NCBI RefSeq assembly: GCF_014196425.1 | Contig: NZ_JACIDR010000007.1 | Span: 1-64,000 of the forward strand | Length of the DNA: 64,000 nt | DNA from: Hansschlegelia beijingensis | GTDB lineage: Bacteria > Pseudomonadota > Alphaproteobacteria > Rhizobiales > Methylopilaceae | Direction of reading: 5' to 3' | In this document: positions 1 to 64,000 of the stretch, piece after piece | How positions within the stretch are numbered: the stretch's first letter is position 1 | How the letters are laid out: each line of letters begins with the position of its first letter | The notes under the pieces: model-generated | What the model saw: the letters and a program-made list of their open reading frames with translations, nothing else | What the model was told of the DNA's origin: nothing | The model's database searches: none | Position numbers and translations under genes: made by a program

Positions 1-387
1 GCCACAGCCCCCTCGCCCTCCGCAGCCACAAGATGACGCCGCGCAGAACCGTCAACCCGCAACCCGCCATAAACCGGACGGCTCTTTATCTCGGACACCA
101 ACACTGGAGTGCATCCACCGATAAGATGTATAGCGACGCGGAGCGCCAGATCCGGACAGGTCGAAACGAAGGCCCGCCAGAATACACTGACGGCCGTTGC
201 TCAACCCGCTTGCGGGGCGCTCTCCGATGCGCAATTGATGATCTCCGGGTGCGTCAGCGGCGGCAATAGTGCCGACTGTCACCATCGAGACGTCGAACGC
301 ATGAAGAGCAAGCGAGGTGATCGTCGAATGCGACCTCCCTCAAACCGGCTCCCGCCCCTGCGGCTGGGCCGGAGATTCGCCTGAGCG
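1..387. other. Left edge, no supported gene
   Basis: I see no convincing gene in these bases. Short open frames exist on both strands but none shows a recognisable domain, a good ribosome binding site or a coherent composition. The stretch probably holds the promoter of the downstream LuxR-type gene and perhaps the end of a gene lying outside the window. Confidence 0.4.
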
Positions 388-1425
388 ATGACTGACGCCC
401 GCGCTCGATCGGACCTGCCTCGGATGGACGACGCCATCTGGCACGGGATCGCGGGCGAGGTCGTGAAATCCATGGGCTCGAAGCATTTCCACCGGGAGCT
501 GATCAAGCTCCTGGAGGCGAGCATTCCGAGCGAGGCGGTCTGGATCATCCGCTACTCCGGCAAGCTGCCGCCGGACGTCGTCTACACCCACAACGTCCCG
601 GACGCGGTGCGCACGATCTACGACGCCCGCTGCTCGGCCATCGACCCGTTCTGCAAGCGCTGGAACGGCCAGCGCGAAGGCGGCGTCTACGCCCTGTCGC
701 AGCTCCACGACGAGAGCGCCGACTATCTGCTCTACACCAAGCGCTTCCTAACGGCGGCGAAGATGGACGACGAGCTCGGCATCTTCCTGCCGGAGACCGC
801 GCACAACTGCTTCGCGTTCTTCCTGGAGCGACAGAACGGACATTTCAGCGAGGAGGAGATCGAGCGCGCCAGGCTGCTCTACCCTGCGCTCGCGGGCTTC
901 CACCGCGTCCATCTCGGCTGGATCTTCAGCGAACTCGCGGCTGGCGACGCCCCGGAGGCGTTCGGGCTGCCGGACCGGCCGACCCTGATCCGCGACCGCG
1001 CGGGCGAGACGGTTTACGCGAGCGCTTCCTGGCGGACCCTCGAGAAGGTCACGCCGTCGCTGCTCGACAAGGTGGCGTTCGCCGCGAGAGGCGGCGTGGA
1101 GGAGCTTGCGATCGGCGCGATGATCCTGAGGCTCGAGCAGCTCGGCGCCGATTTCCCGCTGGCGCCGGGCGGCTCGATGTTCGTGGTCGAGCATCGGCCG
1201 CACGGCTACGGACAGCTGCCGCCGACCGACGAGCTCGCCCGCTTGTCCCCGCGCGAGCGGGAGGTGATGGAGTTCACCCTCAGGGGCGTCCCGACGCCGA
1301 GGATCGCCGAGAAGCTCGGCATCAGTCCCGGCACGGTCAAGAACACCAAGATCCGCCTCTACCGGAAGGCGAGCGTCTCGACCGAGCGGGAGCTGGTTCA
1401 GAAATACATGGCTCTTCTGGCCTGA
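388..1425 (+). CDS. LuxR-family transcriptional regulator (first of tandem pair)
   Basis: Predicted cytoplasmic DNA-binding regulator of 345 residues. The C-terminal 65 residues form a LuxR/GerE helix-turn-helix: LSPREREVMEF followed by a recognition helix around ISPGTVKNTKIRLYRKA. The N-terminal ~270 residues match no sensor domain I can name with certainty. They share blocks with the next gene (FHREL near the N-terminus, WIIRY, DELGIF, FFLER), so the two are paralogs. The stop overlaps the next start by one base (TGATG), so the genes are translationally coupled. No receiver domain is visible, so a small-molecule signal is more likely than phosphorylation. The start is uncertain; a methionine 12 codons in is an alternative. 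Confidence 0.8.
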   Translation: MTDARARSDLPRMDDAIWHGIAGEVVKSMGSKHFHRELIKLLEASIPSEAVWIIRYSGKLPPDVVYTHNVPDAVRTIYDARCSAIDPFCKRWNGQREGGVYALSQLHDESADYLLYTKRFLTAAKMDDELGIFLPETAHNCFAFFLERQNGHFSEEEIERARLLYPALAGFHRVHLGWIFSELAAGDAPEAFGLPDRPTLIRDRAGETVYASASWRTLEKVTPSLLDKVAFAARGGVEELAIGAMILRLEQLGADFPLAPGGSMFVVEHRPHGYGQLPPTDELARLSPREREVMEFTLRGVPTPRIAEKLGISPGTVKNTKIRLYRKASVSTERELVQKYMALLA

Positions 1426-2489
1426 TGCAGACGATGGCGCCGCACAGAATGACGACCCTGGGCGGCGAAGCCTGGTTCGCAGCGCTCGCGGCCCTGACCG
1501 CCTCGCTCGGCGAAGACACGTTCCACCGGGAGCTCGTCAGCACGTTCGGATCGCTGATCCCGCACAGCTCGAGCTGGATCATCCGCTATGCGCGCGGCGC
1601 CGTTCCGAACGTCATCTTCACCCGCGACGTGCCGGCGGAGGTGCTCGCGCATTACGACGCGAACTGCAGCGGCCTCGACCCGTTCTCCAGGCATTGGGCG
1701 CTCAACGAGAAGCCGGGAGTCAGGACCCTGCGCCAGTTCGACGATTCCGACCACGGCGTCGACCCCACGGCCTACAACGCTGTGTTCAAGCCGGTCGCGA
1801 ACGTCAGCGACGAGCTCGGCGTCTTCTTCTCCACAGTGGGGCACGCCTCGATCGGCGTCTTTCTCGAACGCGAGACCGGCTATTTCCACGAGAGCGAGAT
1901 CGAGCTGGCCCGGACCGTGTTTCCCCTGCTCGACGGCTTCTATGCGACCCACACCGGCCGCCTGTTCGCGCAGCTTCGTCGCTCCAGGCGCGCCTGCGAC
2001 GGCTTTCCGGCCGACCGCCCCATGCTGATCAAGGACCGCAGGGGGCTGGAGATCCTCTCCACTCCCGCGTGGCGGGCGGCGGCGGAGCAGGATCGATCGG
2101 TCCTGCGCGCCACCCAGGAGCCCGATCCGGAGCGGCTCACGCCGCTGAAATCGCATGTTCTGAAAAGGGAGACGCTCTCCGAATACTTCCCCCTGGCGCC
2201 CGGCGGCACGATCTTCATCCTGCTCGACCAGCCGCCGCCGGAGACCGTCAGGGGAAGCGGAGGCGCCGACAGCGCCGCCTTCGAGCGCCGCCTCACGGCT
2301 CAGGAGAGGATCGTCTTCCAGTTGATGATGTCCGGCTCTTCGACCGGCGGAATCGCCCAGCGGCTCGCGATCAGCAAGCGCTCCGTCAACAACTACCGCA
2401 TGAAGATCTATCGCAAGGCGGGCGTTCATTCGGAGCGCGCGCTGGTGCAGAAATTCGGAACGGTCGCGGCGCTCGCCGCCCCGTCGTGA
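1425..2489 (+). CDS. LuxR-family transcriptional regulator (second of tandem pair)
   Basis: 354-residue paralog of the upstream gene with the same layout: a long N-terminal domain sharing HREL, WIIRYARG, DELGVFF and FLERETGYF blocks, then a C-terminal LuxR-type helix-turn-helix (LTAQERIVFQL ... AISKRSVNNYRMKIYRKAGV). The linker between the domains is longer than in its partner. The start overlaps the previous stop by one base, so the pair is very likely co-transcribed. It converges on the emrB-like gene across a 36-base gap. The target genes and signal are unknown; the divergence of the sensor domains suggests different ligands or a heterodimer. Confidence 0.8.
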   Translation: MQTMAPHRMTTLGGEAWFAALAALTASLGEDTFHRELVSTFGSLIPHSSSWIIRYARGAVPNVIFTRDVPAEVLAHYDANCSGLDPFSRHWALNEKPGVRTLRQFDDSDHGVDPTAYNAVFKPVANVSDELGVFFSTVGHASIGVFLERETGYFHESEIELARTVFPLLDGFYATHTGRLFAQLRRSRRACDGFPADRPMLIKDRRGLEILSTPAWRAAAEQDRSVLRATQEPDPERLTPLKSHVLKRETLSEYFPLAPGGTIFILLDQPPPETVRGSGGADSAAFERRLTAQERIVFQLMMSGSSTGGIAQRLAISKRSVNNYRMKIYRKAGVHSERALVQKFGTVAALAAPS

Positions 2490-2495
2490 TCGCCT

Positions 2496-2510
2496 CGCGG
2501 CGTAGCCGCG
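2496..2510. terminator. Short hairpin between convergent genes
   Basis: A perfect 6-bp stem (CGCGGC, loop GTA, GCCGCG) lies in the 36-base gap between the second LuxR-type gene and the end of the emrB-like gene. It is short and lacks a T-tract on either strand, so termination is plausible but weakly supported. Confidence 0.35.
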
Positions 2511-2525
2511 CCCCCTCCCCGGCCG

Positions 2526-4112
2526 TCAGCTGTCGGCGCCCGAACGGGCCTTCGCCGCGGCCAGAATGGCGACGGCCGCCGCCGCAAGCAGCACGCCGAC
2601 CACCGCGAAGGCGTCCCCGAAGCCCATGATCAGCGACTGGCGCCGGACGACCTGCCCGATCTGGACGATCGCCTCGTGATTCGCGAGCGCCGGATCCGTC
2701 GCGCCGTGGGACATGAAATAGCCGGCCATCTGGCCGATGCGCGCCCGGACTTCGTCCCTGCCGAGGTTCACGGACTGGCCGATGATGTTCGAGTGGTACT
2801 GCTCGCGCTTGGTGACGATGGTCGCAAGCGCGGCGGTGCCGGCGGCGCCGCCCAGGTTCCGCAGCATGTTCGACAGGCCGGACGCCGCGCCGGCGTCCCT
2901 GGCCGCGATGCCGCTGGTCGTGATGGCGCTGATCGGGGCGATGACAAGCGCCTGGCCGAGCGCCCGGATGACGTTGGGCAGGAAGAACTGGTCGCCGGCG
3001 CTGTCGGGCGACAGCGCCACGTTCATGAAGCAGCTTCCGGCGAACAGCGCGAGGCCGGCGAAGGTGATGAGGCGGACGTCGAAGCGCCGCATCAGCATGG
3101 GCACGAAGGGGATCAGCAGGAGCTGCGGCAGGCCGGTCCAGGCGAGGACCGACCCGATCTGCTCGGCGTTGTAGCGCTGCGCCTGGCCGAGATATTGCGG
3201 CAGCAGGTACACGGTTCCGAACAGCGCCGCGCCGAGCAGCGTGTTCGCGACGACGCCGATCAGGAAGTTGCGCTCCTTCAGCAGCCGCAGGTTCACGAGC
3301 GGCTTCGCGGTCGTGAGCTCGATCCAGATGAAGACGGCCAAGAACGCCGCCGCGACGAAGCTCAGCCGGAAGATGAAGGGCGAAGCGAACCAGTCGTCCT
3401 TCTCGCCCTCCTCAAGCACGGTCTGGAACGCCGCAAGCCCGATCGCCATCGTGACGATGCCGGACCAGTCGCCTTCCTTCAGCAGACCGAGACGCATCGG
3501 GCTCGCTTCGAGCGTGGCCGCAAGCGCGACGATCATGACGACGCTGGGAACCGCGTTGACGTAGAAGATCGACCGCCAACCGTAATTTTCCGTGAGGTAG
3601 CCGCCGATGGTCGGCCCGATCGCCGGCGCGAACGTCACCGCGAGCGCGAACATCGCGAGGCCGACAGGCTGCTGCGGCTTCGGCAGCTTGGTCAGGATCA
3701 GCGTGAAGGCCATCGGGATCAGCACGCCGCCGGCGAAGCCCTGCAGGCCGCGCATCACGATCATCGAGCCGAGATCGTGCGTGAACGCGCAGGCGATCGA
3801 GAACAGCGGAAACAGGACGGCGTTCGCCAGCATGTAGCGGCGAAACGAGAACACCCGGCTGAGATAGTCGGTCAGCGGGATCACGATGATCTCGCCGATC
3901 AGATAGGCGGTCGAGATCCAGGCGCCGTTGTCGACGCCGGTGCCGATGCCTCCCTCGATGTCGAGCAGGGATGCGTTGGTGATCTGGATGTTGAGGATCG
4001 CCATGAAGGCACCGATCATCGCGGCCGAGACAGCGATCCAGTCCGTCAGGCTGGCCCCGGCGCGGGCCCCGAACGGCGCCGGCCCCGTCATCGTCGCTGT
4101 CGTCGCGGACAT
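2526..4112 (-). CDS. emrB: EmrB-type multidrug efflux MFS permease (DHA2 family)
   Basis: Inner-membrane drug:proton antiporter of 528 residues, the usual length for 14-TM DHA2 transporters. The N-terminus contains the family pattern around MAILNIQITNASLLDIEGGIG and WISTAYLIGEIIVIP, and motif C-like AIGPTIGGYLTENYGWR in TM5. It lies 18 bases downstream of the HlyD/EmrA-type adaptor on the same strand, so the two should form an EmrAB-type pump. No outer-membrane channel gene is adjacent. No TetR or MarR regulator is beside the operon. The exact substrate cannot be read from the sequence. Confidence 0.9.
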   Translation of the reverse strand: MSATTATMTGPAPFGARAGASLTDWIAVSAAMIGAFMAILNIQITNASLLDIEGGIGTGVDNGAWISTAYLIGEIIVIPLTDYLSRVFSFRRYMLANAVLFPLFSIACAFTHDLGSMIVMRGLQGFAGGVLIPMAFTLILTKLPKPQQPVGLAMFALAVTFAPAIGPTIGGYLTENYGWRSIFYVNAVPSVVMIVALAATLEASPMRLGLLKEGDWSGIVTMAIGLAAFQTVLEEGEKDDWFASPFIFRLSFVAAAFLAVFIWIELTTAKPLVNLRLLKERNFLIGVVANTLLGAALFGTVYLLPQYLGQAQRYNAEQIGSVLAWTGLPQLLLIPFVPMLMRRFDVRLITFAGLALFAGSCFMNVALSPDSAGDQFFLPNVIRALGQALVIAPISAITTSGIAARDAGAASGLSNMLRNLGGAAGTAALATIVTKREQYHSNIIGQSVNLGRDEVRARIGQMAGYFMSHGATDPALANHEAIVQIGQVVRRQSLIMGFGDAFAVVGVLLAAAAVAILAAAKARSGADS

Positions 4113-4130
4113 GGCGGCCTCCCCGGCGAG

Positions 4131-5336
4131 CTACTTGGCCGCGCCGGCGACGAGGGCCGGGCGAGGCTTCGCCAGCGTGTCGATGCTTGGCACGACCGAC
4201 ATGCCGGGGCGGAGATCGCCGGCCGCCTGGGCGTCGCCCGCGAGGCTGATGCGCACCGGTATGCGCTGCACGACCTTGGTGAAGTTGCCTGTGGCGTTGT
4301 CGGGCGGCAGCAGCGCGAAAGTCTGCCCGCTCGACGGCGCGAGGCTGTCCACGACGCCGTGGAAGACCCGGCCGGGGAACATGTCGACCTCGATGTCAAC
4401 CGGCTGACCGGGCTTCACGTCGGTGAGCTGCGTCTCCTTGTAGTTCGCGACGACGTAGGCTTCGCTCAGCGGCACCACGGACATCAGCTGAGTGCCCGCC
4501 TGGACATACTGGCCGACGCGCAGCGTGCGGTTTCCGACGACGCCGTCCGACGGAGAAACGATGGTGGCGTAGCTCAGGTTGAGCTCGGCCTGACGCTCGA
4601 CGGCCTGATCGTGCAGGAGCTTGGCCTCGGCCTGGGAGAGGTCGGCCTTGAGCTGGTCGACCTGCTTGGTCGCCGAGGCGAGCGAGGCCTGGTCGCGCTG
4701 CACGGTCGCCTGCGCCGCCGCGATCCGCGACGCGGCGTTCTGGGCGTTCTCGACGGACCCGTAGCCGGTCTTGGCGAGGTCCGAGAAGCGGCGGTTCTCC
4801 TGCTGGGCGAAGGTCAGATTCGCCTGATCGAGATCGAGCGTCGCTTTGGCGGCGTCGATGACGGAGGCCTGGGCCGCGATCGCGGCCTTCTCGCCCTCGA
4901 TGGCGGCCATGGAGATGGCCACGTCGGACTTCGCCTGGTCGAGCGCTGCGCGAGAGTCCCGGTCGTCGATCTCTGCGAGGATCTGACCGGCTCGCACCGG
5001 CTCGTTGTCGCCGACCAGCACGCGGGCGAGGTAGCCGGGGATCTTGGGCGCGATGTTGACGTTGTCGGCCTGGACATAGGCGTCGTCGGTCGAGATCTGG
5101 AAGCGGCCGACGGTCCAGTAATCGTGGCCATAGTACCCGCCGACGGCGAGCGCCGCGATCGCCGCGCCGGCCATCAGAAGACGCTTCGCCAGCCTGCCCC
5201 GGGTTCTCCCCGCAGCGCGCGTCTTGTCTGCCACGGCCGGCGCGCTCGACGGCCTCGCTTCGGCGCGAGGGATGTCGAGAGCCTCGGAAACATCAACTTC
5301 ACGCTCCGCCGTGAAGTTGTTCTGATGACTCGTCAT
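4131..5336 (-). CDS. emrA: EmrA-type HlyD-family periplasmic adaptor
   Basis: Membrane fusion protein of 401 residues that would link the EmrB-like permease to an outer-membrane channel. It has a cytoplasmic tail of about 50 residues, one TM helix (LLMAGAAIAALAVGGYYG), a split biotinyl-lipoyl domain (DAYVQADNVNIAPKIPGYL ... VSPSDGVVGNRTLRVGQYV), a long alanine/glutamine-rich coiled-coil hairpin between the halves and a C-terminal beta-barrel (VDIEVDMFPGRVFHGVVDS). It is the upstream partner of emrB with an 18-base gap and follows an exported hydrolase gene on the same strand by 56 bases. Confidence 0.9.
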   Translation of the reverse strand: MTSHQNNFTAEREVDVSEALDIPRAEARPSSAPAVADKTRAAGRTRGRLAKRLLMAGAAIAALAVGGYYGHDYWTVGRFQISTDDAYVQADNVNIAPKIPGYLARVLVGDNEPVRAGQILAEIDDRDSRAALDQAKSDVAISMAAIEGEKAAIAAQASVIDAAKATLDLDQANLTFAQQENRRFSDLAKTGYGSVENAQNAASRIAAAQATVQRDQASLASATKQVDQLKADLSQAEAKLLHDQAVERQAELNLSYATIVSPSDGVVGNRTLRVGQYVQAGTQLMSVVPLSEAYVVANYKETQLTDVKPGQPVDIEVDMFPGRVFHGVVDSLAPSSGQTFALLPPDNATGNFTKVVQRIPVRISLAGDAQAAGDLRPGMSVVPSIDTLAKPRPALVAGAAK

Positions 5337-5364
5337 GTCAGCCTCCTGGCTGCAAGCGACCGCG

Positions 5365-5382
5365 CCGGCGCCATTGCGCCGG
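5365..5382 (-). terminator. Intercistronic hairpin between the hydrolase and emrA
   Basis: A perfect 7-bp stem (CCGGCGC, loop CATT, GCGCCGG) lies between the end of the exported hydrolase gene and the start of emrA. Having no T-tract, it may be a partial terminator or an RNA-stabilising element separating the two units. Confidence 0.35.
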
Positions 5383-5392
5383 TGGGGCGGCC

Positions 5393-6172
5393 TCAGCGGC
5401 CGGCGGCCTCGAGGATGAGCTTGGAGATGATTTCGGGCTGCGAGATCAGCGACAGATGGCTGGCCGCCACCTCGATCGTCTTGGCGCCCATGCGCTTCGC
5501 CATGAACCGTTCGAGATCAGGGTTGATGGTGCGGTCATTGGTCGAGACGGCATAGAAGCTGGGCTTGGACCGCCACGCGGCGTGGGTGGTCTTGCCGGCG
5601 AGCAGCTCCTTGCGGAAGGGCTCCTGCACCGCGTAGAGCACCAGAGCTTTCGCTTCGGGAAGGTCGCCGGCGAAGTCCTTGAGGAAGGCCTCCCGGGTCA
5701 GTCGCCCCTCGCCGCCGTCGAAGACGATCCCGGCGCTCGCGGGCGGGGTCGGATAGGTCTTTGCCAGCGCCGTATAGTCTTCACCAGCGTCCGGCGCGCG
5801 GGCGGCGACATAGACCAGCGACGACACCTTGGGGTGAACCCCGGCCTCGGTGACCAGCATGCCGGAGAAGGAATGCCCTACCAGCACGGCGGGACCGTCC
5901 TGCCGGTCCAGCACGCGCTCGACCGCCGCGACGGCCTCCGGCAGCGTCGTCAGCGGGTTCTGCACCGCGGTCGCGTTGAGGCCTTCGGCCTGCAGCCGGG
6001 CGATCACCTCGCTCCAGCACGACCCGTCGGCGAACAGGCCGTGCGCCAGCACGACGTTGTTGGCGCGAACAGGCGGGTTCTTCTGCTGGGCGCGAGCGGG
6101 CGCGGCCACGCCGACCGCGGCAGCGGCGGCGCCGGCCGCCAGGACGGCGGAGAACATGCGGCGGTCCATCAT
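5393..6172 (-). CDS. Exported alpha/beta hydrolase
   Basis: 259-residue alpha/beta-hydrolase fold protein. The N-terminus has twin arginines followed by a hydrophobic stretch (DRRMFSAVLAAGAAAAAVGVAAPARAQ), suggesting Tat or Sec export. The fold signature is present: VLAHGLFADGSCW (oxyanion region), the nucleophile elbow GHSFSG and a late histidine (ASHLSL). The family resembles the small hydrolases of the EstC/salicylate-esterase type; the substrate is unknown. It lies directly upstream of emrAB on the same strand and may share a promoter in the 6.2 kb region. AAGGA about 8 bases upstream supports this start; a second ATG follows immediately. Confidence 0.75.
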   Translation of the reverse strand: MMDRRMFSAVLAAGAAAAAVGVAAPARAQQKNPPVRANNVVLAHGLFADGSCWSEVIARLQAEGLNATAVQNPLTTLPEAVAAVERVLDRQDGPAVLVGHSFSGMLVTEAGVHPKVSSLVYVAARAPDAGEDYTALAKTYPTPPASAGIVFDGGEGRLTREAFLKDFAGDLPEAKALVLYAVQEPFRKELLAGKTTHAAWRSKPSFYAVSTNDRTINPDLERFMAKRMGAKTIEVAASHLSLISQPEIISKLILEAAGR

Positions 6173-6600
6173 GGTCAGGGTCCTTGGTGAGCTGTTTGGA
6201 GTAACTACGCCGCCGATTATCGTTCTTCATTAGGTTAAATCGATCAGACGATGGTTCTCGCGCCCTATACTCACGTATGTGCCGAGTCGTGTTCCGGCTT
6301 CAGGGCGGCCGATTCAGTCTTGGCGAGACGCCAGTCCGGAGGCGAGTGGCTGACGCGCCGCAGGGCGGGATGCGTGGCGGGCCCGGGATGGATGGCCGTG
6401 GCGCTCGGCTACGGCGAAGTCGCCAGCAAGAAGACGTAAAGTCGCCTGCGATCGCGGCCTTCACGACGCAAGCGATCGAGCCGTATCAGGCCGTCTCGTC
6501 CTGCGCACACCTGTGTATGATTCACGATCTCGAGGGGCCGACCTAGATTGAGCCCTGGTCGAGCGCCGCTCGTTGCATCTGAGAGATGCAGAGGATTGCT
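6173..6600. other. Intergenic region with divergent promoters
   Basis: The 428 bases between the exported hydrolase (leftward) and the receiver gene (rightward) hold no gene I can support. An AT-richer patch around 6205-6270 (including TATACT near 6264) is the likely promoter region for both directions. The open frames here lack ribosome binding sites and recognisable motifs. Confidence 0.4.
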
Positions 6601-6975
6601 ATGCCGAAGCCCCCCACCATCGCGATCGTCGACGACGACGAGGGCGTGCGCGCCTCGCTCGCCAGTCTCGTGCGATCGCTCGGCTATCAGGCCCGCACCT
6701 ACGGTTCGGGTCCGGAGTTTCTGCGTGACGGCGTCAGCGAGCAGCCGGCCTGCATGATCTCTGACGTTCAGATGCCGGCGATGACCGGGGACCGGCTGCA
6801 GGAAGTCTTGCTGTCGGCGGGAGTTCGATTCCCGATCATATTCATGACCGCCTTCCCGACCGAAGATGTGCGCCGGAAAGTTCTTGCGAACGGCGCCTAC
6901 CGCTTCCTCACGAAGCCTTCCGACGGCGACACGCTGATCCGGTGCATCGAGGACGCGCTGGCCGAGCCGGCCTGA
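6601..6975 (+). CDS. Stand-alone response regulator receiver (FixJ/CheY-like)
   Basis: Single receiver domain of about 124 residues with no output domain. Acidic pocket DDDEG near the N-terminus, phospho-acceptor aspartate in MISDVQMPAMTG, conserved threonine in FMTAFPTEDV and lysine in FLTKP. The pattern is that of FixJ-type receivers, but the protein ends right after the domain, so it probably passes phosphoryl groups or acts through protein contacts. The ATG at 6601 is chosen because GAGGA sits five bases upstream; an in-frame ATG at 6586 lacks such a site. No histidine kinase is nearby. Confidence 0.85.
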   Translation: MPKPPTIAIVDDDEGVRASLASLVRSLGYQARTYGSGPEFLRDGVSEQPACMISDVQMPAMTGDRLQEVLLSAGVRFPIIFMTAFPTEDVRRKVLANGAYRFLTKPSDGDTLIRCIEDALAEPA

Positions 6976-7286
6976 ACGCGCCGCCGCCTCATCGCCCGCA
7001 GAGCGCCAGCACAGATCTCCCGTCGTGAACGCCGCAGCTGTCGCCAGGCCGCGCCGGTCGCCCCGGCGACGGCCTGCAGAGGGCCCTCCCTCGTGGCGGG
7101 AATGCGGCTTAATCTGGAAGCCCGCCACAATATCGCGCCGCCGAACCAGCAAGTCCGACAGACTACGTGATGCAAACCAACGTATGAAACTGCGATATCC
7201 ACGTGCAATGTCGCCGGCGTGGTCCCCGAATTAAATCTCTCCTCACGACGCCGTCACGGGACGGCGCCTCACAACGGGAGAAGATC
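6976..7286. other. Intergenic region upstream of the small secreted protein
   Basis: About 310 bases between the receiver gene and the small secreted protein. No open frame here has a convincing start or motif. The region presumably carries the receiver gene's terminator and the promoter of the downstream gene. Confidence 0.35.
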
Positions 7287-7538
7287 ATGAAGACCATCAT
7301 TTACGCCATCGGCGCCCTGGCTCTGAGCTGCAGCATGGCTTCGGCGCAGGGACTGGCCTCGAGCGCCCACAGCGGCTACGCCCCGGCGGTTCAGTCCGAG
7401 CAGGCCGCCGCGTCGTCGCGTCACGACGTTTCCGTCGAGAGGACCGGCTCGGTCCGGTTCGAGCGGACGCGGAGCTATCCGGCGCCGCAGAGCACCGAAG
7501 AGGCGATCCGGTGGGACGCTAACCGGAACAACGGCTGA
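7287..7538 (+). CDS. Small secreted protein of unknown function
   Basis: 83-residue protein with a clear signal peptide (MKTIIYAIGALALSCSMASA, cleavage before QG) followed by a short hydrophilic mature part rich in Ser, Ala, Arg and Glu and ending in NRNNG. The strong ribosome site GGGAGAAG ends about six bases before the ATG. I recognise no domain. It stands alone between the receiver gene and a convergent DUF3280-like gene. Confidence 0.65.
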   Translation: MKTIIYAIGALALSCSMASAQGLASSAHSGYAPAVQSEQAAASSRHDVSVERTGSVRFERTRSYPAPQSTEEAIRWDANRNNG

Positions 7539-7658
7539 CATGCCGTTCCCGGCCTCGCCCGGCCCCGGCGTCCGGGCAGGGCGAGGCCCGAACGCGTCTT
7601 GAGGCGCGAATGCTCGAGCGCCCCCGAAGAGGCGCGCGGCCCGCGCTGGCCGGCGCCC

Positions 7659-8222
7659 TCAGCTCTTCGCTGAAGGCAGCAGATAGTTTTTCACCAGATA
7701 CCTGATCGCGTGCCGCCAGGACTCGTCGCTGTTCCCGCGCAGATCCACGCTCTTCCCGAAGATCCGCTTCCCGGTCTCGACGTCCGCCATGTAGACGTTG
7801 AGGTTCAGGATCAGCTCGGACACCTTCTGCACCTCGATCCAGGCGACCTCCCTGGCCCCTGCGGCCTTTCCGTACCGGAGCTCGCAGCCCGCGCACGATC
7901 CAAGCGCCTGGTCCTGATCGATCTGTGCCCGCATGGACGGATCGATCGGCTTGAACGTGTACCTGCCGGACTGCTCCAGCATCGTCCTGAAGGTCTCTTC
8001 GAGCTTCCTGATGCGGTCGCGCTCGGCGTCCGAGGTCGGTATCCACTCCGCGTGATCGTTCTGCATCTTCACCCCGAGCAGCGCGATCGGGACCGGCCCC
8101 GCCGACTCCGCAAAAGCCCCGCCGAGCGGCGCCCCGCCCAGAAGAGCCGCCAAGGCTGCCGCCGCCAGCAGCTTCGCTGCACGCGACCCGCGGCGCAGCG
8201 TCCGGCCGGACAGATTGATCAT
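7659..8222 (-). CDS. DUF3280/DUF2380-like exported protein
   Basis: 187-residue protein with an N-terminal signal peptide (LLAAAALAALLGGAPLGGAFA). The mature part resembles the DUF3280/DUF2380 group: PIALLGVKMQND near the start, a long charged helix, the pair CAGC, and an alpha/beta tail EVAWIEVQKVSELILNLNVYM ending in a conserved-looking region with YLVKNYLLP. From memory, such proteins turn up near methanol-oxidation genes in methylotrophs, but the function is unknown. ATG at 8222 is preceded by AGGAGAG. It is 228 bases downstream of the formamidase gene on the same strand. Confidence 0.65.
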   Translation of the reverse strand: MINLSGRTLRRGSRAAKLLAAAALAALLGGAPLGGAFAESAGPVPIALLGVKMQNDHAEWIPTSDAERDRIRKLEETFRTMLEQSGRYTFKPIDPSMRAQIDQDQALGSCAGCELRYGKAAGAREVAWIEVQKVSELILNLNVYMADVETGKRIFGKSVDLRGNSDESWRHAIRYLVKNYLLPSAKS

Positions 8223-8449
8223 GAGGCTCTCCTGAAGTTGTCGGCGGACAACGTCTCTAGCAAACGTCCGTCCGACGCGGGAGATCCAGAGGGGTCGGGT
8301 CGCGCGCAAAGATCCGCCCGGGTCGCGCGGCAGCGGGGCTGATCGGGGGGAATGCGCGGGTTTCGGCCGTGGCGCGCGAAAGTCTGGCGGGCGGACAGGG
8401 CGTCCCGCCAGAGAGCTACGCGACGACCGAATGTTGGCAGGAGGCCCCG

Positions 8450-9466
8450 CTATTCGGCGGCCTGCTTCGTCCGCTCGCCGTAGAGCCGCGTCGGCGCGGG
8501 GAAGCCGCAGGAGGTTCCGTCGACCACCTTCACCTCGTCCTCCCAGGGCAGCCGGTAGGTCCCCGCCACGAGGTCGTGCATGAAGGTGTAGGGGCAGTCC
8601 TGCGCGCCGCCCTTCACCGCCACATAGGCGCGGTGGCCGAGCTGGTAGATGTTGTTCTCGACGCCCCAGCTGATCCGCGCCTCGCGCACCAGATCGGGGC
8701 GGACCTCCGCGGTGATGATCTCGTTCGGCCGCCCGGTCTCGCCATGCGCGATGACGGTCCCGTCGAAGTTTACGATCATGCCCTCCCCCATGGAGTCGAA
8801 CGAGCCGTCGCTGCCGCACATGCAGACGTTCGCGGTCACCATCAGGTTCTGGAAGGCGTTGGCCTGGTTGGTGAAACGCCAGCTCTGGCGGATCGGAGCG
8901 GTGTAGCCCGCGGTGCGGATCATGATCTCCGCGCCCTTGTAGGCGCACTCGCGCGCCATCTCGGGGAACATGCCGTCATGGCAGATGATGAGGGCGATCT
9001 TGGCGCCCTTCGGCCCCTCGATCACCGGGATCCCGAGATCGCCCGGCTCCCACGGCTCGACCGGCACCCAGGGGTGGAGCTTGCGATAGTTCAGCCGGAT
9101 CTCGCCCTCATCGTCGATGATGAGCCCGGTGTTGTAGGGCATGCCGCCGGGGTTCAGCTCCATGATGGAGAAGCAGCCCCAGATCCGGTTGTCGATGCAG
9201 GCCTGCCTGAAAGCCGCGACCTCCGGCCCGTCGATCCGGCACATGATCGCCGGGTTGATGTCCATCGACAGGCCGTGCAGCGCATATTCGGGGAACACCA
9301 CGAGGTCCATCGTCCCGAGGTTCCGGCGCGCCTTGCCCACCATCTCGACGATGACCCTGGTCTGGGCCGCGAGGTCCTCGGGCGTCAAGACCGTGGGCAA
9401 CTGGAGCTGCACCAAGCCCAGGACGACGCCCTGCTCCGACTTGTTCAATCCGCCGAGGCCGTTCAC
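8450..9466 (-). CDS. amiF: Formamidase (AmiF, nitrilase superfamily)
   Basis: Cytoplasmic enzyme hydrolysing formamide to formate and ammonia. With GTG at 9466 the protein is 338 residues, the normal AmiF length, and begins NGLGGLNKSEQGVV as AmiF proteins do; GGAGG lies 8 bases upstream of that GTG. The catalytic triad of the family is visible as Glu60 (VVFPEY), Lys129 (NYRKLHPW) and Cys162 (LIICHDGMFPE). Long identical blocks such as EMARECAYKGAEIMIRTAGY fit formamidase rather than the sister aliphatic amidase AmiE. It is divergent from the hydratase operon, which suggests a shared substrate pathway and shared control from the 262-base intergenic region. Confidence 0.92.
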   Translation of the reverse strand: MNGLGGLNKSEQGVVLGLVQLQLPTVLTPEDLAAQTRVIVEMVGKARRNLGTMDLVVFPEYALHGLSMDINPAIMCRIDGPEVAAFRQACIDNRIWGCFSIMELNPGGMPYNTGLIIDDEGEIRLNYRKLHPWVPVEPWEPGDLGIPVIEGPKGAKIALIICHDGMFPEMARECAYKGAEIMIRTAGYTAPIRQSWRFTNQANAFQNLMVTANVCMCGSDGSFDSMGEGMIVNFDGTVIAHGETGRPNEIITAEVRPDLVREARISWGVENNIYQLGHRAYVAVKGGAQDCPYTFMHDLVAGTYRLPWEDEVKVVDGTSCGFPAPTRLYGERTKQAAE

Positions 9467-9607
9467 TGGCTCCACCTCCAGGACAGATGAGCGCGCTGCT
9501 CTGGCCCGCGCCCGGCAACAGAGCCTCGGCCACATCAAGCCGGATGCACAGTCCAAATATTAGACCGGCGGCCGCCCAGCATGGATGCCGCGCCCCCTAA
9601 CGTGCCG

Positions 9608-9622
9608 ATTAGCGATCCTAAT
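9608..9622. promoter_or_regulatory. Candidate LysR-type operator (box 1)
   Basis: Perfect inverted repeat ATTAG-CGATC-CTAAT, which fits the T-N11-A rule of LysR-type regulators. It lies about 140 bases upstream of the formamidase start and about 105 upstream of the binding-protein start, so it could serve both divergent promoters. The same ATTAG-N5-CTAAT arrangement recurs at 15251-15265 upstream of the antiporter gene. Confidence 0.6.
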
Positions 9623-9689
9623 GAGCCCGGCTATTGGCTTGATCGCCCGTCGACGGCGGCCGGGAAGGGCCGTGGCATGGAGGTTGCTG

Positions 9690-9731
9690 ATGAGCGCCGT
9701 GGCCCACACCAAGCACGGACCCGGCGCATGA
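9690..9731 (+). CDS. Possible 13-codon leader peptide, coupled to the binding-protein gene
   Basis: Short open frame encoding MSAVAHTKHGPGA with an excellent ribosome site (GGAGG six bases before its ATG). Its TGA overlaps the ATG of the next gene as ATGA, and that gene lacks a good site of its own. This is the layout of a translationally coupled leader. Whether it senses anything is unknown; the peptide has two histidines but no obvious run of a regulatory amino acid. The alternative is that the downstream protein starts at an ATG at 9677 in its own frame. Confidence 0.4.
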   Translation: MSAVAHTKHGPGA

Positions 9732-11089
9732 CCGAAACGCCTCCCAGGCTGAAGCCGCGCTGCGCATGCGGCTGCGGCGGAGCCCTCGAGAGCCATCGCG
9801 AGATGTCCCAAGGCGCGCTGTACGGCGGCGCCCATGACGGCGTGGAGGCCCGCGTGGACCGTCTGGTCGAGAGCGCGATCCTCGGCGCCATAGCGCCCGA
9901 CCCGATGTTCCGGCGCGCCTTCCTCAAGGCGGTCGGCGCGTCGACCGCGCTGGCGGCGATCTCCCAGCTTCTTCCTCTCGGCGCCGCCCGGGCGATCGCG
10001 CAGGACGCCGCAAAGCCCGAGAAGACGAAGCTGAACGTCGGCTATGTGCCGATCACCTGCACCACGCCGCTTCTCCTCGCCCACGCGATGGGGGAATACG
10101 GCAAGGAAGGGCTCGAGGTGAATCTCGCCCGCACCCCCGGCTGGGCGATCGTGCGCGACAAGCTGATCTCGGCCGAGTTCGACGCCAGCCATCTCGTGCT
10201 CGCCATGCCGCTCACCATGACGATGGGCGTCGGCGGGCCGACGCTGCCCACCCACGTGTCGACCGTCCAGAACGTCAACGGCAACGCGATCACGCTCAGC
10301 GTCCGGCACAAGGATCGCCGCGATCCGAGGGACTGGAAGGGCTTCAAGTTCGGCATCCCGCACCAGCATTCGATGCACGCCATGCTGCTGCGGTACTATC
10401 TGGCCGAGAACGGCCTCGATCCCGACCGCGACGTCGAGCTCCGGGTGTTCCCGCCGCCGGACTCGGTCGCCAACATGGCGTCCGGCAATCTGGACGGGAT
10501 GCTGTTCGCCGAACCGTGGGGCCAGCGCGCGGTGTTCGAGGGCGTCGGCTTCCTGCACGCGCTGACGCGCGACATCTTCCCCAACCACCCCTGCTGCGTG
10601 CTCTCCGTCACGGACAGGTTCATCACCGAGAGCCCCAACAGCTACGCGGCGATGTTCCGCGCCGTGGTGCGGGCGACCGAGTTCGCGGACAAGCCCGAGA
10701 ACCGCAAGCAGGTGGCGGAGCTGCTCGCGCCTGCGGCCTATCTCAACCAGCCCCAGACGGTTCTCGAGCAGGTGCTCACGGGCCGCTACGCCGACGGGCT
10801 GGGCAAGGTGGTCAACGAGCCGGACCGCATCGGCTTCAAGGCGCTTCCCCACCGCTCGACCGCGATCTGGCTGCTGACCCAGCTGCGCCGCTGGAACATG
10901 GTTCCGGCCGACGTCGACTATGCGGCCATGGCCGAAAAGGTCTTCCTCGCGACCGACGCCGCCAGGCGCATGAAGGAGATCGGCTTCGAGGCCTCGGTGA
11001 CGCCGTTCCAAACCGTCGTGATGGGCCGGGCGTTCGATCCCTCCGCGCCCCAGGCTTATGTCGACAGCTTCCCCATCAAGAGCATCTGA
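9728..11089 (+). CDS. Tat-exported NrtA/CmpA-like ABC substrate-binding protein
   Basis: 453-residue periplasmic binding protein of the NrtA/SsuA/CmpA type (KLNVGYVPITCTTPLLLAHAMGEYGKEGLEVNL, then HVSTVQNVNGNAI and a conserved GLDPDRDVELRVFPPPD block). A twin-arginine signal (FRRAFLKAVGAS) starts only around residue 61; it is preceded by a cysteine-rich head with CACGCGG at residues 12-18. It heads the hydratase operon and is followed after nine bases by the first hydratase subunit gene. No permease or ATPase is adjacent, so it either borrows the importer at 18.2-20.9 kb or acts as a sensor. The ligand is likely a small anion or nitrile, but this is inference. Confidence 0.85.
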   Translation: MTETPPRLKPRCACGCGGALESHREMSQGALYGGAHDGVEARVDRLVESAILGAIAPDPMFRRAFLKAVGASTALAAISQLLPLGAARAIAQDAAKPEKTKLNVGYVPITCTTPLLLAHAMGEYGKEGLEVNLARTPGWAIVRDKLISAEFDASHLVLAMPLTMTMGVGGPTLPTHVSTVQNVNGNAITLSVRHKDRRDPRDWKGFKFGIPHQHSMHAMLLRYYLAENGLDPDRDVELRVFPPPDSVANMASGNLDGMLFAEPWGQRAVFEGVGFLHALTRDIFPNHPCCVLSVTDRFITESPNSYAAMFRAVVRATEFADKPENRKQVAELLAPAAYLNQPQTVLEQVLTGRYADGLGKVVNEPDRIGFKALPHRSTAIWLLTQLRRWNMVPADVDYAAMAEKVFLATDAARRMKEIGFEASVTPFQTVVMGRAFDPSAPQAYVDSFPIKSI

Positions 11090-11098
11090 GAGAACGCG

Positions 11099-11428
11099 AT
11101 GACACGCGGCTACCACGACATCGGCGGCAAGGACGCCGGCCCCATCCCCATCGTCGAGCTGCCCTGGCTGCATTGGGAAAAGCAGGTCGAGGCGATCCGG
11201 AGCCTGCTCGGCGACGGCACGCGCCGCATGATGTCCCTCGACGAACTGCGGCGCGGGTTCGAGTCGTTCGGCGAGGACAAGTACAAGAAGCTGTCCTTCT
11301 ACCGCCGGCGGCTGGAGGCGATGATCGACATCCTCATCGAGAAGGACGTGTTCACGCGCGACGAGCTCGACGCCGCCATGGCCGAGGCCCGCGCGCGGTG
11401 GGCGCCGCCGGCCGCCTGCCGGTCATGA
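11099..11428 (+). CDS. Nitrile hydratase/thiocyanate hydrolase, beta N-terminal-type subunit
   Basis: 109-residue helical protein matching the N-terminal half of nitrile hydratase beta subunits: YHDIGG near the start, HWEKQVEAI, then LSFYRRRLEAMIDILIEKDVFTRDEL. In ordinary nitrile hydratases this region is fused to an SH3-like barrel; here it is a separate gene, as in three-subunit thiocyanate hydrolase (scnB-scnA-scnC) and toyocamycin hydratase. Gene order (helical, barrel, metal subunit) equals scnBAC. It is shorter than Thiobacillus ScnB (about 157). Its stop overlaps the next start as ATGA, so subunits should be made in fixed ratio. Confidence 0.8.
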   Translation: MTRGYHDIGGKDAGPIPIVELPWLHWEKQVEAIRSLLGDGTRRMMSLDELRRGFESFGEDKYKKLSFYRRRLEAMIDILIEKDVFTRDELDAAMAEARARWAPPAACRS

Positions 11429-11775
11429 GGCCCCGTTTCGACGCGGGCGACCGGGTCTCGGTCCTGGAGCTCGGCAAGCCCGGGCATGTCAGGACGCCGT
11501 TCTACGTCCGCCGGCGCGAGGGCGTCGTGCTGCACCGCTGCGGCTCCTACCTGAACCCCGAGGAGCTCTCGGTCGGCAAGGTCTGCGGCCCCGTCGTGCC
11601 GCTTTACCGGGTCGGCTTCGCGATGACCGACCTCTGGGACGACTACCGGGGCTCGCCGGCCGACATGCTCTGCCTCGAGCTCTACGACCACTGGCTCGCG
11701 CCGGCGGCGGCCGCCCCGCTGGACGGTGAGCCGGCGCGCGACGACGAAGCTTTCGAACATGGAGGCCGCCCGTGA
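11425..11775 (+). CDS. Nitrile hydratase/thiocyanate hydrolase, SH3-like barrel subunit
   Basis: 116-residue protein matching the C-terminal barrel of nitrile hydratase beta subunits and thiocyanate hydrolase alpha subunits: FDAGDRVSVLELGKPGHVRTPFYV, then NPEELSVG, LYRVGFAMTDLW and LCLELYDHWLAPA. In the assembled enzyme this barrel packs against the metal subunit and helps form the active-site pocket. It carries two cysteines (HRCGSY, KVCGP) not typical of the barrel. It overlaps both neighbours (ATGA upstream, GTGA downstream), so translation is coupled across all three subunit genes. Confidence 0.85.
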   Translation: MRPRFDAGDRVSVLELGKPGHVRTPFYVRRREGVVLHRCGSYLNPEELSVGKVCGPVVPLYRVGFAMTDLWDDYRGSPADMLCLELYDHWLAPAAAAPLDGEPARDDEAFEHGGRP

Positions 11776-12434
11776 GCGACCACGACCACGCCCACGATCA
11801 TGATCATGATCATGGCCACGGGCATGACGCCCACGAGCCGCTCGTCGTCGAGGACGACGCCGGCAACATCGAAGGCCAGATCCTGGTCGACGCGTTGCAG
11901 ACGCTGCTGGTCGAGCGTGGCCTCGTCTTCCCCGGAGAGGTGCGGCGAGAGATCGAGCGCCTGGAGTCTCCGGGGGCCCATCTCGGGGCGCGGCTCGTCG
12001 CCCGCGCCTGGGTCGACGACGACTATCGGCGGCGGCTTCTGGCGGACGGCAAGTCGGCGGCCGCCGAGCTCGGGGTCGGGGTCGGCGAGGCGCAGCTCAT
12101 CGTCGTGGAGAACGACGCCACGACCCATAATCTGGTCTGCTGCACCCTCTGCTCCTGCTATCCCCGCTCGATCCTCGGCCAGCCGCCGGCCTGGTACATC
12201 AGCAAGGCCTATCGCTCGCGCGCCGCGCGCGAGCCGCGGGCCGTGCTGGAGGAGTTCGGGCTGAAGGTGCCGGACGAGGCCCGCGTGCTGGTCCACGACA
12301 GCAACGCCGACATGCGCTACCTGGTGCTCCCGCAGCGGCCCGCGGGAAGCGAGGCCATGAGCGAGGATCAGCTCGCCGGGCTGGTGACGCGCGACTGCAT
12401 GATCGGGGTGTCGGTGGTCGGCCCCGTCTCCTGA
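11772..12434 (+). CDS. Cobalt-type nitrile hydratase alpha / thiocyanate hydrolase gamma subunit
   Basis: 220-residue metal-binding catalytic subunit. The metal claw is CTLCSC at residues 124-129; Thr in the second position marks the cobalt type. The two downstream cysteines are normally oxidised to sulfenic and sulfinic acids. The rest of the family block follows (YPRSILGQPPAWY, EPRAVLEEFG, VTRDCMIGV); Cys in VTRDC is, from memory, as in thiocyanate hydrolase gamma rather than Ser as in common nitrile hydratases. The N-terminus is a run of His/Asp (residues 3-21), a trait also recalled for ScnC. Start is GTG, preceded by GGAGG and overlapping the previous stop. No cobalt activator gene is visible nearby. 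Its 3' end overlaps the opposite LysR gene by 67 bases. Confidence 0.88.
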   Translation: MSDHDHAHDHDHDHGHGHDAHEPLVVEDDAGNIEGQILVDALQTLLVERGLVFPGEVRREIERLESPGAHLGARLVARAWVDDDYRRRLLADGKSAAAELGVGVGEAQLIVVENDATTHNLVCCTLCSCYPRSILGQPPAWYISKAYRSRAAREPRAVLEEFGLKVPDEARVLVHDSNADMRYLVLPQRPAGSEAMSEDQLAGLVTRDCMIGVSVVGPVS

Positions 12435-13378
12435 TCGCCGCGCTCCGGCCTCAGATGCGCCGGGGCGTAGCGCATCAGTTCGCTCGCCATGCGGATGTCC
12501 TCGGCGACCTCGATGAAGGCGCGCACCGCAGGAGGCTGCGGCTCGCGCTCCAGCACCATCATCCCGATCGTGTTGGTGATGCGGGGTTCGATCAACGGCA
12601 CCGCCCGCGTCTGGCTCCAGTCTCCGACCATCATGAAGAAGCTGTTCGGCACGACCGCGAACCAGTGGCCGGGACGCACATGGGAGCAGAGCGCGAGAGC
12701 GCAGTTGGTCTCAAGCACGGTGCGCGGCGTCACGCCGACGCTGGAGAACACCCGATCCAGAATCCGGCGGTTCTGCATGTCCGGCGTCAGCATGCACAGC
12801 GGCAGGCGGCCCGCCTCGGTCCATGTGACGGATTTCCGCTGCGCGATCGGGTGGTCGGCCGGCGCGATGAGGAAATAGCTCTCGTCATACAGGAAGTAGG
12901 GCCGCAGCCCGGCCGAGGCGCCGTGGTCGAGATAGTTGATGCCGACGTCGAGATCGAAGTTCTCGAGACCGCTCTTCAGATCCATGAAGTTGAGCGAGGT
13001 CACCGACACGCTCACGTCGGGGAAGAGCCGGTTGAAGGCGGTGGTGATGATCGAGATGCCGGGCGTCGCGACCGGGATCACGCCCAGCCGGACGTGGCCG
13101 CTCAGCTCGTCCCCGGCCGACATGATGTCCTGAACGAGATGCTCGTGGTGGTCGAGCGTGCGGCGCGCGAAAGCCAGCACCATCGCCCCCTGAGGGGTGA
13201 AGCCCTCGAAGCCCTGGTTGTGGCGGTCGATGATCAGGGTGTTGAGGTCGCTCTCGATCTGGCGGATCGCCTGGGAGAGCGCCGACTGGGTGATCCCGCA
13301 CTCCGCGGCGGCCCGGCCGAAATGGCGATGGCGCGCCAGCGCGACGACGTAGCGGAGATGCCTGAGGTTCAGAGCCAC
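12368..13378 (-). CDS. LysR-family transcriptional regulator
   Basis: 336-residue LysR regulator: N-terminal winged helix (LRHLRYVVALARHRHFGRAAAECGITQSALSQAIRQIESD) and a type-2 periplasmic-binding effector domain (GHVRLGVIPVATPGI, DLDVGINYLDHGA). GTG at 13378 is preferred because upstream sequence has no LysR homology. It sits between the hydratase operon (convergent, 67-base overlap of the coding ends) and the antiporter/monooxygenase operon (same strand, 122 bases upstream). It is a good candidate to bind the ATTAG-N5-CTAAT boxes at 9608 and 15251. The C-terminal ~30 residues are non-conserved. Confidence 0.88.
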   Translation of the reverse strand: MALNLRHLRYVVALARHRHFGRAAAECGITQSALSQAIRQIESDLNTLIIDRHNQGFEGFTPQGAMVLAFARRTLDHHEHLVQDIMSAGDELSGHVRLGVIPVATPGISIITTAFNRLFPDVSVSVTSLNFMDLKSGLENFDLDVGINYLDHGASAGLRPYFLYDESYFLIAPADHPIAQRKSVTWTEAGRLPLCMLTPDMQNRRILDRVFSSVGVTPRTVLETNCALALCSHVRPGHWFAVVPNSFFMMVGDWSQTRAVPLIEPRITNTIGMMVLEREPQPPAVRAFIEVAEDIRMASELMRYAPAHLRPERGDQETGPTTDTPIMQSRVTSPAS

Positions 13379-13500
13379 GCGCCGACAACCCTGTTGCGAA
13401 CCCGATAGAACGGGACCCCGCCCCGGATGGCAAGCAACCCGCGCGCCGGAATCGGAAGCGCGCGCGAGACAGACGCGGCGCGGCCGCGGGCCGGCGCCGC

Positions 13501-13845
13501 TCAGCCCGACGCGGCGCCCCCGTCCGCGGCCGCCTGGGCGCGGTCGGTCAGGCCGTAGTCTCTGATCACGCTGGCGATCCTCACCCGATAATCGTTGAAG
13601 ATGCCGCCGCGGCCGGCGTCCTGCGCGAGTTGATGACGGCCGTGGAGACGCCACTGGCGCAGGGCCGCCTCGTCTCGCCAGAACGAGATCGACACCAGTT
13701 TTCCCGGCTGCGTCACACTTTCGAACCTCTCGACGGAGATGAAGCCGTCGATGGTCGCGACGTCGTCTTTGAGGCGTTTCGCGATGGAGAAGTATTCGTC
13801 CGCACGGCCCTCGGCCGGCGTCATCTCGATGATGACCGCGATCAC
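13501..13845 (-). CDS. Antibiotic-biosynthesis-monooxygenase (ABM) domain protein
   Basis: 114-residue dimeric alpha/beta barrel protein of the ABM superfamily: MIAVIIEMTPAEGRADEYF, IDGFISVERFES, KLVSISFWRDEAALRQWR and a buried histidine in LHGRHQLAQ. Such proteins act as cofactor-less monooxygenases, haem degraders or simply small ligand binders; the substrate cannot be told here. Its start overlaps the antiporter stop (ATGA), so the two are expressed together, suggesting a role in handling whatever the antiporter moves. Confidence 0.8.
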   Translation of the reverse strand: MIAVIIEMTPAEGRADEYFSIAKRLKDDVATIDGFISVERFESVTQPGKLVSISFWRDEAALRQWRLHGRHQLAQDAGRGGIFNDYRVRIASVIRDYGLTDRAQAAADGGAASG

Positions 13846-15164
13846 GAGCGCGCCTCCTGGACAGTGAGTCCGACAGGCGCTGCGGGCGCCCGGCCCCCTT
13901 CGGCGGACCTCGCCCTGCCCGCGGGCTTCAGGATGAACAGGGCCACCGCGGCCACCAGGAGGTTCAGGACCATCGCGACGAGGAAGACTGAGTACCAGCT
14001 GCCCGTATAGGCGCGCAGCCAGCTGCCGGCCGGGACCAGCGCGGCCGCGACGCCTTTGCCCGTGTACAGGATGGCGCAGTTCGTGGCGGCGTAGCGCGAG
14101 CCGAAGAAGTCGGTGCAGAGCGCCGGGAACAGCCCGTAGATGTCGCCCCAGGTGAAGTAGACGAGCGCGACCGTCAGGATGAACAGATACGGGTCGCTTC
14201 CGAACGCGCCGAGAGCCCAGTACGCGCCCGCGCCCAGGATGAAAGAGATCGCCATGACGTTCTCGCGGCCGATCCTGTCCGAGATCCAGCCGAACACCGG
14301 TCGCGCCAGCCCGTTGATGACGTTGTTGATCACCGCGGAGGCGACGACCACAGTCGACGTGACGACCAAAAGATCAACCACTGCGTTCGCGATGTCATAG
14401 TCCTTCAGGATCGGACCGATCTGGGCCGTGACGAGCAGCCCGCTGGCCGCCACCGTCACGAACATCAGATACATGACCCAGAAGATCGGCGTCCTGAGCA
14501 TCTCCCCCGGCCTCGCGCCCTCCGGAGCGGAGATCGGCGCGTTCTGGGCCGGCCTCGCCCTGGTGGCAGGAGCGACAAGAAGAAAGCTCAGGACGAGGAT
14601 GACCAGGCCCTGCGCCAGCCCGAACCAGAAGAAGGCGGCTTCATAGCCGTGGGCCTCGATGACCCTGATGATGGGGACGATCGTCAGCACCGAGCCGCCG
14701 CCATAGCCCATCGCGGTCAGGCCGGCCGCAAGTCCTCGCCGGTCCGGGAACCACTTCAGCGCGTTGCCCATGCACGCCGTCCAGACCGCGCCATTGCCGA
14801 TGCCGGACAAGGCCATGCCGAGATAGAGCATGGGAAGGCTCTGGGCCTGCGAGTTGATCACCCATGCCGCGGCCACGAACACGCCGCCGATCGCCACGAC
14901 CGACCGCGGCCCGAAGCGATCGGAAAACCACCCTTCGATCGGCACCAGCCAGGTCGCGGCCATGATGAAGATGGTGAAGCCCCACTGGATCGCCTCCCTT
15001 CCCCAGTTGTGCCGGGCGTTGATGGGATCGACGAAGTACGTCCATCCGTATTGAAGGTTTGCGATCATGACGACGCAGGCGACGCCGGCCGCCAGTTGAA
15101 CCCAGCGGTTCGGCGCGCCGGTCGCCGGAGCGACTGGATCGATCTTCAGGCTTGTAGAGCTCAT
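13842..15164 (-). CDS. oxlT: OFA-family MFS transporter (oxalate/formate antiporter type)
   Basis: 440-residue inner-membrane carrier with 12 predicted TM helices. The OFA hallmarks are present: QYGWTYFVDPI in TM1, GIGNGAVWTACMGNALKWFPDRRGLAAGL in TM4-5, and the two charged residues known to bind oxalate in Oxalobacter OxlT, here Arg288 (GLARPVFGW) and Lys370 (LYTGKGVAA). It may exchange oxalate for formate or carry a related small carboxylate. Formate is also the product of the formamidase in this island. The upstream region carries a second ATTAG-N5-CTAAT box at 15251. It is translationally coupled to the ABM protein. Confidence 0.85.
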   Translation of the reverse strand: MSSTSLKIDPVAPATGAPNRWVQLAAGVACVVMIANLQYGWTYFVDPINARHNWGREAIQWGFTIFIMAATWLVPIEGWFSDRFGPRSVVAIGGVFVAAAWVINSQAQSLPMLYLGMALSGIGNGAVWTACMGNALKWFPDRRGLAAGLTAMGYGGGSVLTIVPIIRVIEAHGYEAAFFWFGLAQGLVILVLSFLLVAPATRARPAQNAPISAPEGARPGEMLRTPIFWVMYLMFVTVAASGLLVTAQIGPILKDYDIANAVVDLLVVTSTVVVASAVINNVINGLARPVFGWISDRIGRENVMAISFILGAGAYWALGAFGSDPYLFILTVALVYFTWGDIYGLFPALCTDFFGSRYAATNCAILYTGKGVAAALVPAGSWLRAYTGSWYSVFLVAMVLNLLVAAVALFILKPAGRARSAEGGRAPAAPVGLTVQEARS

Positions 15165-15250
15165 CGCGTCACGCCCCGCGTTCGCCAGGTTCCTAGGGCG
15201 TTGCTGGCAAGGGACGTGCCATCCGCGCCATGTCGCGAAGACGGTGGGCG

Positions 15251-15265
15251 ATTAGACGACCTAAT
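15251..15265. promoter_or_regulatory. Candidate LysR-type operator (box 2)
   Basis: Perfect inverted repeat ATTAG-ACGAC-CTAAT, extending one base further on each side to GATTAG/CTAATC. It fits the T-N11-A rule and has the same half-sites as the box at 9608-9622. It lies 87 bases upstream of the antiporter start, a usual distance for LysR-type activation. Confidence 0.6.
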
Positions 15266-15460
15266 CTGAGAGTAACTTTTCAACGATCAAAGCGCGGCTT
15301 CGTCGCCGCTCAAGATTTCAGCGGTTATCGCATTGCTCCACCCGAGACCGGACAGTGCGCCGGGAACTGCCGCGCAAGCCGGTCTGGCTCATCTGAAACC
15401 GTTGACGGCCGGGAAGCCGTCGCGCGGCGCCGCGCGACGGTCATGGGCGCGATGGGCGGA

Positions 15461-16408
15461 TCATTTCAACCGGACGCGGTCGTCGCCGTCATGCGTCGCG
15501 CCGCCACGAAGGTAATCCTGGTCCTCGTGGATCTGCCGCTGGAGGAATTTCACAACCTCCTTGATCCGCGACACATGAAGCGTGTCCTCATGCGTGGAGA
15601 TCCAGATGTCCCGCACCGTTGAAAGCTTCGGAAGCACGGGCTTCAGCGAGGGATTGTTCGCCGCGACGAAGCTCGGAAGCATCGCGATCCCCTGTCCGGA
15701 CGTCACGGCGGCGTATTGCGCGACCAGGCTGGTGCTGCGGAACACCGTATTGGCCGGCCGATACACGTCCGACAGCCACTTGTTCTCGTTGACGGAAATG
15801 TACTCGTCGACGAAGTCGATGAAGTCATGCGCCTCGAGATCCGCCGTCTTGCTCGGATGGCCATGCCGGGCCAGATAGGCCTCGGAGGCGAACAGCGATA
15901 CGCGGAACTCTCCGGCCTTCGCGGTCTGGAGGCCCCTGCCCGGCGGGCGGAAGAACGTGACGAATATCTCCGCTTCCCGTCGCGTCAGATCGAGCGTGCG
16001 GGTGTCGGTGATCAACTCGACCAGAATGCCGGGATGTCGCTCACGAAACGCGCCCAGCCGGGCGGTGAGGTAGAAGCTGCCGATGCCCTCCATGGTGGCG
16101 ATGCGCACGGCGCCGCCGGCGTCGCTGCCGACGCCCACCGTCTCGGTCAGGGCGTTCGCCTGGTTCTCCATGCCTTCGGCGTGACGCATGAGCCGCGTGC
16201 CGATCTCCGTCAGCGTGAAGCCGGTGCGGCTGCGCTTGAACAGATTGGCCCCGAGGCTGCGCTCCAGCTCCCGGACGCGGCGGCTCACCGTCGTGTGGTC
16301 CACCCGCAGGACCTTGGCGGCGCGGCCGAGGTTCTTGTGACGGGCGACGGCGAGGAAGTAGACGATGTCGTTCCAGTCGTAGCGCAGCGGCGCTCTGGCC
16401 TCGCTCAT
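15461..16408 (-). CDS. LysR-family transcriptional regulator
   Basis: 315-residue LysR regulator. The winged helix is clear (WNDIVYFLAVARHKNLGRAAKVLRVDHTTVSRRVRELE), with the VDHTTVSRRV pattern of the LysR subgroup that often controls single adjacent operons. The effector domain begins at GGAVRIATMEGIGSFYL. It lies between the nitrilase operon (upstream, same strand) and the antiporter gene (downstream, 296 bases away). ATG at 16408 is preferred: CGGAGG lies about ten bases upstream and the LysR homology begins soon after. It is an alternative candidate for the boxes at 9608 and 15251. Confidence 0.88.
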   Translation of the reverse strand: MSEARAPLRYDWNDIVYFLAVARHKNLGRAAKVLRVDHTTVSRRVRELERSLGANLFKRSRTGFTLTEIGTRLMRHAEGMENQANALTETVGVGSDAGGAVRIATMEGIGSFYLTARLGAFRERHPGILVELITDTRTLDLTRREAEIFVTFFRPPGRGLQTAKAGEFRVSLFASEAYLARHGHPSKTADLEAHDFIDFVDEYISVNENKWLSDVYRPANTVFRSTSLVAQYAAVTSGQGIAMLPSFVAANNPSLKPVLPKLSTVRDIWISTHEDTLHVSRIKEVVKFLQRQIHEDQDYLRGGATHDGDDRVRLK

Positions 16409-16474
16409 CCCTCGGCCTCCGTCGATCGACGTAATCGGCAGAGTCTTACCTGACGCGGAGGCCAGCGCCAGCGT

Positions 16475-16500
16475 CGGAGCCGGCGATGACGCCGGCTCCG
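16475..16500 (-). terminator. Hairpin after the double-nitrilase gene
   Basis: A perfect 11-bp stem (CGGAGCCGGCG, loop ATGA, CGCCGGCTCCG) starts 15 bases beyond the stop codon of the double-nitrilase gene on the minus strand. There is no T-tract, but position and stability fit the end of the importer/nitrilase operon. Confidence 0.6.
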
Positions 16501-16514
16501 GAAGGGCCGAAACC

Positions 16515-18191
16515 TTAGGCCGCGACGAGGGGCGCATAGGTTTCCGGCATGCGGTTGGCGAACATGTCCACCTTCGGGATCATCATCTTCTGGCGGCAGA
16601 CCGCGAGGTCCACATGCCGCGGCATCACCGCGCCAAGCTGGAGCGACCGGGGCGCCGCGACGTTGATGTCCCACATGGGGAAGCCCGTGGGGGGCACGAC
16701 CATGCTGCCGCCCGGATAGGGCGAGTCGACCCGGTTCGCGAGCACGAGCGCGACGCGGTTGTCCTCGGCGCGCGGCACGGCGAGCAGTTCGCGCTCATAC
16801 GGCTCGCGCAGCGCCGCCGGCCACAGCACGATGTCGGCCCCGCCGACGCCGAGGCAGCGCGAGGTCTCGGGGAACACCCCGTCGAAGCCCGACATCACGC
16901 CGATGCGGCCGAACTGCGTGTCGAACACCGGGTAGGCGTCGCCCGCGGTCGCCCAGGCGCGCTCCTCGGCCGTCAGATGCGTCTTGCGGTAGCTGCCGAC
17001 GCGCCCCCCGTCCGGACCGATCAGGACGGTCGACACGAACAGCTTGCCGGCGTCCTCCTCGATCACCGGGGCGGCGATCAGGCAGCCATATCTGGACGCG
17101 ATGGCGGAGACCTTCTCCAGGATCGCCGGCGTCGCCCTCGCCTGCTCCTTCGCCTCGGAGGCGCTCGGAGCCCAGGTCGGCGAGAAGGCGTATTCGGGCG
17201 CCGTGATCACCTTCGCGCCGAGCTTGGCGGTGTGGTCGATCATCTCGAGCACGACCTCCGGGTCGGCCGCGCCGCGCGTGCAGTGCATCTGCACGGCCGC
17301 GACCTTGGTGACGCTCTTCGAGGGAACGAGCGGCTGGTCCGCAAGACCGCAGACCGGCGTCTGCTCGTAGGGCAGAGCGAGGGCGCCATAGGTCTCCGGA
17401 CGGCGGCCGGCGATCTTGTCGTCAGCGGCGTAGATCGACTTGTCGCCGGCCATCTCGGGATCGACGTCGGCGACCGCCATGCCGTGCGTGTCGTACGGCA
17501 CCTTGGAGACGACGCGGCCCTTCGGGTCCACGATCATGCTGCCGCCGGGATAGTAGATCGAGCGCTCATAGCCGGCCTTGGTGGCGGCGACGAGCCACAC
17601 GCCGTTCTCGTAGGCGCGCGCCGGGCCCCACATGTCGGCCTGGTCCATCGAGAAGAAGTTCGCCATGTCGACGATGATCTCCGCGCCCTGCAGCGTCATG
17701 GAGCGGAAGATCTCGGGGATGCGGCCGTCGAAGCAGATCAGGAGGCCGATCCGGCCGAGATCGGTGTCGACCACAGGGCAGCCGCGCTCGCCGAACTCAA
17801 ACCAGTTCTGGTCGTGCGTGGCGAGGAACTGCTTGTGGTAGTGGCAGGCGAGCCCGCCCTTGCGGTCGAACATCACGCCGGAGTTGAAGATCTTCTTCTT
17901 CTCCGGATCCCACTCGGTGATCCCGCTCGCGATGTAGACGCCGTGCTTGGCGGCCAGCGCCGACAGCGCGGTGACGAACGGCCCGTCAGTCACCGTCTCG
18001 GCGAGCTCGCGAGCGTGCTCCGCGGAGTCGAACAGGTAGCCGGTGTCCATGCATTCGGGGAACACGATGAGCTCGGCGCCCTGGCGGACCGCGTCCTCGA
18101 CATACTGCGTCGCGAGCTTGATGTTGTGGTCGTAGTCCCCGAGGCGCGCGAGCGTTTGCACCGCTGCGGCGCGGAAGCGTCGCTTCGTCAT
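16515..18191 (-). CDS. Double-domain nitrilase-superfamily amidohydrolase, second domain inactive
   Basis: 558-residue protein with two carbon-nitrogen hydrolase domains in tandem, where most family members have one (about 270 residues). Domain 1 (1-270) has an intact triad: Glu46 (VFPECMD), Lys120 (YHKQFL), Cys153 (LLICFDGRIPE). Domain 2 (about 293-558) keeps Glu333 (APEY) and Lys403 (YRKTHL) but Gly435 replaces the nucleophilic Cys (GVMSGFDGVFPE), so it should not be catalytic. Domain 1 resembles N-carbamoyl/aliphatic amidases. It is 46 bases downstream of an ABC importer ATPase gene, so the importer probably supplies its substrate, a nitrile, amide or carbamoyl compound. Confidence 0.85.
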   Translation of the reverse strand: MTKRRFRAAAVQTLARLGDYDHNIKLATQYVEDAVRQGAELIVFPECMDTGYLFDSAEHARELAETVTDGPFVTALSALAAKHGVYIASGITEWDPEKKKIFNSGVMFDRKGGLACHYHKQFLATHDQNWFEFGERGCPVVDTDLGRIGLLICFDGRIPEIFRSMTLQGAEIIVDMANFFSMDQADMWGPARAYENGVWLVAATKAGYERSIYYPGGSMIVDPKGRVVSKVPYDTHGMAVADVDPEMAGDKSIYAADDKIAGRRPETYGALALPYEQTPVCGLADQPLVPSKSVTKVAAVQMHCTRGAADPEVVLEMIDHTAKLGAKVITAPEYAFSPTWAPSASEAKEQARATPAILEKVSAIASRYGCLIAAPVIEEDAGKLFVSTVLIGPDGGRVGSYRKTHLTAEERAWATAGDAYPVFDTQFGRIGVMSGFDGVFPETSRCLGVGGADIVLWPAALREPYERELLAVPRAEDNRVALVLANRVDSPYPGGSMVVPPTGFPMWDINVAAPRSLQLGAVMPRHVDLAVCRQKMMIPKVDMFANRMPETYAPLVAA

Positions 18192-18237
18192 GATGATGGT
18201 CCTTCTGTGTAACGGCGTGGCGGAGGCCGCCAGGAAC

Positions 18238-19068
18238 TCAGTTCGGCTCGGGCGCGGCTTTGACTTCGCGCCAGAAAGTCTCGAGGCAGCGCCGCTTCAG
18301 GGCGACGAAGGCCTCCGATGTCGTGGCCTCGGCGTCGCGCGGCCAGGGCAGATCCACCTCGACGATCTCGGCGACCCGCGTGGGGCGGCGGGTCAGCAGC
18401 ACCAGCTTGTCGGCGAGTTCGATCGCCTCCTCCAAATCGTGCGACACGAGCAAGGTCGTGATCCGGCGCTTCAGGTAGATCTTCTGCAGCTGCGCGCGCA
18501 TCAGCAGCGTCATTTCATAGTCGAGGGCGGAGAACGGCTCGTCGAGGAACAGCACCTCCGGGTCGGTGACCAGCGCGCGCAGAATGGAGATCGTCTGCTG
18601 CTGGCCGCCGGAGAGCGTGTAGGGATAAGCCGCAAGGTCGAACTTCATGTCGAACTCGGCGACGATCTCCTCGACGCGCCGCCGCCGTTCGGCCCTCGGC
18701 ACGCCCATCAGCTTGAGCGGGTACTCGATGTTGTCGATGGCGCGGCGCCAGGGAAACAGCGCCTCGCGGTAGTTCTGGAAGACGTAGGAAATCCGCGTCT
18801 CCCGGGTGGTGCGCCCGTCATACAGGGCTTCCCCCGCATCCATCGGCGTGAGGCCCGAGATCATGTTGATCAGGGTGCTCTTGCCGCAGCCGTTCGGCCC
18901 GAAGATCGAGATCGCGGAGCCGAGCGGCAGCTCGAGGTTGAAGTCCTTGTAGACGACGGCGCCGTTGAAGCTCTTCGACAAGCCCCGGATGGCGAGCTTG
19001 CCGACCCTGCCGGCGCGGGGCGCCGGAGGCTCCGTGGGCGTCGGCTTCAGCGCGTGGATCGAGGCCAA
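18238..19068 (-). CDS. ABC importer ATPase (NrtD/SsuB/TauB type)
   Basis: 276-residue ATP-binding subunit. Walker A GPNGCGKST, Q-loop VFQNYREALFPW, signature LSGGQQQ (an unusual variant of LSGGQRQ), Walker B VLFLDEPFSALD and the switch histidine in SHDLEEA. The homology begins near a TTG at 19068, which has GGGGAG about eight bases upstream; no ATG or GTG fits as well, so a TTG start is called. It is 23 bases downstream of the binding-protein gene in the order permease, binding protein, ATPase, nitrilase. Confidence 0.88.
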   Translation of the reverse strand: MASIHALKPTPTEPPAPRAGRVGKLAIRGLSKSFNGAVVYKDFNLELPLGSAISIFGPNGCGKSTLINMISGLTPMDAGEALYDGRTTRETRISYVFQNYREALFPWRRAIDNIEYPLKLMGVPRAERRRRVEEIVAEFDMKFDLAAYPYTLSGGQQQTISILRALVTDPEVLFLDEPFSALDYEMTLLMRAQLQKIYLKRRITTLLVSHDLEEAIELADKLVLLTRRPTRVAEIVEVDLPWPRDAEATTSEAFVALKRRCLETFWREVKAAPEPN

Positions 19069-19091
19069 GGCGGTCGCTCCCCAGTTCGCCG

Positions 19092-20129
19092 TCAGCTGCC
19101 GAGATCGGCGGCGGTGAGCATCTTGGTCCGTACGTCGAGCGGCCCGGACAGCACGCCTTCCTTGATGAAGACGTCGACGAGAGCCTGATAGGACGCCGTG
19201 TCGACCTCGTTGATGTCCGAGAAGCCGCGCAGGTAAGGCTGCGCGACGGAGGGCAGCTGCTCTTCCCTGATGGCGGTGTATTTCGGAAGAACCTTCTTGT
19301 ACTTGTCGAAGTCGGCGTTCACCAGCGCGGTCGCCTGGTCGATCACCTCGACGACCTTCTTGGCGACGGCCGGCCGCTCCTTCAGGAAGCGCACGGTGAT
19401 CAGCGAAGCGCCCGAGTAGAACGGGTCGGCGATGACGGCCGCGACCGGGTTGACCATGGCGCGCTTGGCCTTGCCGGACGCCGCCGCGATCGACCCGACC
19501 GGCTCCAGCGAGAGCGTCGCGTCCGCGGTGCCGCCGACCACCGCAGGCACCTGCATGGCGACCGCCAGGTCGACGAGCTTCACGTCCTTGTCGGGGTCGA
19601 GGCCCGACTCGCGCACCAGATGCCGGGCGATGGTGCGCCACTGGATGCCGGGCACATGGCCGAGGGTCTTGCCCTTGAGATCCATGAAGGTCTGGATCGG
19701 GCTGTCGGGCTTCACGATCAGGCCGTCATTGATCCGGTCCACCTTGATGCCGCCGCCCTGCAGCCCGAACACCTTGAACGTGCCCGGGAACTTCTGCTCC
19801 GCGACCATCGCGATGCCGGCCGCCGCGCCGGGAGGGCCGAAATCCGCGCGGCCGGAGACCAGGGCGTCGATGATGTGGTTGGGAGACTCCATCTTGGCGG
19901 ACGAGATCTCGATGCAGGCCTTCTCGAAGAGCTTCTCCTCGAGCGCCACGTAGTAGGCGGTGGTCTGCATGATCGGCAGCCAGGCGGCTGTGACCTTTTC
20001 CATGCGGTCGCAAGCGAGGGCGGGAGCGCCGGCGGCGAGGAGAGCGGCGAGGGCGAGCGGTGCGGCGGAGGCGCGCATGCGGTGGCTCTTTCGGTGCGAG
20101 CTGCGGGAGGAGAGAGGGCGGGCGATCAT
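19092..20129 (-). CDS. ABC importer substrate-binding protein (SsuA/TauA/NrtA-like)
   Basis: 345-residue periplasmic binding protein. The signal peptide lies at about residues 18-39 (MRASAAPLALAALLAAGAPA), with cleavage before CDRMEKV. The family pattern follows: AAWLPIMQTTAYYVALEEKLFEKACIEI, GRADFGPPGAAAGIAMVAEQ, GVSG-type hinge regions and DLKGKTLGHVPG. It resembles binding proteins for sulfonates, nitrate or thiamine precursors, but no residue identifies the ligand. The start overlaps the permease stop (ATGA); a second ATG 17 codons in could be the real start of the signal peptide. Confidence 0.85.
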   Translation of the reverse strand: MIARPLSSRSSHRKSHRMRASAAPLALAALLAAGAPALACDRMEKVTAAWLPIMQTTAYYVALEEKLFEKACIEISSAKMESPNHIIDALVSGRADFGPPGAAAGIAMVAEQKFPGTFKVFGLQGGGIKVDRINDGLIVKPDSPIQTFMDLKGKTLGHVPGIQWRTIARHLVRESGLDPDKDVKLVDLAVAMQVPAVVGGTADATLSLEPVGSIAAASGKAKRAMVNPVAAVIADPFYSGASLITVRFLKERPAVAKKVVEVIDQATALVNADFDKYKKVLPKYTAIREEQLPSVAQPYLRGFSDINEVDTASYQALVDVFIKEGVLSGPLDVRTKMLTAADLGS

Positions 20130-20902
20130 CGGCCGGACCAGTGGATGAGCCGGCCTTCGAGCACGAGCAGAAGGAGGTTGAGGCCGTAGCCGAGCGCGCC
20201 GGTCACCAGGATCGACCCGTACATGTCGGGCAGCTCGTAGGAGATCTGCGCGTCGATGATGCGGTGGCCGAGCCCGTCGGTCGCGCCGATGAACATCTCG
20301 GCGACGATGATGACCACGAGGGCGATCGAAACCGCGTTGCGGAGGCCGACGAAGGTCTGCGGCAGCGTCTCGAAGAAGATGACGTCGCCGAAGATGCGCA
20401 GGGACGACGCGCCCATGGATTGCGCCGCGAGGATCCGTGTGCGGCGCGCGTTCAGGACGCCGTAGGCGACGTTGAAGACGATGACCAGCCAGGCGGCGAA
20501 CGCCGCGACCGCGATCTTGGCCGCGTCGCCGAGCCCGAACAGAAGCAGGAAGAGCGGGAACATCGCGGTCGCGGGCGTCGAGCGGAAGAAGTCGATCAGG
20601 AACTCGACCGACCGGTAGACCGCCGCCTTGGCTCCGAGGATGATGCCCACCGGCACGCCGGCCGCGACGGCGATCACGATCGACCAGCCCACCCGCGACA
20701 GGGTGCTCATGAAGTCCTGGTTGAAGGCGCCGGCGGCGACTTCACCGAATGTGTCATGGATCGTCGTGAACGGCGACGGCAGAAGATCCTTGTTCACCAG
20801 CTGCGCGCTGTAGGCGATCCACCATACTCCGACCAGCAGCGCCGGTCCGATCGACTTTTCAACAGCCTTACTCAGGTACGCTTTTGCGGTTTCCGCGCCC
20901 AC
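20126..20902 (-). CDS. ABC importer permease (SsuC/TauC/NrtB type)
   Basis: 258-residue inner-membrane permease of the BPD family with six predicted TM helices. The cytoplasmic EAA loop appears as AAQSMGASSLRIFGDVIFFETLPQTFVGLRNA, which contacts the ATPase. The N-terminal pattern ALLVGVWWIAYSA and LLPSPFTTIHDTF is typical of SsuC/TauC relatives. It is the first gene of the importer/nitrilase operon and overlaps the binding-protein gene by four bases. The operon promoter must lie within 20903-21088. Confidence 0.88.
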   Translation of the reverse strand: MGAETAKAYLSKAVEKSIGPALLVGVWWIAYSAQLVNKDLLPSPFTTIHDTFGEVAAGAFNQDFMSTLSRVGWSIVIAVAAGVPVGIILGAKAAVYRSVEFLIDFFRSTPATAMFPLFLLLFGLGDAAKIAVAAFAAWLVIVFNVAYGVLNARRTRILAAQSMGASSLRIFGDVIFFETLPQTFVGLRNAVSIALVVIIVAEMFIGATDGLGHRIIDAQISYELPDMYGSILVTGALGYGLNLLLLVLEGRLIHWSGR

Positions 20903-21088
20903 GATCCGGACCTTCCAACTTCAACGGCAGAAGGCGCTGCTTGCGTCTTCTTTCCGCGAGCTCTTGACGACCTGACAGTGCCACGAAGGCGCCGGCACGG
21001 AAAAGTGCGAGTGCTGCACCGCACTGTGCAATTTTCCATATCGTCATGAGGCATTCGCCTCTCATGGCGGCGGAAATCTCACGCAAAC
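20903..21088. other. Promoter region of the importer/nitrilase operon
   Basis: Intergenic stretch upstream of the permease gene. No gene is supported. No ATTAG-N5-CTAAT box like those at 9608 and 15251 is present, so this operon may be controlled separately. Confidence 0.35.
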
Positions 21089-21565
21089 GTGCGGGCGGCA
21101 TGGCGCGGCCGCCGGCGCGGGGCCATGACGCCCGCCGGCTTGCCGCTGGCCCTCGGCGACGGCGCTCCGTTCCCGGCCCGCGATCTCGCGATCTTTCTCG
21201 CGGCGGGCGTCATCATCGTCTCGACGACGATGGCCAGCGTCGCGCTTGCGCTCCTGCCGAAGGGGCTGACGACGCCGGCCGAGCCTTCTCAGCAGGCGGA
21301 GGAGGACGCCGCGCGCCTGGCGGGCTCGGAAGCCGCCATCCGTGAGATCGGTGGCCGGCGGCACGAGCTGGCGGAGCAGCGCGGCGACGCGGATTTCTGC
21401 GCCGCCGCGGGCAGCCGCGTGATGGATCTCTACCGCGACCGCACCTGCTGGAGACGCGATATCGCGGATGGTGCGCCGCCCCAAGTCGCGGGCCTCGGGG
21501 CCATAGCTTTGGCGCGCCGCACATTTCCGCCGGAACAGGAAGGTTGTCACCGGGATCTGCTGTGA
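21089..21565 (+). pseudogene. Remnant of a CPA1-type Na+/H+ antiporter C-terminus
   Basis: An open frame of up to 158 codons whose middle matches the end of CPA1-type Na+/H+ antiporters: a degraded W-x-G-x-R-G-A-x-T motif (WRGRRRGAMTPAG, normally WAGMRGAVTLAG), then FPARDLAIFLAAGVIIVSTTMASVALALLPKGL and the cytoplasmic tail AARLAGSEAAIREI ... ADFCAAAGSRVMDLYRDR. The whole upstream transporter (over 300 residues) is missing and the end reads into unrelated sequence. There is no ribosome site. It is best read as a decayed gene end, perhaps marking an old recombination junction. Confidence 0.7.
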
Positions 21566-21661
21566 CTTCCCGTTGCAGATCTTTTGCATCGCAACAGCCA
21601 TTGCGCATAATATAACTTCAAATAAACTCTCTCGATAACAAAGAAACGGGAGGGTAGTCTG

Positions 21662-23353
21662 ATGTCGCGCCTATCTCGACTTGGTGTTCGATCGTTGATC
21701 GCGGGATCAGCGGCTGTGGCCCTGATCGCGGCGGCCGGAAAGGCCGCGACGGCCGCCGAAGCGGTCGCCCCGCCGCCGAAGCTGGTGCTGTTCATGGCCA
21801 TCGACGGCTTCCCGCAGGAACAGTTCGTCAAGTATTACGACCAGCTCGCGGATGGCGGCCTGAAGCTGCTGCTGGACAAGGGCGCCTGGTACGGCAACAA
21901 CCATTACAGTCACGCCACCACCTACACCGGCGTCGGACACGCCACCCTGCTGTCCTGCGCCCACCCTTACAAGCACGGGGTGATCGGCAATGACTGGATC
22001 GACAAGCAGACGAAGAAGCGCGTCTATTCCACGGAAGACCCCCGCCACAAATACCTCGACGAGGAAACGCCCGACCACGCCGGCACCTCGCCGTTCAACA
22101 TCAAGGTGACGACGGTCGGCGACGAGCTGATCTACGCCAACGGCAAGTCCAAGGTGATCGCGATCGCCGGCAAGGACCGCAGTTCGATCGGCCTCGCAGG
22201 CCAGTTCAGCGTCGCCTACCTGCACAGCACGACGACCGGGCGCTTCATCACCTCCGACTACTATATGGCCGCGTATCCGGAGTGGTGGACGGCGTTCTAC
22301 GCGAACAAGCCGCAGGACAAGTTCTTCGGCCAGACATGGACCCTCTCCATGCCGGACGAGGCCTATGCCCGATCGGTTCCCGACAACCAGCCCTGGTCCA
22401 CGAACTACAAGGGGCTGGGCGTCAAGTTTCCGCACCCGATCGACGGTGGGGGCGCAAGCGACAAGCCCGGAAAGGGCTATTACGACGCGACCATGTGGAC
22501 GCCGTTCGGCGACCTGCTGATGCTGGACTTCGTGAAAGCCGCCATCGACGGCGAGAACCTCGGCCGCAATCCGTCGGGCGCGCCGGATCTGCTCGCCCTG
22601 AGCTGGACCAGCCATGACTACGTCAACCACCTGTTCGGTCCGGAGAGCCGCCAGTCCCATGATCAGACGGTGCGCCTCGACCGCGTCTTCGCCGATCTGT
22701 TCAAGTTCATCGACGAGCGCGTCGGGCTCGACAACGTTCTGATCACGCTGTCGGCCGACCATGGCTTCATGAACATCCCGGAATACAGCTCCAGCCGCAG
22801 GCTCGACGCCGGGCGCATCGATCCGGAGGCCATGATCAACGACGTCAACGCCGCGCTTTCGAAGCAGTACGGCGACGGCAAGTACGTCACGACCTGGTGG
22901 AACCCGAACCTTTACGTCGACTATGCGATGCTGGCCGAGCGCAAGCTCGACAAGGTCGAGGTCGAGGAGGCGATCGCATCTTTCCTGCGGGAGTATCCGG
23001 GCGTCGAGGCGGTCTTCACCCGCACCCAGCTGGAGCGGGGGCAGATGCCGGCGACCAGGCTCGCCAAGCAGGTGACGCTCGCCTGGCACCAGAAGATCAG
23101 CGGCGACATCGTCATCATGAACAAGCCGAACTGGTACCTGTTCGCCAAGCCCAAGGGCTATGCGTCGACCCACGGCTCCCCCTGGGCCTACGACACCAAC
23201 GTGCCGCTGGCGATGTACGGGCCCGCCTGGATCGCCCCCGGCAAGTACGGCGACTCCGAGACGGTCGACCTCGCCCGGACCGTCGCGCACATCCTGAACG
23301 TCCGGCCGCCGAACGGCTGCGAGGGCAGCGTTCTGACCGAAATGCTGCGCTGA
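21662..23353 (+). CDS. PafA-like alkaline phosphatase / phosphodiesterase superfamily protein
   Basis: 563-residue exported metallohydrolase with a signal peptide (residues about 11-32, AVALIAAAGKAATAAEA). Active-site features of the Thr-nucleophile PafA type are visible: Asp48 (MAIDGF), Thr89 in TTYTGVGHAT, Asn110 (GVIGNDW), Lys171-Asp-Arg173 (GKDRSS), SHDYVNHLFGP (Asp and His), SADHGF (Asp-His) and the late His in STHGSPW; these bind two zinc ions and the phosphate. GGGAGGG precedes the ATG. It would release phosphate from monoesters in the periplasm. No Pho regulator is adjacent and the gene appears to be monocistronic. Confidence 0.88.
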   Translation: MSRLSRLGVRSLIAGSAAVALIAAAGKAATAAEAVAPPPKLVLFMAIDGFPQEQFVKYYDQLADGGLKLLLDKGAWYGNNHYSHATTYTGVGHATLLSCAHPYKHGVIGNDWIDKQTKKRVYSTEDPRHKYLDEETPDHAGTSPFNIKVTTVGDELIYANGKSKVIAIAGKDRSSIGLAGQFSVAYLHSTTTGRFITSDYYMAAYPEWWTAFYANKPQDKFFGQTWTLSMPDEAYARSVPDNQPWSTNYKGLGVKFPHPIDGGGASDKPGKGYYDATMWTPFGDLLMLDFVKAAIDGENLGRNPSGAPDLLALSWTSHDYVNHLFGPESRQSHDQTVRLDRVFADLFKFIDERVGLDNVLITLSADHGFMNIPEYSSSRRLDAGRIDPEAMINDVNAALSKQYGDGKYVTTWWNPNLYVDYAMLAERKLDKVEVEEAIASFLREYPGVEAVFTRTQLERGQMPATRLAKQVTLAWHQKISGDIVIMNKPNWYLFAKPKGYASTHGSPWAYDTNVPLAMYGPAWIAPGKYGDSETVDLARTVAHILNVRPPNGCEGSVLTEMLR

Positions 23354-23423
23354 CGGCCATCGTGGCCGACGCGTCCGGCGAAAGCCGAAGGCGCGCCGGC
23401 CGCGATCGACATTCCGGGTTGAG

Positions 23424-23442
23424 CCGGTCCTGCCGGGACCGG
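23424..23442. terminator. Hairpin between convergent phosphatase and LLM genes
   Basis: A perfect 7-bp stem (CCGGTCC ... GGACCGG, 5-base loop) lies in the 97-base gap between the stop codons of two convergent genes, so it could terminate both. No T-tract is present. Confidence 0.45.
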
Positions 23443-23450
23443 CGGCCCGC

Positions 23451-24908
23451 CTATGCGTCCTGGAGCGCGGGCGCCTGACCTTTCAGGGCGCGGATTTCGG
23501 CCGCCGGATGACCGGCGCCGATCCGCGGTCCCGCCAAGAACAGCTTCTCGCGCAGCGTGCCTTCCGCATAGTCCTGCTTGTAGACGCCGCGCTTGCGCAG
23601 TTCCGGCACGACCAGATCGACGAAGTCGACATAGCACTCGGGCATGACCGTATAGGCGAGGTTGAAGCCGTCGACCCCGGTCGCCTCCATCCAGCCTTCG
23701 AGCTCGTCGGCGATCGTCTGCGGCGATCCCGCGATCACCGGGCCGGCCCCGCCGATCCCGGAGAAATCCGCCATCTCGCCGACCGTCCAGGTCTTGTCGG
23801 GGTTGGCCGCGCTGAAGCGGTCGATCGCGGTCTGCATGCTGTCGGTCCTGACGTGGCGGACCTGCTCTTCGGGGTCGAGCTGCGAGAAGTCGAGCCCGCT
23901 CCATCCCGACAGCAGGGCGAAAGCCCCCTCGCGGCTCACATACTGGCGGTACTCCGCGAGCTTCGCCTCGGCCTCCGCGTCGGTCTCCGCCACGATCACG
24001 GTGAGCATGTTGAAGATCAGCACGCTGTCCGGCGCGCGCCCCCGAGCGACGAGGGCCTCGCGCAGGCGACGGACATAGCCCGCGATGACGTGCCTGGACG
24101 GGCCGTTGATGAAGATGCATTCGGCGTGGCGCGTCGCGAAGCCCATGCCCTTCGGCGAGGCGCCGGCCTGATAGAGCACCGGCGTCCGCTGGGGCGACGG
24201 CTCGCACAGATGCATCGCCTCGATCTGGAAGTACGGCCCGTCGTGCCGGATGACACGGATCTTCGCGGGGTCCGCGAACACCGCCGTCTCGCGGTCGCAG
24301 ACGATCGCGTCCTCGTCCCAGCTCGCCTCCCAGAGCTTGTAGACGACCGCCATGTAGTCCTCGGCCATGTCGTAGCGCTCGTCATGGGCGACCTGCTTGC
24401 GCATGCCGGCGGCGCGCGCCGCGCTGTCGAGGTAGCCGGTGACGATGTTCCAGCCGATGCGGCCGCCGGTCAGGTGGTCGAGGGTCGACATCCGGCGGGC
24501 GAAGACGAAGGGCGTCTCGTAGGTCAGCGAACAGGTGACGCCGAAACCGAGATGGCTGGTGGCCCCCGCCATGGCGGAGACCAGCATCAGCGGGTCGTTG
24601 ATCGGGATCTGCGCGGCGGACCGGATCGCGGCCGAGGCGTCTCCGCCATAGACGTCGTTCACGCCGAGCACGTCGGCGATGAACAGACCGTCGAACAGGC
24701 CGCGCTCCAGCGTGCGCGCGATGTTCGTCCAATAGTCGAGCGTCCGGTAGCGCCGCGATTCATCGCGCGGATGCCGCCACATGCCCATCGACTGATGGCC
24801 GATGCAGTTCATCACGAAGGCGTTGAGCCGGATCTGCTTGGACATGGCGGGATGACGCTCGTTGGTGACCTGGATCGGGCGGTCAGGCGGCGAGAGCGCC
24901 CGGGGCAT
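23451..24908 (-). CDS. LLM-class flavin-dependent monooxygenase (NtaA/SnaA/DszA type)
   Basis: 485-residue FMN-dependent monooxygenase of the long NtaA/SnaA/DszA/SoxA branch: IRLNAFVMNCIGHQSMGMWRHP at the start, then GATSHLGFGVTCSLTYETPFVFARRMSTLDHLTGGRIGWNIVTGY, the signature region of the family, and VLYQAGASPKGMGFATRHAECIF. Such enzymes need FMNH2 from a separate reductase and oxidise nitrilotriacetate, EDTA, sulfones, dibenzothiophene sulfone or similar. No reductase is adjacent; the flavin reductase at 48.8 kb is the nearest. The first ATG is used because AGGAG lies about nine bases upstream; a second ATG at 24845 begins the homologous part. Confidence 0.85.
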   Translation of the reverse strand: MPRALSPPDRPIQVTNERHPAMSKQIRLNAFVMNCIGHQSMGMWRHPRDESRRYRTLDYWTNIARTLERGLFDGLFIADVLGVNDVYGGDASAAIRSAAQIPINDPLMLVSAMAGATSHLGFGVTCSLTYETPFVFARRMSTLDHLTGGRIGWNIVTGYLDSAARAAGMRKQVAHDERYDMAEDYMAVVYKLWEASWDEDAIVCDRETAVFADPAKIRVIRHDGPYFQIEAMHLCEPSPQRTPVLYQAGASPKGMGFATRHAECIFINGPSRHVIAGYVRRLREALVARGRAPDSVLIFNMLTVIVAETDAEAEAKLAEYRQYVSREGAFALLSGWSGLDFSQLDPEEQVRHVRTDSMQTAIDRFSAANPDKTWTVGEMADFSGIGGAGPVIAGSPQTIADELEGWMEATGVDGFNLAYTVMPECYVDFVDLVVPELRKRGVYKQDYAEGTLREKLFLAGPRIGAGHPAAEIRALKGQAPALQDA

Positions 24909-25225
24909 CGTCTGACGCTCCTGCGCCGGAGCACGCTACGGACGGCCGCCTGCGAGAACAAACGATAAAAAATGCGGACGTCCGATCGCTTTTTCCAAAC
25001 AGTCGCTTCACCAGGCGACTGGCGGGCGGCCATCGCTGAGCGCGGCGCCGCCGCCCGGGACGCCCCCGGATGTCACGGAAATGCTCCGGAACCGGCGTCG
25101 GAATAGCCGCGCATATTCGCGCCTGTTCTGCTATAAGGCCGCCAATTCATATCCAGGTCATGGCTGGCTCGGACGTCGCGCGCGGCGTCGGCTCGCCGCG
25201 CCGCGTGCATCGAAAGCAGCTTCTC
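24909..25225. other. Divergent promoter region, LLM gene and helicase
   Basis: About 317 bases between two divergent genes. An AT-rich patch at 24957-25000 includes a run of six A, a GGACGTCC palindrome and TTTTT, and a TATAAG element lies near 25132. No gene is supported. If the helicase starts further upstream (in-frame ATG at 25160), part of this region is coding. Confidence 0.35.
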
Positions 25226-27025
25226 GTGTCCCTGCCGCTCAACGACTCCCCCCTCAGCCGGGCGCTCGCCGCCCGCGGCTATTCCGAGCTCACGCCCGTG
25301 CAGAGCGCGGTCGTCGAGGAGGCGATGTCCGGCCGGGACCTGCTGGTGTCCGCCCAGACCGGCTCGGGCAAGACCGTCGCCTATGGCCTCGCGATGGGCG
25401 AGACGCTGCTGGCCGACGGCGCGTTCGCGCCGGCCGGCGCGCCGCTCGCGCTGGTGGTTGCGCCGACGCGCGAGCTCGCCCTGCAGGTCGAGCGTGAACT
25501 CCGCTGGCTCTACGCCGAGGCCCGCGGCCGCATCGTCGCCTGCGTGGGCGGCATGGATCCGCGCGCGGAGCGCCGCCAGCTCGAGCTCGGCGCGCACATC
25601 GTCGTCGGAACCCCGGGTCGTCTTCGGGACCACATCGAGCGCCGGGCGCTCGACGTCTCCAGCCTCAAGGTCGTGGTGCTCGACGAGGCGGACGAGATGC
25701 TGGACCTCGGCTTCCGGCCGGATCTCGAGTTCATCCTCGAGGCCACTCCGGCGGAGCGCCGCACGCTGCTGTTCTCCGCCACCCTTCCGGCCGACATCGC
25801 CGCGATCGCGCGCAAGTTCCAGCGCGACGCCGCCCGCATCGTCACGGCGAGCGAGGGGCGCGGACACGCGGACATCGAGCACCGGGCGATGCGCGTGCAT
25901 CCGCGCGAGATCGGCCACGCGGTGATCAACGTGCTGCGCGCATCCGACCCCACGGCCGCGATCGTGTTCTGCTCGACCCGCGAGGCCGTGCGCCGGCTGC
26001 ATGCGACGCTGTCCGAAAGCGGCTTCTCGGCCGTTCTGATCTCCGGAGAGCTCGGCCAGGCCGAGCGCAACCGCGCGCTTCAGGCGCTGCGGGACGGCCG
26101 CGCCCAGGTGTGCGTGGCGACCGACGTCGCGGCCCGCGGCATCGACCTGCCCAATCTCGGGCTGGTGATCCACGCCGACCTGCCGCACGACGCGGAGATC
26201 CTGCAGCACCGCTCCGGCCGGACCGGCCGGGCCGGGCGCAAGGGGATCAGCGTGATGCTCGTGCCGCCGTCGCGTCGCCGCAAGGCCGAGACCATGATGG
26301 TCGACGCCGGCGTCACCCCGGTGTGGAGCGGCCCGCCGACCGCCGAGAGCATCCGCGCGCTCGACCAGGAGCGGCTGTTCTCCGATCCGGCGCTGAACGA
26401 GCCCGCGAGCGAGGAGGACCTCGCTCTCGCGCGCACGCTGATCGCGCGCAAGACGCCGGAAGAGCTCGCGGTGGCGCTGGCGCGGCTGCACCGCGCCCGC
26501 CTGCCCGCGCCGGAGGAAGTCTCCGATCCCGGCGAGCGCCACGGCGCTCGCGACAGCTACGTCGCCCGCGAAAGACACGGCGCAAGCGACCGCCAGCCGC
26601 GCCCGGATACGGCGCCCGCCGCCCGGCGCGCGGCCTTCGGCCCGAGCGCGTGGTTCCGGATCGCGATCGGCCGCAAGCAGAACGCCGAGCCGCGCTGGCT
26701 GCTGCCGATGATCTGCCGCCGGGGCGGGCTCACCCGCCAGGACATCGGCTCGATCCGCATCTTCGAGAGCGAGAGCCGCTTCGAGATCGCCGCCGAGGCC
26801 GCGGAAGCCTTCGCGGCCATCGCGGTGCGGGCCGGAAAGGGCGAGGCCGCCATTTCCGCCTGCGAAGCGCCGGACGGCCGCATTCCGGTTCAGGCGGAGA
26901 AGCGCGCGCCGCACGCCAAGCGTTCTCACGCGGCGCCCGGCGCCGGGAGGCCCGGCCCCCGCCCCGCCGCCCGCGTGCGGGACAAGAAGGAGGCCGCCCG
27001 GGCGGGCAAGCGCCCGGCGCGATAA
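25226..27025 (+). CDS. DEAD-box ATP-dependent RNA helicase with DbpA-type RNA-binding tail
   Basis: About 599 residues from the GTG at 25226. Q-motif ARGYSELTPVQ, Walker A AQTGSGKT, PTRELA, GTPGR, DEAD (VVLDEADEMLDLG), SAT, then the second RecA domain with ATDVAARGID and HRSGRTGRAGRKG. The tail contains a DbpA-type RNA-binding domain (AWFRIAIGRKQNAEPRWLLPMICRRGG) and ends in a basic Arg/Lys/Ala/Pro-rich stretch. Members unwind rRNA during ribosome assembly or act in cold-shock mRNA turnover. The GTG is preferred because relatives start near SLPLNDSPLSRALAARGY; an ATG at 25160 is an alternative. Confidence 0.88.
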   Translation: MSLPLNDSPLSRALAARGYSELTPVQSAVVEEAMSGRDLLVSAQTGSGKTVAYGLAMGETLLADGAFAPAGAPLALVVAPTRELALQVERELRWLYAEARGRIVACVGGMDPRAERRQLELGAHIVVGTPGRLRDHIERRALDVSSLKVVVLDEADEMLDLGFRPDLEFILEATPAERRTLLFSATLPADIAAIARKFQRDAARIVTASEGRGHADIEHRAMRVHPREIGHAVINVLRASDPTAAIVFCSTREAVRRLHATLSESGFSAVLISGELGQAERNRALQALRDGRAQVCVATDVAARGIDLPNLGLVIHADLPHDAEILQHRSGRTGRAGRKGISVMLVPPSRRRKAETMMVDAGVTPVWSGPPTAESIRALDQERLFSDPALNEPASEEDLALARTLIARKTPEELAVALARLHRARLPAPEEVSDPGERHGARDSYVARERHGASDRQPRPDTAPAARRAAFGPSAWFRIAIGRKQNAEPRWLLPMICRRGGLTRQDIGSIRIFESESRFEIAAEAAEAFAAIAVRAGKGEAAISACEAPDGRIPVQAEKRAPHAKRSHAAPGAGRPGPRPAARVRDKKEAARAGKRPAR

Positions 27026-27034
27026 GGTGACGAT

Positions 27035-27062
27035 CTGGCTCCCGGAACGCTCCGGGAGCCAG
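27035..27062. terminator. Bidirectional terminator, helicase and mxa cluster
   Basis: A perfect 12-bp stem (CTGGCTCCCGGA, loop ACGC, TCCGGGAGCCAG), lengthened by an outer GTGAC/GTCAC pairing, fills the 45-base gap between the stop codons of the helicase and the last gene of the mxa cluster. It is well placed to end both transcripts. Confidence 0.75.
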
Positions 27063-27070
27063 GTCACAGG

Positions 27071-27607
27071 TCAGAGGGCGGAGTTGAGCTTGTCCGTGGT
27101 CTGGTCGCGGAGCTTCACGGCCGCCGCCTCCGACCCGGTCAACACCTGCACCGAGATCATGTAGGGCCGGTTGCCGTCGAAGATCGTGGTCATCGCCGCG
27201 TGGCCGCCCTGCGGGCAGGTCCCGATGCTGGTGTACTGGACCCGCTGCTCCCCGATCCGCTTCGTGGCGTAGGAGCTGAAGGAGCAGCCCGACGGCTTCA
27301 TGGATTCCTCGGAGCCGTACTGATAGCTCTTCAGCATCTTCTCCGGATCGGCGATCACCGCCTTCACGTAGTCCGGGCTGGTCTTGGCCTGGCCGATGCC
27401 GAGGACGCCGCGGCCGCCGCAGGCGTCGCTCTCGCAGACGAAGGTGAGGCCTTCATCGGTCGCCGACTGCTTGCGCCAGCCCTCGCCGGGCTCGCCGATG
27501 GCGGCGCCGAGATCGAGTGGCGGAACATTCTCCAGGGATTGCGCCGAGGCCGGGCCCACGATCACGCTCGCCATGATCGCGCTCGCGACGAGAACCGCGT
27601 TACGCAT
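27071..27607 (-). CDS. Exported protein, last gene of the mxa cluster (mxaH position)
   Basis: 178-residue protein with a signal peptide (MRNAVLVASAIMASVIVGPASA). The mature part has four cysteines (FVCESDACGG, PSGCSF, IGTCPQ) that probably form two disulfides, and no domain I recognise. ATG at 27607 is chosen because GGGAGAGA lies about seven bases upstream. It is 26 bases downstream of the beta-propeller gene and immediately before the terminator, so it is the last gene of the mxa operon. By position it could correspond to mxaH of Methylobacterium extorquens, but I cannot confirm this from sequence. Confidence 0.65.
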   Translation of the reverse strand: MRNAVLVASAIMASVIVGPASAQSLENVPPLDLGAAIGEPGEGWRKQSATDEGLTFVCESDACGGRGVLGIGQAKTSPDYVKAVIADPEKMLKSYQYGSEESMKPSGCSFSSYATKRIGEQRVQYTSIGTCPQGGHAAMTTIFDGNRPYMISVQVLTGSEAAAVKLRDQTTDKLNSAL

Positions 27608-27633
27608 TGGTCTTTCTCTCCCGATTGTCTTTG

Positions 27634-28575
27634 TCATTGAGCGAGCGCCGCGAGGTAGCGCGGTCCCGCCGGGGTCTTGATGAGGCTCAAGGCCTCCATG
27701 GAGCCGAGGTCGACGATCGTGACGCTGTCGTCGAACCAGTTGGCGACAGCCGCCGACCGTCCGTCCGCCGCGATCGTGACGCCCTCCGGGTACTTGCCGA
27801 CCTTGATCCGGCCGAGCGGCGTGAGCTTCGCGGCGTCGAGCACCACCAGCGCCGCCTCTTCCTGTAGCGTGACCGCGACGCGCTCGCCATCGGCGGTGAC
27901 CGCCACCCCGTATGGCATGCGGCCGACCGGCGTGCGCGCGAGCTCCGTCAGATTGAACGTGTCGATCACGGACAAATCGCCGCTCTGGACGTTGGCGACG
28001 AACAGCCGCGCGCCGTCGGGCGAAAGACCGAGCGCGAAGGGCGCCCGGCCGACCTTCACCTGGCCGACGCGTCGCATCGCCTTCAGATCGACGACGCTGA
28101 CCGCGTCGCCCTCGCGGTCCGCCGCGTAGGCGCGGCCCCGCTTGAGGTCGAGGACGAGCCCCGCGGGCGACTTGCCCACGGAGATCGTCCCGGTGGTCGC
28201 GCCGGTCAGAGCGTCGATCCGAATGAGGCTCCCGTTGGTCCAGTCCGTGACGTAGAGCTCGCTATCCGTGGCGGCGGCCCCGAACGGGCTGCCGGCCACG
28301 TTGAACCTCTCGGTCACGGTGCGGGTGACGGCGTCCACCACGGTGACGCGGCCGCGGTCCGGATGCGTCACATAGAGCGTGCGCCCGTCGGGCCCGACGG
28401 CGATCGAGGCCGGAGCGTCGTCGACTTTCACGGACGCGCCCTCGGGGCCCGAGCGGCTCAGGAAGGACACCTCCCCGCCCGCCTGCGAGACGGCCGCGAA
28501 GGCGGCCTCCTCCGCCCGCGCCGCCGACAGCCCGATCCCGACGACGAACGCAGCCGCCGCGAGCGCCAGTCTCAT
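27634..28575 (-). CDS. YVTN-type beta-propeller protein of the mxa cluster (mxaE position)
   Basis: 313-residue exported protein with a signal peptide (LALAAAAFVVGIGLSAARA) and about seven YVTN/Lp-like blades: GRTLYVTHPDRGRVTVVDA, SELYVTDWTNGSLIRIDA, GRAYAADREGDAVSVVDL, ARLFVANVQSGDLSVIDT and so on. Propellers of this type often accompany PQQ dehydrogenases and bind partner proteins or redox cofactors. The start overlaps the mxaD stop (ATGA), so it belongs to the methanol-oxidation operon. The gene order after mxaD matches mxaE in M. extorquens; the assignment is positional. Confidence 0.75.
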   Translation of the reverse strand: MRLALAAAAFVVGIGLSAARAEEAAFAAVSQAGGEVSFLSRSGPEGASVKVDDAPASIAVGPDGRTLYVTHPDRGRVTVVDAVTRTVTERFNVAGSPFGAAATDSELYVTDWTNGSLIRIDALTGATTGTISVGKSPAGLVLDLKRGRAYAADREGDAVSVVDLKAMRRVGQVKVGRAPFALGLSPDGARLFVANVQSGDLSVIDTFNLTELARTPVGRMPYGVAVTADGERVAVTLQEEAALVVLDAAKLTPLGRIKVGKYPEGVTIAADGRSAAVANWFDDSVTIVDLGSMEALSLIKTPAGPRYLAALAQ

Positions 28576-29090
28576 CCGCCGGCTTCCAGCTTCTTCTTCA
28601 AGCCCTCGAGGCCGTTCTTGAGGAAGGAGGTCATGCCCTCCACGGCGGCGGCGTCGTCCTTGCCTTCCGGCGGCTCGTTGCCCGTGTCGGCGCGATAGAA
28701 GCGGCCCTCCCAGGTGACCTCGGAGCCGCCGTCCTTCGGAGCGATCTTGATGGCGGCGCTGTAGGAGCTCACCGGCAGGGCGTCTCCGGCGTCGCCGGAC
28801 AGCCGGTAGTTGAGCTCCATCTGCTGGTCGTCGGCGACGTCGAGTCCTTCCTTGAACTCGCCGCCCTTCTTCAGCGTGACCGTGCGCTCCTGCCCGTCCA
28901 CGACGCTCTTCGCGACGTCCGGATGCCAGCTCTGCAGCGCCCCGAAATCCTTGACGACCGACCAGACCTTCGCCGGCTCGGCCTTGATCTCGATCTTCTC
29001 GGCGACCTTCTGGGGGGTGGGGCCATGCGCGAAGGCCGGGATCATCGTGGCGAGCAGGAAGGCGGTCGCGAGCGGGGTGCGGATGTTCAT
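28572..29090 (-). CDS. mxaD: MxaD, periplasmic SRPBCC-fold methanol oxidation protein
   Basis: About 172 residues with a signal peptide (NIRTPLATAFLLATMIPAFA) and an SRPBCC/START-like ligand-binding fold: EIKAEPAKVWSVVKDFGALQSWHPDV, then SSYSAAIKIAPKDGGSEVTWEGRFYRAD. MxaD is thought to promote electron flow between methanol dehydrogenase and cytochrome cL. It lies 16 bases downstream of mxaL and overlaps the propeller gene. Two starts are possible: ATG at 29099, which is too close to AAGGAG, or ATG at 29090, preferred for spacing and signal-peptide form. Confidence 0.85.
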   Translation of the reverse strand: MNIRTPLATAFLLATMIPAFAHGPTPQKVAEKIEIKAEPAKVWSVVKDFGALQSWHPDVAKSVVDGQERTVTLKKGGEFKEGLDVADDQQMELNYRLSGDAGDALPVSSYSAAIKIAPKDGGSEVTWEGRFYRADTGNEPPEGKDDAAAVEGMTSFLKNGLEGLKKKLEAGG

Positions 29091-29106
29091 GGGAAGCATT
29101 TCTCCT

Positions 29107-30075
29107 TCAGGCGGTTTGGGCGCGGCGGCCGCTTCTGCGGCGGGCCGCGAGCGGGGCGGCGTAGAGCGCGACCAGGATGGCGAGCGCCAGCCCCGCGGGA
29201 ATGACGGCGAGACCGATCCGGACGGGTTTGGCGGTCGGTCGGGCGTTGGCGGCTATCGCCTCCGCAAGAGCGTCGGGCGCGCCCATCCGGGCGTAGCCAA
29301 GCCCGGTGAGACGGGCGAGCTCCTGCAGATGCGGCTCGCGCACCGAGGTGAGATGCTCCTCGCCCGCCGGCATCTCGCCGAACGGCGCGTTGCGCGCATT
29401 GTAGCCGGGCCTGGATTCGGCGTCGGCCGGCGGCGGGCCGATCCGCGACTCCTGAGGCACGTCGGACATCTCGAGGAAGCCGATCTCCCGGCCGAAATCG
29501 TCATATTTCGGGATCGGGGTCGGCTGGTCGCCTCCGACCCCGACCAGAAGGCCGCGCGCCGCCGCCGGTCCGTCGGCGTCGTAGCTCAGCGGAATATCCG
29601 TGCGCAGGGGCGGCGCTTCCTGGCCGTCGGTGAAGAACAGCACGTCGGCGTCGATCGCGCGGCCCAGCCGGAGCGCCTCGAACACGCCCGAGGACACGCG
29701 GCTGTCGCCCTCCCAGGCCATGCGCCAGGTGACGCCGCTCACCGCGCCCGCGAAGGCGGTGAAATTCTTGCAGACGTCGAGCGGGGCGAGCAGCATGAAC
29801 GAGCGCCGCTCGGTGAAGACGCCGAGGCCCATCTTGGTCCCGCACGGCAGGCGGGCGGCCGCGGCGGTCAGCCTTTCCTTCACCGCGTCGAGGCGGCTCT
29901 GGGGGCGGCCGTCCTGCGTCTGATCCCGCGCGTTCATGCTCATCGTGATGTCGATGAAGGCCACAAGATTGTAGACCGGCCGTTCGGCCTGCGCGGTCGG
30001 CCCCCAGAGGGCCGCGAGAGCGAGCACAAGCGCTGCCGCCAGCGCCCAGAAGCGCAGATCGGGCCGGAAGCTCAA
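29107..30075 (-). CDS. mxaL: MxaL, VWA-domain protein for methanol dehydrogenase maturation
   Basis: 322-residue membrane-anchored protein: an N-terminal TM/signal segment (FWALAAALVLALAALWGPTAQA), a von Willebrand A domain with a MIDAS-like motif (AFIDITMSMNARD, then FFTDGQ) and a C-terminal TM helix (IGLAVIPAGLALAILVALYAAPLAA). In M. extorquens MxaACKL are needed to load calcium into methanol dehydrogenase. The start is a TTG at 30075 that overlaps the mxaK stop (TTGA), with GAGGG a few bases upstream; no ATG fits. Confidence 0.88.
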   Translation of the reverse strand: MSFRPDLRFWALAAALVLALAALWGPTAQAERPVYNLVAFIDITMSMNARDQTQDGRPQSRLDAVKERLTAAAARLPCGTKMGLGVFTERRSFMLLAPLDVCKNFTAFAGAVSGVTWRMAWEGDSRVSSGVFEALRLGRAIDADVLFFTDGQEAPPLRTDIPLSYDADGPAAARGLLVGVGGDQPTPIPKYDDFGREIGFLEMSDVPQESRIGPPPADAESRPGYNARNAPFGEMPAGEEHLTSVREPHLQELARLTGLGYARMGAPDALAEAIAANARPTAKPVRIGLAVIPAGLALAILVALYAAPLAARRRSGRRAQTA

Positions 30076-30632
30076 GGCAGCCCTCGCGGAAGGCCCGGCA
30101 GATCCGTCCAGAGCTTCTTCGGCTGACCCTGGGCTTCTTCGTCGCCGCGCTCGAGCTCGGGGAAGTCCCGCACCAGCCGCATCGCCACGTCGAGATTGTA
30201 GCGGGCGTCCCAAAGCTCCGGATCCGCCAGCAGGGCCGACCTGTAGGCCGCCTTCGCCAGACGAACCTCGGGGATCGCGGCGTCGATCTTGCTGGCCTCG
30301 ACCTGCGCGATCGCGCGCCTCAGCCGGGCGTTGCCGACGTCGTAGTGGAAGCGCGCCAGCAGCAGCCGGTCTCCCCGGTCCGCGATGGGCCGCGCGTAGC
30401 CCTGCGCTTCATCGATCCGGTCGCGGATGAGCAGGTAGTAGCCGCGGGCGAACAGCACGTCCGCCTTCGCCGTCGGCGGAGGCGAGACGTCCTGATTGGC
30501 CAGAAGATCCCGGACGACCGCGCGGTCGTGAAGACGGCCATAGAGCGCCCATGCGGACCAGGCCACGCCGGCGAGGGCGGCGATGAGCGCCACGGGAAGA
30601 AGGGCGTTGCGGATCGTGGCGACGAACTTCAT
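30072..30632 (-). CDS. mxaK: MxaK, membrane protein for methanol dehydrogenase maturation
   Basis: 186-residue protein with one N-terminal TM helix (NALLPVALIAALAGVAWSAWALYG) and a helical periplasmic part that looks TPR-like (ADVLFARGYYLLIRDRIDEAQ, GNARLRRAIAQVE, DARYNLDVAMRLVRDFPE). It is one of the four MxaACKL proteins linked to calcium insertion. ATG at 30632 overlaps the mxaC stop (ATGA), and its own stop overlaps the mxaL start, so the whole block is translationally coupled. Confidence 0.88.
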   Translation of the reverse strand: MKFVATIRNALLPVALIAALAGVAWSAWALYGRLHDRAVVRDLLANQDVSPPPTAKADVLFARGYYLLIRDRIDEAQGYARPIADRGDRLLLARFHYDVGNARLRRAIAQVEASKIDAAIPEVRLAKAAYRSALLADPELWDARYNLDVAMRLVRDFPELERGDEEAQGQPKKLWTDLPGLPRGLP

Positions 30633-31663
30633 CGAGCCGGCTCCGGAACGCTCGCGTCGGATGGCGCTTCCTCCAGGCGTCGTTCGAGCAGCTTGGCGGC
30701 GAGCAGCAGGGCGAGGCCGAAGCTCGCGACTCCGTAGCACCAGGGCGCGAGGTCCCGCCGCGGCAGCTTCTGGCGATAGAGCGTGGGACGCTGTTCGAGC
30801 CGGTCGATCTCACGCATCGCGTCGGAGACGTCGCCGGGGCTCCGCGCCTCGAAGGCCCGGTAGGGCAGCCCGAGGCTCTTGAGGAAGATGTGCAGATGGC
30901 GCTCGGGATTGGAGAACGGCGAGTCCTCCTCGCCGGCCGCCGGCGCGTCGTAGATGCCCTTGGAGCCCTCGGTTCGCAGGAACAGCCAGTAGAGGCTCGC
31001 GGGAGACTTCGCGGCGGCGTCCCGCAGCGCGTCCTGCACGCGCCGGTCGATCACCGCGGCGCCGTCCGAGACCAGCACGATCGCCCGGGAGCTCTCGCTC
31101 GAGGACGCGTCGAACATCGAGAAGGCGAGCAGCAGGCCACGGCCGACGTCGGTCTTGGCGAGGCCCGCCTGATCGATGGCCGCGATCGCGGCGCGGACGG
31201 CCTCATGCTCGTCCGTCATCGGGATGATCGGCATCGGCGAGGTGGAGAACGCCGCGACCGCCACGCGGTCGGCGGGCCGCCGCGAGGCGAAGTCGGTCAA
31301 CAGCCGGCGCGCCGCCGCAGACTTGGACTCCTCGGCGCCGTCCGGAAGGCGATTTGCGAAGGTGGAGTCCATGCTGCTCGAGCGGTCGATCAGCAGCGCC
31401 ACATTGGCCCCGACGCCGCGGCGCTCCACGCTCTGCTCGCGCAGATGGAGCCCGGCGAGGCCGAGCGCGAGCCCCGCGAGCGCGATGCAGCCAGCGGCCG
31501 CGAGCGCCGCGCCGAGCCCCGCCGACAGCGGATCGTCGGGCGCAAGATCGTCTGACGGCGTGGCCGAGAGCCGTAGCGGGGACGCGAAGAACGGCAGCGC
31601 CGCCAGCGGCGCCAGCAGGAGGGCCCAGGGGTGGTCAACCCCGAGGACGCCAAGCCAGCTCAC
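30629..31663 (-). CDS. mxaC: MxaC, VWA-domain membrane protein for methanol dehydrogenase maturation
   Basis: 344-residue BatA-like protein: two N-terminal TM helices (HPWALLLAPLAALPFF and ALAAAGCIALAGLALGLAGL), a von Willebrand A domain with a full MIDAS motif (LLIDRSSSMDS, VSDGAA) and a C-terminal TM helix (CYGVASFGLALLLAAKLLERRL). It acts with MxaA, MxaK and MxaL in calcium loading. The start is GTG at 31663, overlapping the mxaA stop as GTGA; the first residues, SWLGVLGVDHPWALLL, fit the family start. Confidence 0.9.
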   Translation of the reverse strand: MSWLGVLGVDHPWALLLAPLAALPFFASPLRLSATPSDDLAPDDPLSAGLGAALAAAGCIALAGLALGLAGLHLREQSVERRGVGANVALLIDRSSSMDSTFANRLPDGAEESKSAAARRLLTDFASRRPADRVAVAAFSTSPMPIIPMTDEHEAVRAAIAAIDQAGLAKTDVGRGLLLAFSMFDASSSESSRAIVLVSDGAAVIDRRVQDALRDAAAKSPASLYWLFLRTEGSKGIYDAPAAGEEDSPFSNPERHLHIFLKSLGLPYRAFEARSPGDVSDAMREIDRLEQRPTLYRQKLPRRDLAPWCYGVASFGLALLLAAKLLERRLEEAPSDASVPEPAR

Positions 31664-32559
31664 GCGCCGCGCTCCGCCCGCGCGAGATCGCGCGCGAGCC
31701 GGACCAGGGCGTCCGGCGCCAGCACGTCCCCCTGCTCCCGCCCGAAGAAGGCGCGCCGCGACGCGGCGAAGAACGACCGGATCTCCTCCGCGCGGGACGC
31801 GAAGGCGGGGTGGTCGCGCAGGAACGCGCCGATGTCCTCGCCGAGCAGACGCTTTCCCCAGGCGGCGTCGAAAGCGCGGTGCAGCCGCAGAAGCGCGGCC
31901 CGGCGCCCGTCCTCGCCGCGCCGGACGAGCCGCGCCACCTCGCGCGCGGCGGCCGCGAACGGTCGCGAGCGCCGCTTGTGGAAGGGCGGCCAGGCGCGGC
32001 TCCACGCCAGCGCGACGGCCAGCAGCGCGGCCAGCGCGGCGACGGCGATCAGCCGATCCCGCGCGGGACCGACCGGAGGAATGACTGGCTGGACGTCGGG
32101 TCGCAGGCGCTGGTCGCTTTCTCCTGCGAGACTCTGGATCGGGCGCAGCGGGGAGGTCAGGTAGCTCCACCCGCCCGCCTGCGTCTCCGCGCGGCGCGAG
32201 CCGTCCGAGACCGCGACCGTGAAGGACGGGATGGTCTGCTCGCCGGTTTCGAGCGCCGAGTAGAAGGTCTGGTACTCGGCGGCGATCCGGTAGCGCGTTC
32301 CGCCCCCGGGCGCCGCCTGCTCGGTCACGTCGATCGACCGGAGCTCCAGCGAATAGGTGAGAGGGCCAGGCCGCGGCAGGGTCGAGCCGTCGAGCTTGAA
32401 GGGCGCGTCGACGTCGACGGTCGTGGTGAGCTTCAGCACGTCGCCGAGCAGCACGCCGAACGGCCGCGGGCCTTCGGTGCGGACGCTGCGGATCTGCGCC
32501 GCCGCGGTTCCGGCCGAGACCAGCAGGACGAGCGCGGCCGCGATGGCGAGCCGGGCCAC
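31660..32559 (-). CDS. mxaA: MxaA, membrane protein for methanol dehydrogenase maturation
   Basis: 299-residue protein with a signal peptide (LAIAAALVLLVSAGTAAAQ), a periplasmic beta-rich region (FGVLLGDVLKLTTTVDVDAPFKLDG ... SFTVAVSDGS), one TM helix (LIAVAALAALLAVALAWS) and a cytoplasmic tail rich in Arg. Required, with MxaCKL, for calcium insertion into methanol dehydrogenase in M. extorquens. The GTG at 32559 shares a base with the mxaS stop (TAGTG) and has GGAGG six bases upstream. Confidence 0.88.
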   Translation of the reverse strand: MARLAIAAALVLLVSAGTAAAQIRSVRTEGPRPFGVLLGDVLKLTTTVDVDAPFKLDGSTLPRPGPLTYSLELRSIDVTEQAAPGGGTRYRIAAEYQTFYSALETGEQTIPSFTVAVSDGSRRAETQAGGWSYLTSPLRPIQSLAGESDQRLRPDVQPVIPPVGPARDRLIAVAALAALLAVALAWSRAWPPFHKRRSRPFAAAAREVARLVRRGEDGRRAALLRLHRAFDAAWGKRLLGEDIGAFLRDHPAFASRAEEIRSFFAASRRAFFGREQGDVLAPDALVRLARDLARAERGA

Positions 32560-33434
32560 TACGCGCCTCCGGAAAGCAGATAGTCGGCGAAGGCGTCGGC
32601 GTCGAAACGGTCCACGAGATCGAAAGCCGGCCTTCCGTGACGCAGGAAGATCCGCTCGAGCTCCGCGCGCCGGCGGCGGCTCTTGTCGAGCCACGCCTCG
32701 CGCAGGGACTTGCGCATCAGCACGAGACGGCGGCGCCCGGTCTCGAGGTCGCGGGTCTCCACGAGGCCGAAGGCCGGGAGCCGGCGCTCCACGGCGCTGG
32801 AGCGCACGACGATCGGCGCCACGTCGTGACGCCACAGCCCGGCGAGCAGCGCGTCGGTGGCGGCGGAGGGCAGCAGGAAGTCCGACACCACGAACACCAG
32901 GGAGCGCCGGGCGGGAAGCTGGTCCAGGCTATCGAGGAGCCCGGCGACGCCGCTCCCCTCGCCCGGCTCGCTCCTGAGCGCGCGCCACACCTCCTCCGCG
33001 ACGCCGCGCCGCCGGGTCGCCCGGATCGCGAGGTCCGCGCGCGCCTTTGGTCCGGCGGCGATCATCCCGAAACGGTCCTGTCCGCGCAGAGCCGCGTGCG
33101 CGATCGTGGCGCAGAGCTCCGCGACCGGATCGTGCTCGCCGTCGCGGGCGAAGGTCATCGACCCCGAGAGATCGAGCAGGATGAAGACGTCGATGCGGGC
33201 GCGGTTCTCGAAGCGCCGAACCTTCATGCCGCCGAGCGGATCGAGCAGCGAGGCGCGCATGTCGATGCGCCGCGCGTCGGGCAGTTCGAGCAGCGAGGCG
33301 TGACGCAGAAAGGCGCCCGCGCCTCCGGATCCGACCGCCCGGTGGGCGCCCGCCGTGACGCCCCGGGCCCGCCCGAACAGCCTGTAAGGCAGATCGCGGG
33401 GAGCCGGCGCCTCGGAGGCGCGCCCTTGGGTCAC
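32559..33434 (-). CDS. mxaS: MxaS, DUF58/VWA-like protein
   Basis: 291-residue cytoplasmic protein of the DUF58 family (VWA-like fold). The N-terminal basic region holds RLFGRARGVTAGAHRA and RRFENRARIDVFILLDLSGSM, the latter carrying a DxSGS metal site; VFVVSDFLL follows. MxaS works with the MoxR-type ATPase MxaR in the pathway that activates methanol dehydrogenase; the exact step is not settled. Its ATG overlaps the mxaR stop (ATGA). Confidence 0.9.
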   Translation of the reverse strand: MTQGRASEAPAPRDLPYRLFGRARGVTAGAHRAVGSGGAGAFLRHASLLELPDARRIDMRASLLDPLGGMKVRRFENRARIDVFILLDLSGSMTFARDGEHDPVAELCATIAHAALRGQDRFGMIAAGPKARADLAIRATRRRGVAEEVWRALRSEPGEGSGVAGLLDSLDQLPARRSLVFVVSDFLLPSAATDALLAGLWRHDVAPIVVRSSAVERRLPAFGLVETRDLETGRRRLVLMRKSLREAWLDKSRRRRAELERIFLRHGRPAFDLVDRFDADAFADYLLSGGA

Positions 33435-34489
33435 GGCGTGGGGACCCGCTCGAAGACCTGCCGGCAGAGGTCCGGCACGATGCGCTCGCGGCGCGTCTCG
33501 TAGATCGGATCAAGAAACACGCGGTGCGCCATGACGGGCCCGAACATCGCCCGCACGTCTTCGGGCAGCACCATGTCGCGGCCTTCGAGCCAGGCCGTGA
33601 CGCGGGCGGCGCGCACCAGGGCGCCGACGCCGCGCGGGCTCGCGCCGCCCTGCAGCAGACGGCTCATGTCGACGCCGGCGATCTCCACGCCCGCGGCCGC
33701 TGGCGCGCGCAGCGCGTCCCACAGCGCCAGGACGTAGTTCTCGAGCGCGCGGCTGGCGTGGACGGACTCCTGGATCGCGCGGCCGACCTCGCCGAGCTGG
33801 CGGTGATCGATGACCCCTTCCGCGACGCCGCCGATCAGCCGGTCCACATCGTAGAAGCGCGGGTCGAAGACGAGCTCGCGCCGCACCTCGGGATCGGTCG
33901 GCGCGTCGACGGCGATCTCCATCAGGAACCGGTCTCGGGCCGCGGCGGGCAGTTCGAAGGTCTCTTCCTTCTCCACCCGGTTGCGGTCGGCGAACACCTG
34001 CAGGTGCGGGAACGACCATTCCTTGCCGAACGCGGTGACGCTGCGCTCGGCCATCAGCCGCAGCAGCAGCGAGTGGACCTGCGGCCGCGCCCGGTTGATC
34101 TCGTTGAAGAAGAAGACCGCGAGGTCTTCGCCATGATGCAGCACCGGCCCGGGCTCGACGCGCGGCTTGCCGTCGTCGTCCACGAAGGCGGTGTAGAGCA
34201 TGTCGGTCGGCATCAGGTCGACCGTGCCCTCGATGCGCTCGAACGGCCCGCCGAGCGCCCGGGCGACGGCGCGCAGGATCGTCGTCTTGCCGACGCCGAC
34301 GTCGCCCTCGAGCAGCACGTGGCCGCGCGCGAACAGCGCGACCGTCAGCAGGCGCACCACTCTGGGCTGGCCCACGACGGCGGTTCCCACCTCGCGCTCG
34401 AACGCGAGCGCCTTCTCGCGCCACTCTCCCAGCGACGCCGGCGATTGCTCGCCCCCGGCGCGCAGTTCAGCGGCCCTCGACATGGTCAT
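33431..34489 (-). CDS. mxaR: MxaR, MoxR-family AAA+ ATPase
   Basis: 352-residue MoxR-type AAA+ ATPase. Walker A LLEGDVGVGKTTI, Walker B-like LAVFFFNEINRA, sensor region VFADRNRVEKEETFELPAAARDRFLM and a C-terminal lid domain with GASPRGVGALVRAARVTAWLEGR. MoxR proteins act as chaperones for metal-centre and cofactor insertion; MxaR is linked to active methanol dehydrogenase formation. GGAGAGG lies six bases upstream of this ATG. It is separated from mxaI by 211 bases containing a strong hairpin, so it is probably expressed less than mxaFJGI. Confidence 0.92.
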   Translation of the reverse strand: MTMSRAAELRAGGEQSPASLGEWREKALAFEREVGTAVVGQPRVVRLLTVALFARGHVLLEGDVGVGKTTILRAVARALGGPFERIEGTVDLMPTDMLYTAFVDDDGKPRVEPGPVLHHGEDLAVFFFNEINRARPQVHSLLLRLMAERSVTAFGKEWSFPHLQVFADRNRVEKEETFELPAAARDRFLMEIAVDAPTDPEVRRELVFDPRFYDVDRLIGGVAEGVIDHRQLGEVGRAIQESVHASRALENYVLALWDALRAPAAAGVEIAGVDMSRLLQGGASPRGVGALVRAARVTAWLEGRDMVLPEDVRAMFGPVMAHRVFLDPIYETRRERIVPDLCRQVFERVPTP

Positions 34490-34662
34490 GCGACGCCTCT
34501 CCTTCCGAAAGGGCGGCCGCCGTCGCCAGTCCTTCGGGACGATGAACCCGACGATCGGCGGCCGCTAGGCGCGTGTCGCCATCCCATGGAACGGTCGGAA
34601 GAGCCCGCTCCGGCGACGAGGGAGACGATCCGAATGCGCGCGGACCGCCAGGGATCGAGGAA

Positions 34663-34692
34663 CGGCCGGCGCGCCTGTCAGGCGGCCGGCCG
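34663..34692 (-). terminator. Strong hairpin after mxaI
   Basis: Stem of 13 bp with one bulged G (CGGCCGGCGCGCCT, loop GTC, AGGCGGCCGGCCG) beginning 8 bases beyond the mxaI stop. No T-tract follows. It could partially terminate the transcript or protect the 3' end of mxaFJGI mRNA, giving high structural and low accessory gene expression. Confidence 0.65.
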
Positions 34693-34700
34693 CAGCGAGA

Positions 34701-35012
34701 TCAGTTCGCGCCGATCTTCTTGACGTCGTACTGGAACTTGCCGGTCTTGGCGTAGTTCTCGGCGCGCTTCCGGTTGCGCTCCTCCATCGCCTTGATGGAT
34801 TCGCTCTGCTTGTTCACTTCTTTCGGATCATGCTTCGGGTCGTACTTCGACCCGACGATCTTGTCCTTGGCCGGATAGCCGGGCTTCGGCTCCCAGCACA
34901 CGCCCGGCTCCTTGCAGTTGGTGCCGTCATAGGCGAGGGCCGGAGCGGCGAGCGCGACCGACGCGAACGCCGCGGCGGCCGCAAAGCCGCAGATGCTCTT
35001 GATCTTGGACAT
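34701..35012 (-). CDS. mxaI: MxaI, methanol dehydrogenase small subunit
   Basis: 103-residue precursor with a signal peptide (ICGFAAAAAFASVALAAPALA) and a mature part of about 74 residues starting YDGTNCKEPGVCWEPKPGYPAKDKI. The two cysteines form the known disulfide, and the lysine-rich tail is typical. It wraps around MxaF in the alpha2beta2 enzyme. ATG at 35012 is chosen because AGGAGG lies seven bases upstream; the in-frame ATG at 35018 is too close to that site. Confidence 0.93.
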   Translation of the reverse strand: MSKIKSICGFAAAAAFASVALAAPALAYDGTNCKEPGVCWEPKPGYPAKDKIVGSKYDPKHDPKEVNKQSESIKAMEERNRKRAENYAKTGKFQYDVKKIGAN

Positions 35013-35112
35013 GGGCATTCCTCCTTGACGCTTAGCGCTCTCGTTCAGTCACCGGAGCAGGCGCGCGTGGCCGCTCCGTCTTCCTCGCCGCCCCCGCGGG
35101 CGGGAGATCCCC

Positions 35113-35682
35113 TCAGTCGACCTTGCATTCGGGCAGCGTGTCGCCCTGCGGCTTCGGCGCGTCCTTGCCGTCGAACGGCTTGAAGTTGGCCAGCTGCTTC
35201 TCGTTGAGCCAGGCGGCGTCTTCCTTCGAGCCCGTGTACATATGCCGGACCCAGGCCATCGCGAGAAGTATCTCGTCGACGTTCAGCAGATTGTACATCG
35301 GCCCCATCTGGCCGCTTGCGCCGCCGAAGATGGTCTCGAACAAACCCTTGTCGGTGTTGTTGTCCGGATAGGTCCAGTAGCTGTCGTTCAGGGCCGGCCC
35401 GATCTTGCCCTCGCCGACATGTCCGTGGCAGCCCGAGCAGGCGCCGAGATAGAGCTCCTGCGCCTTGGCCAGGCAGTTCGGCTGATCCAGGTAAGGATTC
35501 TTGCCGGTCTCGAGGAACTCCTTGAACGCCGCGACGTCCTTGCCCTCGGGGCCGGCGTCGTCAAGGTTCAGCGGCTCGCCCGTGACCGTATTGTGCAGTT
35601 CGATCGCCGCGTTCGCCGTCGGGATCGCGGTCATCACCGCCGCCGAAGCCAGCGCGGCGATCCACATCTTCCTGATCATCAC
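35113..35682 (-). CDS. mxaG: MxaG, cytochrome cL
   Basis: 189-residue periplasmic class I c-type cytochrome and specific electron acceptor of methanol dehydrogenase. Signal peptide MWIAALASAAVMTAIPTANA, one haem motif CSGCH, and an axial methionine candidate in GGASGQMGPMYNLLNVDEI. The length and long C-terminal extension fit cytochrome cL rather than cytochrome cH. It lies between mxaJ (43 bases upstream) and mxaI (100 bases downstream). Two adjacent ATGs could both start it. Confidence 0.93.
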   Translation of the reverse strand: MMIRKMWIAALASAAVMTAIPTANAAIELHNTVTGEPLNLDDAGPEGKDVAAFKEFLETGKNPYLDQPNCLAKAQELYLGACSGCHGHVGEGKIGPALNDSYWTYPDNNTDKGLFETIFGGASGQMGPMYNLLNVDEILLAMAWVRHMYTGSKEDAAWLNEKQLANFKPFDGKDAPKPQGDTLPECKVD

Positions 35683-35725
35683 TATCCAATCGCTTTCGAA
35701 CTAAAGAGATACGCCCTTGGGCGCT

Positions 35726-36589
35726 TCACGTGCTCTGCTTCAGCAACGGAACGCCTTCGTCGCGGAGCACCTGGTCGATCTGCGGCTGAGCCTTCTTGAT
35801 CGCGGCGTCGAGCGCGGCTGCGAGCTCCTTGTCGTCCTTGCGGACGCCCATCGCCTGGTCGTAGTGCAGCGGGACCTTGGTGCCGTCGGAGAGCGTGAAG
35901 TCGTCGTCGATCATCGTGACGTTCAGCGGCTTCGACGACTCCTTGACGTAGCGGGCGACGTCGGACGCGAACGCGATCGCAATGTCGGCCTCGCCGGACG
36001 CCACTTCGCTGACGAGCTTGTCGGCCGCGACTTGCGTGTACTTGTTCCGCTTGTCCTGAAAGTTCACCAGCGAAAGCTGATACGAGACCGTGTCCTCGTA
36101 CTTGCCGGCCTGCTTGATCATCAGCTCGGCCGGCGTCTGGAAGCGCACCGCGAACTTGGTGAACTGGGGCTTCTCGATCGCCTGCCAGTTCGTGCCGATG
36201 TCGCCCTCGTCGGGCCGCGTGACATAGACATAGCCGGTGCGGAAATAGGGCTTCGTGGTCAGCAGCCGCTCGTCGCCCGTGTCGACGCCCAGCACGACGT
36301 CGCACAGCTTCTTGTCCAGGCCGTCGCGCACCAGATAGATCGCGGCCTTGTCGAACCAGACGAACTCGGCCTTGCGGCCCATCGCCTCCGCCACCGCGAT
36401 GGCGATCTTGTTCTCGAAGCCCTTGGCGTCCTTCATCGAGTAAGGCGCTTCGACGGACGAGGCGCAGACGCGGAGCGCGCCCTGGTCCTGCGCCGCGGCC
36501 GTCTCGGCCGCCGCGGCGGCAGGCGCCGCGAGCGCCGTCGCGCTGGCTAAGAAGGCGGCGCGCACCGCATTCCAGCTGTTCGAGGTCAT
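35726..36589 (-). CDS. mxaJ: MxaJ, periplasmic binding-protein-fold methanol oxidation protein
   Basis: 287-residue exported protein of the solute-binding protein family 3 fold. The signal peptide covers about the first 28 residues (AAFLASATALAAPAAAAA); then LRVCASSVEAPYSMKDAKGFENKIAIAVAEAMGRKAEFVW and CDVVLGVDTGDERLLTTKPYFRTGYVYV. MxaJ is needed for active methanol dehydrogenase and is thought to act as a chaperone or assembly factor for MxaFI. It lies downstream of mxaF, separated by a strong hairpin. Confidence 0.92.
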   Translation of the reverse strand: MTSNSWNAVRAAFLASATALAAPAAAAAETAAAQDQGALRVCASSVEAPYSMKDAKGFENKIAIAVAEAMGRKAEFVWFDKAAIYLVRDGLDKKLCDVVLGVDTGDERLLTTKPYFRTGYVYVTRPDEGDIGTNWQAIEKPQFTKFAVRFQTPAELMIKQAGKYEDTVSYQLSLVNFQDKRNKYTQVAADKLVSEVASGEADIAIAFASDVARYVKESSKPLNVTMIDDDFTLSDGTKVPLHYDQAMGVRKDDKELAAALDAAIKKAQPQIDQVLRDEGVPLLKQST

Positions 36590-36673
36590 TTAGGCTCTCC
36601 CGGTCCCGACGCTGCTCTTCTCCGCCGAGGGCGGGGGCGCTCACGAGACATTTCCTAGAAGGTTCGGATTTCG

Positions 36674-36703
36674 GATCCCGCCGGCCCGGAGGCCGGCGGG
36701 ATC
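36674..36703 (-). terminator. Strong hairpin between mxaF and mxaJ
   Basis: A perfect 13-bp stem (GATCCCGCCGGCC, loop CGGA, GGCCGGCGGGATC) starting 22 bases after the mxaF stop. Without a T-tract it is more likely an attenuator or mRNA-stabilising end than a full terminator, fitting the need for far more MxaF than MxaJ. Confidence 0.7.
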
Positions 36704-36725
36704 TCGTCGCGGCCGAAGCCTGCGA

Positions 36726-38618
36726 TCAGAGGCTCTTGCCCTTGTACTCGCCGACGTTCGGGTCGTCGTAGGGGTTCTTGCCGTCGAGCGAGAACACCAT
36801 CAGGCCGCCGCCCATCTGCGTGTAGTTCTGCAGGTTCTTGAAGGCGCCCACCGAGCCGAGGCCTGCGGTCGGGTCGTTCAGGTCGAACACCAGACCGACG
36901 CCCGGCCAGCCGCCCACGCCGTAGTAGATCGCGACGTACTGGGTGCCGTTGTGCTCATACGTCATCGGATGGCCGATCACGCCGGAGGGCAGACGGAACT
37001 TCCAGACCAGGTCGCCGTTGCGGCTGTCGCGCGCCTTGAGGAAGCCGTCGAGCGTCCCGTAGAACACGAGATTGCCCGCGGTCGCCATGGTGCCGCCCCA
37101 CACGGAGAAGCGCTCCATCTTCTCCCAGTCGAACTTGCCCGTGATCGCGTCATACGACTTGATCTGGCCAAGGCCCTCGTAGTTCTGACGGTCGCCCTTC
37201 GGGCCAGGATACATCCACAGGGTGGCGCCGACGAAGAACTGACCGGCGCGATACGGGAGCATGAAGGGCTCCCAGTCCATGCAGATGTGGTTGATGCCGA
37301 GGAAGAACTTCTTCTTCTCCGGATCGTACGAGTCGTGGCCCTGGTTGTGATAGCCCATGGCCGACGGGCAGATCTCGGTCGCCTTGTGGTCCATCCGGGT
37401 CGCGAACTCGGGGTCGCGGATCGGCTGGCCGCTCTTCAGGTCGACCTGCTTCACCCAGTTGACCGTGTCGTCCATCTTGTCGGCGGAGATCAGGTCGCCG
37501 TTGGTCCGGTCGAGCGTGTAGACGATGCCGTTGCGGTCCGGATGGGTCAGCAGCTTGCGCAGCTTGCCTTCCTTGTCCTTCTGCTCCGACAGCATCATCA
37601 CGTTGACGCCGGCGTAGTCCCACTCGTCATGCGGCGTCTTCTGGTAGCCGAACTTGGCCTCGCCGGTGTCGATGTCGCGACCCCAGATGGTCATCGTCCA
37701 CTTGTTGTCGCCGGGACGCATCGTCTCGTTCCACGGCGCCGGGTTGCCCGAGCCGTAGTAGAACAGGTTCGTCTCCGGGTCGTAGGCGTACCAGCCCCAG
37801 TTGGTGCCGCCGCCGATCTTCCAGGCGTCGCCCTGCCAGGTCTTGTCCGTGCCGAGGTTGAACTGGCCGTACTGCGGGTTGGCGCTGTTGAAGTCCTTCG
37901 CGAGCAGCAGCTCGTTGTCCGGACCGGTGGCGTAAGCGCGCCACTTCTGCGCGCCCGTCTTGACGTCGTAGGCGGTGACGTAGCCGCGCACGCCAAGCTC
38001 GGCGCCCGAGGAGCCGACCAGGACGGTGTCCTTGATGACGTAAGGCGCGATGGTGAGCGTGGAGCCGACCTTGATGTCGGAGTTCTCCATCTTCCAGAGC
38101 TCTTCGCCGGTCTCGGCGTTGAGCGCCACGATGTGGCCGTCGAGCTGGGTCTTCAGGATCTGGGCAGGATGCTTGCCGTCGCCCGGCCAGTAGGCGAGGC
38201 CGCGGTTGACGACGTCACAGCACGCGACGGCGCGGGCGGTCGGCGACTGCTTCGGCTTGTGCTGCCAGAGAATCTTGCCCGGCTCGTCGAGCGAGAGCGC
38301 GAAGGTGATGTTCGGGAACGGCGTGTGGACGTACATCTTGTTGCCGACCACCAGGGGCGTGCCCTCGTGGCCATGCAGCACGCCCGTCGAGAACGACCAT
38401 GCCGGCTTCAGATTCTTCACGTTCTCCGTGCTGATCTGGGTCATCGGGCTGTAGTTCTGGGCGCTGTAGGTGCGACCAGTCATCACCCAGTTCTCATTGC
38501 TCTTGGAGAGCTCGACGAGCTTGTCGTTGGCGCGCGCCGGAAGCGCCGAGGCGGCGAGCCCCAGCGCAGCCGCCGCGACAAGCGTCGCCGCCGACGCGGA
38601 AGTTCTCAGACTGGTCAT
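36726..38618 (-). CDS. mxaF: MxaF, PQQ- and calcium-dependent methanol dehydrogenase large subunit
   Basis: 630-residue precursor of the periplasmic quinoprotein that oxidises methanol to formaldehyde. Signal peptide about residues 1-30 (SALPARA), adjacent-cysteine disulfide ring at Cys133-Cys134 (VACCDVV), eight-bladed propeller with W-docking motifs, and the catalytic aspartate at Asp334 in DEWDYAG. The residue two further on is Ala336, whereas lanthanide XoxF enzymes have Asp there; this, with the linked mxaI, makes it a calcium enzyme. AAGGGGA precedes the ATG. It is the first gene of the mxa operon, with palindromes in its promoter region. Confidence 0.97.
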
Positions 38619-38862
38619 ATGGATCCCCTTGCGTTTCCGGTTCGTGGAAGCGGCGGCGCTCGAGCCGTTGCTCTGGCGACGCGCTGAGACGCGATGGTCC
38701 GGAGGGCGGTGCGCCGAACCTTTTTATTGATCTGCGCGTCGGCGCTTCTTGCGTTCTGCAGCAGCGCGACTTTTAACGAACGGCAGAATGCTGTCTCGGG
38801 GGAGAGTGGAAAAATCGGGTGGGCACATTTCCCTGCCCCTTTGCCACGGCGCAGCCCGCCTT

Positions 38863-38874
38863 CTGGCATGCCAG
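38863..38874. promoter_or_regulatory. 12-bp palindrome upstream of mxaF
   Basis: Perfect palindrome CTGGCATGCCAG about 245 bases upstream of the mxaF start and 160 upstream of the divergent lipoprotein gene. It lies eight bases from a second palindrome. It is a candidate site for the methanol-oxidation regulator. Confidence 0.5.
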
Positions 38875-38881
38875 TCTCATG

Positions 38882-38898
38882 AAAATCTCAGAGATTTT
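38882..38898. promoter_or_regulatory. 17-bp inverted repeat upstream of mxaF
   Basis: Perfect inverted repeat AAAATCTC-A-GAGATTTT, conspicuous because it is AT-rich in a very GC-rich genome. It is about 265 bases upstream of mxaF and 135 upstream of the lipoprotein gene. It is probably a regulator-binding site, possibly for the MxaB-like protein encoded at 39.6 kb. Confidence 0.55.
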
Positions 38899-39031
38899 TT
38901 AGAGGCTTAGCCGCCTATCACGCCGCCATCCGGGCGCGGACGCTCAATCCTCACGGGGCGGGCGACGACGGCTGGCCACGCAGTCACTTTTGTACTATCG
39001 ACGGCGCGCTGGCTCGGAGCGCGCCTCGGCG

Positions 39032-39562
39032 ATGTATAAATATAAACTTATTAAGTTGATCCTGAGGATCTTTCTTATTATTCCGCTTTTCATCGCTCTC
39101 GCGGCTTGCGATGACGACTCCAGCGAGAAGACGCAGGCCGTGCAGCCCTTGCGCCGCGCGGCCCCGGGCGCCGGCCAGGACTGGCTTCAGGTCGGCGACA
39201 AGACCGCGCCTTCGGAATGGCTCGCGAACCGCGAGAGCGGCGGCCGCGCCGAGAAAGACGCGGCGCGACGTCTGCAGGCCGTTCTGGCGACCGCCGACGC
39301 ACGGTTCTACGAAGGCAGCCGCATGATTGCGAACCGCGCCGTTCAGCTCGAGGCGATGCTGAGGGAGAACGGCGTCAACGAGGACGCGCGGACGATCATC
39401 GAACAGCTCTCCTCGATCGCGCAGGACGGCGAACACGCCGGCTTCGGCGAGACCGGCAAGCACTACGTCACGGCGCGGCTTCAGGGCGCCTCGCGCGAAG
39501 AGGCGCTCGCCTTGCTCAAGCGCAAGGGCCTGCCGGGCCCGACGACAGGGGAAGAACGATGA
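39032..39562 (+). CDS. Lipoprotein divergent from mxaF (mxaW position)
   Basis: 176-residue predicted lipoprotein. The start MYKYKLIKLILRIFLIIPLFIALAAC has a lipobox (LAAC) with Cys about residue 26, then a Glu/Arg/Ala-rich helical mature part with no domain I recognise. The first 20 codons are unusually AT-rich for this genome. In M. extorquens the gene divergent from mxaF is mxaW, a methanol-regulated gene of unknown role; this gene has that position but I cannot show homology. An ATG at 39032 is used; only a distant GGAG precedes it. A TTG at 38990 is an alternative. Confidence 0.65.
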   Translation: MYKYKLIKLILRIFLIIPLFIALAACDDDSSEKTQAVQPLRRAAPGAGQDWLQVGDKTAPSEWLANRESGGRAEKDAARRLQAVLATADARFYEGSRMIANRAVQLEAMLRENGVNEDARTIIEQLSSIAQDGEHAGFGETGKHYVTARLQGASREEALALLKRKGLPGPTTGEER

Positions 39563-39624
39563 GCGCGCAGGCGAAGGGGCTCCGGCGCCCGCCCTTCCGC
39601 GGATTCAAAGGAGCCGACGCGTGA
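39559..39624 (+). CDS. Possible 21-codon micro-ORF between the lipoprotein and mxaB genes
   Basis: Frame starting at 39559 and encoding a basic 21-residue peptide (MSAQAKGLRRPPFRGFKGAD plus Ala). Its ATG overlaps the lipoprotein stop (ATGA) and its TGA overlaps the GTG start of the regulator gene (GTGA). GGGGAAG lies a few bases upstream. It may be a coupling device that links translation of the two genes, or a chance frame. Confidence 0.3.
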   Translation: MSAQAKGLRRPPFRGFKGADA

Positions 39625-40250
39625 GCCGCGTGCTGGTGATCGACGATCATCCGATCGTGCTGCAGGGCTGCCGCAGCGTCCTGCTGGAGGCGGGCTTCGC
39701 GGAGGTGCTGGAGGCCGCGACGCCGCTCGCCGGCTATCAGCTGTATCGTCGCCGGCGACCGAACCTGATCGTGGTCGATCTCGCGATCCGCGGCGAGGGG
39801 CTGGCGGGGCTGTCGTTCATCCGCCGCCTCAGGCGGCATGACGAAAGCACGCCCGTGCTGGTGCTCAGCATGCATGGCGACCCGATCATCGCCCGCCGCG
39901 CGCTCAATGTCGGCGCGACGGGCTTCGTCCCCAAGGACGCGGGGCCCAAGACCTTCCTCGAAGCCGTCGAGAAGGTGCGCCGCAACCAGCCCTATATCGG
40001 GCACGACATGGCGGTGCAGGTCGCCCTCCTCGGCTCCCGGAGCCGGAAGGACGAGACCGACCTCACCGCCCGCGAGCTGCAGATCCTGGCGCTGCTCGGC
40101 GAAGGCAAGGCCTACGCCCAGATCGCGGACGATCTCGGCGTCAGCTACAAGACCGTCGCCAACACCTGCTCGACCCTGAAGGACAAGCTCAAGGCGACGA
40201 CGCTTCAGGATCTGGTCCGTATCGCCGTGATGCGCCGCGTGCACGGCTGA
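39621..40250 (+). CDS. mxaB: MxaB-like NarL/FixJ-family response regulator
   Basis: 209-residue two-domain response regulator. The receiver has an acidic pair (VIDDHP), phospho-acceptor Asp53 (LIVVDLAIRG), and Lys in FVPKDAG. The LuxR-type helix-turn-helix covers LTARELQILALLGEGKAYAQIADDLGVSYKTVANTCSTLKDKL. In M. extorquens MxaB is the response regulator needed for mxaF transcription and lies by the mxa cluster; this match plus position supports the name. GTG start, with AAGGAG seven bases upstream. No sensor kinase gene is present, so its partner is elsewhere. Confidence 0.8.
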   Translation: MSRVLVIDDHPIVLQGCRSVLLEAGFAEVLEAATPLAGYQLYRRRRPNLIVVDLAIRGEGLAGLSFIRRLRRHDESTPVLVLSMHGDPIIARRALNVGATGFVPKDAGPKTFLEAVEKVRRNQPYIGHDMAVQVALLGSRSRKDETDLTARELQILALLGEGKAYAQIADDLGVSYKTVANTCSTLKDKLKATTLQDLVRIAVMRRVHG

Positions 40251-40375
40251 CGCCGCGCCAAGGGGAGTCCGCCGGGCTTCCGGGTCCCGCGCCAGCCCGC
40301 TAGGCTCGTGGTCGGCCAGCCTTGCGGCGACGACCGGCGCCTGCGGGGCGTCCTGGCGAAGGGCGGAGCGGCATC

Positions 40376-42331
<1,956 letters not shown>

Positions 42332-42494
42332 TCCGACGCCAGCACGACAGCGGCGCGGCGCTGCTCCATGCGGCGTCCGACCGCGCCTTCCGGCGCTTCT
42401 CGCGGGGCCACGCGCAGGAACCGACGCGCGGCCTGCGATGTTGCCTAGGCATCCCGGCGCCCCGGCGACGCCCCCGCACATGGAGACCTCCACC

Positions 42495-44282
42495 ATGGCC
42501 ACCACGGTCGGCGACTATTTCTGGGAGCGGCTGAAGGCCTGGGGCGTCACGCGCGTCTTCGGCTATCCGGGCGACGGTATCAACGGGCTGCTCGGCGCGC
42601 TCGGCCGGCGCGACGGCGACATCGAATTCGTCCAGGTCCGCCATGAGGAGATGGCGGCCTTCATGGCCTCGGCGCACGCCAAGTTCACGGGCGAGCTCGG
42701 CGTCTGCCTCGCGACCTCGGGGCCCGGCGCGTCGCACCTCATCACCGGGCTATATGACGCGCGGCTCGACCACATGCCGGTGCTGGCGATCGCCGGGCAG
42801 CAGGCGCGCACCGCGCTCGGCGCGCATTACCAGCAGGAGGTCGACCTCAAGTCGATGTTCAAGGACGTCGCCGGCGCGTTCTGCGAACAAGCGACGGTTC
42901 CGGGTCAGGTGCGCCATCTGGTCGACCGCGCCTGCCGGATCGCGATCGGCGAACGGCGCGTCACCGCGCTGATCTTCCCGAACGACCTGCAGGAGCAGGC
43001 TTACGAGGAGCCGCCGCTCGCGCATGGCGCGGTGCAGTCCGGGGTCGGCTATTCGCGGCCCAGGGTCGTGCCGTTCGACCACGATCTCCAGCGCGCCGCG
43101 GATGTCCTGAACGCGGGCGAGAAGGTCGCCATGCTGGTCGGCGCCGGCGCGATGCAGGCGACCGACGAGGTGGTGCAGATCGCCGAGCTGCTCGGCGCCG
43201 GCGTCGCCAAGGCGCTGCTCGGAAAGGCCGCGCTGCCGGACGACCTGCCTTACGTCACCGGCTCCATCGGCCTGCTCGGCACCCCGGCGAGCGCGAAGCT
43301 GATGGAAGGCTGCGACACGCTGCTGATGGTCGGCACCGGCTTTCCGTATTCGGAGTTCCTGCCGGCGCCGGGCCAGGCGCGCGCAGTGCAGATCGACCTC
43401 GAGCCCGGCATGCTGTCGCTGCGCTATCCGGCCGAGGTTCCGCTCGTCGGCGACGCCGTCGAGACCCTGCGAGCGCTGATCCCTCTGATCAAGGCCAAGC
43501 AGGACCGCTCCTGGCGCAAGTCGGTCGAGAAGAGCGTCAGGGCCTCCTGGGAGACGATGGCGAACCGCGCGCTTGCGCCGGCCGAGCCGGTCAACCCGCA
43601 GCGCGTGTTCCACGAACTGAGCCCCCGCCTCCCGGACCATGCGATCCTGACCTGCGACAGCGGCTCCTGCGCCAACTGGTACGCCCGCGACCTGAAGATC
43701 CGCCGCGGCATGATGGCCTCGCTGTCGGGCGGCCTCGCCTCCATGGGCGCGGCCGTGCCCTACGCGATCGCGGCGAAGTTCGCGCATCCGGGGCGTCCGG
43801 TGATCGCCATGGTGGGCGATGGCGCGATGCAGATGAACAACATGGCCGAGCTCATCACGGTCCAGAAATACTGGCGGGATTGGGCGACGCCGAACTTCGT
43901 GGTGATGGTGCTCAACAACCAGGACCTCAACCAGGTCACCTGGGAGCAGCGGGTGATGGAGGGCGACCCCAAGTTCGAGGCGACCCAAGTCCTGCCGGAC
44001 GTGCCCTATCACCGCTTCGCCGAGCTGATCGGCCTCAAGGGCCTGTATGTCGACGATCCGGAGGCGCTCGGCGCCGCCTGGGATGAAGCGCTCGCCGCGG
44101 ACAGGCCTGTGGTGCTCGAGGTGCGCACCGATCCGGACGTGCCGCCGATGCCGCCGCATCTGACGCTGAAGCAGATCCGCAACTTCATGACGGCCTGGCC
44201 GCGCGACCCGAACGCCGGAGCCATGCTCAAGAACACCGCCCGCCAGGCGCTCGCCTCGGTGTTGCCTACGGGGAAGGACTGA
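42495..44282 (+). CDS. Thiamine-pyrophosphate enzyme, pyruvate oxidase/POXB-like
   Basis: 595-residue ThDP enzyme of the acetolactate synthase/pyruvate oxidase family: N-terminal Pyr domain with catalytic Glu in QVRHEEMAAFMASAHAKFTG, a central FAD/ADP-binding-like domain (MLVGAGAMQATDEVVQIAEL) and a PP domain with the ThDP motif GDGAMQMNNMAELITVQKYW. It likely decarboxylates pyruvate, giving acetate (with quinone or oxygen) or acetyl phosphate. Domain 2 lacks enough to prove FAD binding. The ATG at 42495 is preferred, GGAGA lying about eight bases upstream; an ATG 15 bases earlier is possible. It converges on ilvA. Confidence 0.85.
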   Translation: MATTVGDYFWERLKAWGVTRVFGYPGDGINGLLGALGRRDGDIEFVQVRHEEMAAFMASAHAKFTGELGVCLATSGPGASHLITGLYDARLDHMPVLAIAGQQARTALGAHYQQEVDLKSMFKDVAGAFCEQATVPGQVRHLVDRACRIAIGERRVTALIFPNDLQEQAYEEPPLAHGAVQSGVGYSRPRVVPFDHDLQRAADVLNAGEKVAMLVGAGAMQATDEVVQIAELLGAGVAKALLGKAALPDDLPYVTGSIGLLGTPASAKLMEGCDTLLMVGTGFPYSEFLPAPGQARAVQIDLEPGMLSLRYPAEVPLVGDAVETLRALIPLIKAKQDRSWRKSVEKSVRASWETMANRALAPAEPVNPQRVFHELSPRLPDHAILTCDSGSCANWYARDLKIRRGMMASLSGGLASMGAAVPYAIAAKFAHPGRPVIAMVGDGAMQMNNMAELITVQKYWRDWATPNFVVMVLNNQDLNQVTWEQRVMEGDPKFEATQVLPDVPYHRFAELIGLKGLYVDDPEALGAAWDEALAADRPVVLEVRTDPDVPPMPPHLTLKQIRNFMTAWPRDPNAGAMLKNTARQALASVLPTGKD

Positions 44283-44298
44283 CTGGGGCCCGCGCGCG

Positions 44299-45813
44299 TC
44301 AGCTCGGGCCCAGGAACATCCTGTAGGCGGCGTTCTCGGACTCGTCCTCGTAGGGATAGCCGAGGCTCGCGATCTTCTCGTCGAACCTCGGCCGGTCGGC
44401 GGCCGGCACCTGAAGGCCCACCAGCACCCGTCCATAGTCCGCGCCGTGGTTGCGGTAGTGGAACAGCGTGATGCTCCAGTCCGAGCCCACCGCCTCCAGG
44501 AACCGGAGCAGCGCGCCCGGGCGCTCGGGAAACTCGAAGCGCAGCACGATCTCGTCCGAGATGCCCTGCCCGCGGCCGCCGACCATGTGGCGGATGTGCA
44601 GCTTCGCGATCTCGTCCGAACTGATGTCCAGCACCGAATAGCCGGCGGCCTCCATCCCCGAGATCAGCTGGGGCTTCTCGCGCGCGGCGTCCGTCAGCTT
44701 CAGCCCGACGAACACATGCGCGGCGGAGCCGGAGGCATAGCGGTAGTTGAACTCCGTGATGGTCCGGCCGCCGATCATCTCGATGAAGCGCCGATAGCTG
44801 CCCCGCTCTTCGGGAATCGTCGCCGCAAGCAGGATTTCGCGCGCCTCGCCCACCTCGGCCCGCTCGGCGACGTGCCGCAGGCGGTCGAAGTTCATGTTCG
44901 CGCCGCTGTTGATCGCGATCAGCGCGCCGCGCGGCTCGCCGCCGCGCGCGGCGTACGCCTTGAGGCCCGCGAGCGACAGCGCGCCGGCCGGCTCGGCGAG
45001 GACCCGCGTGTCCTCGAAGATGTCCTTCACGGCCGCGCAGATCTCGTCGGTGTCGGCGGTGAGCACCTCGTCGAGCAGTTCGCGGCACAGGCGGAAGGTC
45101 TCCTCGCCGACCTGCCGGACCGCCACGCCGTCGGCGAACAGACCCACGCGCGGCAGCACGACGCGCTCGTTCGCCGCGAGCGCGGCCTTCATGGATGCGG
45201 CGTCGGCGGGCTCGACGCCGACGATCTTCACCTGCGGCCTCAGATATTTGACGTAGGACGCGATGCCGGCCGCCAGCCCGCCGCCGCCGATCGGCACGAA
45301 CAGCGCCTCGATCGGCCTCGGGTGATCCTGCATGATCTCGACCCCGATCGTGCCCTGCCCGGCGATCACATGCGGATCGTCATAGGGGTGGACGAACGTC
45401 ATGCCGCGCTCCGCGCCCATCATGCGGGCGAACGCGTAGGCGTCGTCGAACGTGTCTCCGTGAAGCAGGACCTCGCCGCCGAAGTGCCGCACGGCGTCGA
45501 TCTTGATCGGGGGCGTCGTCACCGGCATCACGATCAGCGCCTCGACGCCGAGCCGCTGCGCCGACAGCGCCACCCCCTGCGCGTGATTGCCCGCGGACGC
45601 GCACACGACGCCGGCCCGCCGCTCGTCCTCCGACAGGCGCGCGATCCGGTTGTAGGCGCCGCGGATCTTGAACGAGAACACCGGCTGCATGTCCTCGCGC
45701 TTCAGGAGGACGTCGCGGCCGAGCCGCGCCCCCAGCCGGGTCATGCGGTCGAGCGGCGTGTGCGTCGCGACGTCATAGACGCGCGCGTCGAGGATCTCGC
45801 GAACGTAATCCAT
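44299..45813 (-). CDS. ilvA: Threonine ammonia-lyase, biosynthetic
   Basis: 504-residue PLP enzyme converting threonine to 2-oxobutanoate, the first step of isoleucine synthesis. PLP-binding lysine in FSFKIRGAYN, phosphate-binding loop GGGGLAAG, and CASAGNHAQGVALSA. The C-terminal ~190 residues carry two ACT-like regulatory subdomains (GSYRRFIEMIGGRTITEFNYRYA and EFPERPGALLRFLEAVGSDWSITLFHYRNHG), as in isoleucine-inhibited IlvA. Full length. No other branched-chain gene is nearby. Confidence 0.95.
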   Translation of the reverse strand: MDYVREILDARVYDVATHTPLDRMTRLGARLGRDVLLKREDMQPVFSFKIRGAYNRIARLSEDERRAGVVCASAGNHAQGVALSAQRLGVEALIVMPVTTPPIKIDAVRHFGGEVLLHGDTFDDAYAFARMMGAERGMTFVHPYDDPHVIAGQGTIGVEIMQDHPRPIEALFVPIGGGGLAAGIASYVKYLRPQVKIVGVEPADAASMKAALAANERVVLPRVGLFADGVAVRQVGEETFRLCRELLDEVLTADTDEICAAVKDIFEDTRVLAEPAGALSLAGLKAYAARGGEPRGALIAINSGANMNFDRLRHVAERAEVGEAREILLAATIPEERGSYRRFIEMIGGRTITEFNYRYASGSAAHVFVGLKLTDAAREKPQLISGMEAAGYSVLDISSDEIAKLHIRHMVGGRGQGISDEIVLRFEFPERPGALLRFLEAVGSDWSITLFHYRNHGADYGRVLVGLQVPAADRPRFDEKIASLGYPYEDESENAAYRMFLGPS

Positions 45814-45925
45814 CCGGCTGCTTGCTCCCTGGGCGCGGCCGGCTCCGCCCTGCGGAAAGTCCAGGCCCGCCCGTAGAGGGGCTCTAGGCGAGGATGAGGA
45901 GCTTGCGCAAGCGCGGCCGGCTGGC

Positions 45926-46894
45926 TCAGTCCGCGGCCGGGCGCCCCGGCGAGAGCGGCGTTCCGCGCTGGGTCACCACCAGAGCGACGCCCGAGAGCAC
46001 GAGAACCATGGCCGCGACCGCGGCCGGGGTGATCGCCTCGCCGAGGATGGGCGCTGCGGCGAGCACGCCGATCAGCGGCACCAACAGCGAGCCGGTGGCG
46101 GCGGTCGAGGGCGAGAGGCGCCGGACCGCGGCGAACCAGGCGAGATAGCAGAGCCCCATCGGCACGGCGGTCATGTAGATCCAGGCGGCGAGGCCCGTTG
46201 CGCTCAGGGCGCCGAGGCGGGGCTGCTCGAAAGCGAGGCTCAGCACGATCATCGGGGCGCTGCCGAGCCCGACCTGCCAGGCGGTGTTGGCGATCGGCGG
46301 CAGCGGCACCCCGCCGCGCCCCGTCACGGTGCCGATGGCGAACAGCACCGCGGCCGCGAGCGCGAAGGCGACGCCGGGGAGCTTCGCCGCGTCGAAGGCC
46401 GCAAGGCTGTCGCCGAACAGGATCAGCGTGCCGGCGAGGCACAGCACGAGCGCCAGCGTCGATCGCAGGCTCGGGCGCGCGCCCAGCACGGGCCACGCGA
46501 ACAGCACCGCCCAGACCGGCATGGTGTAGACCAGCAGCGCCGCCTCGCCGGCCTTGAGCCAGAGCAGAGCGAGCGTCGAAAAGCCCATGAAGGCGAAGAC
46601 GTTGGTGAAGGCGGCCCAGGCCAGCCGCCATCGCGACCCGCGCGCCGGAAGGAGCCGCTCGCCCTTGAGCGCGGCCAGCGTTGCGAGCACGGCGGCGGCC
46701 ACGAGTCCGGCCGATCCGCGCGCGAACAGCGGCGGCCATTCCTGCAGCAGCAGCTTGACGATGGGCCAGTTGAGGCCCCAGCCGAGCGTCGCCACCAGCA
46801 GGCAGGCGACGCCCGCGCGGTCGATCCGCGCGCGCGTCAGCTCCGCGGGCGCGATCTCAGCGGCCGGCGTTGCGGTAGCGCGCGATCCTGTCAT
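45926..46894 (-). CDS. EamA/DMT-family membrane exporter
   Basis: 322-residue inner-membrane protein with ten predicted TM helices in two EamA repeats (VACLLVATLGWGLNWPIVKLLL ... ; LPGVAFALAAAVLFAIGTVTGRG ...). DMT-family proteins export amino acids or other metabolites; the substrate cannot be told. Its start lies inside the end of the upstream enoyl-CoA hydratase gene (38-base overlap), so it may be the last gene of the LLM-monooxygenase operon. Confidence 0.85.
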   Translation of the reverse strand: MTGSRATATPAAEIAPAELTRARIDRAGVACLLVATLGWGLNWPIVKLLLQEWPPLFARGSAGLVAAAVLATLAALKGERLLPARGSRWRLAWAAFTNVFAFMGFSTLALLWLKAGEAALLVYTMPVWAVLFAWPVLGARPSLRSTLALVLCLAGTLILFGDSLAAFDAAKLPGVAFALAAAVLFAIGTVTGRGGVPLPPIANTAWQVGLGSAPMIVLSLAFEQPRLGALSATGLAAWIYMTAVPMGLCYLAWFAAVRRLSPSTAATGSLLVPLIGVLAAAPILGEAITPAAVAAMVLVLSGVALVVTQRGTPLSPGRPAAD

Positions 46895-47573
46895 GAAGAC
46901 CGTCCGGCATCACCGAGCGCACCAGATCCGCCATGTCGGCGTCGCGCGTGTCCGCGCCCGTGAGCGCCAGAAGGCGCTCGGCCGTCTGCGCCGGCAAGCC
47001 CTGGTGAGCCGCGACGATCTTCTCGGCCTCGGCCTCGAGCTCGGAGCGCTCGACCAGATGGGTCAGCAGGCCGAGGCTCAGCGCCTCCTCGGCCCCGATG
47101 GTGCGGTTCTCGAGCAGAATCGCGCGCGCCGCGTCCTGGCCGACGACCCGCGCCAGATGCCGCGTGCCGAGCGCCACCCCGAAGCGGAAGCCGGGGAAGC
47201 GAAACCGGGCCTCGCGGGAGCCGATCCGGTAGGCGCAGGAGGCCGCGAGATCGGCGCCGGCGCCGAACGCCGCCCCCCCGACGAGCGCGATCGTGACCAC
47301 CGGCGCATGGCGCACGGCCTGCAGCAGCGTCTCGATCCGCACGAAGCGCAGCAGCAGGTCGCCCTGGCTCTGCTCCTCGACGCCGGTGAAGTCGAAGCCG
47401 CCGCAGAACGCCTTGCCTTCGCCCATGAAGGCGATCGGCTTGCTGTCCGGCAGCGCCGCCTCGAAGCCGGCGAGCAGCGCGTCGACGGTCGCGGCGTCGA
47501 GCGCGTTCGCCTTCTCGGGCCGGTCGATCGTCAGCGTGCGGAACGCTCCCGCGGCGGCGGAGCCGGCCCTCAC
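46857..47573 (-). CDS. Enoyl-CoA hydratase/isomerase family protein
   Basis: 238-residue crotonase-fold protein: FRTLTIDRPEKANALDAATVDALLAGFEAA, FMGEGKAFCGGFDF (first oxyanion segment) and ALVGGAAFGAGADLAASCAYRIGSREARFRFPGFRFGVALG (second). The acidic residues of hydratases are not clearly conserved (PGFRFGVALGTRHLARVVG), so hydratase, isomerase or hydrolase activity is possible. Shorter than usual (about 260). Starts with GTG at 47573, overlapping the CoA-transferase stop (GTGA), so it acts on the CoA ester made by that enzyme. Confidence 0.85.
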   Translation of the reverse strand: MRAGSAAAGAFRTLTIDRPEKANALDAATVDALLAGFEAALPDSKPIAFMGEGKAFCGGFDFTGVEEQSQGDLLLRFVRIETLLQAVRHAPVVTIALVGGAAFGAGADLAASCAYRIGSREARFRFPGFRFGVALGTRHLARVVGQDAARAILLENRTIGAEEALSLGLLTHLVERSELEAEAEKIVAAHQGLPAQTAERLLALTGADTRDADMADLVRSVMPDGLHDRIARYRNAGR

Positions 47574-48772
47574 AGGGCCTTGGCGTAGCGGCGTTCCGTC
47601 CATTCGCTCATCACCTCGTCATTGTGCTCGCCGAGCCGCGGAGGCGTCCGCGTGATCTCGAACTCGTAGTCCGTCAGGCCGATCGGGAAGCCGACCGTCT
47701 TGGCTTCGGCGCCGTTCGGCATCGTCACCGGCTGCAGCCAGCCCATCTCGTCGACATGCGGGTCGGAGAGGATGTCGGCGAAGTCGTTGATCGGCGCGCA
47801 GGGCACGCCCCTGGCGTCGAAGTCCGCGAGCCATTCGGCGGCCGTGCGGGTCGCGAAGATCGGCTCCAGGATCGCGGCGAGCTCGTTCTGGTTCTTCGCG
47901 CGCAGCGACTGCGACGTGAAGCGCGGATCGTCCGGCAGGTCCGGCCGGCCGACGATCGCGCAGGTGTCCCGCCACAGCTTGTCGTTGCCGGCCGCGATCG
48001 TGAACGGCTTGTCGGAGGCCTGGAACCCCGCATAGGGCGCGTTGCGCGGATGAGCCGAGCCGAGCCGGCGCGGCGCGACGCCGGTGCCGAAATACTCGCT
48101 GGTCTGCAGCGCCGAGATGCCCAGCAGCGAGCCGAGGATCGAGCAGTCGACATGCGCGCCCTTGCCGGTCTCGCGCGCCCGCATCACGGCGGCCAGGATG
48201 ACGTAGCCGGCATAGAGGCCGGTGGCGAAGTCGCCGACCGGCACGCCGCACTTGACCGGAGCCCGGCCCTCTTCGCCGGTGACGCTCATCAGGCCGCTGA
48301 TGGCCTGCGCGGTGACGTCGAACGCCCCCTTCTGCGAATAGGGCCCGGTCTGGCCGTAGCCGGTGATCGAGCAATAGACCAGCCGCGGGTTGCGCGCCTT
48401 GAGCTGGTCGTAGCCGAGGCCGGCCCGCTTCAGCGCCCCGGGGCGGAAGTTCTCGATGAACACGTCGGCGTTCTCGACCAGCTCGTAGAGCTTCGCGAGG
48501 TCGGCCTTGTCCTTGATGTCGAGCGCGATCGACCGCTTGTTGCGGTTGAGCGAGGTGAAATTGCCGCTGAACTCGCCTTCGCCCTCGTCGCCGGCGTGCA
48601 GCGGCGGCCAGCCGCGCATGCCGTCGCCGCCGTCGGGACGTTCGACCTTCACCACGTCGGCGCCGAGATCAGCAAGCAGCATGCCGGTGAACGGCCCCGC
48701 CGCGATCTGCGCGAATTCGAGCACCCGCAGGCCCTCAAGAGGTCTCACGGACGCTGCGCCGTTCATGCTCAT
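47570..48772 (-). CDS. Class III CoA-transferase (CaiB/BaiF family)
   Basis: 400-residue CoA-transferase: LEGLRVLEFAQIAAGPFTGMLLADLGADVVKVERP at the start, NRNKRSIALDIK, the catalytic aspartate region PVGDFATGLYAGY, and a typical C-terminus. It moves CoA onto a carboxylic acid, probably the product of the LLM monooxygenase encoded upstream in the operon. ATG at 48772 overlaps the flavin reductase stop (ATGA); another ATG two codons later is possible. Confidence 0.9.
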   Translation of the reverse strand: MSMNGAASVRPLEGLRVLEFAQIAAGPFTGMLLADLGADVVKVERPDGGDGMRGWPPLHAGDEGEGEFSGNFTSLNRNKRSIALDIKDKADLAKLYELVENADVFIENFRPGALKRAGLGYDQLKARNPRLVYCSITGYGQTGPYSQKGAFDVTAQAISGLMSVTGEEGRAPVKCGVPVGDFATGLYAGYVILAAVMRARETGKGAHVDCSILGSLLGISALQTSEYFGTGVAPRRLGSAHPRNAPYAGFQASDKPFTIAAGNDKLWRDTCAIVGRPDLPDDPRFTSQSLRAKNQNELAAILEPIFATRTAAEWLADFDARGVPCAPINDFADILSDPHVDEMGWLQPVTMPNGAEAKTVGFPIGLTDYEFEITRTPPRLGEHNDEVMSEWTERRYAKAL

Positions 48773-49272
48773 GCCACCAGCCTTTCGCATTCCAGCGCCG
48801 CATACGCGCCGCGATGATAGAGCAGCGGCTCGCCGCCGTGCACATGCACCTTGGCGACCTCGCCGATGATGATGGTGTGATCGCCGCCCTGGCAGATCTC
48901 GGAGAGGGTGCATTCGGCCGCAGCGAGCACGCCGTCAAGCAGGGGGCTTCCGAACGCGCCCATCTTGTATCCGACCGTCTCGAACTTGTTCGGCTGCTTG
49001 GAGGCGAAGATCCGGGAGACCTCCGTCTGCTCCCGGGCCAGGAAATGCAGCCCGAAATGCCCGCTCCCGAGCAGCGCCCCGAGCGTGTTCGACTTGTGGT
49101 CGAGGCAGATCAGGAACAGCGGCGGGTCGAGCGACAGCGACGTCACCGCGTTGATCGTCACCCCGCACAGCTCGCCTTCGGGACTCTGGGTGGTGACCAC
49201 GGCGACGCCCGTCGCGAAGTGGCCCGCGAAGGCGCGCAACTCATTCGAGGTGATCTGGTCGGAGACGCACAT
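48769..49272 (-). CDS. Flavin reductase (HpaC/SsuE-type partner)
   Basis: 167-residue FMN/FAD-binding reductase of the flavin_reduct family: LRAFAGHFATGVAVVTTQSPEGELCGVTINAVTSLSLDPPLFLICLDHKS and GHFGLHFLAREQTEVSRIFA. It would supply reduced flavin to the LLM monooxygenase whose gene is 56 bases upstream on the same strand, forming a two-component monooxygenase. The stop overlaps the CoA-transferase start. Confidence 0.9.
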   Translation of the reverse strand: MCVSDQITSNELRAFAGHFATGVAVVTTQSPEGELCGVTINAVTSLSLDPPLFLICLDHKSNTLGALLGSGHFGLHFLAREQTEVSRIFASKQPNKFETVGYKMGAFGSPLLDGVLAAAECTLSEICQGGDHTIIIGEVAKVHVHGGEPLLYHRGAYAALECERLVA

Positions 49273-49328
49273 TTGGGATGAACCTCCCGGAAACGGCGGT
49301 GCGGAGACTGGGGTGGCGAAGGCGGGAA

Positions 49329-50501
49329 TCAGGCGGCCGCGGCGAGCGGCCCCTCCAGGCGCAGCCCGGCCTGCCGCATCAGCGGCAGCACGCGTTCGCC
49401 GAAGAACTTCAGGTCGGGCAGGAAGTCATAGAAGTTGACCTGGACGCCGTCGATGCCGGCGGCCTTGAGCCGCTTGAAGCCGTCCACCACCTGCTCGGGC
49501 GTGCCGACGATGTGGACGTTGCCGCCGATCGTCCACTGCTCCTTGGTGGCGGCCTTCCAGGACGCCTGATCGCCGCCCGCGAAGGTCTGGTAGAAATTCT
49601 GCGCCGCGACCGGGTCGGCGTTCTCCAGGATGGCGTTGTACTGGGCCCAGGCCTCGGCCTCGGTCTCGCGGCAGATGACATGCGGGTTGATCAGCGTGCG
49701 GACGTCGCGGCCGATCTCCTGCGCCGCCGCCTTGATCTTGGCGGTGTGGGCGGGCAGCGCCTCGCAGGCCTTGTCGAGATTGGCGCCGGCGGGGCTCGTC
49801 ACGAAGATCAGGTCGGAATGCTTGACCGCATAGGCGAGGCCCGCGCCCGAGGACGAGGCGTTGACCAGCAGGCATTTTCCGCCGGCCGGCTTCGGCGCGA
49901 TGAAGGCGTCCTTCATCTTCCAGAAGCGGCCGTCGATCGTGATGTTCTCGTCCTCGGACCAGAGCCGCTCCATCATGGTCACGAACTCGTCGGCCATGAC
50001 GTAGCGATGGTCGTGCTCGATCGGCTCGAGCCCGAACATCTCGAACTCGCTCTTCTTGTAGCCGGTGACCATGTTGAGGCCCCAGCGGCCGCCGCTCATC
50101 TCCGAGATGGTGGCGCCGAACTTGGCCAGATGCAGCGGATGCCAGCCGTAGAGGATGTGGACCGTGGAGACGAGCAGGATGCGCTTGGTGAGCGCGGCGA
50201 GCCCGGCGGTGACCAGCAGCGGATCGGTCGCCTGCTCGCGGAACTTCATCTCGCCGCCATAGCCGCCCTTGCCCATCCACTGGGCGAGGCCGAAGACGAG
50301 GTCGAAGCCGAGGCGCTCGGCCTCGATGGTGCAGCGAGCGTTGTAGTCGAAGGTCCAGGAAGTCTCGCGCGGGGCCCGCGACGGGCTCCAGGCGCCGGAC
50401 TGGATCGGCAGGAAGAGGCCGAGCATCAGGGGATTGCGCTTGGCGGCCTCGAGCGGCGAGAGGGCCGCGTCCTCACCGCGATGATTTTGATCGAGCATCA
50501 T
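49329..50501 (-). CDS. LLM-class flavin-dependent monooxygenase (RutA/SsuD/SfnG-like)
   Basis: 390-residue TIM-barrel monooxygenase of the luciferase-like family: LMLGLFLPIQSGAW, FGLAQWMGKGGYGGEMKFREQATDPLLVTAGLAALTKRILLVSTVHILYG, ISEMSGGRWGLNMVTGYKKSEFEMFG and VNASSSGAGLAYAVKHSDLIF. The pattern is nearest to RutA (pyrimidine ring opening) and dimethylsulfone/alkanesulfonate monooxygenases, but length and motifs do not fix the substrate. GGGAG lies five bases before the ATG at 50501. First gene of the operon with flavin reductase, CoA-transferase and hydratase; a 25-bp operator-like element lies about 110 bases upstream. Confidence 0.88.
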   Translation of the reverse strand: MMLDQNHRGEDAALSPLEAAKRNPLMLGLFLPIQSGAWSPSRAPRETSWTFDYNARCTIEAERLGFDLVFGLAQWMGKGGYGGEMKFREQATDPLLVTAGLAALTKRILLVSTVHILYGWHPLHLAKFGATISEMSGGRWGLNMVTGYKKSEFEMFGLEPIEHDHRYVMADEFVTMMERLWSEDENITIDGRFWKMKDAFIAPKPAGGKCLLVNASSSGAGLAYAVKHSDLIFVTSPAGANLDKACEALPAHTAKIKAAAQEIGRDVRTLINPHVICRETEAEAWAQYNAILENADPVAAQNFYQTFAGGDQASWKAATKEQWTIGGNVHIVGTPEQVVDGFKRLKAAGIDGVQVNFYDFLPDLKFFGERVLPLMRQAGLRLEGPLAAAA

Positions 50502-50608
50502 GCGCTCTCCCATGGTTCCGCGCGGGTTGCGCCCCGGCGCTGATCTTCTCCGGACCACGGCGATGCCGCGTCGGCGCCTCTGATCAGGATAGTAGGCTTC
50601 GCGTTTTT

Positions 50609-50633
50609 CGATTGAAAACGATAGTTTTCGATC
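50609..50633. promoter_or_regulatory. 25-bp operator-like element, copy 1
   Basis: Element starting CGATTGAAAACGATAG and containing the perfect inverted repeat GAAAAC-GATA-GTTTTC (50614-50629). It recurs 1.7 kb away at 52348-52372 with 23 of 25 bases identical. It lies 108 bases upstream of the LLM monooxygenase gene. After it, a TCGATTA-type motif also resembles sequence downstream of copy 2. Confidence 0.7.
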
Positions 50634-50683
50634 AGGTTTCGTCGATTAATTCGATATGGCGGGCGGGCCGCCGAAGGAGCGTG

Positions 50684-50715
50684 CGGCGGCCGGCGAGTCT
50701 CCTCGCCGGCCGCCG
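50684..50715 (-). terminator. Hairpin after the MHS transporter gene
   Basis: A perfect 14-bp stem (CGGCGGCCGGCGAG, loop TCTC, CTCGCCGGCCGCCG) lies 29 bases past the stop of the transporter gene and before the promoter region of the LLM operon. There is no T-tract, but it is stable and separates the two units. Confidence 0.65.
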
Positions 50716-50744
50716 ACGTCATAGTCTCCGTGGGCGAACGGAGC

Positions 50745-52136
50745 CTACGAGGTCGCGGAGACCGGGGTCGGCTTGACCGGCGTGGCCGCCGTGCTCGCGT
50801 CGCCCCGGGCCCAACCTTCATTCGTCGCGTAGTCGGACTGCGACCGGTCCTTGAGGAGCAAGGCGGAGATCAGGCTGATGGCCGCGATCACCGCGATGTA
50901 GACGCTGAGCGCCGTCGAGGTGCCGTAGGTGTGCAGCAGATAGGCGCAGATCAGCGGCGCCGGCCCGCCCGAGGTCAGCGACGCGAGGTGGTAGCCGATC
51001 GAGGAGCCCGAGTAGCGGACGCTCGGCGGGAAGCTCTCCGTCGTGAAGGCGGCGAGCGGCGCCCACTGCATGTCGTGGATCGGGATCGAGATCACGATCG
51101 CGAAGACCACCAGCGCAGGGATCTTGGTGTCCAGCATCCAGAAATACGGGAACGCGAAGGCGAGCATCGTCGCCGCGCCAATCACGTACATCCGCTTGCG
51201 GCCGATCTTGTCCGACGCCCAGCCGAAGAACGGATTGGCGAACAGCGAGACCACGCAGGCGACGAGAACGCAGTTGAACAGGAACTGTCGGTCGAAGCCG
51301 AGGTTCTTGGTGCCGTAGGCGAGCAGGAAGGTCGTGAAGATCACGAACGGCGCCTGCTGGCCGGTGCGGATCAGGCAGGTGAGCAGAATCTGCTTCCAGT
51401 AGCCGCGCACCGCTTCCATCACGGGCGCGCGGGCGACCTTCTTCTCGCTCTGCAGCCTCTGGAACACCGGCGTCTCGAGCACGCCCAGGCGGATGTACAG
51501 CCCGACGCCGATCAGCACCGCGCTGAACAGGAACGGAATGCGCCAGCCGACGGATTCGAACCAGGCGGAGTCGCCGAACTGCGCGGTCAGGGTGAGCGCG
51601 CCCACCGCCATCAGCATGCCGAGCGGCGAGCCGAACTGCGGCCAGCTGGCCGCCAGGCCGCGGCTCTTGTTGAACTTCGACCACTCGGTCGCGACCGCGA
51701 CAGCGCCGCCCCATTCGCCGCCGACGCCGACGCCCTGCAGGACGCGCAGGAGCACGAGCCCGACCGCGCCCCAGACGCCGATCGACTCATAGGTCGGCAG
51801 CAGGCCGATGAAGACCGTGCTCACGCCCATCAGCATGAGCGTCACCACCAGCGTCGTCTTGCGGCCGATGCGGTCGCCGTAATGGCCGAAGATCAGCGCG
51901 CCGAGCGGGCGCGCCACAAAGCCGACGAACATGGTCGAGAACGACAGCAGCGTCGCCGAATACGGGTCCGTGGCCGGGAAATACAGCTTGCCGAACACCA
52001 GCGCGGCGGCGAGGCCGTAGAGATAGAAATCATACCACTCGATCATCGTGCCGACGGTCGAGGCGATCACGGCGCGCCGGGCGTGGCGCGCGGTGTCGGC
52101 GTCGCTAAGCGCCGACGCCCCCTCATGAGACGCCAT
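50745..52136 (-). CDS. MHS-family MFS transporter (ProP/KgtP-like)
   Basis: 463-residue proton symporter with 12 predicted TM helices of the metabolite:H+ symporter family: RRAVIASTVGTMIEWYDFYLYGLAAALVF, RPLGALIFGHYGDRIGRKTTLVVTLMLMGVSTVFIGLLPTYESIGVWG and RVLQGVGVGGEWGGAVAV. It probably imports the acid or zwitterionic substrate of the LLM operon immediately downstream. AGGAGG lies five bases before ATG 52136. It is divergent from the LysR gene. Confidence 0.9.
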   Translation of the reverse strand: MASHEGASALSDADTARHARRAVIASTVGTMIEWYDFYLYGLAAALVFGKLYFPATDPYSATLLSFSTMFVGFVARPLGALIFGHYGDRIGRKTTLVVTLMLMGVSTVFIGLLPTYESIGVWGAVGLVLLRVLQGVGVGGEWGGAVAVATEWSKFNKSRGLAASWPQFGSPLGMLMAVGALTLTAQFGDSAWFESVGWRIPFLFSAVLIGVGLYIRLGVLETPVFQRLQSEKKVARAPVMEAVRGYWKQILLTCLIRTGQQAPFVIFTTFLLAYGTKNLGFDRQFLFNCVLVACVVSLFANPFFGWASDKIGRKRMYVIGAATMLAFAFPYFWMLDTKIPALVVFAIVISIPIHDMQWAPLAAFTTESFPPSVRYSGSSIGYHLASLTSGGPAPLICAYLLHTYGTSTALSVYIAVIAAISLISALLLKDRSQSDYATNEGWARGDASTAATPVKPTPVSATS

Positions 52137-52347
52137 CCAGTCCTCCTCACGTCCCTCCCCGGGACTATCGTGTCCACGTCGCTGACGCTTGGACGCCCCA
52201 AGGCCGCGACACCCCGTCGTCGCGGCCTTTAGTAAGCGCCCGGCGCGTCCAGGCGCCCGCATCTGGCTGCGCCAGGCGGGCGTTCTTTTCGTTGAGATCG
52301 CGAGGTCGGACCTCCCGATCCGCCCGAACCTTATGATCCGGAAAATC

Positions 52348-52372
52348 CGATTGAAAACGATTGTTTCCGATC
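52348..52372. promoter_or_regulatory. 25-bp operator-like element, copy 2
   Basis: Element starting CGATTGAAAACGATTG, identical to copy 1 (50609-50633) at 23 of 25 bases; the inverted repeat is slightly imperfect here (GAAAAC-GATT-GTTTCC). It lies 40 bases upstream of the LysR start and 212 upstream of the divergent transporter start, so it may serve autoregulation as well as transporter control. Confidence 0.7.
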
Positions 52373-52411
52373 GATAGACTTCGAGTTATTCGATGGCGGG
52401 ACGGCTCATCC

Positions 52412-53332
52412 ATGAATTTTCGCCAGCTTCAAACCTTCCTGGAAATCGTGCGGCTCGGCAGCTTCGCGGCCGCGGCCGGGAAACTGAACGCCACGCAGTC
52501 GACGGTCTCGGCGCGCATCCAGGAGCTCGAGCAGGACCTCAGCGTCACGCTGTTCGACCGCAGCCAGCGGAAGGCGACGCTCACCGCCAAGGGCCGGGAA
52601 CTGGTGAGCTACGCCGAGCGCGCGCTCGCGCTGCAGAGCGAGATCCGCGAGCAGATCGGCCCGCGCGAGGCGCTCTCCGGCGTGGTCAGGGTGGGCGTGG
52701 CGGAGCTTGTCGCGATGACCTGGCTGCCGGCGCTCGCCGCCAGGCTGCACCGGCTCTATCCGAAGATCACGCTCGAGCTCGACATCTCGCTGACGGCGCC
52801 GCTGCGCAACCGCCTGCAGGCCGGCGAACTCGACGTGGCGCTGATCCCCGGCCGCTCCTTCGACACCAGCCTGGTGGCGCGCCCGCTCGGGGCCGTCGAA
52901 TTCTGCTGGATGGCGGGGCGCGGGGTCGAACTGCCCGAGCGTCCGCTGGAAGCTTCGGACTTCAAGTCGATCCGCATTCTTTCGCTCGGCGAGAACTCGG
53001 TCCATTTCGAGACCGTGTCGGCGTGGCTTGCGGCGAGCGGCTCGACCCAGCGCCCCGATCTCTGCAACAGCATGACGGTGCTCTCGATCCTCACGGCCGC
53101 CGGCGTCGGCATCAGCCTGCTGCCGCCCTCCTGCTATGAGAAGGAGCTCGCCGAGGGCGCGCTGCGCATCCTGCCGAGCCAGCCCCAGCCGCCGCCGATC
53201 CCGTTCGCGGCGGTCTACAAGACGCGACGGCTGACCACCCTGCAGGAGCTGGTGGCCGAGACCGCCGTCGAGGTCAGCACCTTCGCCGGGGAGCCGCAGC
53301 CCGCAGGCCAGCGGCGTCGCGGCGGCGCATAG
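52412..53332 (+). CDS. LysR-family transcriptional regulator
   Basis: 306-residue LysR regulator with winged helix MNFRQLQTFLEIVRLGSFAAAAGKLNATQSTVSARIQELEQDL and effector domain from SGVVRVGVAELVAMTWLPALAARLHRLYPKITLEL. It is divergent from the MHS transporter and lies next to a 25-bp element found again at the LLM operon promoter, so it very probably controls both. The ATG at 52412 begins the conserved HTH; an upstream in-frame start would add a non-homologous tail. Confidence 0.9.
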   Translation: MNFRQLQTFLEIVRLGSFAAAAGKLNATQSTVSARIQELEQDLSVTLFDRSQRKATLTAKGRELVSYAERALALQSEIREQIGPREALSGVVRVGVAELVAMTWLPALAARLHRLYPKITLELDISLTAPLRNRLQAGELDVALIPGRSFDTSLVARPLGAVEFCWMAGRGVELPERPLEASDFKSIRILSLGENSVHFETVSAWLAASGSTQRPDLCNSMTVLSILTAAGVGISLLPPSCYEKELAEGALRILPSQPQPPPIPFAAVYKTRRLTTLQELVAETAVEVSTFAGEPQPAGQRRRGGA

Positions 53333-53410
53333 GCGCCGCCACCAGAGGGCGCGCGCGGCGGCGGCCCACGTGCTATGGGCGAACATCCCTTCTCCGGAGC
53401 GGACGCCCCC

Positions 53411-54694
53411 ATGGCCTCGACCGACGCCGCCTATGCGCCGCTGATCCCGGTTCCGGCGGAACGGCGCGTGTTCGCCGCGCGGGACTCGTTCGCGCTGTGG
53501 TTCTCGCTCGGGCTCGGCCTGCTCGTCCTGCAGGCGGGCTCGCTGCTGGTCCCGGCGCTCAGCCTGGGCCAGGCGTTCGCGGCCATCGTCTGCGGCAGCG
53601 TGCTCGGGGTGCTGCCGCTCGCGCTCGCAGGCATGATCGGCGCCGAGAGCGGCCTCTCCGCGATGGCGACGCTGCGGCCCTCGCTCGGGATCAGGGGCGC
53701 GGCGCTCCCGGCCGTCCTCAACGTCATCCAGCTGGTCGGCTGGGGCTCGTTCGAGATCATCGTCATGGCGGACGCCGCCGATACGCTGACCACGGACCTG
53801 ACAGGAGTCTCGTCGCCCGTCATGTGGACGCTGCTGTTCGGCGGGCTGGCGACCGCGATCGCCGCCGGCGGCCCGGTGTCCTTCGTGCGCCGCTTCCTGC
53901 GCGAATGGGGCCTTTACCTGATCCTCGCCGCTTCGGCCTGGCTCACCTACGCGCTGCTCGCCCGGCAGGATCTCGCCGCGCTGTTCGCGCGGCCCGGCCA
54001 GGGCGGCATGGGGTTCGGCGCCGCGGTCGACCTGGTGGCGGCGATGCCGCTCTCCTGGCTCCCGGTGATCGCGGACTACGGCCGCTTCAGCCGCACGCCC
54101 GGCGGGGCCTTCCGGGGCTCCGCGCTCGGCTATTTCCTCGGCAATGTCTGGTTCTACGGGCTCGGCGCGACCTATGCGCTGAGCTCCGGCGGCGAGGCGT
54201 CGATCGCCGGCACGCTCGCGCTCGCCGGCGGCGGCTTCGCGCTGCTTCTGATCCTGCTGGACGAGACCGACAACGCCTTCGCGGCGGTCCACTCCGCCGC
54301 GGTCTCGACCGGCACGCTGACGCGCGCCCCCGTCCGCCGGCTGGCGCTCGGCTTCGGCGCGCTCTGCACGCTGATCGCGCTGACGCTCCCCCTCACCGAG
54401 TATGAGGGCTTCCTGCTGCTGATCGGCTCGGTGTTCGCGCCGCTGTTCGGGGTCGCGCTGGCCGACCACTTCATCGTCCGCCGGCGCCGGATCGAGGTCG
54501 CCGAAATCGACCGCCGGGGCGGCGCCTACTGGTTCTCCGGCGGCGTGCGCGGCGCGGGGCTCGTCGCCTGGCTCGCCGGCGTCGCGATCTATCACGGCGT
54601 CGGCCACCTGCTGCCTGGCCTCGGCGCCACGCTGCCCGCCATGGCGGGCTCGGCCGTTCTGTTCCTGATCGCGGCGCGGGCGGGACGAGGCTGA
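53411..54694 (+). CDS. NCS1-family cytosine/purine permease (CodB/CytX-like)
   Basis: About 427-residue inner-membrane protein with 12 predicted TM helices. NCS1 features: an N-terminal hydrophilic part, SFALWFSLGLGLLVLQAGSLL, MATLRPSLGIRGAALPAVLNVIQLVGWGSFEIIVMADAAD and ADYGRFSRTPGGAF. It imports a nucleobase or a related ring such as hydroxymethylpyrimidine. No TPP riboswitch pattern is apparent upstream. Two ATGs (53375 and 53411) are possible; the second begins nearer the conserved part. Confidence 0.8.
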   Translation: MASTDAAYAPLIPVPAERRVFAARDSFALWFSLGLGLLVLQAGSLLVPALSLGQAFAAIVCGSVLGVLPLALAGMIGAESGLSAMATLRPSLGIRGAALPAVLNVIQLVGWGSFEIIVMADAADTLTTDLTGVSSPVMWTLLFGGLATAIAAGGPVSFVRRFLREWGLYLILAASAWLTYALLARQDLAALFARPGQGGMGFGAAVDLVAAMPLSWLPVIADYGRFSRTPGGAFRGSALGYFLGNVWFYGLGATYALSSGGEASIAGTLALAGGGFALLLILLDETDNAFAAVHSAAVSTGTLTRAPVRRLALGFGALCTLIALTLPLTEYEGFLLLIGSVFAPLFGVALADHFIVRRRRIEVAEIDRRGGAYWFSGGVRGAGLVAWLAGVAIYHGVGHLLPGLGATLPAMAGSAVLFLIAARAGRG

Positions 54695-54710
54695 CGCCGC
54701 GGCGCCGCCC

Positions 54711-55580
54711 TCAGTGGCGGCGGCCCGACGCCAGCTCATCCCCGTACCGCCATTCAAGCGCGGACTTCACGCCGAGCGTCACCAGACCGAGGCACGCGAG
54801 CAGCGACGCCACCGCGAAGGCGGCGATGAAGTTGTAGTCGTTGTAGAGGATCTCGACCTGCAGCGGGACCGTGTTGGTCAGGCCGCGCAGATGGCCGGAG
54901 ACCACCGAGACCGCGCCGAACTCGCCCATCGCGCGCGCGTTGCAGAGCAGCACGCCGTAGAGCAGCGCCCAGCGCACGTTCGGCAGCGTCACGCTCCAGA
55001 AGGTGCGCCAGCCGCCGGCGCCGAGCGACAGCGCCGCCTCCTCCTCCGCGACGCCCTGCTCCTGCATCAGCGGAATGAGCTCGCGCGCCACGAACGGGAA
55101 GGTGACGAAGATCGTCGCCAGCACGATCCCCGGAACCGCGAAGATGATCTGGATTCCGTACGACTGCAGGTAATGGCCGAAATAGCCCTGCGCGCCGAAC
55201 AGCAGCACGTAGCACATGCCCGAGACGACCGGAGACACCGAGAACGGCAGGTCGATCAGCGTGACGAGCAGGCTCTTGCCGCGGAACTCGAACTTCGCCA
55301 CCGCCCACGAGGCCGCAAGGCCGAAGACGAGGTTCGCCGGAACCGCGATGGCCGCGACCAGGATGGTCAGGTGGATCGCCGACCAGGTGTCGGGATCGTC
55401 GAACGCCGCGAGATAGGCAGAGACCCCGCCCCGCAGCGCCTCGTGGAACACCGCCACGAGCGGCAGCGCCAGGAAGAACGCCAGGAAGCCCAGCGCGAGC
55501 GCGATCGCGGCCAGCCGGACCGCGCGCGGCTCGGTCGTCGGGTGGGGCGGCGCCGCGAGCGCGGCCTGATCAGCGGCCAT
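54711..55580 (-). CDS. cysW: Sulfate/thiosulfate ABC permease CysW
   Basis: 289-residue inner-membrane permease with six predicted TM helices: [27 protein letters not shown], the CysW block [22 protein letters not shown] and the EAA-loop segment [31 protein letters not shown]. It pairs with CysT, whose gene overlaps it by 11 bases upstream. The ATPase (cysA) that normally follows cysW is not here: the next gene is the convergent NCS1 permease, 16 bases away. Confidence 0.9.
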
Positions 55581-56463
55581 GGCCGAGCCTCCGCCGGGAC
55601 CAGGCCTCGATCAGATTGACGAGCAGCAGGATCGCGAAGGACAGGGCGAGCATGGCGGTCGCGATCGCGGTCGCGCCCGCATAGTCGAACTCCTCGAGCC
55701 GCATGACGATCAAGAGCGGCGCGATCTCGGAGACGTAGGGGATGTTGCCGGCGATGAAGATCACCGAGCCGTACTCCCCGACCGCGCGGGCGAAGGCGAG
55801 CGCGAAACCGGTCAGCAGCGCCGGACCGAGGATCGGCAGCACCACGCTGAAAACCGTCCGGGCGCGGCCGGCGCCAAGCGTCGCGGCCGCCTCCTCGAGC
55901 GCCTGGTCCACGTCGGCCAGCACCGGCTGCACCGTCCGCACCACGAAGGGCAGCCCGATGAACACCAGCGCCACGAACACGCCGAGCGGCGTGTAGGCGA
56001 TCTTGAAGGGCACGAGCGCGCCGACCCAGCCGTTCGGCGCGTAGATCGCCGACAGCGCGATCCCGGCGACCGCGGTCGGCAGCGCGAAAGGCAGGTCGAC
56101 CGCGGCGTCGACCAGGCGGCGGCCCGGAAAGTCGTAGCGCGTCAGCACCCATGCCAGCAGCAGGCCGAACACGGCGTTGAGAGCCGCCGCCGCAAGCGAC
56201 AGCCCGAAGCTCAGCTTGAGCGCGGCGAGCGTGCGCGGCTCGGTCGCGATCGCCAGCAGCCGGGCGGGGCCGAGCGAGCCGGCCCACAGCACGACCGCGC
56301 CGAGCGGAATCAGGATGATCAGCCCGAGATAGAGCCAGGTGAAGCCATAGGCGAGGCCGAAGCCCGGCAGCGCGCTCGGCGCCCGGAACGGACGCCGCGG
56401 GGCCCGCGTCGCCACGCGCGAAACCGCGGTTCCGCCGAACTCGCTTGAAGCCATGACGCTCAT
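55570..56463 (-). CDS. cysT: Sulfate/thiosulfate ABC permease CysT (CysU)
   Basis: 297-residue inner-membrane permease with six predicted TM helices: [51 protein letters not shown], and the EAA loop [30 protein letters not shown]. It forms the channel with CysW. The binding protein (cysP/sbp) that usually precedes it is absent; the next gene upstream is a divergent alcohol-dehydrogenase-like gene. Three close ATGs exist; 56463 is used with low certainty. Confidence 0.9.
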
Positions 56464-56744
56464 AGAGCGGCGGCCGGTTTCGACCACTCACGGGCGAGAA
56501 CGCCTGACGAAGGCTGGGCGAGGCGGGGCATGGCGGCGGCTCCGATGGACCATCCGGAGAGCGCCACGCCGGCACCACAATGTCAATAATCTACATAGAA
56601 TTTGTATTTTGATGGCGTCGACCTCTGTCGCCAGCTTTCCCGCGGGGTTGCGCGCTTGCGGGATGTCTTTTCTGGTCCGCGCCCCAAAACCGCATGCGAG
56701 GCGCGGCCGAGGTCCTTCGGCGGGGCGGCGAACAGCGAGGGCGC

Positions 56745-57731
56745 ATGACCGGGCGAGCGACTGCGGACGGCGCGATGCGGGCGGCGGTTCTGACCGGCCC
56801 GGGGCGGATCAGGATCGAGCAGGTCCCAAGGCCTGCGCCCGCCCCCGGACAGGTCCGCATCCGCCTCGAAGGCTGCGGGGTCTGCGCCTCGAACCTGACG
56901 CCGTGGTCCGGTCCGGACTGGATGAGCTTCCCGACCAGGCCCGGCGACCTCGGCCATGAAGGCTGGGGCGTGATCGACGCCCTGGGCGACGGCGTCGAGG
57001 GGCTAGCGATCGGCCAGCGCGTCGCCGCCCTGTCCTACCGCAGCTATGCCGAATACGACCTCGCGGAGGCCGACGCGGTGTTGCCCCTGCCGGAGCAGCT
57101 CAGCGGGCAGCCCTTGCCGGGCGAGCCGCTCGGCTGCGCGATGAACATCTTCCGCCGCAGCGAGATCAGCGAGGGGCAGACCGTCGCGATCATCGGCGTC
57201 GGCTTTCTGGGCGCGATCCTGACCCGGCTCGCGAGCGACGCCGGCGCGCGCGTCATCGCGATCTCGCGGCGGCCGTTCTCGCTGGAGGTCGCCCGCCGCA
57301 TGGGCGCGGCCGAGACGATCGTGATGGACGACCACACCGCGATCATCGAGCGCGTCAAGGAGCTCACCGGCGGCGCGTTCTGCGAGCGCGTCATCGAGGC
57401 GGTGGGCTATCAGTGGCCGCTCGATCTCGCCGCCGAGCTTACCCGCGAGCGGGGCCGGCTGATCGTCGCCGGCTACCACCAGGACGGCCCGCGACAGGTC
57501 AACATGTGGCTGTGGAACTGGCGCGGTCTGGACGTGATCAACGCGCATGAGCGCGACCCGAAGGTCTACATGGCGGGCATCCGCGAGGCCGTGGACGCGC
57601 TCGCCTCGGGGCGGCTGGACCCGCGCTCGCTCTACACCCACAGCTATCCGCTCGAGCGGCTGGACGACGCGCTGAACGCCACCCGCGACCGCCCCGACGG
57701 CTTCCTCAAGGCTCTGGTGACCTTCGCATGA
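56745..57731 (+). CDS. MDR-superfamily zinc-type alcohol/polyol dehydrogenase
   Basis: 328-residue medium-chain dehydrogenase: catalytic-zinc region GCGVCASN and GHEGWGV (Cys-His-Glu), nucleotide-binding IIGVGFLGAIL, and AVGYQWPLDLAAELTRERGRLIVAGY. The four-cysteine lobe that binds structural zinc in classical alcohol dehydrogenases is missing. The substrate is unknown; coupling to a Gfo/Idh/MocA gene (ATGA overlap) suggests sugar or inositol derivatives rather than simple alcohols. GAGGG is upstream of the ATG at 56745. Confidence 0.85.
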   Translation: MTGRATADGAMRAAVLTGPGRIRIEQVPRPAPAPGQVRIRLEGCGVCASNLTPWSGPDWMSFPTRPGDLGHEGWGVIDALGDGVEGLAIGQRVAALSYRSYAEYDLAEADAVLPLPEQLSGQPLPGEPLGCAMNIFRRSEISEGQTVAIIGVGFLGAILTRLASDAGARVIAISRRPFSLEVARRMGAAETIVMDDHTAIIERVKELTGGAFCERVIEAVGYQWPLDLAAELTRERGRLIVAGYHQDGPRQVNMWLWNWRGLDVINAHERDPKVYMAGIREAVDALASGRLDPRSLYTHSYPLERLDDALNATRDRPDGFLKALVTFA

Positions 57732-58753
57732 CGCTTGCCGTCCCGGACCATGAGGCGCGCGCCGTCGCGAAACGGCCTCGGCTGGGCTTCCTCGGCGTCG
57801 GCTGGATCGGGCTCGACCGGATGAAGGCGATCCTGGGCGCCGGCGCGGCCGAGGTCGCGGCGATCTGCGACCCCTCGCCCGAAATGGCGGCCCGAGCGGC
57901 CGAGGTCGCGCCCGGCGCGGCGTTCGCGGCGGATCTCGACGCGCTGCTCGATCAGGATCTCGACGGCGTGGTGATCGCCAGCCCGAGCTCGCTGCACGCC
58001 GGTCAGTCGATCCGGGCGCTGGAGCGCGGCGCGGCCGTGTTCTGCCAGAAGCCGCTGGGCAGAACCGCCGGCGAGGTGCGGGCGGTGGTCGACGCCGCGC
58101 GGGCCGCCGACCGGCTGCTGGCCGTCGACCTGTCCTACCGCTTCACCCATGGCATGCGGCGCATCCGCGAGCTTGCCCAGGCCGGCGAGCTTGGCCGCGT
58201 GTTCGCGGTCGACCTCGTGTTCCACAACGCCTACGGGCCGGACAAGCCGTGGTTCTACGACCCCGCCCAGTCCGGCGGCGGCTGCGTCATGGATCTCGGC
58301 GTGCACCTCGTCGACCTGGCGCTGTGGACGCTCGGCTTCCCCGCGGCCACGAACGTCTCGGCGCGGCTGTTCGCGGGCGGCGAGCGCCTCGCGGGCCATC
58401 CGGACCGGGTGGAGGATTTCGCCGAGGCCACCGTCGAGCTCGGCTGCGGCACGACCGTGCGGCTCGCCTGCTCGTGGCGGCTCAACGCCGGCCAGGATGC
58501 GGTGATCTCGGCCGCCTTCTATGGGACCGAGGGCGGCGCGGAGCTGCGGAACGTCGACGGATCGTTCTACGATTTCGTCACGGAGCGCTATCGGGGCACC
58601 GCCCGCGAAGCGGTCCATCCGCTCGAGAACGACTGGGGCGGCAAGGCGGCGGCCGACTGGTCGCGCCGGCTCGCAGCCGGCGAGGGTTTCTCGCCCGAAA
58701 TCGAGCGCATGAGCGACGTGGCGGAGATCCTCGACCGGATCTACGAACGCTAG
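57728..58753 (+). CDS. Gfo/Idh/MocA-family oxidoreductase
   Basis: 341-residue NAD(P)-dependent oxidoreductase. Rossmann fold with LGFLGVGWIGLDRM, then GVVIASPSSLHAGQSIRALERGAAVFCQKPLGRTAGEV (Gln-Lys-Pro replaces the common Glu-Lys-Pro), and the C-terminal domain motif GGGCVMDLGVHLVDLALW. These enzymes act on sugars, inositols or their acids. Coupled by ATGA to the upstream dehydrogenase gene, with which it probably forms a two-step oxidation. Its stop shares CTAG with the stop of the opposite GGDEF-EAL gene. Confidence 0.88.
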   Translation: MTLAVPDHEARAVAKRPRLGFLGVGWIGLDRMKAILGAGAAEVAAICDPSPEMAARAAEVAPGAAFAADLDALLDQDLDGVVIASPSSLHAGQSIRALERGAAVFCQKPLGRTAGEVRAVVDAARAADRLLAVDLSYRFTHGMRRIRELAQAGELGRVFAVDLVFHNAYGPDKPWFYDPAQSGGGCVMDLGVHLVDLALWTLGFPAATNVSARLFAGGERLAGHPDRVEDFAEATVELGCGTTVRLACSWRLNAGQDAVISAAFYGTEGGAELRNVDGSFYDFVTERYRGTAREAVHPLENDWGGKAAADWSRRLAAGEGFSPEIERMSDVAEILDRIYER

Positions 58754-61065
58754 GCGCCCGCCGCCGAGGGCGGAACGCCGCCGGAACGCACCAGCGCGAT
58801 CGGCGGCGCGCCTTCGGAGCCCGGGAAGCGCCAGGTGGCGAGGAACGGCAGCACCTCGTCGGCCGCCATCGGGGCCGCGAACAAATAGCCCTGCGCCTTG
58901 CTGCAGCCCTGCCGCTGCAGGGTCTCGAGCTGCTCGAAGGTCTCCACCCCCTCGGCCGTGACCTTCATGCCGAGGCGGCCGCCGAGCGTCAGCACGGTCT
59001 GGACGATGACCTCGGATTCCACCGAGCGATGCATGTCCCGCACGAAGGACTGGTCGATCTTGATCAGGTCGAACGGGAAGCTGCGCAGATAGCTCAGCGA
59101 CGCGTAGCCCGTGCCGAAATCGTCGAGCGCCACGCCGACGCCGAGGTCCCGCAGGTTGCGCAGCGTCATGCCGGCGTGGGTCTGCTCGAGCTGGACCGAC
59201 TCGGTGATCTCCAGGATCAGCCGCCGCGGCGGCAGGTCGGCGGCGTGCAGCGCCGCATAGGTCTGGGCGAAGACGTCCTGGGTGCGAAGCTGCACGGGCG
59301 AGAGGTTGACCGACACCCTGACCCCCTCGGGCCATGTCGCCGCCTGCCGGCAGGCCTCCTCCAGCACCCATTGGCCGAGCCGGCCGATCATGCCGCTTTC
59401 CTCGGCGAGCGGAATGAACTCGGAGGGCGGCACGAAGCCCCGGCGCTCGTCCTTCCAGCGCAGCAGCGCCTCGAAGCTGACGACCTTGCGGGTCTCCAGA
59501 TTGACGATCGGCTGGAAGTAGACCGAGAGCCGCTGCTCGTCGATCGCGCGCCTGAGATCGCTCAGCAGGGACAGGCGCTGCTTGCGCTCGGCCCCGATGT
59601 CGTCCGTGTAGGCCCGGATCGCGGTCCGGCCCGCCTCCTTGGCGCGCGAAAGCGCAAGGTCGGCGTGAGCGAGGAGGTCGGCGGCGCTTTCGGCGTCGCG
59701 GCCCGCGATCGCCGTCCCGATGCTGCAGGAGATGCGGATCTCCCCGTCGACGAGGCGAACCTGGCGGGACAGGCGGTCGAGCACGTTCTCGGCGAGCGTC
59801 GGAACCTCGAGCCCGCTGCCCTGGTCGGGATGGATGATCGCGAACTCGTCGCCCCCGAGCCGCGCGAGGAAATCGCCGGGGCCGATCGCGTTCTGGAGGC
59901 GGCCGGCCACGGCGCGCAGCGTCTGGTCGCCGGCGGCATGGCCGAGCGCGTCGTTGATCTCCCGGAAATGGTCGAGGTCGATGAGCAGCAGCGCGAAGTC
60001 CTGGCGCGTCTCCTTCCGGGTCGCGAGCAGATGGTCGAGGCGCTCGCGGAAATAGGTCCGGTTCGGCAGCCCCGTCAGCACGTCGTGGCGCGCCGCCGCC
60101 TGCTCGGCCATGAAGGCCTTGTCGCTGGCGCGCAGCTGGCGGACGCCGAGCAGGCCTGCGGCCGCGATCGTCAGGTTGAGCACCAGGGCCAGCGCCCCGA
60201 TGGCGCCGGCTTCCCGCCGCCAGCCGCCCAGCGCCGCGTCGCCGGAAATGCTCGCGATCACGGCAAGCGGGTATCCGGCGACCGGGGCGGTCGCGGTGAT
60301 GACCTCGCGCTGATCCGCCTCGCCCGCTTTGGACGAAAGGATCGTGGCGGGCTCGAGCCGGCGCGCCTCCTCTTCGGTGGCCTCGCGAGGCGACCGGCGC
60401 ACAAGCGTGACGCCGTCGTTCCGCACCAGATCGATCGCGCTGGTGCCCGGAAGGGCGACCGCGGCGAAGTTCCGCTCCAGCTTCTCGACCAGCACCATCC
60501 CGAGGACGAGTCCCAGGAAGCCGCCGTCGCGAGCCGAGAGACGCTTCGCGTAATAGATCGTCCGGGCCCCGTTGCCCCTGCTGCGCACCGGCGCGCTCCA
60601 ATAGGCCGCGGGCGCCCCGAGGGCGGACAGCGCGCGGAAGTAGTCGCGGTCCGTGATGTTGACCTCAGGCGCCGGCCAGGCCCGCGAGGAGCTCAGGAGG
60701 CGGCCCCGGTCGTCGATGATCGCCATCGCGTCGAGCATGTCGAGCGACTGGGTGAACCCGACGAGACGCTCGTGCGCCTCCCGCGTGGCGCCGAACCGCC
60801 GCAGATCGTCGGGGGTTCGGACCTGCTCGATCTCCAGGCGCTCGATCAGCCGGTTCTGGACGACGTCGATGCCCTGGAACACCTGTTCCGTCTGGGAGGC
60901 CAGCAGGGTCGAGACGTTGCGCAGCCCGTCCTTGTGAGTGGCGATGACCTCCCCGTGCCGCCACGTCAGCAGCGCGACGGCCGCAAGCGTCACGCTCGCG
61001 GCCATAAGCACCCCGAGAGCGGCGATCAGCTTGGAGCGGCCTGAGCCTTTGGACGTAGCGCGCAT
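58750..61065 (-). CDS. Membrane GGDEF-EAL protein with Cache-type sensor
   Basis: 771-residue cyclic-di-GMP signalling protein. TM helix near 13-34, a periplasmic Cache/PDC sensor (TDRDYFRALSALGAPAAYWSAPVRSRGNGARTIYYAKRL), a second TM helix (AIGALALVLNLTIAAAGLLGV), GGDEF domain (HDVLTGLPNRTYFRERLD, RLGGDEFAI) and EAL domain (SFEALLRW, LEITES, DDFGTGYASLSYL, KIDQSFV, AEGVET). Both active-site motifs look intact, so it could make and break c-di-GMP; in such hybrids one activity usually dominates. The sensor type often binds small organic acids or amino acids. Confidence 0.92.
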   Translation of the reverse strand: MRATSKGSGRSKLIAALGVLMAASVTLAAVALLTWRHGEVIATHKDGLRNVSTLLASQTEQVFQGIDVVQNRLIERLEIEQVRTPDDLRRFGATREAHERLVGFTQSLDMLDAMAIIDDRGRLLSSSRAWPAPEVNITDRDYFRALSALGAPAAYWSAPVRSRGNGARTIYYAKRLSARDGGFLGLVLGMVLVEKLERNFAAVALPGTSAIDLVRNDGVTLVRRSPREATEEEARRLEPATILSSKAGEADQREVITATAPVAGYPLAVIASISGDAALGGWRREAGAIGALALVLNLTIAAAGLLGVRQLRASDKAFMAEQAAARHDVLTGLPNRTYFRERLDHLLATRKETRQDFALLLIDLDHFREINDALGHAAGDQTLRAVAGRLQNAIGPGDFLARLGGDEFAIIHPDQGSGLEVPTLAENVLDRLSRQVRLVDGEIRISCSIGTAIAGRDAESAADLLAHADLALSRAKEAGRTAIRAYTDDIGAERKQRLSLLSDLRRAIDEQRLSVYFQPIVNLETRKVVSFEALLRWKDERRGFVPPSEFIPLAEESGMIGRLGQWVLEEACRQAATWPEGVRVSVNLSPVQLRTQDVFAQTYAALHAADLPPRRLILEITESVQLEQTHAGMTLRNLRDLGVGVALDDFGTGYASLSYLRSFPFDLIKIDQSFVRDMHRSVESEVIVQTVLTLGGRLGMKVTAEGVETFEQLETLQRQGCSKAQGYLFAAPMAADEVLPFLATWRFPGSEGAPPIALVRSGGVPPSAAGA

Positions 61066-61185
61066 AGACCTCCTGCACCCAGACGATTGCGCCCGAAGCG
61101 TTCAGTTCAAGGCGCCGCGGTACGGAATACGACTATTGTTGCTGCAAGATTAAACGCTGACGCGACCCCCCGTTCTCCCCGCTAT

Positions 61186-62565
61186 TCAGGCTCCTCCGGG
61201 CGCGAAAAGCAGCCCAAGTAGCGCGCATGCAATGAGCGTCGGCGCCATTCCGAGTTTGAATCGAAGCATAGCCACCATGGCGGCCGCCGCCAACGCGGCC
61301 GCGCGCCAGTCGATCGAGGCGAGCGCCGGCAGATCGGGACCGATTCCGTGGACCGTCATCGGCGTGACCTCGCGGAACACGACATGGAGCGCGAACCACA
61401 CCGCGAGGTTCAGGATCACGCCCACCACGGCCGCCGTCACGGCGGAGAGCGCGGCGGCCACGCGGAGGTTGGCCCGCAGCGCTTCGACGTAGGGCGCGCC
61501 GAGGAAAATCCACAGGAAGCACGGCGCGAAGGTGGCCCACAGCGCGAGCAGCGACCCGAGGCCGCCGGCCACGAGCGGATCGAGCGCGCCCGGAGCCCGA
61601 TGCGCCGCGATGAAGCCCACGAACTGCAGCACCAGGATGAGCGGCCCCGGCGTCGTCTCGGCGAGGCCGAGCCCATCGGCCATCTCGCCCGGCGCGAGCC
61701 AGCCATAGGCCTCGACCGCCGCCTGCGCCACATAGGCGAGCGCCGCATAGGCGCCGCCGAACGTGACCACCGCCATGACGCTGAACAGGCCGCCGATCTG
61801 GGTCCAGACGCTGTGCGGCCCCGTGATGAGCAGCAGCGCCGCCACCGGCCCGAGCCAGATCGGCAGCCACACGGCCAGCACCCCGAGCGAACGCCCGAGC
61901 GTCGGCTCCGCATGCGCGAGCAGGCCGCGCTCGAACATCTGGTCCACCACGGCCGCCGAGGACGCGGCTTCCGCCTCCGGACCGTTTCGGCCGGCGCCGA
62001 ACAGCCCGGGCGCCCGGCGCGCGCCGATCCAGCCGACGAGCGCCGCAAGCAGGACGATGAGCGGGAACGGCAGGCGAAGGACGTAGATGCCGAGGAAGGA
62101 GGCCGCCGCGATCGCGACCATCGCCCGGTTGCGCAGCGCCCGGCGGCCGATCCTCAGCACCGCCTCCACCACGATCGCAAGCACCGCGGCCTTCACGCCG
62201 AAGAACGCCGCCTCGACGAGCGGCGCGTCGTGATAGGCCGCGTAGGTCGCGCTCAGCGCCAGCATCACAAGGGCGCCGGGCAGCACGAACAGCAGTCCGG
62301 CGACCAGCCCGCCGGCGGTGCGATGCAGAAGCCAGCCGACATAGATGGCGAGCTGCTGCGCCTCCGGCCCCGGCAGCAGCATGCAGTAATTGAGCGCGTG
62401 CAGGAAACGCTGCTCGCCGATCCAGCGGCGGCGCTCGACCAGCTCCCTGTGCATCAGGGCGATCTGGCCGGCCGGGCCGCCGAAGCTGAGGACGCCGATC
62501 ATCGCCCAGACGCGCGCGGCTTCGGCGAATGTCGGCGCGGAGGGCGGGTCGGGGAAGCGGTCCAT
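61186..62565 (-). CDS. chrA: Chromate transporter ChrA (long form)
   Basis: 459-residue inner-membrane protein of the CHR family made of two homologous halves: TFAEAARVWAMIGVLSFGGPAGQIALMHRELVERRRWIGEQRF and LNYCMLLPGPEAQQLAIYVGWLLHRTAGGL in the first, WTQIGGLFSVMAVVTFGGAYAALAYVAQ and TTPGPLILVLQFVGF in the second. It exports chromate using proton motive force. ATG at 62565 is used; the upstream frame offers only a TTG. No chrB regulator is adjacent. Confidence 0.92.
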   Translation of the reverse strand: MDRFPDPPSAPTFAEAARVWAMIGVLSFGGPAGQIALMHRELVERRRWIGEQRFLHALNYCMLLPGPEAQQLAIYVGWLLHRTAGGLVAGLLFVLPGALVMLALSATYAAYHDAPLVEAAFFGVKAAVLAIVVEAVLRIGRRALRNRAMVAIAAASFLGIYVLRLPFPLIVLLAALVGWIGARRAPGLFGAGRNGPEAEAASSAAVVDQMFERGLLAHAEPTLGRSLGVLAVWLPIWLGPVAALLLITGPHSVWTQIGGLFSVMAVVTFGGAYAALAYVAQAAVEAYGWLAPGEMADGLGLAETTPGPLILVLQFVGFIAAHRAPGALDPLVAGGLGSLLALWATFAPCFLWIFLGAPYVEALRANLRVAAALSAVTAAVVGVILNLAVWFALHVVFREVTPMTVHGIGPDLPALASIDWRAAALAAAAMVAMLRFKLGMAPTLIACALLGLLFAPGGA

Positions 62566-62632
62566 CCGGCGGGAAGCTGCCACAAAATCCGCCCGGCGCA
62601 ATGGGAGCCGGAACGGGCGGCGCCGGGCCGCC

Positions 62633-64000
62633 CTACTCGGCCGGCGCGGCCGCGGGAGACGCGCGCCCTTCTCGGCCGCGGTTGAGCCGCAGCGCCAGCC
62701 GGTCGAGATAGAGGTAGATGACCGGCGTGGTGAAGAGCGTCAGCAGCTGGCTGACCAGCAGCCCGCCGACCATCGCGTAGCCGAGCGGCTGGCGGAGCTC
62801 GGAGCCGACGCCGGCTCCGAGCATCAGCGGCACGCCGCCCAGCATCGCCGCCATGGTGGTCATCAGGATCGGCCGGAAGCGCAGCATGCAGGCCTTGCGG
62901 ATCGCCTGCTCGGGCGCGAGCCCCTCGTCGCGCTCGGCCGCGATCGCGAAGTCGACCATCATGATGCCGTTCTTCTTCACGATGCCGATCAGCAGCACGA
63001 GCCCGATCAGCGCGATCAGGCTGAAGTCGAAGCCGGCGAGATAGAGCACGCCGAGCGCCCCGACCCCGGCCGACGGCAGGGTCGAGAGGATCGTCAGCGG
63101 ATGGACGTAGCTCTCATAGAGCACGCCCAGGATGATGTAGACGGCGACCAGCGCGGCCAGGATCAGCAGCGGCACCGTCTTGATCGAGTCCTGGAAGGCC
63201 TGCGCCGTGCCGGCGAAGGAGCCGACCAGCGAGGCTGGCGCGCCGAGATCGCGCATCGTCTGCTCGACGGCGGCCGTGGCCTCTCCCAGCGACGCCCCTT
63301 CGGCGAGGTTGAACGAGAAGGTGACGGCCGGGAACTGGCCCTGATGGTTGATGGTCAGCGGCGAGGTCTTGTCCAGCCGCCAGCGCGCCAGCGCCGCCAG
63401 CGGCACCTGCTCGCCGCTGTTGGGCGAGCGCACATAGAGCCGGTTCAGGGTCTCGACGTCGCCGCGCTGCGTGGACGGCGCCTCGAGGATCACCTTGTAG
63501 CTGTTCAGCTGCGTGAAGAACTGCGCCACCTGGCGCTGGCCGAAGGCGTCGTAGAGCGTGTCCTGGATCGCCTGCGGCTGGATGCCGTAGCGCGAAGCCT
63601 GGTTGCGGTCGATCTCGAGCGTGAGCGTCGCGCCTGAATCCTGCTGGTCGCTCGCCACGTCGCGCAGCTGCGGCAGCTTCCTGAGCGCCTCCAGGATCTT
63701 CGGCGCGTATTCGTCGAGAACCTCCAGATCGGCGTCCTGGACCGCGTACTGGAACTGGGTCCGGCTGCGGCGGCCGCCGAGGCGCACGTCCTGCGCGGAC
63801 TGCAGCAGCATGGTCGCGCCCTCGACCTCGGCGAGCTTCGGACGCAGCCGCGCGATGATCTCCGCGGCGGAGGCGTCGCGCTCCTCGAGCGGCTTCAGGG
63901 TGATGAAGCTGCGGCCGGCGTTCGGCGCGGAGGCCCCGCCCCCGGCGCCGATCAGGCTGCCGACGGTGCTGACCGCCGGATCGCTCAGCAGCACGGCGTC
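62633..64000 (-). CDS. RND-family efflux pump inner-membrane subunit, MdtB/MdtC-like (partial)
   Basis: The 5' part lies beyond the right end of the window; the visible segment holds the C-terminal ~455 residues of an AcrB-type HAE1 pump. It contains the second porter region (FITLKPLEERDASAAEIIARLRPKLAEVEG, QFQYAVQDADLEVLDEYAPKILEALRKLP) and TM8-12 (TVPLLILAALVAVYIILGVLYESYVHPLTILSTLP, LIALIGLVLLIGIVKKNGIMMVDFA, RFRPILMTTMAAMLGGVPLMLG). The text is closest to MdtB/MdtC. It exports drugs using the proton gradient. It may be followed by chrA in one operon (67-base gap). Confidence 0.9.
   Translation of the reverse strand, partial: DAVLLSDPAVSTVGSLIGAGGGASAPNAGRSFITLKPLEERDASAAEIIARLRPKLAEVEGATMLLQSAQDVRLGGRRSRTQFQYAVQDADLEVLDEYAPKILEALRKLPQLRDVASDQQDSGATLTLEIDRNQASRYGIQPQAIQDTLYDAFGQRQVAQFFTQLNSYKVILEAPSTQRGDVETLNRLYVRSPNSGEQVPLAALARWRLDKTSPLTINHQGQFPAVTFSFNLAEGASLGEATAAVEQTMRDLGAPASLVGSFAGTAQAFQDSIKTVPLLILAALVAVYIILGVLYESYVHPLTILSTLPSAGVGALGVLYLAGFDFSLIALIGLVLLIGIVKKNGIMMVDFAIAAERDEGLAPEQAIRKACMLRFRPILMTTMAAMLGGVPLMLGAGVGSELRQPLGYAMVGGLLVSQLLTLFTTPVIYLYLDRLALRLNRGREGRASPAAAPAE

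Follow-up and report, generated by a model that had tools for sequence, protein, structure and literature searches.

Comparison with described systems

Cobalt-type nitrile hydratases share their alpha-subunit family, CTLCSC metal motif, and beta N- and C-domains with a three-gene hydratase (hB, hA, hC) on the 12.5-kb soil-bacterial island described here, which lies in a 64-kb window (the whole stretch of DNA analyzed). The island differs from them in that the beta subunit is split over two genes, hC has a His-rich N-terminus, the YPW following the motif is replaced by YPR, no activator gene is seen in module A, and hC scores 233.1 against the alpha-subunit profile TIGR01323, under its equivalog cut-off of 249.85. 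Thiocyanate hydrolase (ScnBAC) consists of three genes in the same order, but hC falls far under the gamma-subunit cut-off and the genomic context is one of formamidase, BiuH, and AtzF. The cyanuric acid/biuret pathway (AtzD, BiuH, AtzE, AtzF) has the same allophanate end-route and operons in which orthologs of AmiF and BiuH occur, yet what is proposed to enter here is a nitrile, processed by the hydratase or nitrilase that follows an SsuA-class importer. NrtABCD and CynABD importers resemble the island in the class of its binding protein SBP1 and in the NtrB/NtrCD-like genes that neighbor module A in one MAG, whereas the island contains no visible cyanase and its sole permease reaches 65.0 against NtrB, far under the cut-off of 209.05. 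Cyanide assimilation in Pseudomonas pseudoalcaligenes is likewise a bacterial use of cyano nitrogen with nitrilases, but with a different gene set.

In the open-licence literature searched we found neither nitrile entry into the biuret/allophanate route, nor cyanourea as a microbial nitrogen source, nor dicyandiamide in connection with nitrile hydratase. Judged by title, no open-licence paper deals with this system as a nitrile hydratase–formamidase–cyanide gene cluster, and the part of PMC12625717 available to us does not link biuret, nitrile hydratase, and allophanate hydrolase.

Organization of the island

Gene calls and profile searches resolve the island into two adjacent modules plus an MFS-ABM gene pair (Table 1). 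Module A comprises amiF, SBP1-hB-hA-hC, and LysR1; module B comprises an ABC importer followed by the tandem nitrilase nit2 and LysR2. All genes named in a sequence-only reading of this DNA are open frames with family support, including the formamidase, the hydratase in scnB-scnA-scnC order, the oxalate/formate-type antiporter, the full ABC importer, and both LysR genes, while the ABM-domain gene was absent from its list. Its double nitrilase holds for the two CN-hydrolase domains, but only the N-domain keeps an intact Glu-Lys-Cys active site; the C-domain lacks the catalytic Cys (each in 8/8 orthologs aligned).

Table 1. Features of the island, with strand and supporting evidence.
Feature	Position	Strand	Evidence
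amiF, formamidase-family amidase	8450..9466	-	NCBIfam NF009803, 574.7 bits (cut-off 406); GTG at 9466 as the likelier start, in a frame that stays open up to 9556
LysR-type box ATTAG-N5-CTAAT, amiF/SBP1 divergent promoter	9608..9622	.	Conserved at 5/5 module-A loci
SBP1, exported binding protein, CmpA/NrtA class	9728..11089	+	PF13379, 254.8 bits; NrtA/CmpA structures; likelier start 9728, twin-arginine near 9911
hB, hydratase beta N-domain subunit (scnB position)	11099..11428	+	PF21006, 51.1 bits
hA, hydratase beta C-domain subunit (scnA position)	11425..11775	+	PF02211, 65.1 bits
hC, hydratase metal subunit (NHase alpha)	11772..12434	+	PF02979, 247.4 bits
LysR1, probable regulator of module A and of MFS-ABM	12368..13378	-	Kept, convergent with hC, in 4 relatives
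ABM-domain protein	13501..13845	-	PF03992, 57.0 bits
MFS antiporter, oxalate/formate family	13842..15164	-	TIGR04259, 527.7 (cut-off 335)
Second LysR-type box (ATTAG-N5-CTAAT), located upstream of MFS-ABM	15251..15265	.	Just 2 matches in the 64 kb, this one included
LysR2, probable regulator of module B	15461..16408	-	Ortholog adjoins nit2 in G009, G016, G657, G684
nit2, tandem nitrilase	16515..18191	-	PF00795 twice
ABC importer ATPase	18238..19068	-	PF00005, 104.4 bits
SBP2, importer binding protein, SsuA/NMT1 class	19092..20129	-	Start 20129 or 20078
ABC importer permease	20126..20902	-	PF00528, 61.1 bits

The arrangement goes beyond coincidence: that of module A is conserved in four relatives, and 15 loci besides the window have the importer together with a partner enzyme (gene calls in these loci come from a custom codon score that may miss or mis-start genes, with tblastn used alongside). 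Among the relatives examined, the complete combination occurs only in this window, and, within flanks of about 2–10 kb, neither module A nor the importer had an MFS or ABM homolog next to it. Module B is absent beside module A in these relatives, and we considered the two halves as unrelated neighbors; we dropped this view because orthologs of the window's importer sit in operons with this type of hydratase elsewhere, which links the halves functionally. The analysis supports the sequence-only reading in that the island probably serves nitrogen acquisition from small cyano compounds.

Module A: hydratase and formamidase

The closest solved chains to the hydratase are 4ob1 and 3qxe. Its counterparts in module A and in importer operons form one clade (SH-aLRT 80), and in the same tree the module-A hydratase of HyphMAG groups with the importer-linked ones (92). 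Thiocyanate had been put forward as a substrate, in which case module A would encode a thiocyanate hydrolase releasing COS and NH3 from SCN-, and SBP1 would bind thiocyanate. The three-gene order and the CSCYPR motif, both features of this enzyme, would suit such a role, as would the anion class of SBP1. Against it, hC reaches 185.4 bits with the thiocyanate hydrolase gamma profile (TIGR03887, cut-off 291.45), the majority of the 58 compared hydratase rows share the YPR motif, and a route via COS has no place for a formamidase. We rejected a thiocyanate hydrolase identity on the hC score and regard this substrate as highly improbable.

AmiF scores as a genuine formamidase: its best PDB matches are the formamidases 5g3o and 2dyu, it exceeds the formamidase cut-off in 5/5 module-A loci, and it stays under that of the aliphatic amidase profile (225.6 against 427). 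The gene adjoins the hydratase in 4/4 relatives of module A, as expected from the co-occurrence proposed in the sequence-only reading, whereas amiF homologs are missing from the surroundings of all eight importer-hydratase loci, a partial match to the refuting observation which that reading itself named. Eight genomes also have AmiF orthologs (81–93% identity) within biuret-type operons or close to them; in G008, G010, G011, and G014 these stand directly upstream. Seven genomes carry both AmiF and BiuH, with AmiF adjoining or near BiuH, which speaks against a simple replacement of BiuH by AmiF.

These features bear on whether module A might convert cyanide to formamide by the hydratase and formamide to formate and ammonia by AmiF, with the MFS protein moving formate and module B forming a separate nitrile system. 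Besides the formamidase score, the oxalate/formate-family MFS gene carries module A's box, and four of the seven plasmid relatives of SBP1 that were read lie in clusters with cyanase (cynS). The hydratase clade, however, is common to importer operons leading to biuret hydrolase and AtzF, and the AmiF orthologs just upstream of biuret operons point the same way. At neutral pH, furthermore, most HCN carries no charge, and a binding protein should be superfluous. We consider the cyanide route possible but doubtful; as it is compatible with the module-B part of the reading that we prefer (see below), the likelihoods given here need not sum to one. The route to C1 carbon proposed earlier is weakened: it may hold for module A, via formamide to formate, but the partners of the hydratase in importer-type relatives are biuret and allophanate hydrolases, ending in NH3 and CO2.

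Partner exchange behind the importer

In all 16 ortholog loci read (window included), the importer is joined directly to one enzyme, which is nit2 in eight and an hB-hA-hC set like that of module A in the other eight. On the importer tree this enzyme label needs at least two changes, forced by starred branches. The ATPase orthologs of the 15 other loci lie at 52–86%, and SBP2 shows 61–84% identity across both importer types. By sequence SBP2 gives only a weak SsuA match, and its predicted model (mean pLDDT 80.8) matches SsuA, PqqT, ThiY, CmpA, NrtA, and TauA equally, with no hint of a ligand. Because every importer ortholog read is joined to a nitrilase or a hydratase, its cargo is probably a nitrile.

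Hydrolases of the biuret/allophanate route accompany both operon types: G074 has, on one strand, permease-SBP2-ATPase-hB-hA-hC-BiuH-AtzF, and G458 and G493 have permease-SBP2-ATPase-nit2-AtzF. BiuH at 79% identity or more is present in 8/8 hydratase-type and 2/7 nitrilase-type genomes (Fisher p 0.007, with a threshold set post hoc and genomes that are not independent, four of the hydratase type belonging to one genus); counting any BiuH homolog at E 1e-20 narrows the contrast to 8/8 versus 5/7. Two copies, in G074 beside the importer (421.4) and in G510 (421.0), exceed the cut-off of 370 of the BiuH profile NF050097, and BiuH copies retain Gln215 and other biuret-binding residues (numbering as given in the part of PMC5806882 available to us). 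AtzF is over its cut-off in all 12 importer genomes outside the window's genus, none of which has urea carboxylase or an over-cut-off urea_degr_2; it is also common in the family (9/14 genomes without the importer), and only 3/16 loci have it next to the importer operon.

The window's own genome encodes AtzF (TIGR02713, 784.3 against 511.05) about 167 kb from the island on the same contig (G000:C7:187400-189070), and has no BiuH match at E 1e-20. A gene of the urea carboxylase family, accompanied by one for urea_degr_2, is also present and could feed AtzF, and the idea that this AtzF is an orphan fed by nit2 alone was dropped.

The urea carboxylase-family and urea_degr_2 pair, the gene set for guanidine use, would also suit dicyandiamide (cyanoguanidine) as cargo, hydrated to guanylurea, then passed to carboxyguanidine and deiminated to allophanate. 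On a Klebsiella plasmid, importer-nit2 is likewise linked to a nitrile hydratase, to a binding protein of the urea-ABC type, and to isochorismatase hydrolases carrying Glu at the Gln215 position of BiuH. The pair's absence from the 12 genomes that have AtzF, and the BiuH beside the G074 importer with its cut-off score and Gln215, make this cargo unlikely. We judge it just as unlikely that the cargo is biuret or some other urea derivative with nit2 as its amidase, the sister-operon hydratase serving an unrelated nitrile: nit2's best solved relatives do include amidases and carbamoyl hydrolases, and AtzF directly follows nit2 in two operons, but the nitrile-acting enzyme in nit2's place in half of the importer operons is left unexplained.

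A possible N-cyano route

From this gene context, an N-cyano compound, for example cyanourea, seems likelier as the imported substrate, with degradation via biuret/allophanate, than thiocyanate or plain cyanide. We propose N-cyanourea since it is the simple nitrile that fits both the hydratase-BiuH-AtzF and the nit2-AtzF routes. The island would then be a pair of modules using small N-cyano nitriles as a nitrogen source, with module B acting on N-cyanourea and module A on the same or a related compound, a reading to which we give roughly an even chance. Permease-SBP2-ATPase would import N-cyanourea (NC-NH-CO-NH2), or possibly its precursor dicyanamide; the active N-domain of nit2 would convert N-cyanourea to allophanate and NH3 in one step, and AtzF would complete the conversion to NH3 and CO2. 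In module A, the putatively cobalt-type hydratase would turn that compound, or a close cyano analog, into the amide (cyanourea to biuret), with AmiF as the candidate amidase for that product and SBP1 a predicted nitrate/cyanate-class anion binder working with a presumed partner permease.

In favor of cyanourea, the hydratase that takes nit2's place behind the importer belongs to the same clade as that of module A, and N-cyano hydration by a nitrile hydratase has a precedent in acetamiprid, according to the part of PMC11573777 available to us. Several features count against it: AmiF's formamidase score, the wide distribution of AtzF in the family, and the co-regulated MFS gene, whose oxalate/formate family would fit a formate-yielding route. 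As the own genome lacks BiuH, biuret would have to be a substrate of AmiF for module A to work, an activity not known for any formamidase. We advance only tentatively the fuller version, an undescribed N-cyanourea/dicyanamide pathway whose importer changed partners two or more times, the alternatives being a nitrilase that reaches allophanate in one step and a split cobalt-type hydratase that does so with BiuH in two, with both enzyme types in the window and AmiF recruited as biuret amidohydrolase.

If true, there would be an enzymatic fate for nitrogen in N-cyano form, such as that of cyanourea, dicyanamide, and perhaps calcium cyanamide/dicyandiamide fertilizer residues, and nitrile metabolism would be joined to the biuret/allophanate route. 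A single importer that works with either a one-step nitrilase or a hydratase plus amidase would be a natural experiment in non-homologous replacement, and a large group of uncharacterized three-gene hydratases and an unnamed tandem nitrilase would gain a specific prediction.

LysR-type boxes

LysR1 may control amiF, SBP1-hydratase, and MFS-ABM through ATNAG-N5-CTNAT boxes. The module-A promoter box stands in the same place, with covarying arms, at all five loci. The box rule was drawn from the alignment of this promoter, its middle base being relaxed after the fifth locus, and only the match at 15251 and the empty controls (0 matches in 631,607 bases) are independent of its discovery. Perfect palindromes upstream of module B in seven nitrilase-type loci gave no common box. 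For the 64-kb window 0.18 matches are expected at up to one mismatch, and 2 of 100 shuffles reach two matches. The ABM and MFS genes downstream of the second box overlap by 4 bp.

Gene content of the window

Contig C7, whose bases 1-64000 form the window, spans 191,872 bases of a 3.66 Mb genome in 12 contigs. Every gene named in the sequence-only reading was found and the gene island it described was confirmed, with probable starts corrected for amiF and the binding-protein gene SBP1, and with an additional ABM-domain gene that overlaps the oxalate/formate-family antiporter gene (MFS). Hansschlegelia is a methylotrophic genus, and the window holds a PQQ-dehydrogenase-type gene. Genome G017 is from the same genus and was taken as Hansschlegelia zhihuaiae S 113. 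A type I phosphodiesterase gene adjoins the island, and G458 too has a PF01663 gene near its importer.

Positions of features in the window and in related loci (G, genomes, G000 being our own; L, loci)
Feature	Position	Remark
Module A		amiF(-), SBP1-hB-hA-hC(+), LysR1(-); complete in 4 further genomes
amiF, probable start	window 9466	
LysR-type box	window 9608	
SBP1, probable start	window 9728	
LysR-type box	window 15251	
Type I phosphodiesterase gene	window 21716-23353	
PQQ-dehydrogenase-type gene	window 36726-38618	
Second hydratase alpha homolog	G000:C3:5576-6232	47%
CorA-type transporter genes	L145:14387-15361; L147:14383-15357	G657 and its ortholog in G684; 185.6 bits in G657, below the cut-off of 200.75
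Two-gene nitrile hydratase system	L113, NZ_CP056226.1 27195-52097	
AtzF locus of H. zhihuaiae	L255, G017:C5:35000-54000	

Two enzymes beside one importer

Orthologs of SBP2, the binding protein of the ABC importer (permease-SBP2-ATPase), are rare: at E 1e-30 they occur in 22 of 397 genomes of the order sample, 13 of these with at least 65% identity, and in 4/385 of the class sample, our own genome included in both. Neighbourhoods were read in the 15 genomes with at least 65% identity and on one Klebsiella plasmid (63%), giving 16 loci; the count excludes a second, similar plasmid record and eight genomes matching at 27-34%. The tandem nitrilase gene nit2 directly adjoins the importer at eight loci (nitrilase-type: the window, G009, G016, G657, G458, G684, G493 and the plasmid), and the hydratase genes hB-hA-hC do so at eight (hydratase-type: G510, G496, G553, G420, G635, G666, G074 and G315), so that no locus has both enzymes adjoining and none has neither. 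The hydratase of the window lies 6 kb beyond importer-nit2, and the plasmid has, ~3 kb downstream, a second ABC importer followed by a two-gene nitrile hydratase. A tree built from the three importer proteins, in which the plasmid has a long branch of uncertain placement, requires two changes of the enzyme label, forced by the starred branches. All eight nit2 orthologs aligned lack the catalytic cysteine in the second nitrilase domain. Neither enzyme adjoins the three remoter SBP2 homologs that were read (L155, L156 (45%) and L157 (52%)); that of L157 is flanked by isochorismatase hydrolases and an AtzF homolog. G657 carries a CorA-type Mg/Co transporter gene at a distance of ~3 kb from its importer, and G684 has the ortholog.

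Biuret and allophanate genes

Biuret hydrolase (BiuH) adjoins five of the 16 importer loci and allophanate hydrolase (AtzF) three. G074 has hC, BiuH (421.4 bits, cut-off 370) and AtzF in succession on a single strand, nit2 is followed by AtzF in G458 (814.5 bits, cut-off 487) and G493, and in G553, G420, G635 (truncated by its contig end) and G666 the BiuH gene beside the importer is encoded on the other strand. Genome-wide, BiuH of at least 79% identity is present in 8/8 hydratase-type versus 2/7 nitrilase-type genomes (Fisher p 0.007, with a threshold picked post hoc and genomes taken as independent despite kinship), and any homolog at E 1e-20 in 8/8 versus 5/7. AtzF is above cut-off in all 16 genomes searched, which alone says little, as this also holds for 9/14 members of the genus and family that lack the importer. 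None of the 12 importer genomes from other genera (two of them less than 90% complete) yielded a urea carboxylase or a urea_degr_2 gene above cut-off (one weak match of the latter, in G458), which argues against urea or guanidine routes as the allophanate source there. In H. zhihuaiae, AtzF lies beside an ATPase and more transporter-size ORFs; a search of that genome yielded neither BiuH nor urea carboxylase.

Gene order and known reactions point to N-cyanourea (NC-NH-CO-NH2), from which hydration would give biuret and a one-step nitrilase reaction allophanate; dicyanamide would converge on the same route via cyanourea. Hydration of an N-cyano group by a nitrile hydratase has a precedent in acetamiprid (PMC11573777). 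Of the BiuH residues documented in PMC5806882, Gln215 is kept in all copies read, four beside importers and nine in biuret-type operons. The island had been proposed to convert cyanide, thiocyanate or small nitriles to ammonia and C1 carbon. As to cyano nitrogen this was right in kind; its details probably do not hold for the importer half, where genomic context suggests, instead of thiocyanate, a cyanourea-type compound that is probably converted to allophanate and ends in CO2.

Isochorismatase hydrolases of the plasmid, G009 and G010 have Glu at the Gln215 position and adjoin nitrile hydratases that form one clade. The sister system at L113, L022 and L023, combining a two-gene nitrile hydratase, an SsuA-class ABC importer and such a Glu-type hydrolase, may convert dicyandiamide to guanylurea; its plasmid version additionally has a urea-ABC-type binding protein.

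Module A

Module A (amiF, SBP1, hB-hA-hC and LysR1) recurs in G016, H. zhihuaiae, a Xanthobacteraceae MAG (L031) and a Hyphomicrobiales MAG (L032), with identities of 72-93% for amiF and 70-88% for hC; no homologs of MFS, ABM, LysR2, nit2 or SBP2 were found next to it in these four. Relatives of hC at E 1e-40 occur in 183/397 genomes of the order sample, those of at least 64% identity only in G000, G016, G017, G510 and G496 among the matches listed; in the class sample they occur in 146/385, with only G074 and G315 at that level, our own excepted. hC falls below the cut-offs for both NHase alpha and SCNase gamma, and four importer hydratases that were scored likewise miss both. A 58-row tree joins module-A and importer-joined hydratases in one clade (SH-aLRT 80), with the Hyphomicrobiales MAG hydratase among the importer hydratases (SH-aLRT 92), whose ITCTLCSC motif it has in common. 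Fifty-five other hydratase-relative loci contain no homologs of amiF, SBP1, SBP2, AtzF or AtzD at E 1e-8; BiuH is the best match of a gene in five, above 50% identity in two. Given this clade and context, the module A hydratase is expected to act on the importer cargo or a near relative. The second hydratase alpha homolog of our genome falls in a separate clade from hC. Genes near the SBP1-related, CmpA/NrtA-class binding proteins of Bosea vaviloviae and Bradyrhizobium sp. 4 (L261, L262) encode a molybdopterin oxidoreductase and a carbon-nitrogen hydrolase, not cyanase.

AmiF, a formamidase by family assignment, has a single ortholog in 11 of 30 genomes searched and adjoins the hydratase at five loci (three of the 11 genomes and the two MAGs). 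In G510, G496 and G315 its gene adjoins BiuH, both belonging to an operon that also encodes a Bmp-type ABC importer; in G684 the distance to such an operon is ~4 kb; and in G008, G010, G011 and G014 it stands just upstream of biuret-type operons with BiuH, AtzF and AtzE-like genes (AtzD and AtzE family-confirmed in G014 only). The amiF copy of G016 belongs to module A, and the biuret-type operon of that genome has none. AmiF may act on biuret-like amides, or the use of formamide may just be clustered with that of other slow nitrogen sources; as either could hold, a module A whose hydratase converts cyanide to formamide, which AmiF then splits into formate and ammonia, is a less likely but plausible alternative.

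A shared LysR-type box

A 15-base box, ATNAG-N5-CTNAT, lies between amiF and SBP1 in all five module-A loci, and its variable arm base covaries, both arms changing together. Scans of 631,607 bases of hydratase loci, and of further importer and biuret loci, gave no match. With one mismatch allowed, 0.18 matches are expected in the window, and two were reached in 2/100 shuffles. The window holds two, and the position of the second upstream of MFS, which may transport formate, oxalate or the cyano anion, ties MFS-ABM to the module A regulon, whose regulator is probably LysR1.
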